From contig CAUJDY010000066.1 in NCBI GenBank assembly GCA_963169805.1, forward strand, positions 1 to 53,817: a stretch of DNA of 53,817 nucleotides, written 5' to 3'. Of the stretch, positions 1-53,817 are shown one piece after another; positions within the stretch are counted from its first letter, which is position 1; every line of letters begins with the position of its first letter. Source of the stretch: Bdellovibrionota bacterium (GTDB lineage: Bacteria; Bdellovibrionota; Bdellovibrionia; Bdellovibrionales; JAEYZS01). The notes beneath the pieces are model-generated. The model saw nothing but the letters and a program-made list of their open reading frames with translations. It made no database searches and had not been told where the DNA came from. Both the position numbers and the translations under genes were made by a program.

Positions 1-630
1 CATCTCAATCAGTATATTGCCTCCCAAGGAATCTCTGTCGTTTCAATTAATTACCGCCTTGTTCCGAAAGCCATATGGCCCGCGCAAAAAGAAGATCTCT
101 CTGCTGCTATTGAGTTTTTAAGAGCCAACCAGTCTGAGTTCAATATTGATATGAACAGATATATTTTGATGGGAAGATCCGCTGGATCACAAATTGCCGG
201 AGTTGTCGCCTATACCATCAAAGATCCCGGCTTAAAAGGGTACATTGATCTCTATGGTCCCACAGATTTAGAGTTTGGTTATGAAATTGCTAATGATACA
301 GATGTCATCGAATCCAAGAAACTTCTCGAAAACTATCTTGGCGGAAATCTTTTTGAGCAAATTGATAATTACAGAAGTGCAAGCATACTCAACTATACAT
401 CTACATCTAATGTGCCTACGCTTATTTTACATGGAAAAATAGATCCCTTGTGCTGGTATAAACATGGAGAGCGCCTTAAGCGCAGATTAGAACACAGAAC
501 AACTCTTGTTGTGGATTTTATATTTCCTCATGCGACACATGGCTTTGATTTTTTCTTAAGCGGTTCATCTGGCCATATCGCAACACAAGCTATTGTTCAG
601 TTTTCTAATGTTTTATTTAATTCTTTTTAA
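1..630 (+). CDS. alpha/beta hydrolase (5' end outside window)
   Basis: The frame is open from base 1, so the N-terminus is missing; the first in-window ATG at 151 is internal. The visible 209 residues show an alpha/beta-hydrolase core: a strand and turn 'SVVSINYRLVP' near the start, the nucleophile elbow G-R-S-A-G just after the internal ATG, a probable acid in 'HGKIDPLCW' and the catalytic His in 'HATHGFD'. The NYRL motif is typical of the acetyl-esterase/BD-FAE type (alpha/beta hydrolase-3 and peptidase S9-like) enzymes. Substrate cannot be told. Its last 14 bases overlap the 3' end of the convergent VWA gene. Confidence 0.8.
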   Translation, partial: HLNQYIASQGISVVSINYRLVPKAIWPAQKEDLSAAIEFLRANQSEFNIDMNRYILMGRSAGSQIAGVVAYTIKDPGLKGYIDLYGPTDLEFGYEIANDTDVIESKKLLENYLGGNLFEQIDNYRSASILNYTSTSNVPTLILHGKIDPLCWYKHGERLKRRLEHRTTLVVDFIFPHATHGFDFFLSGSSGHIATQAIVQFSNVLFNSF

Positions 631-3600
631 GCCACGTATGTAGCTTCTTGCGGGTTTCTGAATCCAATTTTTCTAGAACAGCCTCTGGACTCGTTTGATA
701 TATCTTTGCAATATTCTCCAAATACTGTTGCAAAACTTCACCTTTATGACCAAAAGCCCATCCTTCCGATATTGGACCATCTACTGTGGATAAAAAAACT
801 GTCATCGGAAACTTCAAAGCTTTTTCAGTTTTTTTAGGCTCACTCTCAAGCTCTCTTGCAAGCTTCGTCGCCATGTAGGAATCACTTCGATCTTTCATTT
901 CCCTATGTGCTGATAGCCTTGTAATTTCATTTTTAAGTTTTAACAACAAGTCTCTTCTAAAATTAAAATCAGATTCAGGATCAAAATCCTCTGCTATCTT
1001 TTCTAAGTGCTCTATCTTCTCTTTATGATTGATCAACTCATTTAGCTGATTATGATGAATATGCTGATGGAATACTCTTCCTAAGACACCCTCTCCAGTC
1101 CCACCATTCTCTTTTGCTAAAGCTTCTACTTGGCTGTTCTTTGCACCCAAGGTAATGGCATTTAATATGATATCTACATCTGGACTCACTTTTTTTCTAG
1201 AAACTTCTATTCTAGGTAAATCTAGTGGAGCCTCTCCATCTGTTAAAAAAAGAATGTTAGCATAATCCAACTCACCACCCTCTTTTTGGTGTCTTGCGAT
1301 GTTTTCATAAACAGAAATCAGAGTATCTGTGATATTTGTTCCACCGCCCGCTGATCTTGGATACTCCCTAAATCTCTTAAAGTACTCTTTTGCCTGCTGA
1401 AACCCTGTGACTCTCTCAGAGGCATGTGGACGTGTATCAAATGGAATAAAATAATAAACATGCTCTGCTCTGCCTGTAACCTCATCTATTTGCGTCTTAT
1501 CCAGATAAGATGCTATCAAAGCATTCCTCACTTGATCTTTCACTCCAGCCATCGAACCAGATACATCAAATACAACAATGGTGACGACCTTAGGTATTTT
1601 TGTTTTTGGGTTATTTCGTATTTGCTGATCCGGATAAATATTTTCTAGCATATCCCCTGATATTAATCTAAGAAGATCATCTCTGGGATGAGTGCCATCT
1701 CTATAAAAGTATGGAGCTCTATCTAAATCATCGGCCATATCAAGAAGTGGTTCAGACTCATTCACAGGTACTTTTGGGCCAGTGTAGGCAATTTGTTTTT
1801 TGGGCTTAAATGTTCTGCGATTAAACATATTCAAATAGCTCTTCACTCGTGAAAATCCTATTAGGTCATTTAGATCTCCATTTTTAATCGCATGTGTAAG
1901 CGCTTTCCAATCATACTCTTCCTTAGGATCGCTCGAAGGAAATCTTCTTTGAAGATCAAGGCGCGAGAGTGGACCGACCATCTGAGACATAAACGCCTTT
2001 CCAAGCTCTCTTTCATAGTTTTTGGATCCCATTTTCTTTTGAGCATATATTTCATATGCCCTATTAAGAACCATCTCTTCTTCCGATGTTAAAGAACTAA
2101 CCTCTCTTAATGATTCAAAAAGAGTAATTATAAATCTCAATTTTCTTAAAACTCTTGCGCCAGACTCTTCTCCGACAACAGAAACGCCCAAGTGATCTAA
2201 GTTTTTATAATTTATTTGAGAACTATCCAGAAGTTCATATAACTTGTGCGCCCTTTGTGCATACTGAGCTAAAAATGAAAACTCTGAGTACTGTGACAAA
2301 AGTGAGTCCGCCACACTTCTAAAGTGAGTCAGAGAAGACATGAGTTTTGAGTGTTCAGTATAGTTACGAAGTGTCTCTGCCCATAGCTGATCGATATAGT
2401 TTTTCAGAAAGTCTGCTTTTTGCATAGCATTCATTTCTTCTAAATTTTGCTTCTCCACACGCTGACTGCGAGACTCTTCCTCTTTTTTCTTTCTCTCTTG
2501 ATCTCGCTTTCTTGCCTCTTCTTCTTGTCGCTTTCTTCTCTCTTCTTGAGCCTTTCTTTTTGCTTCTTGCTCAGCACTTAGCTTCTCATCTGGCTTGCGA
2601 TCCTCTGGTGAATTCTCAGTTGTTGCTGGCTCATGGTCTCTTTCTTCTTTAGATTCCTCTTTGTTTTCTAGCAAATTTTTAAAATAATCTGATAGCTTTT
2701 TTGCGATACCATTGTTGCCCTTTTCATTGGAATGGCTTTGGCTTTCTTCTGCTGACTCAGACTGTGATTCTGAGTCAGACTCTTGCCCTTGTTTTTCTTT
2801 CTCTGACTTACTTTTACCTTGTGATTTACCTTTAGACGGCTTTTCCCCTGACTGCCCCTCTTGCTCGCCTTCTTTTCCTTGCCCTCCACTTTCAGATTCT
2901 TTTCCTGGCTGATTCCCTTCTGAACCCTTACCCTCTTGTCCTTCTCCCGGCTTCCCTTCTTTTCCTTCTTGCTTCTCACCTTGATCCTGAGATTCTTGCT
3001 TACCTTGATCTCCTTCTTGTTCAGACTTTTCATTTGAATCTTTTTGCTCCTCTTGACCCTTTTGATCAGAAGACTCTTTATCTTTATCTTGCTGCTCGGG
3101 CTCTTGTTTGTCTGATTTTTGATCTTTCTGCTTTTCTTGCCTTCTTCTCTGTTTTTCTTGTTCTTCCTTGATCTTTTCTTGAATCTTCTTTTTGACCTCT
3201 TCTATCTTTTTATCCATTTCAGACTGTGGCTTTTGCTGCTCTGAATCTTTTGCCTCGTCTCGGTCTACTGGTTCATTTTCTTGATTTTTTTGCTCTTGAT
3301 CTTGCTGCGACTCTTGATCTTTGTTTTGATCTCTTATGTCATCTTGAGTCTTTTCTTTGCTTTGATCTGATTTTTCTTGATCTCTTCTTTGTTCATTTTG
3401 ATCTGAATCTTTTTGCTCAGATTCTCTTTTTTCAGATTCATTATCGCGGTCTTTTTGAGAATTACCCTGCTCTTTGTTTTTCTCTTTCTGTTGCTGAGCT
3501 TGTTCTTCTTGCGATTGTTCTTCTTTTATTTCATCTGCTCGCTGCTTGAGGTAATTCGACTTACGACTCAGTATTCTATATCCTTCAAGCAGCTTTCTTT

Positions 3601-3973
3601 CTTGAGCTGTGATAGTCTTACTTTTGAGTTTATGCATAAGTTGCTTAGCTTTATCTGCTATATTCTGCTCAAATGATTCTATAAATTGCTTTGCATCTTC
3701 TACCGCTACTTCTCCTGATTCTATGAGGCGCTCTAGCATTTGCATTTTTAAAAAATCTGGATGTAATTCTTTAATATCTTCAAGTAATCTTTTAAATGAT
3801 TCTCTAGGATTTGAGACATCCAACACTATCGGGGGAAGCTGTTCTAATTCTTTTTGAATTTGCTCTATCTCCGCTCGCTCGTCTTTTGCTTGAAAGTAAT
3901 CTGTGCGGCAGTGGTCTGCTGCACGCACTTGAATACAAGCCAATAATAAAACGGCTGCGATAATGAGATTCAT
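617..3973 (-). CDS. exported VWA-domain protein with long charged low-complexity linker
   Basis: 1118 residues. Residues 1-19 are a clear Sec signal peptide (hydrophobic IIAAVLLLACI, cleavage after VRA). Residues about 145-510 are low complexity, rich in Gln, Glu, Lys and Ser. A helical region follows, then a VWA domain with complete MIDAS: 'DVSGSMAG' near residue 802, 'GGGTNI' near 876 and 'LTDGEAP' near 912. The C-terminus is helical. The mature protein has a single cysteine (C22), close to the predicted mature N-terminus. The start lies one base after the stop of the upstream AAA+ gene, and its ribosome binding site GGAG lies in that gene's last codons, so translation is probably coupled. 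An AAA+ protein paired with an acidic-linker VWA protein recalls CobS-CobT, BchI-BchD and midasin, but those are cytoplasmic or nuclear. Target unknown. Confidence 0.85.
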   Translation of the reverse strand: MNLIIAAVLLLACIQVRAADHCRTDYFQAKDERAEIEQIQKELEQLPPIVLDVSNPRESFKRLLEDIKELHPDFLKMQMLERLIESGEVAVEDAKQFIESFEQNIADKAKQLMHKLKSKTITAQERKLLEGYRILSRKSNYLKQRADEIKEEQSQEEQAQQQKEKNKEQGNSQKDRDNESEKRESEQKDSDQNEQRRDQEKSDQSKEKTQDDIRDQNKDQESQQDQEQKNQENEPVDRDEAKDSEQQKPQSEMDKKIEEVKKKIQEKIKEEQEKQRRRQEKQKDQKSDKQEPEQQDKDKESSDQKGQEEQKDSNEKSEQEGDQGKQESQDQGEKQEGKEGKPGEGQEGKGSEGNQPGKESESGGQGKEGEQEGQSGEKPSKGKSQGKSKSEKEKQGQESDSESQSESAEESQSHSNEKGNNGIAKKLSDYFKNLLENKEESKEERDHEPATTENSPEDRKPDEKLSAEQEAKRKAQEERRKRQEEEARKRDQERKKKEEESRSQRVEKQNLEEMNAMQKADFLKNYIDQLWAETLRNYTEHSKLMSSLTHFRSVADSLLSQYSEFSFLAQYAQRAHKLYELLDSSQINYKNLDHLGVSVVGEESGARVLRKLRFIITLFESLREVSSLTSEEEMVLNRAYEIYAQKKMGSKNYERELGKAFMSQMVGPLSRLDLQRRFPSSDPKEEYDWKALTHAIKNGDLNDLIGFSRVKSYLNMFNRRTFKPKKQIAYTGPKVPVNESEPLLDMADDLDRAPYFYRDGTHPRDDLLRLISGDMLENIYPDQQIRNNPKTKIPKVVTIVVFDVSGSMAGVKDQVRNALIASYLDKTQIDEVTGRAEHVYYFIPFDTRPHASERVTGFQQAKEYFKRFREYPRSAGGGTNITDTLISVYENIARHQKEGGELDYANILFLTDGEAPLDLPRIEVSRKKVSPDVDIILNAITLGAKNSQVEALAKENGGTGEGVLGRVFHQHIHHNQLNELINHKEKIEHLEKIAEDFDPESDFNFRRDLLLKLKNEITRLSAHREMKDRSDSYMATKLARELESEPKKTEKALKFPMTVFLSTVDGPISEGWAFGHKGEVLQQYLENIAKIYQTSPEAVLEKLDSETRKKLHTWLKKN

Positions 3974-3974
3974 A

Positions 3975-6677
3975 CTACTCCAAGAGAGAATTATTTATTT
4001 TTACGACTGACATATACTCAGACCCATTCGTATAGTTGACATACAACATATCATCAAAAACCCGAATATCATTCACTCTTCCAGAAATCCCAAATACTGC
4101 GCCAGAGACAACGCTACTAGATTCGATTGAAATAGCTGTTAGTCCATAATGAGATCCCACAATTAAATAATCCCCAATAATTACAGCACTATTGAATATT
4201 GTTTTGTAGTAGTCGTGACTTGATGCCATTTCGATTGTTTTTTCTATGATCGGTGCATCCGCTATAAGATTCCTGATTCTTAGTTTCAATTTAAGCGCAC
4301 CCGATATATCTTGGCGACCAATCAAATAGAGAACACCGTTATTAATTACGACTTCTTCTTGTGGACTCGTAGCGACTACTAATCTTTCCGCTTTTCCATC
4401 ACTCTTACTATAAATGTGAACTACTTGCCCTTTAGATGATGTGATATAAATATTTTTTTGATCTGCATGTATTTTATCTTGTGCAGGATTAAAGTTTGCT
4501 AAAATATCACGATCTACAATTGGAAAAACATCCCCCTTTCCTCCCGTTAGTATGTCAAACTCAACCAAGCGAGACATATTCGTATCTAGAACTAATAGTT
4601 TATTGCGCGAATCATTAAGAATAGATGCGCTCTCCAAAACACCATTTGGTAAAACAAAATCTGATTCGATCTTGAGTGTTTTTATATTAAGTAAATAATA
4701 ATTCCTGTTAGCGCCAATTAATACTCTCTCGCCGTCTATTGCTTTAAAATATGTAGGGCTTGCATCAAATAGAAAATCAATATTGGGCTGCATGCCATAT
4801 TTGAAGATATCCGTCTGTTTACCGTTTGCATCAATCTTCTGTATATTTTTTTGTGCATAACTGTAGCCTATTAATTCTTCTGTTCCAGGAATTCTATCTA
4901 CATTTTGATTGTAATCAGACGAAAAATTTGAGCCTCTAGAGAAATGACTGTTATCTTTAAGTTTTGCTGCCATTTCTTTATTACGTCTTGTTGCAGCTTC
5001 TTGTCTTTTCTGTTCTTCTCTCTCCCGAGCTATTCGTTCTTGCTCTTTTCTTTTTTCTTCTTCTACACGAGCCTTTTCTTTTTCAATTCTATCTATTTCT
5101 GCTTGTTTTTTTGTTTGAGCAATTTGCTCTAGCTGCGCTCCTACTACTCTGTGATAATCTTGTCCCAATAAGCTTTCCAGTGTTTGTTTGATATAAAACT
5201 CTACTGTTTCAAAGCCAATTTGCTCTCCTGTTAAATCAGACAAGCGCTCTTCTACAACTTTTTTATCCATCACTTCAACTAAAATCTCTATGAGCTTTTT
5301 TGCTAAATTTTCTTTTTCTTTTTGTGTTTTAGCAGAATCAAGCTCCTGCTGAAGTTGAATGAGAGAATATCCATAGACCACTGTGTTTATTTCTGAGTTG
5401 ATTTGATCAAAGTGTTTAGCGAAGATTTCGCGCTCTTGCTTAATAGCCATGAGCTGAACTTTTTCGTGATTATTAACAGATCTTCCAAGCTCTTGCTCTA
5501 CATACTCTGCTCTTGGACCGTTCAGAGTAAAAAAGACCTCTAATTTTCTGACATCCTCAATTGTTGCCGTCAAAGAACGATTGCCACCAGACTTCAACCA
5601 GTCATGAACAACGATTGCCTTTAGTATGCCACCCGCTTTATTTAAAGTTCTAGGGGACTGATATTTTGTAGCTCTGTATGGGGGCTTTGGGTCTTCGCCG
5701 TTCTTAATTTTATCTTTGTACGACTGTAAGCCACTTTGCTCAAGAGCTTCTGTTTCTTCTTTCATACGAGATCTTAGATGAACCAAAAACTTGGCTACGT
5801 TATCTGGAATTTCAACTTCCGACACAAGGGATCTAATGATATCTAAATCCTGAAATGTCAGTTGTGGAATTTTAATCTTTTGCTTTTTTGCAGTAGTCAC
5901 TAGATCCATTGCACTTTGAGTAAATTCCAAATCAGCCGGAACAAAAATACTAAACGCAAAACGATCTAAAACCGCCTTTGGCCCTTCATTCCCTGCAGCC
6001 TCATAGACCTCTGAAATATATCTATTTGTTGCTGCAATAATAGTCTCAATTTTACCTTTTATGATACGAGGACCTTGCGCATGCGCTCTTTCGTTCATAA
6101 GTACTAGCAAATTTCTGAGAGCATTCGATCGGCTATCAAATATCTCATCCACAAAAACATTTCGAGACATCAACATACCCTCTTCGTATAGGCGCTCGTA
6201 CTTAGAGGTTTGAGAGAGTTTTACATAATCAAGAGGTCCATGTGTTTCTGACATGGTTGTTTCTGGAGTCATTTGTATTTTATAATATGATTTTGTATTT
6301 CCTTGTGCGTCGGTTATGTTCCCAAGAATGATATCTGAAATCATAGATTTTGCATTACCCGGAGGTCCCATGAGCAATACGTGTTCTTTCGCAATCAATG
6401 CAATTTGAATAATGTTTGTAATGTAGTCTCGCTCTTTGAGATATTTTCCCACTGCTTCAAAATAAGTATTAAACTTACTTCTGGCAGCCAACGCGAGCGT
6501 CATTTTCTCTGGTGCCGTTAATGATTCTAACTGATCGCCAGCGAAGACTAAGTTTGATTGCCCTTTTGAGCCAAAAAAACTTTCGCATTGTGTTTGAGCT
6601 TTTACTTGTATTGAAAAAATTAGTAATAGAACTGTTGTTAGCGCAACATTCGTTGCTGATCGCAAATACATCGTCAT
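3975..6677 (-). CDS. exported MoxR-like AAA+ ATPase with coiled coil and C-terminal beta-rich domain
   Basis: I choose the ATG at 6677 (900 residues): it is preceded by GGGGAG at good spacing, whereas the longer frame starts at a TTG (6731) that fits a -35 element. Residues 3-27 form a signal peptide (MYLRSATN, then VALTTVLLLIF, cleavage after QVKA). The AAA+ module has Walker A G-P-P-G-N-A-K-S (about 104-111), Walker B 'NVFVDEIF' (about 175), sensor 1 'IIAATNR' (about 215) and 'LDRFAF' (about 238), all in MoxR/RavA style. A coiled coil spans about 520-572; the C-terminal 310 residues look like beta-propeller strands. Only one cysteine is present after the signal peptide. An exported AAA+ ATPase is odd because the periplasm lacks ATP. 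First gene of a two-gene operon with the VWA protein. Confidence 0.85.
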   Translation of the reverse strand: MTMYLRSATNVALTTVLLLIFSIQVKAQTQCESFFGSKGQSNLVFAGDQLESLTAPEKMTLALAARSKFNTYFEAVGKYLKERDYITNIIQIALIAKEHVLLMGPPGNAKSMISDIILGNITDAQGNTKSYYKIQMTPETTMSETHGPLDYVKLSQTSKYERLYEEGMLMSRNVFVDEIFDSRSNALRNLLVLMNERAHAQGPRIIKGKIETIIAATNRYISEVYEAAGNEGPKAVLDRFAFSIFVPADLEFTQSAMDLVTTAKKQKIKIPQLTFQDLDIIRSLVSEVEIPDNVAKFLVHLRSRMKEETEALEQSGLQSYKDKIKNGEDPKPPYRATKYQSPRTLNKAGGILKAIVVHDWLKSGGNRSLTATIEDVRKLEVFFTLNGPRAEYVEQELGRSVNNHEKVQLMAIKQEREIFAKHFDQINSEINTVVYGYSLIQLQQELDSAKTQKEKENLAKKLIEILVEVMDKKVVEERLSDLTGEQIGFETVEFYIKQTLESLLGQDYHRVVGAQLEQIAQTKKQAEIDRIEKEKARVEEEKRKEQERIAREREEQKRQEAATRRNKEMAAKLKDNSHFSRGSNFSSDYNQNVDRIPGTEELIGYSYAQKNIQKIDANGKQTDIFKYGMQPNIDFLFDASPTYFKAIDGERVLIGANRNYYLLNIKTLKIESDFVLPNGVLESASILNDSRNKLLVLDTNMSRLVEFDILTGGKGDVFPIVDRDILANFNPAQDKIHADQKNIYITSSKGQVVHIYSKSDGKAERLVVATSPQEEVVINNGVLYLIGRQDISGALKLKLRIRNLIADAPIIEKTIEMASSHDYYKTIFNSAVIIGDYLIVGSHYGLTAISIESSSVVSGAVFGISGRVNDIRVFDDMLYVNYTNGSEYMSVVKINNSLLE

Positions 6678-6702
6678 CCCCCACTCCCCAGTAAGAAACA
6701 AA

Positions 6703-6731
6703 AATATCTGCGCAACTTGGTTTTTAATCAA
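6703..6731 (-). promoter_or_regulatory. sigma-70-type promoter for the AAA+/VWA operon
   Basis: On the minus strand, TTGATT (6726-6731) and GATATT (6703-6708) are separated by 17 bases. Transcription would start about 20 bases upstream of the ATG at 6677, leaving room for the GGGGAG ribosome binding site. The match is moderate (4 of 6 bases in each box). It supports the shorter start of the ATPase. Confidence 0.4.
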
Positions 6732-6813
6732 AAAAATTAGTGACTTAGCTTAATTTGAGTAAATTAGATGAAAGGATTGCGTTGGTTTGCACACAACAGT
6801 GTATGAATATTTT

Positions 6814-7308
6814 CTACTGCTGCGCCTGAATATACTTCTTCAGCATATATCCGTTCAATAAAACTAACGTCGTCGCAAGAGCCAGGAACCACTTAAACGG
6901 CGTTAATAGCACGAGCATTGATATCAAGTGCGGTGGTTCAATTGGGTGCGTCCAAAGGACATAAAAGATCATTGATGTCTCTAGCATATCCGCAAAATAA
7001 AGCATTATTGGTAAAATGAGCAGTAGCTTAATTTGTTCTTTATTTGAAAAAAACCGCGCGTAACAGGAAAAGAAAAACCCTGTATAAGAAAAAGTAAATA
7101 CAAAATCTAAGATATTAATTAGAACATATCGCTTTCTGCCATCTTCACCAAGGTCTTGAATAAGCGTCCGCGCTTCATCTGCCATATAAAAAAACTTTTG
7201 ATCTAAAATTGACATAGATCCTTTTACAACCCCGATTGCTGCCAATAAAATTAACGAGCTGATCGTAAAAAATAAAAAAGTTTTTTGTTTTTTGAGAGTA
7301 TCTATCAT
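6814..7308 (-). CDS. four-helix membrane protein of unknown function
   Basis: 164 residues with about four hydrophobic segments (near residues 10-30, 66-86, 94-114 and 133-155) and a short cytoplasmic-looking tail. No enzymatic motif is visible and I do not recognise the family. Its ATG overlaps the serS stop in the ATGA arrangement, so it is translated with serS. A gap of about 136 bases with its own promoter separates it from the AAA+/VWA operon downstream. Confidence 0.7.
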
Positions 7309-8585
7309 TTGATCGTTTCTGATCCAAAGTATGGCACAAGTGCTTTTGGTATTTTCACGCTGCCATCTTCTTGCTGGTAATTTTCAAGTATTGCAATCAG
7401 AGTTCTGCCCACCGCTAAACCAGAACCGTTTAGAGTGTGAACAAATTGAGGCTTGTTTTGCCCTGACTTAAATCGAATATTCGCTCTCCGTGCCTGAAAA
7501 TCTTCACAGTTAGATACAGAAGAAATCTCTCTATAAGCGTTTTGCCCCGGCAGCCATACTTCGATGTCATAGCACTTAGCTGCAGAAAATCCAATGTCCC
7601 CAGAGCAAAGTAAAGAGACTCTGTATGGTAGTTCGAGTTTTTTCAAAATAGATTCGGCGTTTTGAACCATTTTTTCATGTTCTTCATATGAGTTATCAGG
7701 ATGAGCTATTTTGACCAGCTCAATTTTATCAAACTGGTGCTGACGTATTAAGCCCCTTGTATCTTTTCCGTGGCTTCCTGCCTCTGATCTAAAGCACGGA
7801 GTATATGCTGTAAGATAAAATGGGAGTTGAGACTCGTCTAATATTTCGTTTGCAAAATAATTTGTTAGCGGAACTTCTGCCGTTGGTATCAGGTGGTAGT
7901 CTGTATTTGCTAAATGAAAAACATCATCATAAAACTTAGGAAACTGGCCTGTTCCAAAAAGTGATTGGCTGTTTACGATAAACGGAGGGAGAGATTCCGT
8001 GTAGCCGTTTTCCTTGGTTTGTATATCTAACATAAAATTGATAAGTGACCGCTCAAGTCTTGCACCTTGGCCATTCAATATAGCAAACCGCGATCCAGAA
8101 ATTTTTGCTGCTCTTTCGAAGTTCAAGATTCCTAGTTTTTCGCCAATATCAAAATGCTCTTTAGGGTTAAATGAATATTTTTGAGGCTCGCCCACTGTGC
8201 GTACTACTTTATTGTCTGCCTCTGTTGAGCCTGCAGGCACATCTTTATGTAGTTTATTGGGAAGAGTTTTGCAAATTTCTTGAACTTTTAAGTCTGCTTC
8301 TTCTGCATGAGCATAGAGTTTTTTAATCTCTTCGCTCATAACCTTAAGCTTTTCTAATTGCGCGCTTGCGTCTTTGCCTTCTTTTTTTAGCTTTTGAATT
8401 TCTTGAGACTCTTTGTTTTGTTGAGCTTTTTGAGTTTCTGCTTGGTTGATGAGTTTTTTTCTTTCCTGATTAAGATCTAAAAGAGACTCCACAATTGAAA
8501 TATCGCCCTTTCTGTTCTTAAGAGATTCTTTATATTCTTGAAGGTAAACAGAATCTGACTTTTCCAATTGTTTAATATCGATCAT
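7305..8585 (-). CDS. serS: seryl-tRNA synthetase
   Basis: 426 residues, the usual length. It charges tRNA-Ser with serine in the cytoplasm. The N-terminal 110 residues form the long tRNA-binding coiled coil. Class II motif 2 appears as '[17 protein letters not shown]' and motif 3 as '[16 protein letters not shown]'. The 'TAEVPLTN' loop is also present. It lies two bases after a small membrane-protein gene and overlaps the following one by four bases, so it is in the middle of an operon that starts at the HIT gene. Confidence 0.97.
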
Positions 8586-8586
8586 T

Positions 8587-8883
8587 TTATGCTCCAGGAG
8601 CGATCAATATATACATTTTTAAAATCAAGGCAATTAAAACCAAAACAAAATCTAGGGATAAAACTGATACAAAACTCCAGCCTTTTGTGGTCCTAAAAAA
8701 TGCAGCTGTAGAGAGAAAAATTACAAACCAATAGAGAAGCTGACCATAACCTAAGATTTGTTGAAATATAAGTGTCAGGGTTAGGCCTAAAACTAACCCT
8801 GAAAATAGCCTCAGTACAAAAATACCGATGTTTTGAGAGTTTCTTTTTAGCGTCTGTTGCACATTCTCTATAAATTGACCCAT
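8587..8883 (-). CDS. small membrane protein
   Basis: 98 residues with three or four hydrophobic segments after an amphipathic N-terminus ([14 protein letters not shown]). No known motif. Its ATG shares one base with the TAA of the upstream TPR gene (TAATG), a classic coupled junction, and it ends two bases before serS. Function unknown; the coupling suggests a partner of the membrane-anchored TPR protein. Confidence 0.7.
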
Positions 8884-11669
8884 TATGTTCCCCCTAATGT
8901 AGACATTTTTTGCTGTATTTCTTTTCTATCCTCAGCGTTTGGCTTGAGCTCCAGATACCTAGAAAATCCCGCCAACGCTGCATCAATGTCACCTTTTTTT
9001 TCAAAAACAAGACCTTGTTCTTTGTATATCTCTGCATTTCCGCTTTCTTTAGACATGGCAGTTCTAAGCATTGCAGACGCTACATCTAGTTGCCCGAGCA
9101 ATCTATGGCTTTTTGCCATTTCTACATAAAGTTGGGAGTCATTAGGTCTTATTTGAACTGCTCGTCTCAGTTCGTTTACTGCTCTTGCGTAATTCCCATC
9201 TGTAAAAGAAATATCGGCAGCTAAAATATATGGATCTGCCAAAGATGGATTCATTTTTTTTTCTGATTCTGCATATTGTAGTGCCTGCCCTTTACTTCCC
9301 ATCAAGAGAGCAGTTTTTCCGGCCATGTAATAGACCTTTGGATATCTTGGATTGATTTCTAAAACTTTCTGAAAATTCTTAAGAGCCTTTGCCCATGTCT
9401 TTTGATCTCTCATGTAAATTTGTCCCAATTCAAAGAGCGGCTCCGCATTTGTAGGGTCTAGTGCGGAAGCTTTTAAATTACTTTTTATCGACTCATTGAT
9501 TCGACCTTGCAGCAAATAAGCTTTACTCAATAGCATGTGGCCACGATAGTTATTAGGATCAAACTCAACAGCACCTTCGAGCATACGAGTTGCATCCATA
9601 AATCTTTCATCTTTTAAATAAAGAGCACCCAGAGAAACTCTATAATCAGCAATATTAGGAAATGTAGCGATTCTTTCTCCCATGTACTGGGCTGCAGGAT
9701 TTATTCCCTTAAGTCCAAGAAGAGCCTCTGCATAGACCTCATGTGCTTTTATATTATTTGAATCCATTTGTATGGCCTTTGATGAATACTGAAATGCTTT
9801 ATCATACTGCCTCTGAGCTATATAACCAGACGATACAACAATGAGTGATTCTATATCAGAATCGTATAACCTTAGGGCTTGCTCGGCTCTCTTTACAGCG
9901 TCTTGATAATTTTGTCTTCGCAACTCTAATTGCGCATAACCTCTAAAAACTAAATAATTTGTTTTTGCTTCGTTTTGAGCTTTAGCCAGATATTCTGCCG
10001 CAACTTTAAAATCAAATTTTTGTGAATAATAGTCTGCTAGCTTAATATAGCCTTCTATAAACTTGGGGTCTGCTTTTATAGATTTTTGGGCCCATAAAAT
10101 AGCATCATCCGTTTGATTGAGATTCCAAAGGCTCTCAGAAGCCCTCAAAGCAGCCAATGAGTTTTTGGGATTTACTTCAAATGCCGTTTTATATTCTGCC
10201 TGAGCAGCTAAGTAGTTTTTATTTCTAAGGTAATTATCTCCCACAACCATCAATTGGGAATCTTGTGATTTGACATCACTCAAAGCCTCTTCCCCACCCA
10301 AAGACAAAATTGTATCTCTAAGCGCCATGTTTTTGGGGTCTAAACTATATGCCTTTTGTGCATACTCAAGAGCCAGATTTGGATTTGATTTTAAATAGTA
10401 ATTTGCTAGAGCAAAATAACCTCTAACTTTTAGAGGGCTTGGAATTTTATGATTCTTCAAACCTACTTGCAGATAATCTAGGCCTCTAGGATTTGAAAAA
10501 TGTGAAATTTCAATAATGCCGGTTTCTATTTTGGATTTATCATGTTGAGGGTTTATAGCTAAAATATTCTTTAATACTCTGACTGCATTTGAATAATCTT
10601 GAATTTCAGTTCTTATTTGAGCCTCTACAAAAAAAGGCTTAATCCAATTTGGCCACAAAGACTGTGTTTTTTGCAGGTAAGCAATGGCGGGATTTTTTTG
10701 TCCATTCTTATACAACAACTCAGCTTTCATTTCATAGATCACGGCGGCAGTTGGGAAGTCATTTAAAACATTTTGAACCGCCGTAGTGGCGCTTTCTTCA
10801 CTACCCACAAGCATGGCCTGAACGGCTCTACAAGTTGCTCCATGAACATCTAATGCGTTTTCTTTTTGCGCAGACTGTACAAGTGCTGTGAGCGTTTGTA
10901 AGTCTTGTGAATCTTTATATGCAAACGGCCAAAGCTCTCGATAAGCAAGACAAAGTAGCGAAATTGCCTCTGTAGCCTTGGGGTTTGATTCTAGTAGTGT
11001 CGCAAGAATATTTTGCGCTTGGTAGTATCCTTCAAATGTATCAGACTGAAATTCTGAAAGTGCTTTTTGCAAACTTCTTTGAACGTCTTGCTGGCCTAGC
11101 TCCACACGCTTTTGCTGTGGTAACCTAAGGTGAATTTTTTCACCCACTTTTACTTCCGGCTTCTGATCTTCAAAGTAAATATACCCAATTGCGAATAAAC
11201 AAACGAGAGCCGCCAATACCAAAAAAAAGCGGCCATCTTGTTTTTTTTTGATTTGTTCCCTTGGCTTTAGATCAATAATAACTTCTTCAACTGGCGCCTC
11301 TGGCCTTTTACGTTGCTGAGTTGGTGCTTCCTGAGAAGGTCCTTTTTGTGCTGAAAATTCTTCTACAGCTCGACCTCTTTTTTTAGCCTCATCTCGTTGC
11401 TCTGTCACTTTTTGCTCAGGAACAACAAGCTCCTTTTCTATTTCTGCTTGGGTTAGTTCTTTTTTTTCTGAATTTAAAGACTCTAAAACGGCCTCGTAAA
11501 ACTCCGGGTACTTAGAAATTTCGATCCACCTCTGAGTGTTTTGAGGAGATAAGTACTCCTCACCATCGAGTGCCCCTTTTTCAATAAGCTCCATGATTTT
11601 AGAAGTTGTGAATGGACCGTAAATTCGACCTTTTTTATCTTTTAAATTCCAAAGTTGTTCACTCTTCAT
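8883..11669 (-). CDS. GYF-domain, single-TM, multi-TPR protein
   Basis: 928 residues. Residues 5-60 resemble the bacterial GYF_2 domain (WNLKDKKGRIYGPF, then a W-I-E-I-S motif), normally a proline-peptide binder. A charged linker leads to one transmembrane helix at 147-166. From about residue 195 to the end there are many tetratricopeptide repeats (for example 'ALKNFQKVLEINPRYPKVYY'). Topology is probably GYF domain in the cytoplasm and TPRs in the periplasm, which would let it link inside and outside scaffolds. Similar GYF-TPR proteins are known in myxobacteria and Bdellovibrio relatives. Starts 11 bases after the HIT gene. Confidence 0.85.
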   Translation of the reverse strand: MKSEQLWNLKDKKGRIYGPFTTSKIMELIEKGALDGEEYLSPQNTQRWIEISKYPEFYEAVLESLNSEKKELTQAEIEKELVVPEQKVTEQRDEAKKRGRAVEEFSAQKGPSQEAPTQQRKRPEAPVEEVIIDLKPREQIKKKQDGRFFLVLAALVCLFAIGYIYFEDQKPEVKVGEKIHLRLPQQKRVELGQQDVQRSLQKALSEFQSDTFEGYYQAQNILATLLESNPKATEAISLLCLAYRELWPFAYKDSQDLQTLTALVQSAQKENALDVHGATCRAVQAMLVGSEESATTAVQNVLNDFPTAAVIYEMKAELLYKNGQKNPAIAYLQKTQSLWPNWIKPFFVEAQIRTEIQDYSNAVRVLKNILAINPQHDKSKIETGIIEISHFSNPRGLDYLQVGLKNHKIPSPLKVRGYFALANYYLKSNPNLALEYAQKAYSLDPKNMALRDTILSLGGEEALSDVKSQDSQLMVVGDNYLRNKNYLAAQAEYKTAFEVNPKNSLAALRASESLWNLNQTDDAILWAQKSIKADPKFIEGYIKLADYYSQKFDFKVAAEYLAKAQNEAKTNYLVFRGYAQLELRRQNYQDAVKRAEQALRLYDSDIESLIVVSSGYIAQRQYDKAFQYSSKAIQMDSNNIKAHEVYAEALLGLKGINPAAQYMGERIATFPNIADYRVSLGALYLKDERFMDATRMLEGAVEFDPNNYRGHMLLSKAYLLQGRINESIKSNLKASALDPTNAEPLFELGQIYMRDQKTWAKALKNFQKVLEINPRYPKVYYMAGKTALLMGSKGQALQYAESEKKMNPSLADPYILAADISFTDGNYARAVNELRRAVQIRPNDSQLYVEMAKSHRLLGQLDVASAMLRTAMSKESGNAEIYKEQGLVFEKKGDIDAALAGFSRYLELKPNAEDRKEIQQKMSTLGGT

Positions 11670-11680
11670 AAGTGCTTACC

Positions 11681-12025
11681 TTAGTTAAACTTTCCGCTGA
11701 GCTGAGATCCCGCTAATAAATGTAAGTGCAGATGAAAAACGGTTTGTCCGCCATGTTGTCCTGTATTTATCACTGTTCTAAATCCAGATTCTTTAAAACC
11801 TTTTTCTTTGGCTATTTGTAAAGCTGCTTCATACAGAGATGCCATGATATTAGTGTCCGATAATTCAGCTAAACTCGTAACATGAATTTTGGGAATTACG
11901 AGAAAATGGTGCTTTGCTTGTGGATGAATATCTGAGAAGGCATAGACGCTCTCGTTTTCAAAAATTTTTTGGCTTGGAATTTTTCCTTCTATGATTTTGC
12001 AAAACAAACATTCTTGATGCGCCAC
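11681..12025 (-). CDS. HIT-family (HinT-like) nucleotide hydrolase
   Basis: 114 residues, full length for HinT-type proteins. The histidine triad is visible as 'FHLHLHLLAG' near the C-terminus, with 'CLFCKIIEGKIPS' at the start (CxxC as in many HinT proteins). The family hydrolyses purine nucleoside phosphoramidates such as aminoacyl-adenylates, which suits an operon containing serS. The start is GTG, with GGAG six bases upstream. First gene of the unit running to 6814. Confidence 0.93.
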   Translation of the reverse strand: MAHQECLFCKIIEGKIPSQKIFENESVYAFSDIHPQAKHHFLVIPKIHVTSLAELSDTNIMASLYEAALQIAKEKGFKESGFRTVINTGQHGGQTVFHLHLHLLAGSQLSGKFN

Positions 12026-12263
12026 ACCTTACTCCAAGGTCGAGTTCCATCTTGGTTTCTGGCCCCAGAGTGGAACTTTGGTTACTTAAGTATTTGATTT
12101 TTATCAAAAAAATATTTTTTCACCAATGCTTCTCATTTTCAAAGTATCAGTTTGGATTTTTACGCGTCGAGTAATATTAGCCCAGATGCCATAAATTATT
12201 TTTAGTGTTGGCATTCTATTTGCTTATAAAAATTATATTCAAACACACTCGGGGGAGGATGTT
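12026..12263. other. divergent intergenic region
   Basis: 238 bases between the divergent HIT (-) and exported-protein (+) genes. It should carry promoters for both. A 7-bp inverted repeat AGTTCCA/TGGAACT lies at 12043-12077, within the probable leader of the minus-strand operon. The plus-strand gene has a strong ribosome binding site (GGGGGAGG) just before its ATG. No clear -35/-10 pair could be assigned. Confidence 0.3.
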
Positions 12264-12926
12264 ATGTTTAAGTTAGTCATATCAATCTATATCGGTCTCG
12301 TGCTTTTTGCTGCAAGCATTGCAAAAGCAGATTTCCAAAATGCAAGACTACAAAGCCATCAGCAAATTGAACTTCGAGTTACTAATATTGATATCCAACC
12401 CAACTCTGATGTTATCGTGCTAACAGGATCTTCCCCAACTCCGTGTCTGGATACCGTTCGCCCAACACTCAATCTATCAAGAGATTTTTCTCAATTAAAT
12501 ATTCAAGTGTTTGCCAATAACGGTGTGTGTATGAATCCACTTACTGTAAATGGACAGTATCAGATAGCAATTGATCTGAAAGCTTATTTTGCAGAACTTA
12601 GTGTTGCTAAGCCAACAACAATATCAGTAGTAATTGAGAATACTTCTGCAGGTGTGCAGACATTTGAATATGATGTCTTTCCTCAAGCATTCTATCAGTT
12701 TGATAAAGTAGTTAGCGGAGTTGTAGAAAAAGACCACAGAACAAATACGTTCTATCTTCAATCAAATAACTCTCGTATCGAGGTTCTTTCTAGATTTGAC
12801 TTAAATCCTTATCAAAACAAAATGGTAAAAGTTAAGGGACTTATTCCGGGTGAAGTAACAATCGGATTGGGCGCAGAAGAAATTCCATCTCAAATTGTGA
12901 TCGGCCAACTCATCAGCATGAAGTAA
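12264..12926 (+). CDS. small exported protein of unknown function
   Basis: 220 residues. A signal peptide covers residues 1-22 (hydrophobic SIYIGLVLFAASIA, cleavage after KA before DFQNA). The rest is predicted mostly beta, without recognisable motifs; two cysteines (in 'TPCLDT' and 'GVCMNP') could pair. The start is set by a strong GGGGGAGG site. The gene stands alone and is followed by an inverted repeat that also serves convergent murA. Periplasmic or surface location is inferred. Confidence 0.75.
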   Translation: MFKLVISIYIGLVLFAASIAKADFQNARLQSHQQIELRVTNIDIQPNSDVIVLTGSSPTPCLDTVRPTLNLSRDFSQLNIQVFANNGVCMNPLTVNGQYQIAIDLKAYFAELSVAKPTTISVVIENTSAGVQTFEYDVFPQAFYQFDKVVSGVVEKDHRTNTFYLQSNNSRIEVLSRFDLNPYQNKMVKVKGLIPGEVTIGLGAEEIPSQIVIGQLISMK

Positions 12927-12932
12927 TCTACC

Positions 12933-13007
12933 AAAAGGCGCCTGCCGACTTTTTGATGCAAGGTGCGTCTAGCGCTCCGTGTATCAAAAAGTCGGCAGGC
13001 GCCTTTT
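12933..13007. terminator. bidirectional terminator, 25-bp perfect inverted repeat
   Basis: Arms 12933-12957 and 12983-13007 are perfect reverse complements (core GGCGCCTGCCGAC) around a 25-base loop. The right arm ends in a T run on the plus strand and the left arm starts with A residues, giving a U tract in both directions. It sits between the stop of the exported protein and the stop of murA, so it can end both transcripts. Confidence 0.8.
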
Positions 13008-13008
13008 T

Positions 13009-14265
13009 TTATTCTTTTACTCGTTTGATTTTTCCACCCAAAGACATGAGCTTTTCTTCTAAACGCTCATAACCTCTGTCTAAGTGATAAATTCGACTAA
13101 CCGTCGTTTCCCCTGTCGCTGCCAACCCAGCCAAAACCAAACACGCAGAAGCACGAAGATCTGTAGCCATAACAGGTGCTCCCTTGAGAACGCCAGGCTT
13201 TCCTCTGACAATAGCTACCTGTGTGCGTGAGGTAATATCTGCATTTAAGCGCATAAGCTCTTGAACGTGCATAAATCTATTTTCAAAAATATTTTCTGTA
13301 ATAATACATGGTCCATTTGCAATACACATCAACGCCATATACTGAGCCTGTAAGTCTGTTGCAAATCCTGGATACGGCATTGTTTGAATATCAACGCCCT
13401 TCCAGCTTTTCGCAGGTCTTACTGTCACCGATGTTTTTTCTTGATCGATTTTAAAACCCGCCTCTCTCATTTTAACAATAAGAGATTCAAAATGCTGAGG
13501 GATACAATTCTCAACTGTTACTTCTCCGCCTGTAATTGCACCTGCTATCAAAAGTGTTCCCGCTTCAATTCTATCTGGAATCACGGCGTGCTCTGCTGGG
13601 GTTAGTTTTGAAACACCCTGAATAGTTAAAATACTTGTACCTATACCAGAAATCTTTGCGCCCATTTTTACAAGATAATTAGCAAGGTCATCTATCTCAG
13701 GTTCTTTTGCTGCATTCTCAATGATTGTTTCGCCCTCAGCAAGAACTGCCGCCATAAGGGCGTTTTCCGTTCCACCTACAGTAACTCCATCAAATACGAT
13801 TCGTGCACCCTTGAGTTTTTTTGTGCGCGCTATCACGTATCCTTCTTGAATATCTATCTCAGCACCCAAAGCTTTCATTGCTTCTAAGTGCTTATCAATA
13901 GGACGAGTTCCAATCGCACAGCCTCCTGGCAAACTCACTACTGCTTCTCCATATCTTGCAAGTAGTGGCCCTAAACACAAAATGGAAGCCCTCATTTTTC
14001 TTACAAGATCGTAGGGCGCCTTGTGTGTATCTGACATATTTGTTTCTACAATATATTTTTCGCCATCTCGATGCGCTTTTGATCCCAAGTGAGCTAATAA
14101 AGTTTCTGTTGAGAGAATATCCTGAAGGTTTGGAACGTTTGTAAAAATATGACGTCCATTACACAAAAGCGTTGCAAATAACAAAGGTAGTGATGAGTTT
14201 TTTGCTCCGCTTGTTTTAACACGCCCATTTAGTTGCGTTTGTCCTAGGATTGATATTTTGTCCAT
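13009..14265 (-). CDS. murA: UDP-N-acetylglucosamine 1-carboxyvinyltransferase
   Basis: 418 residues, family length. It transfers enolpyruvate from PEP to UDP-GlcNAc, the first committed step of peptidoglycan synthesis. The N-terminal substrate Lys-Asn is in 'SGAKNSSLP' (K22, N23), and the catalytic cysteine loop is '[14 protein letters not shown]' (C116), the fosfomycin-sensitive form. It overlaps the end of prmC by 22 bases and is the last gene of the prfA-prmC-murA unit, closed by the terminator at 12933-13007. Confidence 0.97.
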
Positions 14266-15170
14266 GAATTGTCCTTCTCTGTTTTTTTGACAGATATAAT
14301 AAACCGATCTTTGCCCGAATAATCCTGCGCTAGTTCTATCTTATCAAAAAAACCACTGCTGCCTACTATCTTTTGCGCTGCTATACCTTGAGTGTATCCT
14401 ATTTCAAAAATCCACAACCCTCCGGGCTTTAATAAGCTACCCGCCAAGGCTGTCCACAATTTAATTTTCTCTAAACCTTGTTCTCCACAATATAAAGCTT
14501 CATGAGGCTCATATTTGTGAACGTTTTTTTCAACCTCTGTGTCTGCCTCTGCAATATAAGGTGGATTCGAAACAATCAAATCATACAGACCTGTAAAGCC
14601 TTTTGCTTTAAGATCATCAAAATTTCGGTAGTCCATTTGATCTGCATTGCCTCTTTTAAAATAAAACCGCTCTTGCACGGCATGACTCTTGGCATTTTGC
14701 TGGGCTACTTTTTCGGCCACTTCAGAAATATCTACAGCAACAACATTTAAATTACTGACTTCCTTTAGCATGGAAACAGCAATACACCCAGAGCCCGTTC
14801 CTATGTCGAGCGCCCATATTTCTTCTGCTTGTTGAGAGTGTTTTTCTTCAATCCAGTGAAGCGCATACTCAACTAAAAGTTCTGTTTCTGGCCTAGGAAT
14901 TAAAACTCCCGGCTCAACATGAAATGTATAATTCAAAAAATCTTTTTTATTTGTGATATATGCTACCGGCTCTCCTTGAATTCGCCTCTCAATTTTTTGA
15001 AGACACGAAGATAATGTCATGGGTGAAATTTCTTTCTGTGACTGTATATAAAGATCTTCTCTACGGCACATTAAGGTATCAGAAATAATTAGTTCAGCAT
15101 CTAAGCGAGCACTTGCCGAAGTAGATTTTAAAAACAGGGTTGCCTGTTGTAATAAGTCTGTGATTTTCAA
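14244..15170 (-). CDS. prmC: release-factor glutamine N5-methyltransferase
   Basis: 308 residues. The SAM-binding motif 'ALDIGTGSGCIAVSML' and the catalytic 'SNPPYIAEAD' motif identify PrmC/HemK, which methylates the glutamine of the GGQ motif in RF1 and RF2. The N-terminal helical domain is present. It overlaps the prfA 3' end by four bases, so enzyme and substrate are co-translated. Confidence 0.96.
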   Translation of the reverse strand: MKITDLLQQATLFLKSTSASARLDAELIISDTLMCRREDLYIQSQKEISPMTLSSCLQKIERRIQGEPVAYITNKKDFLNYTFHVEPGVLIPRPETELLVEYALHWIEEKHSQQAEEIWALDIGTGSGCIAVSMLKEVSNLNVVAVDISEVAEKVAQQNAKSHAVQERFYFKRGNADQMDYRNFDDLKAKGFTGLYDLIVSNPPYIAEADTEVEKNVHKYEPHEALYCGEQGLEKIKLWTALAGSLLKPGGLWIFEIGYTQGIAAQKIVGSSGFFDKIELAQDYSGKDRFIISVKKTEKDNSWTKYQS

Positions 15171-16246
15171 TTTGTTGTAGCTCCTGATTGTCTCAGGGCT
15201 TGAGCTTGGAAGTTTGCAATTAGAGGATCAATAAGCACGGCCATATCTCCTTCCATCACAGAATTTATCTGGTGCGTAGTAAAGTTAATTCTATGATCTG
15301 TCACCCGTGACTGTGGGAAGTTGTATGTTCGAATTCTCTCGGAGCGATCTCCCGTTCCAATTTGTGCGAGTCTTTTTTCTGAATTTTCTCGCATACGCTT
15401 TTCTTCTTCAAGCGCTTGCAGCCGAGCTGCTAAAATCTTAAGAGCTTTTTGTTTGTTAGAAAGTTGAGATTTTTCATCTTGGCAAACAACCATCAAGTTT
15501 GTTGGAATGTGAGTAATGCGAACAGCCGAATCGGTTGTATTCACACTCTGCCCGCCAGCGCCTCCTGAACGAAAAACATCTATTCTTAAGTCATTTTGAT
15601 TAATATTAACTTCGATTTCATCAACTTCCGGAAGAACTGCTACCGTTATTGTAGATGTGTGAATGCGGCCCTGTGTTTCTGTCTTAGGAACTCTTTGAAC
15701 TCTGTGTACACCACTCTCAAACTTTAATTTGCTATAAACCTTTTGACCTGAAATTGTAGCGATAACTTCTTTGAATCCACCTACTGGAGAATTTGAAAGA
15801 GACATCATCTCAACACGCCAATTATTTTTATTTGCATAGTGTACATAAGCTCGAAAAAGTTCTTCACAGAAAAGAGAAGCCTCATCTCCCCCCGCTCCTG
15901 CTCGAATTTCTAGAATTATGTTTTTATCGTCGTTAGGATCCTTCGGAAGTAACAGAATTTTAAGTTGCTCCGTTACACTTGCCAGCTCTTTTTCTATCGC
16001 TGGCAATTCTTCCTTTGCCATTGCTCTCAACTCTTCATCTTTTTCGTTTACAAGAATGTCTTTATTATCATTTTTTTGCTTATCTAAATTCTTGTAGTGC
16101 CTATAGACCTCTACAATTTCCTTAAGATTTGAATACTCCTTCATCATTTGAGAGTATTTTTTTGAATCTGATACAGCATCAGGTAAAGTCAGCCTCATAC
16201 CGATTTCTTCGTATTTTTTTTCGACTTCATCAAGCTGCTTAAACAT
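15167..16246 (-). CDS. prfA: peptide chain release factor 1
   Basis: 359 residues, family length. It reads UAA/UAG stop codons. The stop-recognition PxT motif is PKT in 'RVQRVPKTETQGRIHTS', which marks RF1 rather than RF2. The catalytic GGQ is in 'RSGGAGGQSVNTTDSAV'. The N-terminal coiled-coil domain is complete. First gene of the prfA-prmC-murA unit; a terminator separates it from rpmE upstream. Confidence 0.97.
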   Translation of the reverse strand: MFKQLDEVEKKYEEIGMRLTLPDAVSDSKKYSQMMKEYSNLKEIVEVYRHYKNLDKQKNDNKDILVNEKDEELRAMAKEELPAIEKELASVTEQLKILLLPKDPNDDKNIILEIRAGAGGDEASLFCEELFRAYVHYANKNNWRVEMMSLSNSPVGGFKEVIATISGQKVYSKLKFESGVHRVQRVPKTETQGRIHTSTITVAVLPEVDEIEVNINQNDLRIDVFRSGGAGGQSVNTTDSAVRITHIPTNLMVVCQDEKSQLSNKQKALKILAARLQALEEEKRMRENSEKRLAQIGTGDRSERIRTYNFPQSRVTDHRINFTTHQINSVMEGDMAVLIDPLIANFQAQALRQSGATTN

Positions 16247-16290
16247 GATTTTCCCTTTAATGACCTATTAAGAACACCTGCTTATGATAC

Positions 16291-16317
16291 AAAAAAACCT
16301 CGTCTATGCGAGGTTTT
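16291..16317 (-). terminator. rpmE intrinsic terminator
   Basis: On the minus strand a 7-bp stem AACCTCG/CGAGGTT with a six-base loop is followed by seven T residues (16291-16297 complement). It lies between the rpmE stop and the prfA start, so prfA transcription probably starts afresh or by read-through. Confidence 0.8.
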
Positions 16318-16343
16318 TGAAAGAAAAAAAGAATGATAATAAA

Positions 16344-16577
16344 CTACTTGTTTGCTGATGGTCTTTTTGCTGCTGCCGCAAGATTTCCGTAACGTTTGTT
16401 GAATTTTTCTACTCGCCCTTCACTATCCAGGAGTTTTTGCGTTCCTGTAAAGAATGGGTGGCAACTGCTGCAAATATCTACGCGGATTTCTTTCTTAGTA
16501 GATTTTGTAGTCCATGAAGTTCCACAAACACATGTAACTTGTGAATCGTTATATTCTGGATGGATATTTGGTTTCAT
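16344..16577 (-). CDS. rpmE: ribosomal protein bL31
   Basis: 77 residues. The zinc-binding (C+) form is shown by 'CVCG' near residue 16 and '[10 protein letters not shown]' near residue 36. It is part of the 50S subunit bridging to 30S. The C-terminus has an Ala/Lys-rich extension ([13 protein letters not shown]). A good ribosome binding site AAAGGAAG precedes the ATG. Upstream there is a 275-base leader/promoter region with possible regulatory structure. Confidence 0.97.
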
Positions 16578-16632
16578 CTGACTTCCTTTAATAATAAGGT
16601 GAAATAGATCGCATCCTTTTGCTGGAAAATCA

Positions 16633-16694
16633 AGCGGTTCAAAGGATTTATCACTTTATTTCTCAGGAGGAATACTCCCCATTATTTAACCGCT
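16633..16694 (-). promoter_or_regulatory. candidate structured leader of rpmE
   Basis: A 7-bp stem AGCGGTT/AACCGCT (16633-16639 with 16688-16694) encloses a small GGAG/CTCC hairpin. It begins about 55 bases upstream of the bL31 start. Autoregulatory bL31 leaders are known in several phyla; whether this is one is inference. Confidence 0.35.
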
Positions 16695-16728
16695 ACTGCC
16701 TAATTTAAAGTATCTCACACAACATAGA

Positions 16729-16750
16729 GTGTTTAAGAGATCTTAAACAC
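16729..16750. promoter_or_regulatory. 9-bp inverted repeat upstream of rpmE
   Basis: GTGTTTAAG and CTTAAACAC are separated by four bases and have no adjacent T run, so this looks more like an operator than a terminator. A perfect DnaA-box sequence TTATCCACA lies 12 bases further at 16762-16770. The two could regulate the rpmE promoter; no repressor is identified. Confidence 0.3.
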
Positions 16751-16828
16751 TACACACAGGTTTATCCACAGCAGTATTGACTTGTTGCATCATAAAGAGA
16801 TCTACTACTTTCCCTTGGCCAATTTTAA

Positions 16829-16862
16829 AAATAAGTAAGTATTTTCAAATACTTACTTATTT
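16829..16862 (-). terminator. A/T-rich hairpin overlapping the rho stop codon
   Basis: Arms 16829-16844 and 16847-16862 are a perfect 16-bp inverted repeat. On the minus strand the hairpin begins within the last rho codons and is followed by TTTTTAAAAT. It is rich in A-T pairs, so as an intrinsic terminator it would be weak to moderate. Confidence 0.5.
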
Positions 16863-18502
16863 CCCATATTTGCTAAAAACTCTGTGTTTGATTTTGTTTC
16901 AGAAAGTTTACCCAAAATAAACTCCATACTATCCACAACATTCATAGGGGCTAAAACCTTTCTGAGAATCCAAATTCTATTGAGATCACCCTTATCAACA
17001 AGAAGGTCTTCCTTACGAGTCCCTGACTTGTTTATATCCATACATGGGAAAATACGCTTTTCCATAAGCTTTCTATCCAAGTGGATTTCCGCATTACCCG
17101 TACCTTTAAATTCCTCAAAGATCACCTCGTCCATACGAGATCCTGTATCGATAAGCGCTGTTGCAATAATCGTTAAACTGCCGCCTTCTTCAATATTTCT
17201 AGCTGCTCCAAAGAATCGTTTAGGTTTATGAAGTGCGTTTGAATCCACACCTCCCGATAAGATCTTTCCTGAAGGAGGCACGACAGTATTATAAGCTCTT
17301 GCAAGACGTGTAATTGAATCCAGCAAGATGACAACGTCGTGTTTGTGCTCAACAAGTCTTTTGGCTTTTTCAATAACCATCTCTGCTACTTGTACGTGAC
17401 GAGTAGGTGGTTCATCAAACGTAGATGAAATAACCTCACCCTTCACGGTTCTCATCATATCCGTTACTTCTTCAGGACGCTCATCAATTAGAAGAACAAT
17501 AAGTTTTACTTCTGGATGATTTTTTGAAATTGCATTTGCAATTTCCTGTAAAAGGACTGTTTTACCCGTACGTGGAGGTGCAACAATTAATGCTCTTTGA
17601 CCTTTTCCAAGAGGAGACATCAAATCAACAACGCGAGTGGTGTAATTGTTTGGTGTAAACTCTAGCTTAAGCCTTTGCTCTGGGTAAAGAGGCGTTAAGT
17701 TATCAAATAATATCTTCTCTTTTGCTTTTTCTGGTGGCTCGTGATTGAGAGTTTCAATTTTAAGTAGCGCAAAGTATCTCTCCCCATCCTTTGGAGGTCG
17801 AACTGTACCACTAATTGTATCACCCGTTCTTAGACCCATTCTACGAATCTGAGATGGACTTACATAAATATCATCTGGGCCTGGAAGGTAGTTGTAATCT
17901 GGGGATCTTAAGAATCCGTATCCATCTGGTAAGATTTCAAGAACGCCGTGACCATAAATATCTCCGAATCGCGCCGCGCGCTTCAGGATTTCAAAGACCA
18001 TATCTTGTCTTCTCATCCCTGCAGCATGCATGATTCCTAGTTTTGTAGCCAATTCGGTAAGTTGGTTGATGTTTTTTGTCTTAAGATCTTTTGAGTTGAG
18101 CTCTCTACGCTCTTCTTCTGTTAGGTGAATTTGTGTTTCTTCTGGTGCTTCTTCTTCGCCTGCTGCTTCATGGACGGCTTGTTGGTTTTCGAACTCAGAG
18201 TCTTCATCGCGTCTGTGTCTGTGGTGGTGTCTGCGATTATTATTATGGTGTCTGTCATTTCTTTCGTGTCGATCGCCTCTTTCATGCCTCTCGTGACGCT
18301 CTGGTCTTTCTGTTCTTTCCGGTCTGTCTTGTCTTTCAGTTCTTGGCTCGCTTTTTGTTTCTACTTGTTGAGGAGCTGCTGCTTGCGGCGCACCCTCTGC
18401 TTGCGCGGGAGCAGCGGGTTCTGAGTTTTCTGGTTTTTTTGCGCGAAATGATCTTCTTGGCTTCTGGTCGTCTTGAGGGGCATTTTTATTATCGTCAGAC
18501 AT
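16853..18502 (-). CDS. rho: transcription termination factor Rho with long disordered N-terminus
   Basis: 549 residues, about 130 more than E. coli Rho. Residues 1-130 are low complexity: acidic/Pro-Ala, then Arg-Glu-His repeats ([14 protein letters not shown]) and a His/Arg/Asn cluster ([14 protein letters not shown]). The Rho N-domain, the cold-shock RNA-binding fold ('[15 protein letters not shown]') and the hexameric ATPase core follow, with Walker A '[12 protein letters not shown]' near residue 312 and '[13 protein letters not shown]'. It is an RNA-dependent helicase ending transcription. Ribosome binding site AAGGAG. The role of the extension is unknown; Rho proteins of several phyla have RNA-binding N-terminal insertions. 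Confidence 0.97.
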
Positions 18503-18890
18503 TTTGGATACTTCTCCTTAGTTTCTATTTTTCAGATTAATTTATTAAGATTTTATAGATTTTTGCTCTGATTTTTAAACTGACTCTTTGAATGATTTTT
18601 TTAAAAGCGGCAGTTTTTAGGTTAGTTTGGTTGGTATTTAGTTACTTGATATGAACTCTATTTTCTCCAAAATCATCATTTTGTCAATGACCTATCTGAA
18701 TACCATCGGAAGACCCTTGAAAATACTAGGGATTTTTACAATTTTTTATGGCTAAAATCTCACTTTGAGTCAGCTGTTCAGCTCTGTCTCAAGATGAATC
18801 ACATCCCACGAATACACTGTAACCCCTAAAAAATTACCCGGTTTTTCCGATAAGTTACTATGACAGTTTTGAGGGAAAGGGCATAGAGAT
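18503..18890. other. 388-base divergent rho/PilZ intergenic region
   Basis: Holds the rho leader (minus strand, very A/T rich, with TATAAA near 18555 as a possible -10) and the sigma-28-like PilZ promoter at 18827-18853. A small two-part hairpin (TTGAG/CTCAA outer, AGCT inner) lies at 18765-18792. No open reading frame or RNA gene could be recognised. Confidence 0.4.
18827..18853 (+). promoter_or_regulatory. sigma-28 (FliA)-type promoter for the PilZ gene
   Basis: TAAA (18827-18830), exactly 15 bases, then TCCGATAA (18846-18853). The flagellar sigma-28 consensus is TAAA-N15-GCCGATAA, so this matches 11 of 12 conserved positions with ideal spacing. Transcription would start about 30 bases before the PilZ ATG. 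Confidence 0.65.
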
Positions 18891-19256
18891 ATGGAAGAAA
18901 CTAAAACACCAGCCAGAAGAATACCTTTGCAGTTAAGCATTTCTTTTAAGAAAAACTACGCAAGAAACGATTCGTCTGGAACTCTTTCAAATATCAGCAT
19001 TACAGGTGCGTTTTTGAAGACGGATACTAGCAGGCTTCAAGAGAACGAGAAGATTGCAATATATTTTGAAGTCTCTGGACGAAAAAGAAAGATTCACGCA
19101 AACATTGTATGGAAAAACTCTTTCGGTGCAGGTATCAGCTTTGATCCTACAAATAACAGAGATGTTCAGATCATCGACGATCTTATGTACTTTGTGGAAT
19201 CTTCTCGTGAAAATAGAAGATCTCTACTAGATACTATCTTTAAAAAAGCCGCTTAA
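18891..19256 (+). CDS. PilZ-domain protein
   Basis: 121 residues. The PilZ signature NxSxxG is seen at N34-I-S36-I-T-G39 in 'SNISITGAFL', followed by the beta barrel 'IHANIVWKNSFGAGISF'. The N-terminal RxxxR half of the cyclic-di-GMP site is imperfect (K5-TPA-R9 or RR at 9-10), so binding is likely but not certain. The promoter looks like a flagellar sigma-28 site, suggesting a role in motility. Single gene with its own terminator. Confidence 0.85.
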   Translation: MEETKTPARRIPLQLSISFKKNYARNDSSGTLSNISITGAFLKTDTSRLQENEKIAIYFEVSGRKRKIHANIVWKNSFGAGISFDPTNNRDVQIIDDLMYFVESSRENRRSLLDTIFKKAA

Positions 19257-19286
19257 TAGCAAATAAAAATTCTAATGGCTATTCAG

Positions 19287-19313
19287 AACCCACTCGTTGA
19301 GAGTGGGTTTTTT
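19287..19313 (+). terminator. PilZ gene terminator
   Basis: A perfect 9-bp stem AACCCACTC/GAGTGGGTT with a five-base loop is followed by T residues to 19313. It lies about 30 bases after the PilZ stop. Confidence 0.88.
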
Positions 19314-19386
19314 ATTATAAGGTGCCAGGCACTTGGAAACGAATCTAAAAAACGTTTCCAAGTGCCTGGCACCTTATAATAAAAAA
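19308..19386. repeat. palindromic intergenic element, copy 1
   Basis: Perfect inverted repeat, arms 19308-19341 and 19353-19386 (34 bp), with an 11-base loop. The core GGTGCCAGGCACTTGGAAAC also occurs at 34702-34774 with one changed base that is compensated on the other arm. It sits between the convergent PilZ and LysM genes, each of which already has its own terminator. Confidence 0.85.
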
Positions 19387-19407
19387 GCCCAAAGTTTCCT
19401 TTGAGCT
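19381..19407 (-). terminator. LysM-protein gene terminator
   Basis: On the minus strand, AGCTCAAAG and CTTTGGGCT pair (one G-U) around a four-base loop and are followed by six T residues. It is about 30 bases after the LysM gene stop. Confidence 0.8.
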
Positions 19408-19436
19408 TTTTTTTGATTCGCAAAATTTATCCAGAA

Positions 19437-20687
19437 TTAGATTTGCGTGTTTGTGTTCATAGACATCTTGCGAGAGCGTGATCTTCTCATTACAGCAAGA
19501 ATAATACCTACACCCACTAACAATAATCCTCCGGCTGATAACATGAATGTCATGTCTTTATCATTGCTAGAAGCAACTTGCTTTGTTGCCGCTGGTGGTG
19601 GCGGAGGAGGTGGAGGTGGCGGCTCTACAGCAACGCTTCCCGCAGCTGATCCTGACATATCATCTGGCATTGCAAAATCATCTGCTGGCAAAGTATTTGC
19701 TGTATCTTGTGCAACTGGCTGAGATGGCTCAACTGCTTCTTGCGCAGGCGCAGAGTTATCAGCAATTGGTATTGAATTTCCTGAATCCATCCAATATCTC
19801 AACTCTGTTCCTTCTGGTAAATCACCTTTTGATTCTACAGCAAGATTTGTTGCCCAAACTTCCTTCCAAGAATCTTTATCCCCAAGAAGTGTTGCAGAAA
19901 CTGTTCTTATATTGTCTCCAGCCTTTGAAACGTATGATTGCGCAGGGATTCCATTATCCTCATAGTATGTTAGCATTCTTTCGCCATCTTGAGGTCTCTT
20001 TGGAGAGTTGTAATAAATTTTATCGCCCACTTTAACTTCTCTTCTCTTCAGAAAAGAGTTTGCTGCCTTCAAATCAGCAGATCGATCTGCTCCAAACACT
20101 TTCATAGAAACACTTGATACCGTGTCACCTGGGCGTCCAATATATACTGTATTGAGTAGGACTCCACTTTGTGTATATGGAGCATCTTTAATTTTTTGTA
20201 GAGGAATGTTTGGCTTTGGAGTAGGGGTGTCGAGAAGAGCTGTGCTCTCTCCCGAAGAATCAGATGATGTTGAAGTATCAAAAACACTTTCATCTGATGA
20301 AACTGTTGTATCTGAAACATCTGATGTTATTGATCCATCATCTGTCGATGTTCCTGCAACATCTTCAGAAACCACATCTGCTGAGGTTGAACTAGCGTCA
20401 TCCGTTAAAGAAACTTCTTCTCCCTCTGCGCCTGAAGCTTCTGGAGCCAGGGTTTCATCTGGCAAAGCCTCGTCACCCGTATCTGCAACCACTTCTTCAT
20501 CTTCTGCAAAATCATCAGTTGAAGTTTCCATGTCATCCATCGACTCTGCTGCTGCCGCGCCCTCTAAATCTTGCGCCGGATCTGTTGCCTCAGCTGTCTC
20601 CTGATCCATGTCAGTGTCTTTTTTAGAAGTACAGCTCACGCTGAACACTAAAGTTAACATCATTATGCTTACTAGAAGCTTTTTCAT
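19437..20687 (-). CDS. LysM-domain lipoprotein-like protein with C-terminal TM helix
   Basis: 416 residues. The N-terminus (KKLLVSIMMLTLVFSVSC) looks like a lipoprotein signal with Cys20, though the -3 residue is Ser rather than Leu. Residues 24-165 are acidic and Ser/Thr rich. Two LysM-like segments follow ('YIGRPGDTVSSVSMKVFG' and 'YVSKAGDNIRTVSATLLG'). A run of ten prolines precedes a C-terminal transmembrane helix (MLSAGGLLLVGVGIILAV) and an Arg/Lys tail. It could bridge peptidoglycan and membrane, like FimV-type proteins. Function unproven. Confidence 0.8.
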   Translation of the reverse strand: MKKLLVSIMMLTLVFSVSCTSKKDTDMDQETAEATDPAQDLEGAAAAESMDDMETSTDDFAEDEEVVADTGDEALPDETLAPEASGAEGEEVSLTDDASSTSADVVSEDVAGTSTDDGSITSDVSDTTVSSDESVFDTSTSSDSSGESTALLDTPTPKPNIPLQKIKDAPYTQSGVLLNTVYIGRPGDTVSSVSMKVFGADRSADLKAANSFLKRREVKVGDKIYYNSPKRPQDGERMLTYYEDNGIPAQSYVSKAGDNIRTVSATLLGDKDSWKEVWATNLAVESKGDLPEGTELRYWMDSGNSIPIADNSAPAQEAVEPSQPVAQDTANTLPADDFAMPDDMSGSAAGSVAVEPPPPPPPPPPAATKQVASSNDKDMTFMLSAGGLLLVGVGIILAVMRRSRSRKMSMNTNTQI

Positions 20688-20805
20688 AGGACGTATCCCT
20701 TGTTGTAATATTCTCTAACCATTTCTACTGCACTATCTTTTCGTCAACTTACTGTTATTATTTAATCATTAAAACGAATTTTCACAAAATTCTTTTTGAA
20801 GAGAA

Positions 20806-20862
20806 TGGTCTTGGTCGACACATGTCTAGAGACGTTGGTACCTAAGACGCGACGAGAGACCA
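20806..20862 (-). other. structured intergenic segment
   Basis: Between the DUF192 and LysM genes. TGGTCT (20806-20811) pairs with AGACCA (20857-20862), GTCG (20814-20817) with CGAC (20850-20853), and the interior holds further palindromes (ACATGT, GTCT-AG-AGAC, GGTACC). It has more G+C than its surroundings and no T run, so it is not a standard terminator. It could be a small RNA, an attenuator or a leader of the LysM gene; I cannot tell. Confidence 0.35.
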
Positions 20863-20882
20863 TCGATTTATGTCTGGAAATA

Positions 20883-21314
20883 CTACTTTTCTGTGAATGT
20901 AAACTTTGTTCCTAGAGGTATTTTGTTCTCATAAAACCACTTAGCATTCATCTCTAGAGCATAAAGAGCTGGTTTTTTACTTTCATATGTTTTTTGTTCT
21001 TTATCAAAAGGCACCATCTCTTGCACATCGACAAGCCTTTGGTTGCGGTCAAAAAAACCAATAGATAGGGGAATAAGAGTATTTTTCATCCAAAACGAAA
21101 GCTTATGCTCTTGTTCAAAGATAAAAAGCATTCCTGCATTTTTGTCGAGATGCTTGCGATTCATAAGGCCTTGAGATCTCTCGTCATCTGATCTTGCTAT
21201 TTCTATAGAAATTTTTTTTCCACCAATTTCTAAAATACCCTTTTTAAATTGAACAGACGGCTTTGCATAAACGATACTCACTAGACAAATCACCAGCAGA
21301 AAAACACTCTTCAT
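20883..21314 (-). CDS. DUF192 family exported protein
   Basis: 143 residues with a signal peptide (SVFLLVICLVSIVYA). The DUF192 signature is clear: 'RSDDERSQGLMNRKHL', 'GMLFIFEQ' and 'FWMKNTLIPLSIGFF'. The family is widespread, small and periplasmic, and its function is unknown. It is the last gene of the gatC-gatA-gatB-asmA-ppx unit, seven bases after ppx. Confidence 0.88.
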   Translation of the reverse strand: MKSVFLLVICLVSIVYAKPSVQFKKGILEIGGKKISIEIARSDDERSQGLMNRKHLDKNAGMLFIFEQEHKLSFWMKNTLIPLSIGFFDRNQRLVDVQEMVPFDKEQKTYESKKPALYALEMNAKWFYENKIPLGTKFTFTEK

Positions 21315-21320
21315 TATTAT

Positions 21321-22214
21321 TTACCCATTTAACATTTTGTATGCAAGCCCGTACCTTACTCCACGTGTAGAGACAATGAGCTTGTTTAAGCTTAACTGAT
21401 CCATTACAAATCTCAAAATTAAAACTCCCGCCATGATGACATCCGCTCGTGGTGCATCAATCCCCTTCAATTTTCTTCTTTGCTCTATATTAAGTGGTCG
21501 CAGTTTTCTGTAAATCAGCTCTAGCGTTTCTCTAGAAAGTTCCATGCCATCTATTGCTTGGACATCAAAGGGCCGTTCTAAGTAAAGACTCGCAACTGTA
21601 GTAGGCGTGCCCGCCACAGCTACTAACTCTCCTTTAGAAAAGGGAATGTTTATCATATTCTCAGTTAAGTAATTATTAAATTTAACAATTTGATCTTCTG
21701 ATTCAGGATCACTTGTAAAAAACATTTCTGTTAATCTTACGCAGCCAATATTAAAACTTTTAGAAATATATTGTTCGTCTTTTTTGTAAGCAAACTCTGT
21801 AGAGCCTCCACCAATATCAATTACCGTAAAATTAGGCTTTTGAGGTCGTCCAGACAAAACACCCAAAAAAGTATACTCTCCTTCATTTTCTCCCGAAATA
21901 ACTTGAACAGGTATTTGATGTTTTTCGCAAATATCGAAGAAAAGCTTTTTATTTGAAACATCCCGCGCTGCGCTTGTGGCTACACTGGAGACACGCAACA
22001 CATTGTGCTTATCAATCTCTTTCCTAAATTTTGACAGCGCTGCGTCTGCTCTCTTAAGCGCTGCCTCTGAAAATGCTCTATTTTTATGTACGCCTTCTCC
22101 AAGCTTAACAAACTCAATGGTATCATAAATTTCTACTAAGTCGCCTCGATCATTTTTTTCTGCAATCAAGCATAAGAATGAATTAGAACCTAGATCGATC
22201 GACGCAACCTTCAT
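21321..22214 (-). CDS. Ppx/GppA exopolyphosphatase-like phosphatase
   Basis: 297 residues, the short single-module form of the ASKHA family. Nucleotide/phosphate-binding motifs are 'DLGSNSFLCLIAE' at the N-terminus and 'VIDIGGGSTEFAYK' near residue 130. It hydrolyses polyphosphate or pppGpp. The C-terminal HD-like domain of long Ppx proteins is absent, as in many GppA-type enzymes, so the preferred substrate is uncertain. It starts ten bases after the AsmA gene. Confidence 0.9.
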   Translation of the reverse strand: MKVASIDLGSNSFLCLIAEKNDRGDLVEIYDTIEFVKLGEGVHKNRAFSEAALKRADAALSKFRKEIDKHNVLRVSSVATSAARDVSNKKLFFDICEKHQIPVQVISGENEGEYTFLGVLSGRPQKPNFTVIDIGGGSTEFAYKKDEQYISKSFNIGCVRLTEMFFTSDPESEDQIVKFNNYLTENMINIPFSKGELVAVAGTPTTVASLYLERPFDVQAIDGMELSRETLELIYRKLRPLNIEQRRKLKGIDAPRADVIMAGVLILRFVMDQLSLNKLIVSTRGVRYGLAYKMLNG

Positions 22215-22224
22215 TTAATCCACC

Positions 22225-24480
22225 TTAAAACTTTATGCCTTTGAATAAATCTTTTACTTTATCCCCAAGCTGCTCTTTGGCTTTTTCAACACCTTTATTG
22301 ATTAGCTTTTTTCCCTCATCTTTTGCATATGCCTTTGCAATCACCTGTACGGTTTTTTCCCACTCTACGCTTGGAGATGTTGCTTTGCCTGTTAGCTCAA
22401 AGGGAATTTTCCCTCTGCCATCAGCTGTCTTTAAATCTTTTGGAACATCTTTAATGGGCGCTAAAACATTGCCCTTCATTTTCATATTCTGATCAAAATC
22501 CACCACTCCAGACGCTTCAATTGCGGTGTTTGCTTCCATGGTATCAATTAAAGCCCTCTGAATATTGAGTGCTGAATTTTGAATCGAAAAATCAACATTG
22601 AATGCCTTAAAACGATCATCCACCTTTAAACCTGAAAGCTTTTCTCCTACCTTTGGAATTTTTGAAAGCTTTTCTCCGATTTTCTTGAGTGGCACAGCTC
22701 CAGACCATGCTCCATCCTTGATGTTAAATTTTCCGGAGCCCTTAAGATTATTCTTAACTTGTGCCTGCTTCAATCCAACGCCACTTACAATAAGATTGCC
22801 GTTGGCTTTTCCTGTTATTGCTTTATCTAGATCTTTAAACTGACTAACAACCGCCTGATTAATATTAATTCCACTTACATCTGCAGTCATTTGATAGCTT
22901 GGCGATGAAGTACTCATATCAAACTGCAAAAATGCTTTCGCTGTTCCTTCAAACGTTTTAAGAGATGCATTTTTAATTGTTAGAATAAGACCCTTAAAGT
23001 ATGTATCTGCTTTTAAGCTTTCAATTGTCGCGTTTTTAACTATCAATTTATCTACTTGGGCTGAAGCCTTCAGATCCATATTTTTTATTGTAGGATTGGC
23101 TTGCATCATAGCTAAGGGCCCTGCAACCATCGCCCCAACATCTTCTGCAGTAGCTCCCGCAGGAGAACCTGCTTCTTCTTTTTTTGCCGCTTGGTTCTGC
23201 GCAGAAGCTGGTGGCATCATTTCATCTAAGTTTAAAAGCTTAGACTTCATATTTAAATCAATCTCAGGAGCAGCAAAGTTTGAAACGCTTCCATCTAGTT
23301 TCATATCACTGCTTCCAATTTTTAGTCCTGTGTTTTGAAACTTAATGGTCTGTCCGCTCATTGTTGCAACCATGTTAATGTCAGTTACACGTGGCTTGAG
23401 AGCTGCTACCTTCATCGATCCATTTTTAAAATCAAACTTTCCATTAAGATTGTAGTTTGGAGCACTTCCTGTAACCTTTAAATCCAAACTTAGCTTACCA
23501 TCCATATCAAAATCTTTTAGAGGCGCTAAAACTGTTTTCCACTGACTGAGATCTAGCTCATTGCTTGTAATTTTTAGATCTACTGTAGGTTGTGAAAAGT
23601 TAGTAACTGATCCTTCTGTAAGAACCTCAAAACTTCCTGCTTTCATTTTTATATGATCTAGTTTTGCCGATGTTGGGGTTGCGCTTAGCTTTGATTGAAC
23701 TATAAAGGCTACATCCTTTGATTTATTCATTAGCTTTGCGTAGCGTACTTCAATTGCACTAAGATCTAGTGTTGAATCCATGCGTACAGATTCAAAGCCG
23801 TTTGCGCCCATTTGAATTTCAGTTGTGCCATCGAACACCAATAGGCCGGCCAAGCGAATATCTTTTTTATTATCAATATTTAACTGTGTAGATAAATCCA
23901 CTTCAAACTCTCTATTAATACCAACATTCTTGAGCTTGAGATTGAGTTCTTCTACTTTAAAATTGAATTGTGAAATTTGGTCATTAATGTGCAACTGGGC
24001 TTTTTCAATATCTGTCGAAAAGCTCAAACGACTTCCTAGAGCCGCAGCTCCAGTGTCGCCAGAACTCTCTTCTGTTTGTTGAACTTGCTCTGATTTTTGC
24101 TTCATCACCCGTGTAACATTCAAACTTCCATCTTTATATCGAACCACGCGTATGACCGGCTTCTCGGTCTTTAATGTGACAGACAAGGTTCCTGTTATCA
24201 AAGATAAGTAGGGTATCTGAAGTCTTGCCCCTTGAAGCTCAAACATGACGTTCTTTGTTTGGTTTTCAGTAATTTTAAGATTTTCAATACCAACATTCAC
24301 TCCCCATAACAAACTAAGACTTAGTTTTCCTAGGTCTGCCTTCACATCCATTGTATTTTCAATTGTCTGTGTAATAACCGGCCTTAATTTAGCATCGATA
24401 TCAATAAACATAGGAACGACAGCTAAAGCCAAAACTATGGATGCGAAAATCCCACCAACTATTAATGCAATTTTTTTCAT
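22225..24480 (-). CDS. AsmA-family envelope protein
   Basis: 751 residues. One N-terminal membrane anchor (ALIVGGIFASIVLALAVVPMF) is followed by the AsmA start 'LSLSLLWGVNVGIENLKI' and a long beta-rich periplasmic region with repeating 'DGSVSNFAAPEIDLNMKS'-type units, then the C-terminal AsmA_2 part. AsmA-like proteins are proposed to move phospholipid between inner and outer membranes. The gene starts two bases after gatB. Confidence 0.88.
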   Translation of the reverse strand: MKKIALIVGGIFASIVLALAVVPMFIDIDAKLRPVITQTIENTMDVKADLGKLSLSLLWGVNVGIENLKITENQTKNVMFELQGARLQIPYLSLITGTLSVTLKTEKPVIRVVRYKDGSLNVTRVMKQKSEQVQQTEESSGDTGAAALGSRLSFSTDIEKAQLHINDQISQFNFKVEELNLKLKNVGINREFEVDLSTQLNIDNKKDIRLAGLLVFDGTTEIQMGANGFESVRMDSTLDLSAIEVRYAKLMNKSKDVAFIVQSKLSATPTSAKLDHIKMKAGSFEVLTEGSVTNFSQPTVDLKITSNELDLSQWKTVLAPLKDFDMDGKLSLDLKVTGSAPNYNLNGKFDFKNGSMKVAALKPRVTDINMVATMSGQTIKFQNTGLKIGSSDMKLDGSVSNFAAPEIDLNMKSKLLNLDEMMPPASAQNQAAKKEEAGSPAGATAEDVGAMVAGPLAMMQANPTIKNMDLKASAQVDKLIVKNATIESLKADTYFKGLILTIKNASLKTFEGTAKAFLQFDMSTSSPSYQMTADVSGININQAVVSQFKDLDKAITGKANGNLIVSGVGLKQAQVKNNLKGSGKFNIKDGAWSGAVPLKKIGEKLSKIPKVGEKLSGLKVDDRFKAFNVDFSIQNSALNIQRALIDTMEANTAIEASGVVDFDQNMKMKGNVLAPIKDVPKDLKTADGRGKIPFELTGKATSPSVEWEKTVQVIAKAYAKDEGKKLINKGVEKAKEQLGDKVKDLFKGIKF

Positions 24481-24482
24481 GA

Positions 24483-25916
24483 TTAGCCTTTCAATTTTTC
24501 TTTTAAAACTTTGTTTAAGAGCTCTGGGTTTGCCTGCCCCTTAGAGGCCTTCATTGCTTGTCCTACGAAAAAACCAAATAGCTTATCTTTACCCGAACGA
24601 TACTCTGTCGTCTGAGTTGGATTTGCTTGAATAACTTGATCCACAATTTTTCCGATTTCATTTTCATCTGTTATCTGACTCATGCCTTGTGATTTTACAA
24701 TCTCACTTGCTGTCTTACCAGACTTAAACATTTCCATAAAAACAGCTTTTGCCATTTTTCCTGAAACTGTATTTTTATCTATGAGCTGAACTAGCTCAGC
24801 CAACATTTTAGCACTCACAGGAGAATCTGCAATTTCCTTTTTAGAGTTGTTAAGTTCTCTTAAAAGTTCCGTCATAATCCAGTTAGATGCAGACTTTGCG
24901 TTTCCACATTCTTTTACTACTGACTCAAAGTAATCTGCCATTTCTTTTTCTACGGTCAAGATTTCGGAATCATACTCTGGCAACCCGTACTGAGTTTGAA
25001 ATCTTTGCGCCCGCTGTTGTGGCAGCTCTGGTAGACTGGATTTTGCTAAATCTATTTCCTTATCCGATATAATTAATGGCAATAGATCTGGATCTGGGAA
25101 GTATCTATAATCATGAGCCTCTTCCTTGGATCTCATCGAGAATGTTTTATTTTTTGTTGAGTCATAAAGCCGCGTTTCTTGGACAATCTCTTGCCCAGAC
25201 TCAATGACGTCAATCTGTCTTTCAATTTCATATTGAATTGCTTTTTCTATAAAACGAAACGAGTTAATATTCTTAAGCTCCGTGCGGGTACCAAATTTTT
25301 TTTCACCCTTTTTTCGCACACTCACATTACAGTCACATCTCATAGATCCTTCTTCAAGATTTCCATCGCAAACACCCAGATATCTCAAGATAGATCTAAC
25401 AGCTCGGGCATACTCTGCCGCTTCTTGCGGAGATCTCATGTCTGGCTCAGATACAATTTCGAGAAGAGGAACTGAGCTTCTGTTGTAATTTACCAAAGAG
25501 TAATCCCCATGGTGCGTAGATTTTCCTGCATCTTCCTCTAAATGAGCTCGCGTTATTCCGATTCGTTTCTTCTGGCCATTTATAGTCACATCTAAAAAGC
25601 CCTTTTCACAAACAGGTTGGTCGTATTGAGATATTTGATACCCTTTTGGAAGATCAGGATAAAAATAGTTTTTTCTAGAAAATACAGATTTTTTCTTAAC
25701 TTCACAATTAAGCGCCAAACCCGTCTTGATAGCAAACTCAATTGCTTTCTTATTGAGAACCGGAAGAGTTCCTGGCATTCCCATACAAACTGCATCCACA
25801 TGCTCATTATCCCCACCACCAAACTTTGCAGAGGAAGAAGAAAATATTTTAGTATCTGTTAAAAATTGTGCATGAATTTCTAATCCAATAACTGATTCGT
25901 AATCACTATATGCCAT
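24483..25916 (-). CDS. gatB: Asp/Glu-tRNA(Asn/Gln) amidotransferase subunit B
   Basis: 477 residues, full length. GatB signatures are 'GLEIHAQFLTDTKIFSSS', 'KNYFYPDLPKGYQISQY' and 'YRYFPDPDLLPLIIS'; the C-terminal YqeY-like tail domain is complete. It binds misacylated tRNA and activates the acyl group with ATP in the GatCAB complex. It overlaps gatA by 11 bases. Confidence 0.98.
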   Translation of the reverse strand: MAYSDYESVIGLEIHAQFLTDTKIFSSSSAKFGGGDNEHVDAVCMGMPGTLPVLNKKAIEFAIKTGLALNCEVKKKSVFSRKNYFYPDLPKGYQISQYDQPVCEKGFLDVTINGQKKRIGITRAHLEEDAGKSTHHGDYSLVNYNRSSVPLLEIVSEPDMRSPQEAAEYARAVRSILRYLGVCDGNLEEGSMRCDCNVSVRKKGEKKFGTRTELKNINSFRFIEKAIQYEIERQIDVIESGQEIVQETRLYDSTKNKTFSMRSKEEAHDYRYFPDPDLLPLIISDKEIDLAKSSLPELPQQRAQRFQTQYGLPEYDSEILTVEKEMADYFESVVKECGNAKSASNWIMTELLRELNNSKKEIADSPVSAKMLAELVQLIDKNTVSGKMAKAVFMEMFKSGKTASEIVKSQGMSQITDENEIGKIVDQVIQANPTQTTEYRSGKDKLFGFFVGQAMKASKGQANPELLNKVLKEKLKG

Positions 25917-27357
25917 GAGGTACCTTCTTTTCGATATTATCTTCGAGAGTTTGCGAAATATTAAAAATGGTTTGCTCTTTAAAGTGCGGAGCTATTATTT
26001 GAACTCCAACTGGAAGTCCATTGGATGCCAATCCGCCGGGAACGCTCATTCCTGGTAGTCCCGCTAAATTTACAGACGTCGTAAAAATATCATTGTAGTA
26101 CATAGAAATCGTATCTTTGATTTTTTCTCCAATCTTAAATGCCGTAGAAGTCGTAACAGGACACACAATTGCATCTACTTCTGAAAACACCTTTGCAAAA
26201 TCTTTGAGTATAATATGTCTCACTTGTGATGCTTTTTTGTAATAGGCATCATAGTAGCCACTAGAAAGTGCAAATGTTCCTAACATAATACGCTTCTTCA
26301 CTTCAGTTCCAAAACCCTGACCTCTCGTTTTTGCATACATGTCGTTGATGTCTGAGGACGGAATGCGAACACCATATCGAACTCCATCATATCTTGCTAA
26401 ATTCGAAGACGCCTCTGAGGTGGCAACTAAGTAATAAACAGGAATTGCAAATTTTGTGTGTGGCAATGATATTTCTTTTGTTTTTGCTCCCTTAGATTTT
26501 AAAATTTCAATAGCGTTCATTGCAATTTTTTTAATTTCTGGATTGAGATCATCTCCAAAATATTCTTTAGGAATTCCTATTGTCATTTTTGACATATCTG
26601 TAGATATGTTTTGTGTCCAATCAGGAACAGCCTCAGCAGATGATGTCGAGTCTTTCTCGTCATATCCCGCAATGACTTTTAAAATTTCAGAAGCTTCTTT
26701 TGTTGACCCTGCAAATGGACCTGCCTGGTCTAAGGACGAAGCATAAGCTATAATACCATAACGACTTACGCGGCCATATGTTGGTTTGATTCCATAAATT
26801 CCACAAAGAGATGCTGGTTGACGAATTGATCCTCCGGTATCTGTTCCCATAGAACCAAATGCAAGTCGTGCTGCAACAGCTGAAGCTGATCCTCCGCTTG
26901 ACCCTCCCGCAACTCGTGCTCGGTCCCATGGATTTTTGACAACACCAAACGCTGAGTTTTCATTAGAAGAGCCCATTGCAAATTCATCGCAATTTGTTTT
27001 TCCAACAATTATCGCCCCTGCAGCTTCAAGTCTTTTTACGACAGTTGCTGAATAGGGTGGAACAAAGTTTTTTAAAATGTTTGAACATGCAGTTGTGCGA
27101 AGATCTTTTGTACAAAACATATCTTTAACTGCTATTGGAATACCCGCTAGTGGGCCCTGATTTTCTCCAGCTTGTATTTTTTTGTCTACCGCTTCCGCTT
27201 GCTCAAGAGCCTTATCGTTTAAGGCTACAAACGAATTTAATTCTTTATCTAGCGTATTGATGCGACTAAGTGATTCTTGAACAACATCTACAGCCTTTAT
27301 TTTTTTTGATACGATATCGTTTCTAACTTCTAATAAACTTTTATTTAAAAACTTCAT
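25906..27357 (-). CDS. gatA: Asp/Glu-tRNA(Asn/Gln) amidotransferase subunit A
   Basis: 483 residues. The amidase-signature triad is complete: K78 ('IPIAVKDMF'), S153 ('VAGGSSGGSAS') and nucleophile S177 ('GTDTGGSIRQP'). It releases ammonia from glutamine for GatB. Second of gatC-gatA-gatB, 13 bases after gatC. The presence of this complex suggests that Gln-tRNA and/or Asn-tRNA is made indirectly. Confidence 0.98.
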   Translation of the reverse strand: MKFLNKSLLEVRNDIVSKKIKAVDVVQESLSRINTLDKELNSFVALNDKALEQAEAVDKKIQAGENQGPLAGIPIAVKDMFCTKDLRTTACSNILKNFVPPYSATVVKRLEAAGAIIVGKTNCDEFAMGSSNENSAFGVVKNPWDRARVAGGSSGGSASAVAARLAFGSMGTDTGGSIRQPASLCGIYGIKPTYGRVSRYGIIAYASSLDQAGPFAGSTKEASEILKVIAGYDEKDSTSSAEAVPDWTQNISTDMSKMTIGIPKEYFGDDLNPEIKKIAMNAIEILKSKGAKTKEISLPHTKFAIPVYYLVATSEASSNLARYDGVRYGVRIPSSDINDMYAKTRGQGFGTEVKKRIMLGTFALSSGYYDAYYKKASQVRHIILKDFAKVFSEVDAIVCPVTTSTAFKIGEKIKDTISMYYNDIFTTSVNLAGLPGMSVPGGLASNGLPVGVQIIAPHFKEQTIFNISQTLEDNIEKKVPHGI

Positions 27358-27370
27358 ATAACCTTACTTT

Positions 27371-27658
27371 CTATGACCCAATAACTGGTGGAACTTTAAA
27401 AAGATAGCCAGAACGCTCTGGCGCATTCCTTAAGCTTTCATCTGGCAGTAGCTGATCTTTAATTTCGTCTTCGCGGGAGTGAAACTCTATTGGGGTAGGG
27501 GTGACGATTGGCTCTACTCCGTCTGTGTTTACTTTTGCAACTTCCTCAAAATGTTTTAAAATATTCGAGAGGTGTTCCGAATAATCTTTAATCTCTTGGT
27601 CTGTAAGGCTTAGACGAGAGAGATTTGCTATTTTTTCGACTGTCTTTTCATCAATCAT
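27371..27658 (-). CDS. gatC: Asp/Glu-tRNA(Asn/Gln) amidotransferase subunit C
   Basis: 95 residues. Typical GatC: 'VEKIANLSRLSLTDQEI' at the N-terminus and 'LRNAPERSGYLFKVPPVIG' at the C-terminus. It stabilises GatA in the complex. First gene of its operon, divergent from ligA. Confidence 0.96.
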   Translation of the reverse strand: MIDEKTVEKIANLSRLSLTDQEIKDYSEHLSNILKHFEEVAKVNTDGVEPIVTPTPIEFHSREDEIKDQLLPDESLRNAPERSGYLFKVPPVIGS

Positions 27659-27826
27659 AGTGAGTCCTTTTTTAGAGACAAATTGTGCTAAATTTATGAA
27701 CGTACAGAGTTATCATAAAAAAATGCATCTGTGAGGGGTCTGAATGCATTATCTGCGTTGCGTTGTTTTTAGGCGAAGGACCTCTTTTTCTCTCCACCTC
27801 GAGAGATTTAAAGATTAAAACTCTGA

Positions 27827-31049
<3,223 letters not shown>

Positions 31050-31283
31050 AGAAGCCCCCTCTAGGTTGCACCTGTATTTTATACTCAATTGTGTGAATGG
31101 ATGGGGGCGAGATTTTTATTTTTTAAGCATTTCTAGACAAGAGATGGTGGTTAGGAGTGTACCTCTGTCTCGTTTGTATGGGCTTTGGTTCTGGTTTTTA
31201 TGGATGTTTGTAGATTGGATCAAAAAAACAAAAGGCCCTCATACATGAGAGCCTTTTAAAGAAATTAATTTTAAAAAATAATT
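31050..31283. other. intergenic region downstream of the histone gene
   Basis: 234 bases that hold the histone terminator (31221-31257) and the leader of the exported protein at 29877, with TATAAA near 31077 as its likely -10. Otherwise nothing recognised. Confidence 0.35.
31221..31257 (-). terminator. histone gene terminator
   Basis: On the minus strand a 12-bp stem (AAAAGGCTCTCA with TGAGGGCCTTTT, one G-U) around a four-base loop is followed by GTTTTTTT. It lies about 27 bases after the histone stop. Confidence 0.88.
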
Positions 31284-31478
31284 TTAGAGATGATCGATAT
31301 TGATATCTCTTGCCATGACAGTTTTTCTGCCATCAGACTTTGCGCTTTCAACGCCTCTATCACATAAACGCTGAATTGCTTGGCTGAGCACTTCAATTGT
31401 TTCTGCAGAAGTGTTAAAGCCAACTTTTTCTTTAATATACTTTTTTACTTTGCTTGTTACGACTAATACATCTGCCAT
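31284..31478 (-). CDS. bacterial histone-fold DNA-binding protein (HBb/Bd0055-like)
   Basis: 64 residues, about one histone fold. Helix 1 'VLVVTSKVKKYIKEKVG', long helix 2 from NTSAETIEVLSQ to ESAKSDG, and the loop-2/helix-3 segment 'GRKTVMARDINIDHL' match archaeal histones (GRKTVKxEDI) and the histone of Bdellovibrio bacteriovorus. These proteins are dimers that bind and bend or coat DNA; in B. bacteriovorus it is an abundant nucleoid protein. A strong ribosome binding site (GGAGG, five bases from ATG), near-consensus promoter and good terminator suggest high expression as a single gene. Confidence 0.92.
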   Translation of the reverse strand: MADVLVVTSKVKKYIKEKVGFNTSAETIEVLSQAIQRLCDRGVESAKSDGRKTVMARDINIDHL

Positions 31479-31511
31479 GTTTTCCTCCAGGCACTAAAAT
31501 TCATGGAATTT

Positions 31512-31540
31512 AAGATAGACTCGAATATATTTGATTTCAA
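31512..31540 (-). promoter_or_regulatory. sigma-70-type promoter of the histone gene
   Basis: Minus strand: TTGAAA (31535-31540), 17-base spacer, TATCTT (31512-31517). Transcription would begin about 27 bases before the ATG, just upstream of the GGAGG site. Good match and ideal spacing. Confidence 0.6.
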
Positions 31541-31634
31541 AGCTAAAATCGAATCTGGCGTTAATATCCCCTTAATAACGCAAAACAACATGAGATCGGA
31601 CCTCAAATTAACGTCTTTTTACCAGGTTGATAAC

Positions 31635-33113
31635 CTATGAGGATACGGAAATTTTGGGCGGCTCTGTTGGCGTTTTATCACCACGCACACGATGTGAATC
31701 TCCCATAGAGAACTCTCTCAGTTGTGCAACTCTCTCACCATTTGCGCCTGGCTCTATCCACACATAAGTTTTCTTTCCAAATGGCTTTGTGCATTCTACA
31801 TCAAGATATGCCGGAGACCATGTTCCACAATTTAAGTGTTCAACAATACCAACAATTTCGTGTCGAGGAACATGTGTGTGTCCATAAATCACTCGCTTGG
31901 TATGAGTAATTTTTGAGGCTAAGCTCAGAACATATTCATTAGGCTCTTTGACAGAAGAAACATCTGAGTGAATGGACTTGGCGTAGAAAATAAAAAACGG
32001 CAAAAGTAAAAACAATGGAATAAACATCCAAAAAAATGATAAATCGTAGGCCAACTTTATGAATGTGAAAATTTGAAAGATAAATAAAAATCCAAGAAGA
32101 ACCAAAAAAGCTCTATCTAGCCATAATTCACGTGCTATCCGAAGCGGATTACTAGCTGCAGGATGTATAGAAATCTCTTTCATCTCGCGGACCATTCTTG
32201 GAGTTGCATTCGATTTTTTTGCAATCTCGTTAACCTTGTCCTCAAGTGTTAGAGGATCCTTTAGCTCGGGTAATAATCTATCAATGGATGATTGAAATAA
32301 GATTAAAATCGAACTCCAAAACCACGTCCACATAATGAGCGGCTGCGTGCGTATTAAGTATTTTGTAAAAAACTTAATATAATCAGCAAACGACATTATG
32401 AAATTTGAATCTACATTGGGGTTAAAAAATCCCATTCCATTAATCAAATATCTAGTGGCTAAGTTTCCAAATGGAATCTTTAGTTCAATCCGATTAAATT
32501 TTTGTACAAGAGGATTAATTGGATTTTGACATACACAATAGGGATCATACTGATTGCCATGTTCAACCAGAGTGTCTTGATTTGAAATATAAAACCATTC
32601 ACAAAATCGTATCCTGTCTTTTTCTGTATCACTTAGATTTAAAGCCTCAATAATGTCTTTTTGTACACTGGGATAGTGAAGCTCTAGATCATGATTCCCC
32701 GTGATAATAATCACAGTATTACCGTTTTTTATAAAATCCGAGAGCGCTTTTGTAAATACATCGTGCTCTCTTAGAATTTTTCGTATTTTAAATGAAGATT
32801 TTGCTTCTTCAGAAAAAAGGCCTCTTTTTTTTTCTAACCAGGATATTCTATAAGGCGCATCTGTTGGGACTTCAGTAACACTATCAAAATCAAACACATC
32901 TCCGTTCAGAATTAGCTCTACTTTTTCTGAACCTGTTGATTGTTGAATATGGTACAAAAAATCTTCTAAAATATCGTCGTAAAAAAATTGTTTAGTTTTA
33001 AATTTTTTCCAAAGATCCCCTGGAGGCCTTTCAGGTTCAGCCTCAGTCAGATGCATGTCGCTGATAATAGCGGTGAACTTTGCTTTCAGATGGATACTCT
33101 CAGACTCAGACAC
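31635..33113 (-). CDS. membrane-associated calcineurin-like metallophosphoesterase
   Basis: 492 residues. All metal-binding motifs are present: 'SDMH' (D19, H21), 'NGDVFDFD', 'TGNHDLELHYP' and 'IYGHTHVPRHE'. Between the last two lies a long insertion with two adjacent transmembrane helices (near residues 355-400), so the enzyme is membrane bound. LpxH-type UDP-diacylglucosamine hydrolases share the motifs but are about 240 residues long; substrate here is unknown. A second cysteine-containing loop (CVCQ) follows the GNHD motif. Single gene. Confidence 0.82.
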   Translation of the reverse strand: MSESESIHLKAKFTAIISDMHLTEAEPERPPGDLWKKFKTKQFFYDDILEDFLYHIQQSTGSEKVELILNGDVFDFDSVTEVPTDAPYRISWLEKKRGLFSEEAKSSFKIRKILREHDVFTKALSDFIKNGNTVIIITGNHDLELHYPSVQKDIIEALNLSDTEKDRIRFCEWFYISNQDTLVEHGNQYDPYCVCQNPINPLVQKFNRIELKIPFGNLATRYLINGMGFFNPNVDSNFIMSFADYIKFFTKYLIRTQPLIMWTWFWSSILILFQSSIDRLLPELKDPLTLEDKVNEIAKKSNATPRMVREMKEISIHPAASNPLRIARELWLDRAFLVLLGFLFIFQIFTFIKLAYDLSFFWMFIPLFLLLPFFIFYAKSIHSDVSSVKEPNEYVLSLASKITHTKRVIYGHTHVPRHEIVGIVEHLNCGTWSPAYLDVECTKPFGKKTYVWIEPGANGERVAQLREFSMGDSHRVRGDKTPTEPPKISVSS

Positions 33114-33375
33114 TGCAAATCTTCCTTTGTGCTAAATTTATTCTAGCTGATATTTGATATATGAAGAGTTATATATCATTTGTTCTGGCCTTAGGGCACA
33201 TCTCGTTCTGAGACAGTTTAATTTGAGCTTTGGACGCCTCAATATGTTATGTGGAGGAATTTGCGCTCAAATGACTAATACTTATACACGGTCTCAGACT
33301 GGAACCTTTATAAGTATATGTTTTTATTGAGTTATTTTTAAAGACCTCGGCATAAGTCTTGCTTTAATAAGTTGT
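33114..33375. other. divergent metallophosphoesterase/MltD intergenic region
   Basis: 262 bases. A 9-bp inverted repeat ATACTTATA/TATAAGTAT lies at 33278-33317, about 60 bases upstream of the MltD-like gene; it could be an operator or form part of a promoter. A possible 19-codon ORF starts at 33271 but has poorly spaced GGAGG, so I do not annotate it. No RNA gene seen. Confidence 0.3.
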
Positions 33376-34704
33376 ATGAAAGCACTTCTTCAAAAAGCTC
33401 ATATTGTAACTGTTGTTTTAGCGTTAACTCTTAACCCAGCAATTGCCTCTGTTTCTCTAGAAGAACGAGACCCTTCTTCGTTTGCTCCACAAAAGTTAAA
33501 CATGATCTCTCAACCTAGAATCATGATGGATCGATTAAAAATCTTGTCCGACTACCAAAACAAAATTTCTGAAGAATTTAAGATTCCCGAAAGCTTTATG
33601 CCAAGGGTTGCATTTTGGTTTGATATCTATACGAAGTATTCTGCACAAGAAGAAATTATCCATCACGCTGAATATCCATGGATTGTATTTAGAGTTGTAG
33701 ACCTGAGACCTATTTTAAATTCAGATGGAAATAGATGGTCAAATTATCACAAATCCGTAAAGTTTTCTAAAGCTCAACTAAAAGAAATTAAAACTGCATT
33801 AAAATCTCTATCTAAGAAATCTAACTATAAGAATTTAAAGGGAACAGAAAAAGAAGTTTTTGATAAGCTCGAGTCCATTCCTGGAAAAAGAAAATCCGTC
33901 ATTCGTGAGGCGCTAGCAAATATCAGAACTCAGGTGGGGCAAAGAGATTATATTGAAAATGGAATCGCGCAAAGCTCACTTTACATGGAAAAACTAGAAG
34001 AAATATTTAAAACCAATAATCTTCCCCTGGAGTTAACACGCCTCCCATTTGTAGAAAGTAGTTTTAATACAGAGGCTGTGTCGAAGGTAGGCGCAAGTGG
34101 CATTTGGCAAGTTATGCCTTATATTGGAAAAAAGTTATTAGTTATGGATACGCATATTGATGAGAGAAATTCGCCTGTTAAATCCGCAAAAGCGGCCGCC
34201 TATATTCTTAAAGAAAATAAAATGATTTTGAAATCTTGGCCTCTCGCGCTTACAGCGTACAACCACGGCGCTGGAAGCATTTTAAAAGCCATCAAAAAAA
34301 CAAGCTCTCGAGAATTAGAGATTATTATTAAAAAATATCACGCAAAATCTTTTGGTTTTGCATCTCAAAACTTTTACGCGTCTTTCTTAGCTATTCTACA
34401 TGCAGAAAAATATAAAAATGATGCTTTCAGATATGTGGAGCCCCTTCAGTCTGTTGAATACTCCGAAGTGAAGCTTACAAAACGAATCAAGATAAAACAG
34501 TTTTTGTCTCTCGCAGGAATATCAAGAGAAGAGTTTCAAAAAATGAATTTAGATATTAAAGATTCTGCTTTCAAGAATAACGCTTATTTACCAAAAGGCT
34601 ATGTTGTTCATATTCCAAAAGATGCAGCCGAGACGGTAGTTGCAAAAAATGGAAAGCTTGCTCTTCTTATAGATTCTGCAAGCTCAATGAAAATCAATCT
34701 CTAA
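33376..34704 (+). CDS. MltD-like membrane-bound lytic transglycosylase
   Basis: 442 residues with a signal peptide (residues 1-24, cleavage after AIA). The SLT catalytic domain shows E227 in 'LPFVESSFNTEAVSKVGA', then 'SGIWQVMPYIG' and 'LALTAYNHGAGSI', as in MltD/Slt family 1 enzymes that cut the glycan strand of peptidoglycan. A LysM-like segment near the C-terminus ('IKQFLSLAGISREEF', ending 'LPKGYVVHIP') would bind the wall. There is no clear ribosome binding site. Wall cutting is relevant to predation and to septum splitting; its role here is not shown. Confidence 0.9.
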   Translation: MKALLQKAHIVTVVLALTLNPAIASVSLEERDPSSFAPQKLNMISQPRIMMDRLKILSDYQNKISEEFKIPESFMPRVAFWFDIYTKYSAQEEIIHHAEYPWIVFRVVDLRPILNSDGNRWSNYHKSVKFSKAQLKEIKTALKSLSKKSNYKNLKGTEKEVFDKLESIPGKRKSVIREALANIRTQVGQRDYIENGIAQSSLYMEKLEEIFKTNNLPLELTRLPFVESSFNTEAVSKVGASGIWQVMPYIGKKLLVMDTHIDERNSPVKSAKAAAYILKENKMILKSWPLALTAYNHGAGSILKAIKKTSSRELEIIIKKYHAKSFGFASQNFYASFLAILHAEKYKNDAFRYVEPLQSVEYSEVKLTKRIKIKQFLSLAGISREEFQKMNLDIKDSAFKNNAYLPKGYVVHIPKDAAETVVAKNGKLALLIDSASSMKINL

Positions 34705-34774
34705 ATAAAAAGGTGCCTGGCACTTGGAAACGTATTCAAAAAACGTTTCCAAGTGCCAGGCACCTTTTTATTTA
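34702..34774. repeat. palindromic intergenic element, copy 2 (bidirectional terminator)
   Basis: Arms 34702-34732 and 34744-34774 are perfect 31-bp reverse complements with an 11-base loop. The core GGTGCCTGGCACTTGGAAAC matches copy 1 (19308-19386) except for one base, which is matched by its complement on the other arm. It begins inside the stop of the MltD gene and ends inside the end of the oxygenase gene, with T runs in both directions, so it probably terminates both. Confidence 0.88.
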
Positions 34775-35746
34775 CTTAATAAGACCGATCTCTCGCAGTC
34801 TTTGCATAAGATAATCATGCTCGCGTATGGGAGGATACTTTTCTCCTGCTCCACGGCAAGAGGGAATACACTCTAAAATTGCCTCTGGATGTGGATGCAT
34901 GAAAAACGGCATTGAATATCTTGATGTGTTGGGTCCGATTGGATTAACGACTCTGTGGGTTGTTGCTGGAATCACATCATTTGTGATTCTTGCTAGCATA
35001 TCACCAGAATCAACAGTAATAAGATGTGGTGCAGTGTCTACATCTAACCATTGGCCATCGCGATCTTTGATCTGAAGACCTGATGCCGTTGCACCAACAA
35101 GAAATGTAATTAAATTTATATCCTCATGGGCGGCCGCACGAATACATCTTGGATCCTCTCCCTCTGGGATAGGCGGGTAGTGAAGAAGTCTTAAAATAGA
35201 GTTTCCGTTGCCTGCGAGTTTATCAAAATAATCTTCAGGGACTTCAAGAGGGTATGTAAGTGCTTTCAAAAGCTCAAAACCCATTTTATCGAGATCATTA
35301 TACATTTTTTCAAAAATATCTCTGAAGCCCGCAACTTCTTCTGGCCACACGTTAGGTATAAAATAGCCAGAGTGCGGGTCATTTGCTATTGGATCACGGC
35401 CCACGTGCCAAAATTCTTTTAAATCTTTAACGGGTGAATCTTTTGCGTGTTCCTGACCAAATGGAGTATACCCACGCGCTCCACCTTGAATTCCTGAGTA
35501 TTTCTTTTTTGTTTCTGTTGGAAGAGAAAAAAACTTTTCACTAAGTTCATAGGCTTTTTTAAATAGAGCTGTATCAATTCCATGATCTCGTAAGTTAATA
35601 AATCCGTAATCTTTTAAGCCTAAGAAGAAGTCGTCGATAAATTTTTGACGTTGTTCTTTTGTTCCATGAGTAAAATCACGAAGTGAAAGTTCAGGGACTT
35701 GGCGTTTGTTCTGCGTTTGAGTCGATGTATTTGTTACCATTTCCAT
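34772..35746 (-). CDS. 2-oxoglutarate/Fe(II)-dependent oxygenase, IPNS family
   Basis: 324 residues. The iron ligands are H207 and D209 ('AAHEDINLITFLVG') and H264 ('ATTHRVVNP'); 2-oxoglutarate would be held by R276 and S278 ('SRYSMPFFMHP'). The N-terminal DIOX_N domain has 'YGFINLRDHGID'. The family also contains isopenicillin N synthase, ACC oxidase and gibberellin oxidases, so substrate cannot be assigned. Start chosen from GAGG six bases before the first ATG. Single gene. Confidence 0.9.
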   Translation of the reverse strand: MEMVTNTSTQTQNKRQVPELSLRDFTHGTKEQRQKFIDDFFLGLKDYGFINLRDHGIDTALFKKAYELSEKFFSLPTETKKKYSGIQGGARGYTPFGQEHAKDSPVKDLKEFWHVGRDPIANDPHSGYFIPNVWPEEVAGFRDIFEKMYNDLDKMGFELLKALTYPLEVPEDYFDKLAGNGNSILRLLHYPPIPEGEDPRCIRAAAHEDINLITFLVGATASGLQIKDRDGQWLDVDTAPHLITVDSGDMLARITNDVIPATTHRVVNPIGPNTSRYSMPFFMHPHPEAILECIPSCRGAGEKYPPIREHDYLMQRLREIGLIK

Positions 35747-35885
35747 AGATTCCTCTCTTGCTTAAATTTGCAGCAAAGATAGCAGAAACGCCTTTAGAAA
35801 TCCACTCAAATTAAGTTTAAAAAAGGTGAGTTGTTTTAATAGATTAACGGTCAAATTATCTATGCTTTAAGTAGTAACATTTTAT

Positions 35886-38252
35886 TTAAAAAGGCGAGTT
35901 GAAAACATTCACTGCCTCAGAGTCAATGGCCATGGAAACCACTTTGACTGCCTTGCTACCCTCATACTTTATAAAGACCCCGCGAAGCCCTGGGTTTGCA
36001 TTCACAACAACAACCCCGCCACCCGCTGGAGCGTATGAAGCTCCCGTTTGTATGAGACCTTTTTGATCAAAGTATATAACTCTCGTGTCATCATTGTAGG
36101 CTTGAGGATCAAGCTCAATATGAAATGCTTTTTGCTGGGCAAGACCGACTATCACACCCGCATTTGGAACCAAATTATATTTAGCTCGAGATAATAAATC
36201 TCCCATCCAATCTTGGTGAACAAGCGGCAATAAAATTTCTTTTTGGGATTTATCAATAGTCATTCGAACTGCATAATAGCCATCATCGTCTGCCTGGGCT
36301 TGCAGAATTTGAATACCTTCAGAGCCAGAAAGAGATATGAGTTGGCGACCCGATTTTGTGCGCGCAATCTTATCTGAGCCCATAAAACCAATTTCTGCAG
36401 ACTGAAGCTGACTATTCCTGAGGTCATAAATAAATGCCTCTGCGAGTCTTGATTCTTGAACATCAAATTCAACTTCAGTTACAAATCCAGGCTCAACAGA
36501 CACTACCTGTGAGGATAAATATTTTCCTTGGTATTTTGCTCGGAGCGTATAAACTCCCGGCTCTACTCCTACAAAAGCAAAAGTCCCTGTTGCAGATGTA
36601 CGGTTTAGTGTTACATCTGGCAAAAATGAATTAAAGTAAACTGGCTTTTCTAGATCTTGTCCAACAACTTCTATAATAGCTTCTGAAACTTCTTTGCCAT
36701 GAACTTTTATTTTTCCAACAATATTTCCTGAATCCTTTTTAGAGTATTTTTTCTCTGAAAGACTATAGAGCGCTTTTACTGTTGAGTCTGAATATAAGGT
36801 GTGTTCATAGGATTGTTTTGAGGTTCCAAACTTTAAACCTCCCCAATACCCATGCTTCAGCGTTTTTGAAACAAGCGTAGATTCTAAAAGAGTTCCTGAA
36901 AATGCCTCTTCTTTTTTCTTAAGAGGAAGCATGTCGTTTACAACTACCTTATCAAGCATAAGTGGTTTATTTTTTTCATAAGCAGAAACTGCTCGTGTTG
37001 TTATTCTGTCATAGATGGGGCGGATCAACAGGTTAGTGTCTTTAAGTGCGCCTGTATGTGTTGTTTTCATAAGAAGTTCTGGTAGCAAAATTTCTGTTCT
37101 TCCCAAAATATCCTCTCCGCGAGTTACTTCTGCTACCAGCAAGCCCGTTCTTGGGTTCTCTACAAAAATTTCGTATTTACCTTGCTCTAAAAGAACATTT
37201 CCATATCCAACAGGCTCCCCTCCAACTTGATGGAAAACCTTAATCTTCTCTTCTCCAGTTAGCGCGAGTCCCTGTGTCATCTCAATCGTTCCAGAAACAA
37301 ATGCTTGGCTCAAAGATTTTTCATATAAACTATCACTTGTGCGTGCTGCAACTGTTGCTACTGGCGCAGGGACTTCTTCTTCATTGGCTGCAATGTTTGG
37401 CTTTTTGACTTCTTTCTTCTTTTCTGGCGAGGATTGAGTATTGCTTGCTACTTTTGGAGCAGGAGAGGTTTCTTTTGGTGCTTGTGGTTTTGCTCCCACT
37501 ATCCATACTGGAAAACTAAAGAGCGCTTTCTCAGAAATATCTTGAACATCCTCTGTCTGGATATCTGGCGCTTCTACAGATGGATATGATGTTTGATTTA
37601 GCTGTACGTGCTCTTTTCTTTTTACTTGTTCTTGTTCTAAAACACTGTTGGCATAATCATCAAACGATTGTTCCTCTGTATAAAAATCTTGTTCTAATCC
37701 TTCTGCTGCGTCTAATCTTGCCCTCTGTTGCCAATTTAAATTTTTCTTAATTTCTTCGTGCCCATTAAGGGTATCTGCTATTTTTTCTATATTAAAACCG
37801 TCTGCTACTCCACCATCGGTTCGAACATTTACTTGCTGTAGCTCTGTAGACTCCTCTTGCACTAGAGTGCCCAGAGTTTTTTTTATGAGCGCTATATTGG
37901 GTGATTTTTTATCTAGCTTTAATCCTGAAAGATTTCGGATCTCTCGCACAGGTACAATTGTCGTAATCTTAGAATCAATATTTTTTCTGCTGTTTGTAAT
38001 TTCCAAAAGTCTTGCAACGTTTTTTTGTGCCTTGAGCGTTACTGCAGGCAACACTCCAACGGCAGCTTCTTGAACGGGTTGATATGGCAAAGACTCGTCT
38101 TCAATTATTGCTAGGGGAGGAGAGCTTTTTGATATTTTTAAATCTAAAATAAAATCGCTGATAAAGTGGTAACGTGAGATCTCTTGAGGAGTCAAAAATG
38201 CTAAAAGTGTTAGCGAAGATAAAATTTTAACGAATCCGAAGCGTCCTTCCAT
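35886..38252 (-). CDS. large exported protein with carboxypeptidase-regulatory-like domain
   Basis: 788 residues. A hydrophobic N-terminus (FVKILSSLTLLAFL) looks like a signal or anchor. Residues about 45-300 are charged and Pro/Lys/Glu rich. One segment near residue 560 ('SATGTFAFVGVEPGVYTL', then 'SSQVVSVEPGFVTEVEF') is a clear carboxypeptidase-regulatory/CNA-B-like beta sandwich. A glycine-valine rich 'APAGGGVVVVNANPG' lies near the C-terminus. Only seen as single gene; function unknown. Probably an envelope or secreted protein. Confidence 0.72.
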   Translation of the reverse strand: MEGRFGFVKILSSLTLLAFLTPQEISRYHFISDFILDLKISKSSPPLAIIEDESLPYQPVQEAAVGVLPAVTLKAQKNVARLLEITNSRKNIDSKITTIVPVREIRNLSGLKLDKKSPNIALIKKTLGTLVQEESTELQQVNVRTDGGVADGFNIEKIADTLNGHEEIKKNLNWQQRARLDAAEGLEQDFYTEEQSFDDYANSVLEQEQVKRKEHVQLNQTSYPSVEAPDIQTEDVQDISEKALFSFPVWIVGAKPQAPKETSPAPKVASNTQSSPEKKKEVKKPNIAANEEEVPAPVATVAARTSDSLYEKSLSQAFVSGTIEMTQGLALTGEEKIKVFHQVGGEPVGYGNVLLEQGKYEIFVENPRTGLLVAEVTRGEDILGRTEILLPELLMKTTHTGALKDTNLLIRPIYDRITTRAVSAYEKNKPLMLDKVVVNDMLPLKKKEEAFSGTLLESTLVSKTLKHGYWGGLKFGTSKQSYEHTLYSDSTVKALYSLSEKKYSKKDSGNIVGKIKVHGKEVSEAIIEVVGQDLEKPVYFNSFLPDVTLNRTSATGTFAFVGVEPGVYTLRAKYQGKYLSSQVVSVEPGFVTEVEFDVQESRLAEAFIYDLRNSQLQSAEIGFMGSDKIARTKSGRQLISLSGSEGIQILQAQADDDGYYAVRMTIDKSQKEILLPLVHQDWMGDLLSRAKYNLVPNAGVIVGLAQQKAFHIELDPQAYNDDTRVIYFDQKGLIQTGASYAPAGGGVVVVNANPGLRGVFIKYEGSKAVKVVSMAIDSEAVNVFNSPF

Positions 38253-38282
38253 GGTCGCGCAGTTCCTTCGTTGCTTAATTTA

Positions 38283-38308
38283 AGGTATACCCAAAAGAGG
38301 GTATACCT
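38283..38308 (-). terminator. hairpin at the end of the dap unit
   Basis: A perfect 10-bp inverted repeat AGGTATACCC/GGGTATACCT with a six-base loop, 29 bases after the lipoprotein stop. The downstream minus-strand sequence is TTAAATT, so the U tract is broken; it could also act as an operator for the gene that follows. Confidence 0.55.
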
Positions 38309-38336
38309 AAGAAATGAGTACTCAATATTTAGTGTG

Positions 38337-38813
38337 TTAGAAGGGTCTAAAATCGTCAAATAAGTTTTTATCTTTTTGACGTTTGGTGAGGCTAGTTTCT
38401 ATCTTTAAAGCTGTCCTTTTGGAGAGAGATTCTGCTCCTTCATACCTTTCGCCTAGGTCAAACAATTCCGAAACTGGAGCTTGCATCTTTTCTACTTTTT
38501 TAACCTGAAAAGTTATGTCATAGGGACGCCGGTCTCCAACTATTTCTATCTTCATTATTAAGTCTGTCTTAGATTTATGCAGTCCGGGCACTGTAAATAT
38601 CTTAGAGTAAAATGCTCTTCGGTTTGTACTCACATATGCCACGCCATCTGGAATATGGTCTGTCACAGCTTTTTGAATATCCGAAATTGGATAGTCAAAT
38701 TGCTGTATGCGATAGGAGTGAGTTGCGCAACCGAATACAAAGGTAGAGCACACGATTGCAACTAAATTGAATATCCAATTTAGTTGCCTTTCTATTTTCA
38801 TTTTTTTAAACAT
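38337..38813 (-). CDS. probable lipoprotein
   Basis: 158 residues from the ATG at 38813, preceded by GGAAG inside the transaldolase 3' end; an ATG at 38801 is also possible. The N-terminus ([20 protein letters not shown]) ends in a lipobox-like V-F-G-C. The rest shows no known domain; charged C-terminus. It overlaps the transaldolase stop by eight bases and is the last gene of the dap unit. Confidence 0.65.
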
Positions 38814-39459
38814 TCTGTGATTTCTTCCAGTCATTAATAAAAATCTCAATACCTTTGTCTGTTAGCGGATGAGATGCTATTTGCTTGAGCGTCTTATATG
38901 GAACCGTGCAAATATCTGCGCCAGCCAAAGCCGCCTGTAGTATGTGAACTGGGTGGCGAATACTTGCCGCAAGTATTTCTGTTTGAAAGTCATAGTTATC
39001 ATAAATCCTTACAATATCTTCTATAAGCTTCATACCGTCAGTAGAAATATCATCTAGCCTTCCAATAAAAGGAGAAACCATTGTTGCTCCCGCCTTTGCT
39101 ACTAAAAGCGCCTGCAAAGCAGAGAACACAAGAGTCACGTTTGTTTTGATTCCTTCGGAAGAAAATCTTCTCACAGCAACAAGCCCTTCCTCTGTCATTG
39201 GAACCTTGATCACAATATTATCGTGAATTTTTGCAAGCTCCATTCCCTCTGTATACATCTCATCCGATTTAAGACTATTCACTTCAGCAGAGATAGGCCC
39301 TTTAACCGCTTCACATATTTCTTTTAAAACTTCTTTTCTATTACGGCCTGACTTAGCAATCAAAGACGGGTTGGTGGTAACCCCATCAACAAGTCCTAAC
39401 TGGCTAACCATGCGTATTTCCTGTATGTCCGCACTATCAATAAAAAATTTCATAGACAC
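38806..39459 (-). CDS. small transaldolase / fructose-6-phosphate aldolase-like
   Basis: 217 residues, the length of the short TalC/FSA class rather than the 310-residue TalB class. Motifs: '[11 protein letters not shown]', '[14 protein letters not shown]', the Schiff-base lysine in '[12 protein letters not shown]' and '[11 protein letters not shown]'. It would exchange dihydroxyacetone units between sugar phosphates in the pentose phosphate pathway; most proteins of this length and with 'GRLDDIS' are transaldolases. Gene is 34 bases after the HPPK-like gene. Confidence 0.92.
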
Positions 39460-39493
39460 CTCGAATGTTTGATTGATGGTTCTTTCCTAGAAA

Positions 39494-39985
39494 CTATGTT
39501 TCAAGGTTGAGAAAATCAAGCACAGACTTGCTTTGAGAGTAAAACTCAGCAATTTCATTAGAGTGAAGTCCTTCAGCTATTGATCTTAAATCTCTGTTTT
39601 CAATAGGGTGAATATAGTCTGGCCATAGATATGCTGCTGGAACACTCCATTTTTTTGTTTGGTGAAGCTCAATCCAAGGTATGACATATTCTGGCTTACG
39701 AACCACAAAATCATCATAGACTAAAATTTTTATGTCTGCTGTATTCACTTTGGCTTCTTCATCAATTTTACTCATACCAACAGAAAGCTCATCTGGAGAA
39801 AGTCGTGTGCGAAGCGAATAGGCGACAACCAAATATTCTGACAACTCACTTCTAATATGAAAAACGGGAGAAATCCCATGGACATCTGAGGTCCTGTACA
39901 TAGCCTTTGCTACTCTTTTATGGGCTATGAGATATGGATCTACCTGCGTAGATACGCCCACAAGGGCCCGGTGCAGCTCTCTCAT
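39494..39985 (-). CDS. HPPK (FolK)-like protein with altered active site
   Basis: 163 residues. The layout follows 6-hydroxymethyl-dihydropterin pyrophosphokinase: an 'ALVGVS' start where FolK has 'ALGSN', 'YLVVAYSLRTRLSPDEL' matching the 'FLNAVVELETSLSPEEL' region, 'ADIKILVYDD' for 'LDLDILLYGD', and a C-terminus 'VPAAYLWPDYIHPI' like 'PLAEIAPDWVHP'. The first metal-binding Asp is kept, the second is Lys, and the preceding GPR is missing, so catalysis is doubtful. It lies between dapB and the transaldolase gene. Assignment from pattern only. Confidence 0.5.
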   Translation of the reverse strand: MRELHRALVGVSTQVDPYLIAHKRVAKAMYRTSDVHGISPVFHIRSELSEYLVVAYSLRTRLSPDELSVGMSKIDEEAKVNTADIKILVYDDFVVRKPEYVIPWIELHQTKKWSVPAAYLWPDYIHPIENRDLRSIAEGLHSNEIAEFYSQSKSVLDFLNLET

Positions 39986-40002
39986 ATTCCCCCTTAAAGG
40001 TT

Positions 40003-40674
40003 TTAGTATAAAACATCTTCAATGGAATAGAAGCCTTTTTTCTTTTTTGAAATCCACTTGGCACAAACAAGAGCCCCTCTTGCAAATACAGTTCTGTTGA
40101 GCGCATCATGCTGAAGAGTAAGAACCTCTTCTTTACCTAAAACTACAATGCGATGCTGTCCAAAGACTCCCCCACCTCGCAAAGAAAAAACATCTTTGGT
40201 CTTTTTTGCGATAGCTTTTTCTAAATTGTGCTGAAGGGTTAGCGCAGTTCCAGAAGGTGCATCTTTTTTGAGTGAGTGGTGAGTTTCTTCAATGTAGAAA
40301 TCGTATTCATTAAGAGCAGATAGAGTTTGTAACATTTTATTTAAAACACAAATACCCAAGCTCATATTCGAAGACCATAGAACCGGTATGCTATTAGATG
40401 CTTTTTTTAATTTTGCTTTTTGCGCAGTTGTTAATCCCGTTGTTCCAGATACAAACGCAATTTTGTTTTTTACTGCGTAAGAAAGACATTCGTCAAAAAA
40501 TTCTGGCAAACTAAAATCCACAAGTACGTGCGCTTGTCCAGATCTCATCTTTCTTAATTTCGAGTTTTTCTGCAAGCATTGTATAACCTCAACATCTTGA
40601 GATTCCTCCGCTAACCTTACAATCTCTTGCCCCATTTTTCCCGTTGCGCCCGCTAAGCATATGTTAATACTCAT
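40003..40674 (-). CDS. dapB: 4-hydroxy-tetrahydrodipicolinate reductase
   Basis: 223 residues, at the short end of the family. The nucleotide-binding 'LAGATGKMGQEIVRLA' and the catalytic segment 'EETHHSLKKDAPSGTAL' are intact. It reduces the DapA product on the lysine/diaminopimelate pathway. It overlaps dapA by four bases. Confidence 0.96.
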   Translation of the reverse strand: MSINICLAGATGKMGQEIVRLAEESQDVEVIQCLQKNSKLRKMRSGQAHVLVDFSLPEFFDECLSYAVKNKIAFVSGTTGLTTAQKAKLKKASNSIPVLWSSNMSLGICVLNKMLQTLSALNEYDFYIEETHHSLKKDAPSGTALTLQHNLEKAIAKKTKDVFSLRGGGVFGQHRIVVLGKEEVLTLQHDALNRTVFARGALVCAKWISKKKKGFYSIEDVLY

Positions 40675-41528
40675 AGCAAAATCTCCAGTGCCTTGTCTAG
40701 TTTCGCCTTGAAGTTCTCGTGTAACGTAACCAGAGGAAGACGCATGTCTGGTGTGTCTATTATTTTCTTTTTATATAAAGCATACTTTACGGGAATTGGA
40801 TTTGCTTCAAGATAAATGCTGTCTATGAGGTCAAAATATTTTTCATATTCTCTAAGTGCGTTTTTATTGCCTGATTTTAATTCTCTATAAAGTTTCACCA
40901 TAACATCAGGAATAAGATGAGAAACTACAGCAATCACACCCTTGCCGCCCTTGTCTGCTAAGCCTAGGAATGTTTTATCGTCTCCGCTGAGCACACAAAA
41001 ATCTTTTGTATTCTTTATGATTTGTTCCCCAAACTCTATATTTCCTGTAGCCTCTTTAATACCTACAATATTATCGATTTCACTAAGTTTCACAATCGTC
41101 TCAAGCTCCATGGAAGTAATTGTTCGTCCTGGGACGTTATAGAGAATAACAGGTAAATTTGTAGATTGAGCAACCGCACTAAAGTGTTCGTATAACCCCC
41201 TCTGTGGTGGTTTGTTGTAATAAGGCACCACAACAAGTACGCCCTGAACTCCCTTAGCATTTTTTGTTTTTTCTATTGTTTCTGCAGTAGAATTACTTCC
41301 TGTTCCTAAAATTAGCGGAACTTGTCCAGAGACTTCACTTTTTACAAACTCTAATATCTTCTCTTTTTCAGCGGCTGTAGTTGTAGGGCTTTCTGCTGTG
41401 GTGCCATGAACTACAAAGCCAGTTATTTTTTTATCTAATTGGTCTTTGAGAAGATTTTTTAAACTTTTATAATCAACTTCGCCATTTTTAAATGGCGTAA
41501 TGAGTGCCGTATAAATTCCTTCAAACAT
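40671..41528 (-). CDS. dapA: 4-hydroxy-tetrahydrodipicolinate synthase
   Basis: 285 residues. The Schiff-base lysine K158 is in 'IVGIKEATGNI', Y130 in 'ILYNVPGRT', and the substrate-binding motif is 'GTTAESPTTT'. It condenses pyruvate and aspartate semialdehyde, the first step toward diaminopimelate and lysine. Three bases after dapF. Confidence 0.97.
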   Translation of the reverse strand: MFEGIYTALITPFKNGEVDYKSLKNLLKDQLDKKITGFVVHGTTAESPTTTAAEKEKILEFVKSEVSGQVPLILGTGSNSTAETIEKTKNAKGVQGVLVVVPYYNKPPQRGLYEHFSAVAQSTNLPVILYNVPGRTITSMELETIVKLSEIDNIVGIKEATGNIEFGEQIIKNTKDFCVLSGDDKTFLGLADKGGKGVIAVVSHLIPDVMVKLYRELKSGNKNALREYEKYFDLIDSIYLEANPIPVKYALYKKKIIDTPDMRLPLVTLHENFKAKLDKALEILL

Positions 41529-41531
41529 AAT

Positions 41532-42335
41532 TCACCTCAGCTGTAATTCACCTTTGTATACTATAACCGCAGGACCTCTTAGAAAGTTCTTTTTGTTTTT
41601 TGAATAAAATCTAAGCTTTCCACCGGGCATGATAACTTCAATAGCTTTTTGCGCAGAAACGGAGAGGGCGGTCAGAGCAGCAGCAACTGCCCCTGTTCCA
41701 CACGCCAATGTATAGTCCCTCACTCCTCTTTCATAGGTAATAGCACGAACTTTTTTGGGAGCATCTACCTTCATAAAGGTTACATTTGTCTCAAGAGGAG
41801 AGAACTCAGGGTGTGTTTGTATATAACCTGCCATTCGAAGCCAGGCTTCGGGATTCCAATCATCTTGAATAATAACAAAATGAGGCACACCTGTGTTTAT
41901 GAAAAATCCCGCTACCTTGTTCTCATTTAATTCCTTATTCAGCTGTATATGTCGTTCTTCTGGGGGGTTAAAAAATTTTACTAGCTCAAGTTCAACCCCT
42001 CCTGAAACCACTCTCCCAACCATAACTCCAGAGCGTGTTTCAAACTTAATTGGCTGCTTTTTCTTTTCAATTTCTTTTGCATAAAGAACGACACAGCGAG
42101 ATGCGTTCATGCACGCTTCGGCATTTGATCCATCACTATTATAAAAATCCCATTTATAGGTATTTTCTTTGTTTTTTGGTTTGTCTAAAAAAACAACACC
42201 ATCTGCACCCACGCCAAAATTTCTATCGCAAATCGCCGTTACAAGCTTTTTTCTATTTTTAATTTTTTCTGCAGAGCTAATAATAATAAAATCATTGCCT
42301 GCTCCGTGTGCCTTATAAAAAACAATCTTTTTCAT
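41532..42335 (-). CDS. dapF: diaminopimelate epimerase with altered first-cysteine motif
   Basis: 267 residues. It interconverts LL- and meso-diaminopimelate using two cysteines. The second is normal (C212 in 'LACGTGAVAAAL'). The first sits in C75-M-N-A-S-R-C where almost all DapF have C-G-N-G-x-R-C, so two glycines that shape the active-site loop are Met and Ala. The rest ('HGAGNDFIII', 'GVGADGVVFL', 'YNSDGSNAEA') is standard. Directly abuts the LptM-like gene. Confidence 0.93.
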   Translation of the reverse strand: MKKIVFYKAHGAGNDFIIISSAEKIKNRKKLVTAICDRNFGVGADGVVFLDKPKNKENTYKWDFYNSDGSNAEACMNASRCVVLYAKEIEKKKQPIKFETRSGVMVGRVVSGGVELELVKFFNPPEERHIQLNKELNENKVAGFFINTGVPHFVIIQDDWNPEAWLRMAGYIQTHPEFSPLETNVTFMKVDAPKKVRAITYERGVRDYTLACGTGAVAAALTALSVSAQKAIEVIMPGGKLRFYSKNKKNFLRGPAVIVYKGELQLR

Positions 42336-42539
42336 TTACTTCTTTTCCGTATTTTCGTCTTCTTTTTGAGTGGGCGCATAAACCGGTGGAATTTTTGGCA
42401 CCGCCAGTTCTTCTGTTGCCCCTTTATATGTAGGTTGGCCTCGTCCCAGATCTTTTGGAGATCTTGGCGGTATTGGGTCACCCTTTACACCGCAAGATAC
42501 GCATAATGCTAGTATGCTGAGAATTATTGTTAATTTCAT
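42336..42539 (-). CDS. LptM/YifL-like small lipoprotein
   Basis: 67 residues. A short signal ends in a lipobox-like C-V-S-C16 and the mature start 'CGVKGDPIPPR' resembles the 'CGLKGPLYFPP' start of E. coli LptM (YifL), which helps LptD mature at the outer membrane. As in E. coli, the gene lies immediately upstream of dapF. The rest is Pro/Lys/Glu rich. Length and context fit, but the match is short. Confidence 0.7.
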   Translation of the reverse strand: MKLTIILSILALCVSCGVKGDPIPPRSPKDLGRGQPTYKGATEELAVPKIPPVYAPTQKEDENTEKK

Positions 42540-42547
42540 ATGTTCCC

Positions 42548-43384
42548 TTACGTTTCTTTTTTACTTTCTGCCTCTAACAAGTTTTTAAATTCTATTTCAA
42601 TATTTTTATACTCTTGGCATGTTCTTGGTTCTTTTGAATATTTAATAAAATCTTTTGTCACAAAAGTCTTACACAGCTTAACGTATTGAAATACAGAGTC
42701 TTCTATAGCTCGCGATTGCTTCTTCTTTATTTGCAAATCCCAAAAGTAAATTTCTGGAAACTGTGCATCTGCCAACTTTGCTAGATTTAAATAGGATTGA
42801 GCCTGAGCAACATCTCCTTTTTGCAAGTAAGATTGTGCATAGACTACAAATGCATAAACAGATTGCTCCGTCTTTTTCAAAGACTCTATTGCGTCTTCTG
42901 TTTTTTGTAGGCACGCCTTTGCCTGAGATAACAAAAGAGCCGCATCCTCTTCGTAAGGATTAATATTCTGCGCTAGCACAGTAGTGGCTTCAGCATCTTC
43001 ACATTTTCCTAAAAAGAGAGAGAGACGAGCTTGTTCAACGAGTACAGTTATATTGCCTGGCTCTTCTTTAAGCGCGAGGCTTAGTTTTTCTTGCGCCTCC
43101 AGTGGAGACGCCCTAAAGAGAGATCGACCATATTCAAATATACTTTGCCCTTTTTCCGAATAAAAAATAGTAGTCACTTCATGCAGCGCTTTTCTAAGCT
43201 CCAACTCTATTTTCTTTGATGATTCATTTTCAATTGCTCTTTTTAAGACCTGTGCAGCCTGTAACCGATCTTGTTGCAACGTTAAGGTTTGAGCTTTGTG
43301 TATGATATCTTTGTAGGTTTCACGCGTCGCGGGCGTGGCAATAAAACAATATAGAATGACTGCTATTCCTAAAAACCGTCTCAT
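42548..43384 (-). CDS. exported TPR-repeat protein
   Basis: 278 residues. N-terminal hydrophobic signal (RRFLGIAVILYCFIATPA). Tetratricopeptide-like helices run from about residue 75 to 220 ('AQEKLSLALKEEPGNITV', 'AQSYLNLAKLADAQFPEI'). It starts 62 bases after ftsK and begins the TPR-LptM-dapF-dapA-dapB-HPPK-tal-lipoprotein unit. Function unknown. Confidence 0.75.
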   Translation of the reverse strand: MRRFLGIAVILYCFIATPATRETYKDIIHKAQTLTLQQDRLQAAQVLKRAIENESSKKIELELRKALHEVTTIFYSEKGQSIFEYGRSLFRASPLEAQEKLSLALKEEPGNITVLVEQARLSLFLGKCEDAEATTVLAQNINPYEEDAALLLSQAKACLQKTEDAIESLKKTEQSVYAFVVYAQSYLQKGDVAQAQSYLNLAKLADAQFPEIYFWDLQIKKKQSRAIEDSVFQYVKLCKTFVTKDFIKYSKEPRTCQEYKNIEIEFKNLLEAESKKET

Positions 43385-43446
43385 AGGTTACAAATAACCC
43401 GAGAGAGCTCGTCTCACAAGTCTTTTGCTAAGAAGCAAATATTTCT

Positions 43447-45768
43447 TTAGAGTTTTGAAACAAGAACCTGGCGGGGCTTACTACCGTTTGATGGCCCAAC
43501 AACGCCTTGTTGCTCCATGATTTCAATGAGCCTCGCTGCCCTTGGATAACCCAGGCGAAATCTTCTCTGCAATAGTGAAGCGCTTACTTCTTTGAGCGTC
43601 GATACATAAGCAAGCATCTCATCATATCTTTCGTCTGCTCCGTCTGTATCCCCCTCCTCAAAAGCTCCTGCTGCTAGAGCATCGCCACCCTCTGCTCCGG
43701 GAGATCCATCGACTATCTTTAATGCAATAGGGTCATACTCTGGATCTGACTGCTTGGACCAAAAGCCCACAACTTGATTCATCTCATCTTCTGAAACCCA
43801 AGCTCCATGGTGCCGCTGAGGTTTTGAAACCCCTGGGGCCAAGAATAACATATCACCTTGGGCAAGAAGTCTTTCGGCGCCAGATTCATCCAATATAATT
43901 CTAGAATCCATTTTACTTGCAACCTTAAAACTCACTCTGCCAGGAATATTTGTTTTTATAAGACCTGTGACTACATCTCGACGAGGAGATTGCATTGCCA
44001 GTACCAAGTGAATTCCACACGCTCTGGCCATTTGAGCAAGCCTCACAATAAGCTGCTCCACATTCGCTTTATCAACGGCCATTAAATCACCAAACTCTTC
44101 AACCACAACAACTATGTACGGTTGCTCTGTAAAATAATATGACTCAGTTGAATGTCTATTTTGTGTCTCCAACTCATCATTAAACGCTTGGTGCTGCGAA
44201 GATTCTTCTTTTGTGAATTGAGCTACTCGTTCATTGAAGGCCTCAATTCCTCGCACATTAAGACGAGACATCGATCGGTACCGCTTGTCCATTTCTCGCA
44301 CAGTCCATTTTAGAGCATTGACTGCTCTTTTTGGGTCTTTAATTGGAGGCATCACAAGATGAGGAATTGTGTGAAATGTTGCCAGATCAACTTGCTTGGG
44401 GTCTACAAAAATAAATTTTAGTGTTTTAGGCGAGTGTTTAAATAACAATCCTGTGATCAGTGAATTTATGAAGACTGATTTACCAGATCCCGTTGTACCC
44501 GCTACAAGGAGGTGTGGCATCTTTCGAAGGTCAACTGTTTTAGGACTTCCATTTGCTTCTTTTCCAAGCGCAATTGGAAGTTTTGTTTTATCATCCCAAA
44601 ACTCTACATCTTCTAATATTTCCCTAAGAACAACCTTTTCTCTTTTAGGATTTGCGGTTTCTATACCAACTACATCACGCCCTGGAAGGGGAGCGATAAT
44701 TCGTACAGACTCTGTACTTAGAGCAAGAGATAAATCGTCTGCCAACTCCGTAATTTTAGATATTTTGACATCTGCGTTTGGTTTAAATTCGTACATTGTA
44801 ACAGCGGGCCCAGGCCTAACCGCAACAACTTGTCCGTTTACAGAAAACTGAGAGAGCTTGTCTTCTAGTATAAAAGTATTTCTTTTAATAAGCTTTTCAT
44901 CAACTTTTACGCCAGAGTCTGTTGGGTTCTCAAGAATAGAAAGTTTTGGTAACTCCCAGTTTTCTATCAATCTTTTTTTCTTCAGTGCTTCAGCGTTGAT
45001 TTTTGGTTTAGGAGTTGTTGTTGGTTGAATAAATAGTTCCGAGTTTTTTGTTTCCCCCTCAGCGGCTTCAACGATTTCCTTTTGTGACTCTACAGTCTTG
45101 AGGGCTGCAAGCGTTTTGTCTTGAATTATTTCTGCGCTAGCTCTTTTTTCTATTTTTAGCTTTGCTTTGAATAAAGAGTTTACGTATGCAAAGATATTTT
45201 CTTTAAACTCAATCCACTTTCTACGGAGTACAAGGTGAAAAGGTATGCTCTCTCCGATGTCTTTGATTGATTTTTCTGTATAAAAGATCGAAAGAACAAA
45301 AAACAAACTCCAAAGAAGGATCGACACTCCCACAGAGTTGAACCCAGCAATAAGTCCTTTACTAATTCCCAATCCCAAAACTCCACTTACATAAATAGAC
45401 CCTGAATAGATTTTATTTTGCGGAAAGTAGAGAGCAATTAAACTTGAAATTGTTAGAAGCAAGAAAACAGGTATAAGGAGCTTCATTTTATCCTGCTTGC
45501 GCGGCTCCCCCTTAAAGACCTTATAGCTTTTCACAATCATGGCGACCGCGATAAACCATGCGCTAATACCAAATAGTTGGTAGAGTATGTCTGAAAGAAA
45601 GCTTCCTACAAATCCACATAAATTGTAGACTTTACCTCCCGCTCCAGTTGAGTTAAAGGATGGGTCTTGAGGGTTAAAGCTTGCTAATGCAAGAAGGATA
45701 AATAATCCAGCTGCAAACCAGAAGATCGTCTTGATATCTTTTTGAAACTTTTCAATAACTTGTGACAT
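43447..45768 (-). CDS. ftsK: FtsK/SpoIIIE-type DNA translocase
   Basis: 773 residues, SpoIIIE-like length. Four N-terminal transmembrane helices (to about residue 165), a linker, the alpha/beta motor with Walker A 'VAGTTGSGKSVFIN' (near 419), and a complete C-terminal gamma winged helix ('LQRRFRLGYPRAARLIEIM') that reads KOPS-type sites. Walker B is 'IVVVVEEFGDLM' instead of VDEFADLM, and the segment after it is 'LAMQSPRRDV' instead of ATQRPSVDV. It pumps chromosome ends across the closing septum. The changes may alter its kinetics but the fold is intact. Confidence 0.95.
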   Translation of the reverse strand: MSQVIEKFQKDIKTIFWFAAGLFILLALASFNPQDPSFNSTGAGGKVYNLCGFVGSFLSDILYQLFGISAWFIAVAMIVKSYKVFKGEPRKQDKMKLLIPVFLLLTISSLIALYFPQNKIYSGSIYVSGVLGLGISKGLIAGFNSVGVSILLWSLFFVLSIFYTEKSIKDIGESIPFHLVLRRKWIEFKENIFAYVNSLFKAKLKIEKRASAEIIQDKTLAALKTVESQKEIVEAAEGETKNSELFIQPTTTPKPKINAEALKKKRLIENWELPKLSILENPTDSGVKVDEKLIKRNTFILEDKLSQFSVNGQVVAVRPGPAVTMYEFKPNADVKISKITELADDLSLALSTESVRIIAPLPGRDVVGIETANPKREKVVLREILEDVEFWDDKTKLPIALGKEANGSPKTVDLRKMPHLLVAGTTGSGKSVFINSLITGLLFKHSPKTLKFIFVDPKQVDLATFHTIPHLVMPPIKDPKRAVNALKWTVREMDKRYRSMSRLNVRGIEAFNERVAQFTKEESSQHQAFNDELETQNRHSTESYYFTEQPYIVVVVEEFGDLMAVDKANVEQLIVRLAQMARACGIHLVLAMQSPRRDVVTGLIKTNIPGRVSFKVASKMDSRIILDESGAERLLAQGDMLFLAPGVSKPQRHHGAWVSEDEMNQVVGFWSKQSDPEYDPIALKIVDGSPGAEGGDALAAGAFEEGDTDGADERYDEMLAYVSTLKEVSASLLQRRFRLGYPRAARLIEIMEQQGVVGPSNGSKPRQVLVSKL

Positions 45769-45786
45769 TAATCCATCATAAGCATT

Positions 45787-45822
45787 CCCGATTGACTTTG
45801 CTAGTCGGGGCTTTTAATTTTT
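45787..45822 (+). promoter_or_regulatory. hairpin and T-rich tract before queE
   Basis: CCC..GACT (45787-45797) pairs with AGTC-GGGG (45803-45810), followed by CTTTTAATTTTT. It looks like an intrinsic terminator or attenuator just 15 bases before the queE start. No preQ1 aptamer is recognised. Confidence 0.35.
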
Positions 45823-45836
45823 CGCACGGTCTAGGT

Positions 45837-46475
45837 ATGTTAAAAATAAATGAAATTTTCTTCAGCATTCAGGGCGAAACTTCTTGGGTTGGTCATCCAA
45901 CCGTTTTCATACGAACGTCTGGATGTCCTCTAAGATGTCATTACTGTGACACAACTTATGCATACTATGAAGGGAAAAAACTTTCTCTAGACAATATCTT
46001 AGAAAAAGCTCTTTCTTTCCCAGCTGATTATTTTTGTATAACGGGCGGCGAACCTTTGGCTCAACCTCAGACTTTAGACCTAATGAAAAAGCTTTGTGAT
46101 CTTGGTAAAAATGTTTCTTTAGAAACAAGCGGAAACTTTAGCTGCAAAGATGTAGACAAACGTGTCAAGAAGATAATTGATGTAAAAACTCCTGATAGCG
46201 GCGCGGCAGATTCGTTTCTCTCAGAGAATATAAATTATGCAACTGCTCATGATGAGTTTAAATTCGTGATTTGTTCAGAAAAAGATTTTCATTGGGCAGA
46301 AAATTGCGTAAATACTCATTCTCTGTGTGACAGACATACTGTTCTCTACAGCCCAAGCTTTGGAAAGATCAAAGAATCTGACTTAGCCGAGTGGATGCTG
46401 AAGGCAGGAACAAAAGTGCGGCTGCAGTTGCAATTGCACAAATATATATGGTCACCGGATACGCGAGGAGTATGA
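45837..46475 (+). CDS. queE: 7-carboxy-7-deazaguanine synthase
   Basis: 213 residues from ATG 45837, chosen because the family starts at 'LKINEIFFSIQGET'; the frame runs back to 45762 but that part overlaps ftsK. The radical-SAM cluster is C30-x3-C34-x2-C37 ('SGCPLRCHYCDTTYAY'), and 'ITGGEPLAQP' is present. It makes the deazaguanine precursor of queuosine. It ends four bases before the Fis-type gene. Confidence 0.94.
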   Translation: MLKINEIFFSIQGETSWVGHPTVFIRTSGCPLRCHYCDTTYAYYEGKKLSLDNILEKALSFPADYFCITGGEPLAQPQTLDLMKKLCDLGKNVSLETSGNFSCKDVDKRVKKIIDVKTPDSGAADSFLSENINYATAHDEFKFVICSEKDFHWAENCVNTHSLCDRHTVLYSPSFGKIKESDLAEWMLKAGTKVRLQLQLHKYIWSPDTRGV

Positions 46476-46478
46476 CCT

Positions 46479-46841
46479 TTGAGCGAACAACAAATTCAAA
46501 CCTACAACCAACCTTACAAAGAAGGGGCACCGCTACACATGAATACACCAGAAGCTTTTCAACCCAACCACCTGTTTGTTGCAAACCTAAAATCTGTAAG
46601 CCTAGAAAAGCTTGTAAGAAGTAAATTAGAAGTATTGTTTGATGAACAAAAAGAAACATCTGTAGAACTAAATGGTCTCTACGATGTTGTTTTGGAACAA
46701 GTTGAAAAACCCCTGATTGAACTTGCTCTTAAAGTTCACAGAGGTAACCAAGTAAAAACAGCCAAAATGCTTGGTATTAATAGAAATACTCTCAAGAAAA
46801 AAATGGACGGATACAAAATCCGCGTTCGAGCTTTAGCTTAA
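46479..46841 (+). CDS. Fis-type helix-turn-helix protein
   Basis: 120 residues from a TTG start with GAGGAG eight bases upstream. The C-terminal 45 residues are a Fis/NtrC-type helix-turn-helix ('GNQVKTAKMLGINRNTLKKKM'), preceded by two amphipathic helices for dimerisation. No receiver or AAA+ domain is present. Probably a nucleoid or regulatory DNA-binding protein; target unknown. Forms a unit with queE. Confidence 0.85.
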   Translation: MSEQQIQTYNQPYKEGAPLHMNTPEAFQPNHLFVANLKSVSLEKLVRSKLEVLFDEQKETSVELNGLYDVVLEQVEKPLIELALKVHRGNQVKTAKMLGINRNTLKKKMDGYKIRVRALA

Positions 46842-46867
46842 TTAGAACACCCAGGGTCCAGGCAACA

Positions 46868-46903
46868 GTGGGTCTTCTAGGTTCGCAACTCGAAACGCCC
46901 CAC
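46868..46903. other. weak stem-loop between convergent genes
   Basis: GTGGG (46868-46872) and CCCAC (46899-46903) can pair, with a small TTCG/CGAA hairpin inside. It lies between the Fis-type gene and the convergent small ORF and is followed by a T-rich stretch. It may be a weak terminator. Confidence 0.25.
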
Positions 46904-46909
46904 ACTACT

Positions 46910-47104
46910 TTATTCTTTTAATTCATCTCTTACCTTCAAGAGCACATCTTGAAGGTAATTACTGAGAACATCCCTCAGATCATCCATTGTCATTTGATTT
47001 TTCTCTATACCTGCGCTTTTTAAGAGCTGGCCAAGTTCATCTGAAATAATCTCTTCAGGCAAACCCGTCTGACTTACTACTTTTTCAAAAAGATTATCGT
47101 CCAT
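46910..47104 (-). CDS. small acidic protein of unknown function
   Basis: 64 residues, mostly helical and acidic ('DNLFEKVVSQTGLPEEI', 'MTMDDLRDVLSNYLQDVL'). No family known to me. The start has a GGGGGA stretch just upstream. Real coding is supported by clean helical periodicity and position between two convergent/tandem genes, with no competing frame. Confidence 0.6.
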   Translation of the reverse strand: MDDNLFEKVVSQTGLPEEIISDELGQLLKSAGIEKNQMTMDDLRDVLSNYLQDVLLKVRDELKE

Positions 47105-47235
47105 GATAAATCCCCCTCTATACAGACACCATCAAACCAAGACAAAGGTCAAATCAGAAGGGGGATTTAGCGTTTGTAAATTAGAACTAGACTAAAGACG
47201 TGATGAAAACTACGCATGTGTTCTATAAAAAAGGT

Positions 47236-48675
47236 TTAGCCTGGAGCCATATTTGGGACTGAACCCTTTGGCTTAAACGGTGGCTTTCCACCACCGCCTT
47301 CATCTGGCTCAGGTCGCGGCGACATCTGGGCAAAGCTTTCTGGAGCGAGGTTTGCAAACTGGCCATACTGTGAAAGAAAGGCCAACTTCACAACGCCAAC
47401 AGGTCCATTTCTTTGTTTTCCAATGATCACTTCCGAGATACCTCGAACTTCTGGGTTTTCTTTTTCATAATAGTCTTCTCTAAAGAGCATCATAATAACA
47501 TCTGCGTCCTGCTCAATAGATCCTGATTCACGCAAATCTGAAAGCATAGGCCTGCGGTCAGACCGACTTTCTACGCTTCGATTCAGCTGCGCTAACGCTA
47601 TCACAGGCACCTGAAGTTCTTTTGCTATGGCCTTAAGTGTTTTTGAAATTTCTGCGACTTCTCGCTCTCTGCTTTCAACTTTTTGTTTCATACTCATGAG
47701 CTGCAAGTAGTCCACGATAATCATGTCTAAACCATGTTGTGCTTTTAAGCGGCGGCACTTTGCTCGCACTTCATACGGACTTGCGCCCGAAGCATCATCA
47801 ATAAAAAATCCAGACTCACTAATAACAGACATTGTATTAATTAGTTTTGGCCATGCACTATCTGCAATTTTACCCACTCGGAGTTGGGAAGCATCCACTT
47901 TTGCCTCAGAAGATAAAACCCGCATCATGAGCTGAAGTTTTCCCATTTCTAAAGAGAAGTAAGCTACTTTCTTTTTTTCTTTTAAAGCCGCATGGGCTGC
48001 TATGTTTAATGAAAAAGCGGTTTTACCCATAGAAGGACGGGCTGCGATAATAATTAATTCTCCAGGCTGAAATCCCGCTGTCATCTTGTCTAAGTCTGTA
48101 AAGCCACTCGGCACACCAATAATAGAACTTCCGCCCGTGTGGTAGAGGTGATCGATCCGCTCAGCTGCTTCTTTCATAATATCTTTTGCTGAGACCAGGC
48201 CTTCTACTTTTTTCTTTTCAGCAATAGCAAATATTTTTGATTCAGCCGTATCTAAAAAAGCGCCGATATCTACAAAGGATTCATCATAGGCTTTATCAAC
48301 CAAATCCGTACACTCACCAATGACTTTTCGAAGAATATATTTTTCTAATACTATATCAATATGGTTTTTAAGGTTTGCTGTAGTGGGAGTAAAATTCACC
48401 ATCTCTGCCAAATACGAGGTTCCACCAACTTGATCTAACTCTGAGCGCTTTCTAAGGTGCTCTGTCAAAACAACTATGTCGAACGGCTGTCCTCGTTGCG
48501 CAAGGTCTTTTAGGGCAGCATAGATCGTTCTGTGAGCCGGTTTATAAAAATGATCTTCGTGAAGCAAGTCACTTACTTCATCCCATTTTTCCGGCTCGAG
48601 CATAAGCCCACCAATAATGGACTGCTCAGCTTCTATGTTGTGCGGTGGTTTTCTTAATTGCAAACAAGGCCCCAC
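47236..48675 (-). CDS. dnaB: replicative DNA helicase
   Basis: 479 residues. Opens with the DnaB N-domain ('PPHNIEAEQSIIGGLML'), then the RecA-like motor with Walker A 'ARPSMGKTAFSLNIA', 'VDYLQLMS' and 'LRESGSIEQDADVIMM'. The hexamer unwinds the fork ahead of the polymerase. The start is taken as GTG 48675; there is no strong ribosome binding site and the first few residues are uncertain. The C-terminal tail is Pro/Gly rich. Downstream of rplI. Confidence 0.97.
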   Translation of the reverse strand: MGPCLQLRKPPHNIEAEQSIIGGLMLEPEKWDEVSDLLHEDHFYKPAHRTIYAALKDLAQRGQPFDIVVLTEHLRKRSELDQVGGTSYLAEMVNFTPTTANLKNHIDIVLEKYILRKVIGECTDLVDKAYDESFVDIGAFLDTAESKIFAIAEKKKVEGLVSAKDIMKEAAERIDHLYHTGGSSIIGVPSGFTDLDKMTAGFQPGELIIIAARPSMGKTAFSLNIAAHAALKEKKKVAYFSLEMGKLQLMMRVLSSEAKVDASQLRVGKIADSAWPKLINTMSVISESGFFIDDASGASPYEVRAKCRRLKAQHGLDMIIVDYLQLMSMKQKVESREREVAEISKTLKAIAKELQVPVIALAQLNRSVESRSDRRPMLSDLRESGSIEQDADVIMMLFREDYYEKENPEVRGISEVIIGKQRNGPVGVVKLAFLSQYGQFANLAPESFAQMSPRPEPDEGGGGKPPFKPKGSVPNMAPG

Positions 48676-48771
48676 TTGTTTTGGTTCTGTTCATTCTTAT
48701 ATATGAGTCTTGTTCTATAAGAAATTAAAAAATATCCGTTAAAAAATTTAGCCAAAAAATAGTAGAAGAAT

Positions 48772-48804
48772 AAAAAAGGCGACGGGAAAAAATACCTCGT
48801 CGCC
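48772..48804 (-). terminator. terminator of the rpsF-rplI unit
   Basis: On the minus strand GGCGACG pairs with CGTCGCC (stem extendable by the inner bases) and is followed by six T residues. It lies about 30 bases after the rplI stop. Confidence 0.88.
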
Positions 48805-48833
48805 GTTATAAATTCACATTTAATTTAAATAGC

Positions 48834-49277
48834 TTAGGCTCTTTCAACTGAAACTGCGATTTCTGTCTCAAGATCCTCACCAAAATGAATCGTTGCCTTG
48901 TGTTGTCCAAGCATTTTGATTGTATCGTCCATTCTTACATCTCTACGATCAACCTGAAATCCCTGCTTTTCAAGCTCTTTTGAAATATCAAGAGCTGTAA
49001 TAGATCCAAAAAGTTTTTCAGTTTCAGATGCATTCACTTTGAATGTAACTGTCACATTTGAAAGCTTCTCAAGAACTTGTTTTTTCTCAGACATTGCTTT
49101 TTTTCTTTTTGAATCTGCCATTTTTTTAAGATGTTCAAATTCCTTTACTCGTCTTTCTGTTGCTTCTAATGCCAAGTTATTTGGGAATAAAAAGTTTCTT
49201 GCATAACCTCTGGCTACGTTAACTAGCTGTCCGATCTTACCTACATTTTTAACATCGTTTTTTAAAATAACTTTCAT
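48834..49277 (-). CDS. rplI: ribosomal protein bL9
   Basis: 147 residues. 'MKVILKNDVKNVGKIGQLV' and 'RGYARNFLFPNNLALEAT' are the bL9 signature; the long central helix and C-terminal domain are complete. It is the last gene of the rpsF-DUF2232-rplI unit. Confidence 0.98.
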   Translation of the reverse strand: MKVILKNDVKNVGKIGQLVNVARGYARNFLFPNNLALEATERRVKEFEHLKKMADSKRKKAMSEKKQVLEKLSNVTVTFKVNASETEKLFGSITALDISKELEKQGFQVDRRDVRMDDTIKMLGQHKATIHFGEDLETEIAVSVERA

Positions 49278-49367
49278 GGCTTCCTCTCATAATTGAGTTT
49301 TTAATTTTTCTTCAGTTTAAATTTACTTTTCTTTTTGTCTTAATGGCACTCAAGCCTATCTCATCCC

Positions 49368-50225
49368 TTACTCATCTGCCTTGTCTGATTTTTCTACGTT
49401 TCGGCTAAGCCTCTCTTCAAGTTTAAGCCTCAGATCGAGCCAATAATCTATTATTCCTAAGCAAATGGGCAACAAAATTTGAAAGACGAATATAGAGTAG
49501 ATCACCCATTTGATCAACGTGCTAAATCTCATAGCATCGAGAATAAATGATAATACTGAAAGTCCTTGAAAAAAATACAGCAATAACGAGATGTTAAGTA
49601 CGTTTAACGCCACTTCCTGCACGCCAGGCAGATCTACTTTAATGAATGAGAAAAGAAGGGAGGCGATAACAAACCAAATTGCACCCTCTGGAACTACAAA
49701 TCTTTTTAGTTCATTAGATGCTCGCTTATCAAAAAGTGCCCCAATCCATACATTCAAAGCACACAAACAAAAAATATAGGATGGCAATTGATAGACTAGA
49801 GCATCTACATCTAGCGGCACCGGCATTCCACGGGCCTTCTCTAGTGCGGCTGTAATACCTGAGGATAAAAACGACCATATTTCTTGTTTTTGATATACCA
49901 CTATCCACACATATGCGCTTGCCAAGATAAATAGAGTTGCGGCAAGTGTTGCTAAAAATCCCCGCCAGAAGAGGCTCTGCGATTCCAACCACTTATAAAA
50001 AATGACAAGAATTGAAAGTGCCACCACAAGCACAATCATGGGATACCATCCCACAATCATCAGAATACTCACGCTTGCGAGTTGAAATAAAATAAATTGT
50101 TCTATTTTTAAAAAACGTAGCTGTAGAAAGAGGCCGGCAGCGCCAAAGACCCCCGTTGTCATACTAAGTATAAGAGAAGAGGCTTCTAGCGCAAAACCGG
50201 CTAGAAGCTTTTGTACTGAGTTCAC
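49368..50225 (-). CDS. DUF2232 (YybS-like) membrane protein
   Basis: 285 residues with about seven or eight transmembrane helices. The C-terminal half contains 'ALNVLNISLLLYFFQGLSVL', which resembles the DUF2232/YybS family often found between rpsF and rplI. Function unknown. It starts 11 bases after rpsF. Confidence 0.8.
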   Translation of the reverse strand: MNSVQKLLAGFALEASSLILSMTTGVFGAAGLFLQLRFLKIEQFILFQLASVSILMIVGWYPMIVLVVALSILVIFYKWLESQSLFWRGFLATLAATLFILASAYVWIVVYQKQEIWSFLSSGITAALEKARGMPVPLDVDALVYQLPSYIFCLCALNVWIGALFDKRASNELKRFVVPEGAIWFVIASLLFSFIKVDLPGVQEVALNVLNISLLLYFFQGLSVLSFILDAMRFSTLIKWVIYSIFVFQILLPICLGIIDYWLDLRLKLEERLSRNVEKSDKADE

Positions 50226-50236
50226 CTAACTTTTTC

Positions 50237-50668
50237 TTAGATAGATGGCTTCATGTCTTTTTTGCGAGCATTCTGTTTTTCTGCAAATCTCTCTCTGTCT
50301 CTTTGTTGAGCTTGAGCGATTCCATCTTTGAATGTCTGCAAGTGTTTGTTTAAATCTGTTCTGTCATCTAAACGAACGTGAACAAATCTCAAAACATCTT
50401 CATTGATTCTCATTGTTCTTTCTAACTCTGCTATAGATTGTGGAGATGCTGTAAATAGAGTGTGAAAGTAAACGCCCGCTTTTTCTTTTTTAATAGGATT
50501 TGCAAGTCTTCTACGTCCCCATGTTTCAACGTGAGCTAGCTCTCCGTTGAATGACTCAATGATCTGTTTGTTTTTTTTGAATAAGCCTTTTTGTTTTTCT
50601 TCTGAAGACTCTGACTTAACGATAATAACGCCTTCGTATGGTCTATTTGCAGCTGGTGTTTTTGCCAC
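50237..50668 (-). CDS. rpsF: ribosomal protein bS6
   Basis: 143 residues. Core 'RPYEGVIIVKSES', 'WGRRRLANPIKKEKAGVY' and 'ELERTMRINEDVLRFVHVR' are typical; a charged C-terminal tail adds about 40 residues. rpsR, its usual neighbour and binding partner, is not between rpsF and rplI here. Confidence 0.97.
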   Translation of the reverse strand: MAKTPAANRPYEGVIIVKSESSEEKQKGLFKKNKQIIESFNGELAHVETWGRRRLANPIKKEKAGVYFHTLFTASPQSIAELERTMRINEDVLRFVHVRLDDRTDLNKHLQTFKDGIAQAQQRDRERFAEKQNARKKDMKPSI

Positions 50669-50818
50669 TGTGTATCCTTATGGTTAAAGCCCCGTTTAAT
50701 AGGAGCAAGGTTTAGACGAGCGTTATTCCACACCTTCCGCTAAAAAGCAACAGCTCTTGCTTGGTTTTTAGGACTTTCCCTTGCCATAATATGGTCTTTA
50801 TGACGGTCCTGTAAGCCT

Positions 50819-50848
50819 TTGAAATCTCTGTTTTTTTGCTATTATAAC
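50819..50848 (+). promoter_or_regulatory. promoter overlapping the apparent longer FHA start
   Basis: TTGAAA (50819-50824) with TATAAC (50843-50848, 18-base spacer) or TATTAT (50840-50845, 15-base spacer). The ATG at 50852 lies only a few bases after the -10, so the transcript could be leaderless. Confidence 0.45.
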
Positions 50849-50851
50849 TAT

Positions 50852-51541
50852 ATGGATATTTATCTTAAAGTGATCTCAGGACCACGCGAAGGCGATTTGT
50901 TTAAAATACAAAAGGGCGCAACCGTAGGTAGATCTCGAGCAGATATCAATCTTAAAGACCCAAAAGCTTCCGCGATTCATGCGGTCATAGAAGACGACAT
51001 GGGCATTTTCTATTTTGTTGATAAGCAATCGTCCAACGGAACTTTTGTATTAGGGCAACGAGAAGACCGAATTGAGCTAAAGCCCGGCATCCTTTTAACT
51101 ATCGGGTCCACGACACTAGAAGTTCAAACACAATTCCAAGCAAAATCTAAAGATTCGACTATGAGTTTTTGGAGAGAAGATCTGTACTCTACCGTCCAAA
51201 ATATTGTGGCCCCTCAAAACCCCCAAAACGTTCAGCATTTTAGACAGCTCGTTACAGTTCGTGCAAAACAAGGTTTGCAAGAAGGGCAAATTTGGACGCT
51301 TGGCTATGGCCCTCGTCAATTTGGAGGAATGAGCTTTGACGGCACAATTTTGGAGCCCTCGGCTCCCGACATTTGCTTTGAGATTTTTGAAAAAGACGGC
51401 CTTCTTTTTATTGAAACGAGTCACAAAAATGTTGTTTTAATTGGAAATGAAAAAAAAGATTCCGAAAAAATTTATGATGGGTTAGAAGTGAAAATCCTTA
51501 ACACTCTGCTGGAGATAAAACTTGCCAACTCTGATTCCTAA
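50852..51541 (+). CDS. FHA-domain protein
   Basis: 229 residues from ATG 50852; the frame extends upstream to a TTG at 50819 which fits a -35 box and encodes no conserved sequence. The FHA domain is complete: GRS at 26-28, 'SAIH' at 40-43 and 'SSNGTFVLG' near 60. FHA domains bind phosphothreonine peptides. The C-terminal 130 residues contain a second beta-rich region ('GLQEGQIWTLGYGPRQFGG') that may be another FHA-like fold. No kinase gene is nearby. Confidence 0.88.
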   Translation: MDIYLKVISGPREGDLFKIQKGATVGRSRADINLKDPKASAIHAVIEDDMGIFYFVDKQSSNGTFVLGQREDRIELKPGILLTIGSTTLEVQTQFQAKSKDSTMSFWREDLYSTVQNIVAPQNPQNVQHFRQLVTVRAKQGLQEGQIWTLGYGPRQFGGMSFDGTILEPSAPDICFEIFEKDGLLFIETSHKNVVLIGNEKKDSEKIYDGLEVKILNTLLEIKLANSDS

Positions 51542-52400
51542 ACAAACAGGATTTTTTGAAAGCTTTGATGGAACCCCAATTTATTATGAAGTGCGAGGGG
51601 AGGGGAAGCCGTTGTTTTTAGTATATGGGATCGTTTGTTTAATGAACCATTGGCAGCATCAGATAAAATATTTTTCTCAAAAATATAAAGTAATTACTTT
51701 GGATTTGCGCGGACACCACTCTACTCCCGTTCCACAAAATAGAGACAACCTGACGATTGATAGCATAGCTCAAGATATCATTGGGCTTGCTCAACATCTT
51801 GGAATAAAAAAAGCAAGCTTTTGGGGACATAGCTTTGGAACACAACTCTTAGTTCGAGCTTATGATTTAAAGCCGGAGTTGTTTTCAAATTTAGTTTTAA
51901 TAAATGGTTTTGCTTCTAATCCTCTCAACGGAATGTTTGGAACTGACGTTGTGAATACTGTTTTTGATTTTGCAAAACAAACTTACGGAATGCTACCTGA
52001 GACTTTTTCTTATATGTGGAAGAAGCTAGCAACAAATCCGATTGGAATGAGGCTTTCTGCTTTAGCTGGTGGATTTAATCTTAATTTAACAAGCTTTAAA
52101 GATATAGAAATTTATGCGAAAGGCGTAGCAAGCATCGAGACAGATGTTTTTTTGGGCTTATTTGAAAAAATGATGAAGTATGATGGAACAAGTGTCTTAG
52201 ATCGCATTGATTGTCCCGCTCTGATAATTACAGGAGAGAAAGACACTGTGACTCCAAAAGAATTTCAAGAAATCATGTACAAAAAAATTAAAGGCAGCCA
52301 GTTTTTTGTGGTTCCACACGGAACACATTGCTCTCAATTGGATATGCCTGATTTTGTGAATATGAAAATTGAGAAATTTTTAAAAGAAGTTGGGTATTAA
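51522..52400 (+). CDS. alpha/beta hydrolase
   Basis: 292 residues from a TTG start with GGAG seven bases upstream, overlapping the FHA gene by 20 bases. Triad: nucleophile in 'FWGHSFGTQL', Asp in 'ITGEKDTVTP', His in 'PHGTHCSQLD'. The oxyanion region is 'VYGIVCLMNHW' and the Asp-Arg-Gly motif is 'LDLRGHHST'. Substrate unknown. Ends with a 4-base overlap of a convergent small gene. Confidence 0.88.
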   Translation: MPTLIPKQTGFFESFDGTPIYYEVRGEGKPLFLVYGIVCLMNHWQHQIKYFSQKYKVITLDLRGHHSTPVPQNRDNLTIDSIAQDIIGLAQHLGIKKASFWGHSFGTQLLVRAYDLKPELFSNLVLINGFASNPLNGMFGTDVVNTVFDFAKQTYGMLPETFSYMWKKLATNPIGMRLSALAGGFNLNLTSFKDIEIYAKGVASIETDVFLGLFEKMMKYDGTSVLDRIDCPALIITGEKDTVTPKEFQEIMYKKIKGSQFFVVPHGTHCSQLDMPDFVNMKIEKFLKEVGY

Positions 52401-52657
52401 GACGCTTTATCGTCATCTAATAAAAATTCAAGTTGTTCTTCGTTTTTATTCATGAGTTTGTTTTCAAATAAAGAATCAATGCTACGCTCTCCAACTTCAG
52501 TTGTTGATTTATATATTTCTGGAATTTCAACATTTACATTGTAAGCTTGTTTGATGAGGTGTTTTAAAAAGGAGGCTTTAGCGCTCTGAGATGAGTTTTT
52601 ATTAAAACCCATCTGCTCTAAAACATCACCCATTTTTTCGAGATTTTTTGATTTCAT
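52397..52657 (-). CDS. small hydrophilic protein of unknown function
   Basis: 86 residues, helical and charged, without cysteines or membrane segments. I do not recognise a family. It overlaps the convergent hydrolase stop by four bases. Confidence 0.5.
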   Translation of the reverse strand: MKSKNLEKMGDVLEQMGFNKNSSQSAKASFLKHLIKQAYNVNVEIPEIYKSTTEVGERSIDSLFENKLMNKNEEQLEFLLDDDKAS

Positions 52658-53007
52658 ACTTTACCTACTAGAAATAACTTATCGGTTTTTGATGTAGGTC
52701 CCTAAAGTCTGAAATCAAGGATGCGACTCTTGAAGAATCTTTTGTATAGACACCTGTAGCTTAAAAAATGGGACATTTGTTTACGCATATTTAGACCAAG
52801 ATCTGTAACACGCCGCGCATTATTTATTTGCGAAGCCTTTTGCACTAGATCTAGTGGTGCAGTGTCAGTTAGATCCCATATCTATGTGGATAACTCTGTG
52901 TGGTATGTGGATTACAAAGACAATTTGACCCCATCTATTCAACCACTTCGCCGTGACTCGCTCACGTTTTTAGCATATACCGATTAGCACTTTTAGAGAG
53001 GAGCACA
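52658..53007. other. 350-base intergenic region before etfB
   Basis: Contains a perfect 14-bp palindrome CACTAGATCTAGTG (52843-52856), a perfect DnaA-box sequence (TGTGGATAA, 52885-52893), a near match TGTGGATTA (52906-52914) and a small CGTGA/TCACG hairpin near 52950. The etfB ribosome binding site AGAGGAG is at about 52995. The promoter itself could not be placed and no tRNA or other RNA gene was recognised. Confidence 0.4.
52843..52856. promoter_or_regulatory. 14-bp palindrome, candidate operator for etfBA
   Basis: CACTAGATCTAGTG is a perfect dyad about 155 bases upstream of etfB. Its position in a long promoter region suggests a regulator site; no regulator is identified. Confidence 0.3.
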
Positions 53008-53778
53008 ATGAAGATTCTAGTTTGTGTGAAACAAGTTCCTGATACAGAAACAAAAATTAAACTTGGCGGCTCTGGCGTTGATTTTGCCGGAGTGAAGTGG
53101 ATTTTAAATCCTTATGATGAGTTCGCCGTAGAAGAAGCCCTAAAAATTAAAGCTGCAAAGCCAGAGACTCATGTTCAAGTTCTAACCGTGGGCCCGAAGT
53201 CTCGTGCAACAGAAGTTCTTAGAACAGCACTTGCAATGGGAGCAGATGAAGCAACAATTGTAGATGCAGATGAATCTGCTGATAATTTTTTGGTAGCTAA
53301 AGCAATAGCAGAGGCCTCAAAAAAGACAGGTCCATATGATATTGTTCTCTTTGGTAAAGCTGCAATTGATGATAATAATTTTTGCGTTGGACAAATGGTT
53401 GCAGAGTTTTTAGATATTCCGCATGTAACATCCATTGGAAAAGCTGACTATACCGGAGCTGGCGCCCTCGTAGAAAGAGAAGTTGAAGGTGGAGCAAAAG
53501 AAGTTTTAGAAATACAATTTCCTGTCGTCTTAACAGCAAACAAGGGACTTAATACTCCTCGCTACGCCTCTTTACCTGGAATTATGAAAGCAAAAAAGAA
53601 AACTCTTCAGGAGCTTTCATTAAGTGATCTTGGCCTTTCCAATGATGCAATTAAAGTCAAGTATTCCAACTTTCAACTTCCAGCAGAGAGACCTCCTGTG
53701 AAGATGCTGAGTGGTGATGCTGGTGCTCAAGCGCAAACCCTTACAAAACTCCTTAGAGAAGAAGCAAAAATTATTTAA
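53008..53778 (+). CDS. etfB: electron transfer flavoprotein subunit beta
   Basis: 256 residues. Typical EtfB: 'MKILVCVKQVPDTETKIKL', 'NPYDEFAVEEALKIK', and the nucleotide-binding 'VLTVGPKSRATEVLRTALA' region. With EtfA it forms a soluble FAD/AMP heterodimer that passes electrons from acyl-CoA dehydrogenases to the quinone pool. Clear AGAGGAG ribosome binding site. Confidence 0.97.
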   Translation: MKILVCVKQVPDTETKIKLGGSGVDFAGVKWILNPYDEFAVEEALKIKAAKPETHVQVLTVGPKSRATEVLRTALAMGADEATIVDADESADNFLVAKAIAEASKKTGPYDIVLFGKAAIDDNNFCVGQMVAEFLDIPHVTSIGKADYTGAGALVEREVEGGAKEVLEIQFPVVLTANKGLNTPRYASLPGIMKAKKKTLQELSLSDLGLSNDAIKVKYSNFQLPAERPPVKMLSGDAGAQAQTLTKLLREEAKII

Positions 53779-53796
53779 CTACAAAGGTATTTAGCT

Positions 53797-53817
53797 ATGA
53801 AAACACTTTTATTTGTT
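53797..53817 (+). CDS. etfA: electron transfer flavoprotein subunit alpha (first codons only)
   Basis: Seven codons (MKTLLFV) begin 18 bases after the etfB stop and run off the window. A weak AAAGG precedes the ATG. Identity is inferred from position, because etfB is almost always followed by etfA, and from the hydrophobic start. Confidence 0.6.

Follow-up and report, generated by a model that had tools for sequence, protein, structure and literature searches.

A MoxR-type AAA+ ATPase and its VWA partner, both predicted to be exported, in Bdellovibrionota

Introduction

Bacterial AAA+ ATPases are treated as cytoplasmic proteins, ATP being thought absent from the periplasm. Here, we analyzed a contig of 53,817 nts from a Bdellovibrionota bacterium (CAUJDY010000066.1; this whole stretch is hereafter called the window), in which an AAA+ motor and a VWA protein are encoded side by side and both begin with what looks like a Sec-type signal peptide. 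The locus raises the question of whether these proteins really leave the cytoplasm and, if they do, what an exported motor could work on and with which fuel.

Results

Gene pair and domain architecture

The original prediction had described an exported AAA+/VWA gene pair here, and its coordinates proved exact, with the motor motifs, the MIDAS and a gap of a single nucleotide between the genes all present (Table 1). Both genes lie on the minus strand: the AAA gene runs from an ATG at 6677, preceded by a GGAG-type ribosome site, to a stop at 3975, and the VWA gene from an ATG at 3973 to a stop at 617.

Table 1. Features of the predicted exported AAA-VWA pair in the window
Feature	Position	Strand	Basis or remark
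AAA gene (predicted exported MoxR-type AAA+ ATPase, helical region, C-terminal beta-propeller)	3975..6677	-	900 aa; ORF, ATG and SD, Pfam, AlphaFold model and Foldseek
AAA predicted Sec-type signal peptide, residues 1-27	6597..6677	-	cleavage predicted after VKA; kept in 34/34 family members
Cys31, motif C-x3-F (CESFF)	6585..6587	-	sole Cys of the mature AAA protein
bpMoxR/AAA_5 core, residues 70-246	5940..6470	-	Pfam; RavA match
Walker A GPPGNAKS, residues 104-111	6345..6368	-	Gly and Lys invariant in all exported homologue domains
Walker B Asp177-Glu178 (VFVDE)	6144..6149	-	invariant
Sensor-1 Asn218	6024..6026	-	invariant
Arg239, putative arginine finger (LDRF)	5961..5963	-	invariant
Beta-propeller, residues ~591-893, about 28 strands	3999..4907	-	model of moderate confidence; WD40/Tako8/BamB propeller matches
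VWA gene (predicted exported VWA protein, 1118 aa)	617..3973	-	one base downstream of the AAA gene
VWA predicted signal peptide, residues 1-18	3920..3973	-	cleavage predicted after VRA; 22/22 scorable VWA partners
Cys22	3908..3910	-	sole Cys of the mature VWA protein
Low-complexity E/Q/K/S linker, residues 151-507	2453..3523	-	composition
VWA domain, residues ~795-960	1094..1591	-	fold-search matches to VWA domains including the Rea1/MDN1 MIDAS
MIDAS DVSGS, residues 803-807, and Asp912 in LTDG	1553..1567	-	sequence and alignment

The window AAA protein has a single AAA domain and matches the bpMoxR family of Pfam (PF20030) with 80.1 bits (cut-off 27, 1.5e-22) as well as AAA_5; E. coli RavA is its best PDB match, and the sensor-2 Arg is also present. 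A structure model built from this protein and eight homologues (mean pLDDT 71.7) predicts an AAA module, a long helical region and then ~28 strands. Foldseek matched RavA to the first part of the model and WD40-type propellers to the last (E down to 1e-11), with moderate TM-scores and a propeller region modelled with moderate confidence. The motor motifs had been read correctly in the original prediction, but the C-terminal propeller and the single Cys after the signal peptide had been missed. The proposed likeness to CobS-CobT, BchI-BchD and midasin is loose, the nearest kin being bpMoxR and RavA. The ChlI-type AAA family of Mg-chelatase (PF01078) scored 16.4 bits against a cut-off of 20.3, no CobS or CobT family was matched in Pfam or NCBIfam, and midasin has six AAA modules compared with one here. 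In a model of its C-terminal 608 residues, the VWA protein shows a VWA domain set between a helical domain and a helical tail, and Foldseek matched this model to VWA domains in large number, the Rea1/MDN1 MIDAS among them.

The Pfam VWA_2 match of the VWA protein is weak and below its cut-off; the Asp, both Ser and the distal Asp of the MIDAS are invariant across 9 aligned homologues. The linker comprises 357 residues (E 22%, K 17%, Q 16%, S 11%). Each mature protein of the pair contains one Cys, located a few residues past the signal peptide. Upstream of the pair there is a gene for a 164-aa hydrophobic protein, followed by a SerS-like gene, and positions 151-630 (+) hold the 3' part of an alpha/beta-hydrolase-like gene, which is cut by the contig end and convergent with the VWA gene.

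Conservation of the export signals

Homologues were searched in 60 relatives, 141 genomes of the order and 369 of the phylum, and DNA was taken from about 28 genomes; many genomes are fragmented assemblies, and genome-wide counts were made on stretches of sequence. This gave over 30 members of the family, not counting ordinary cytosolic MoxR proteins. Signal peptides were scored by one home-made heuristic with a stricter and a looser cut, and the same rule was used for all sets. Both window proteins have a tripartite signal, in which a short segment, positively charged or neutral, is followed by a hydrophobic core and then by a site of the AxA type. The AAA protein begins with MTMYLRSATNVALTTVLLLIFSIQVKA/QTQC (the slash marks the predicted cleavage; the core ends in IFSIQVKA) and the VWA protein with MNLIIAAVLLLACIQVRA/ADHC (core end ACIQVRA). 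By this heuristic, a signal-like N-terminus is present in all 34 family AAA proteins of Bdellovibrionota at the looser cut and in 31/34 at the stricter one, and in 22/22 and 21/22 of the scorable VWA partners, respectively. The stricter cut was reached by none of 20 cytosolic MoxR proteins, none of 38 VWA proteins from other phyla and 5 of 78 AAA homologues from other phyla. Two VWA genes, L048 and L163, were left unscored. In L048 (5821-10552), the partner's signal peptide is encoded in one frame and its VWA domain in another across a stretch of repetitive sequence, through a frameshift or an assembly error; the VWA gene of L163 is split and contains unknown bases.

The hydrophobic cores of the exported set are short, mostly about 8-20 uncharged residues, the n-region is positive in most members, and no further membrane segment was found past the signal peptide in the AAA proteins. 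With these features and the AxA-type sites, a topology in which the motor stays in the cytoplasm, as the original prediction had considered, fits poorly, and both window proteins are predicted to be exported by Sec. Tat export was rejected, as the sole regex match sits upstream of the likely start. Depletion of Cys was also discarded as a proof of export, since Cys is just as scarce in cytosolic MoxR proteins from the same order. The same applies to the post-signal motif C-x3-[FLY] as a mark specific to this system, because about 6/30 other sampled signal-bearing proteins of the window's genome share it; it also occurs in one protein of a genome presumed to be HD100, and a with/without comparison gave no clear difference. 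On other contigs of the window's genome (L059, L060, L190 and L193), at least six other exported proteins carry C-x2-[YF]-F or a near form after the signal.

Outside the phylum, the closest bpMoxR proteins from Bacteroidota and Planctomycetota have no signal, the domain itself forming their N-terminus. A homologue is present in some 90/195 Myxococcota genomes, usually as a single copy and with ~820 residues in those read; these proteins (L213-L240, L210) have the P-loop GPPGTAKS, no signal peptide and 3-6 Cys each, and in L210 a VWA gene adjoins the bpMoxR gene. This ~820-aa protein is apparently a cytosolic counterpart. Two small genomes of the Myxococcota set, G552 and G553, are exceptions with a signal-like N-terminus. 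No match was found at 1e-42 in 246 Planctomycetota and 299 Pseudomonadota genomes, in a search run without a positive control. Export of both partners, which had been singled out as an oddity of this locus, therefore appears to be a real peculiarity: the predicted signal is conserved phylum-wide and absent from the closest relatives outside Bdellovibrionota. In the free tree, the window's clade sits beside bpMoxR of Planctomycetota/Bacteroidota, and monophyly of the exported set is not rejected by a tree test (p-AU 0.134). Export may thus have arisen once or twice.

Conservation of the pairing and of the ATPase site

The AAA and VWA genes are neighbours wherever the contig permits, about two thirds of the pairs being tandem and the others divergent. 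Gene adjacency is thus conserved along with the signal peptides, a check that the original prediction had proposed, with the exception of G200, which has five divergent AAA copies and no recognisable VWA gene. These copies (L164-L168) are predicted to be exported and lack the post-signal Cys (5-9 Cys in those scored); one of them ends in WD40 repeats (L164) and one is cut by a stop.

Every complete AAA domain, whether the first or the second of its protein, retains the Gly and Lys-Ser/Thr of Walker A, the Asp-Glu of Walker B, the Asn of sensor 1 and the Arg of the finger; two truncated domains are left unscored downstream. When ten diverse members were aligned, 15 columns showed no variation, mostly catalytic-site residues. 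As catalytic residues are kept in every AAA domain recovered, ATP use is probably under selection; in an ATP-free place without ATP use, the loss of some of them would be expected.

Variable third components in relatives

The window pair has no adjoining third component (a variable N-terminus with TPR or propeller). Several relatives encode, next to the pair, exported proteins of about 400-550 residues that share the post-signal Cys; these contain either WD40-type or ACSF4-type propellers (L053, L146, L147, L159) or a domain of the FGE-sulfatase kind, which has the C-type-lectin fold (L159 and L163, and L161 judging from similarity). The propeller protein and the FGE protein of L159 resemble each other, which we take to reflect a shared N-terminal part. 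Such domains are also fused to the AAA protein itself, FGE in L049 and WD40 in L164. The window pair has no FGE, transglutaminase or separate propeller addition, its propeller being fused to the motor.

Some of these components occur in arrays. Three closely similar exported beta-propeller genes lie in tandem beside the AAA-VWA pair in L053 (11903-16730), and about 12 FGE-sulfatase/C-lectin-fold genes follow directly downstream of an exported AAA-VWA pair in L241 (G352:C240:17000-36999, genes ~2792-17878), most of their products having a signal peptide that is closely followed by a Cys. In addition, ten tandem paralogues that are unlinked to the AAA-VWA pair of their genome were observed in L243 (G161:C1:16000-35999, 4088-15358). 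Their N-terminal part is ~90% conserved, the C-terminal part strongly variable and the end constant (G[FL]RLVRT.KK), so that this array looks like a diversified recognition repertoire. Many VWA partners carry an addition as well: those of L049, L050, L051, L053, L054 and others have a transglutaminase-like domain (PF01841) N-terminal to VWA, whose presumed active-site Cys is among the few other Cys of these proteins. Outside the clade of the window, most VWA partners keep the motif [FV][NQ]C[DS] of this domain.

Comparison with known systems

The closest described arrangement is that of the MoxR-vWA-beta-propeller ternary systems, which have been proposed as candidate conflict systems (Kaur et al. 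2020, PMC7159879, subsystem 4). A bpMoxR domain above cut-off, an adjacent vWA gene, a beta-propeller and a P-loop ending in A-K-S are common to both. The ternary P-loop variant is GXXXTAKS, compared with GPPGNAKS in the window, GPAGTAKS in the relative L048 and GPPGTAKS in the relatives L151 and L153. However, the propeller of the ternary systems is C-terminal to vWA, whereas here it is on the MoxR protein and the model after VWA is helical; moreover, both window proteins have signal peptides and there is no linked third component. No mention of signal peptides or secreted proteins was found in the main text of the paper (PMC7159879), and no report of an exported MoxR protein was found in a search of open-licence papers.

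Among other candidates, RavA-ViaA of E. coli is also a MoxR and VWA gene pair but is cytoplasmic and lacks a propeller, and the NCBIfam RavA model gave 55 bits for the window AAA protein against a cut-off of 681. The Myxococcota pair belongs to the same Pfam family as the window AAA protein but has no signal peptide. NorQ-NorD, in which a MoxR hexamer works with a VWA partner whose MIDAS holds the substrate, offers a model of how the pair may work, although it acts from the cytoplasm on cNOR and has neither signal peptides nor a propeller (PMC9976466). FGE/C-lectin sensors tied to MoxR, as in the relatives here, are known among the DGR-diversified MoxR-associated sensors (PMC10907252), where one sensor target is predicted to be secreted and the signal peptide is not on the MoxR ATPase. 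A known anti-phage system was rejected, neither window protein having a PADLOC match.

Discussion

We consider it about an even chance that the pair represents a MoxR-vWA-beta-propeller ("bpMoxR") system in an exported form, acting as a recognition or remodelling machine outside the cytoplasm. The signal peptides, pairing, intact ATPase site, intact MIDAS and propeller fold found here point to this reading, as do the exported propeller/FGE flanks elsewhere and the absence of the signal in Myxococcota orthologues and other phyla. Both subunits would be secreted unfolded via Sec and then lose their signal peptides. Outside the inner membrane, a MoxR ring with a docked VWA partner would assemble by analogy with its homologues NorQ and NorD in the cytoplasm, and a ligand would be recognised by the motor-fused propeller or, in relatives, by the separate exported propeller or FGE/lectin-fold proteins. 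More speculatively, the motor might remodel or release the partner bound by VWA with the help of ATP present outside the cytoplasm, and this ATP may be both its fuel and its trigger; lysis of neighbours or prey as the source is a guess. Bacteria do release ATP (PMC11335348, PMC6335424). Several points count against the reading: the periplasm is commonly regarded as free of ATP (PMC11335348), the signal peptides were scored by a home-made heuristic, no separate third component adjoins the window pair, and the sporadic distribution offers no phenotype to which a function could be tied. Only tentatively, we further suggest that Bdellovibrionota own a class of extracytoplasmic AAA+ machines for which ATP set free by damaged cells is both fuel and gate, and which VWA adaptors link to exported recognition proteins of the propeller or lectin fold, in sets that can expand, as an extracytoplasmic counterpart of the MoxR-vWA conflict systems.

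Alternatively, the proteins may be exported but need their nucleotide site only for assembly or as a structural element, turning over little or no ATP; the ring would then be a scaffold for propeller and VWA, both ordinary extracytoplasmic binding modules, in keeping with a periplasm regarded as free of ATP (PMC11335348). We regard such a scaffold as rather unlikely. If the fold were nothing more than a scaffold, the catalytic Glu or Lys should have disappeared from some lineages, yet highly diverged proteins, and second AAA domains too, retain the Lys of Walker A, the Glu of Walker B, the sensor-1 Asn and the finger Arg. The interior of a victim would supply the ATP that a motor lacks outside, and with predators in the lineage the proteins might enter a prey or competitor cell and run on its ATP. 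This idea of action inside prey, raised in the original prediction, found no support and seems improbable. No delivery gene is linked to the pair within the window, and at the cut-offs used no homologue was detected in the genome identified as B. bacteriovorus HD100, in nearly all other genomes of its genus, or in a second predator genome, which we take to be B. exovorus JSS. Therefore, the pair is not needed for predation as these presumed species do it, and a role in predation is weakened.

It is just as doubtful that the N-terminal segments fail to export, through an inefficient signal or a reversed anchor, and that the pair works like RavA-ViaA. All characterised MoxR-VWA pairs are, to our knowledge, cytoplasmic, and the paucity of Cys noted above proves nothing about export; against this stand cleavable-type signals on both partners and on the flanking third components, kept at very low overall identity, the short hydrophobic cores and the orthologues elsewhere without signals.

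Since export signals and catalytic residues are both kept phylum-wide, the assumption that AAA+ ATPases work only in the cytoplasm becomes directly testable, with two outcomes: either ATP can be had outside the cytoplasm, or an AAA+ ring that looks catalytic does its work without hydrolysing any. If the preferred reading of an exported bpMoxR variant is correct, a family of proposed conflict systems would have its place outside the cell, in a phylum known for preying on other cells. Homologues were found in about 27 of the 369 phylum genomes. The AAA and VWA proteins of L157 (G272) and L052 (G046) are 73-75% identical across different orders, which exceeds the identity between some families of the same order and suggests horizontal transfer.
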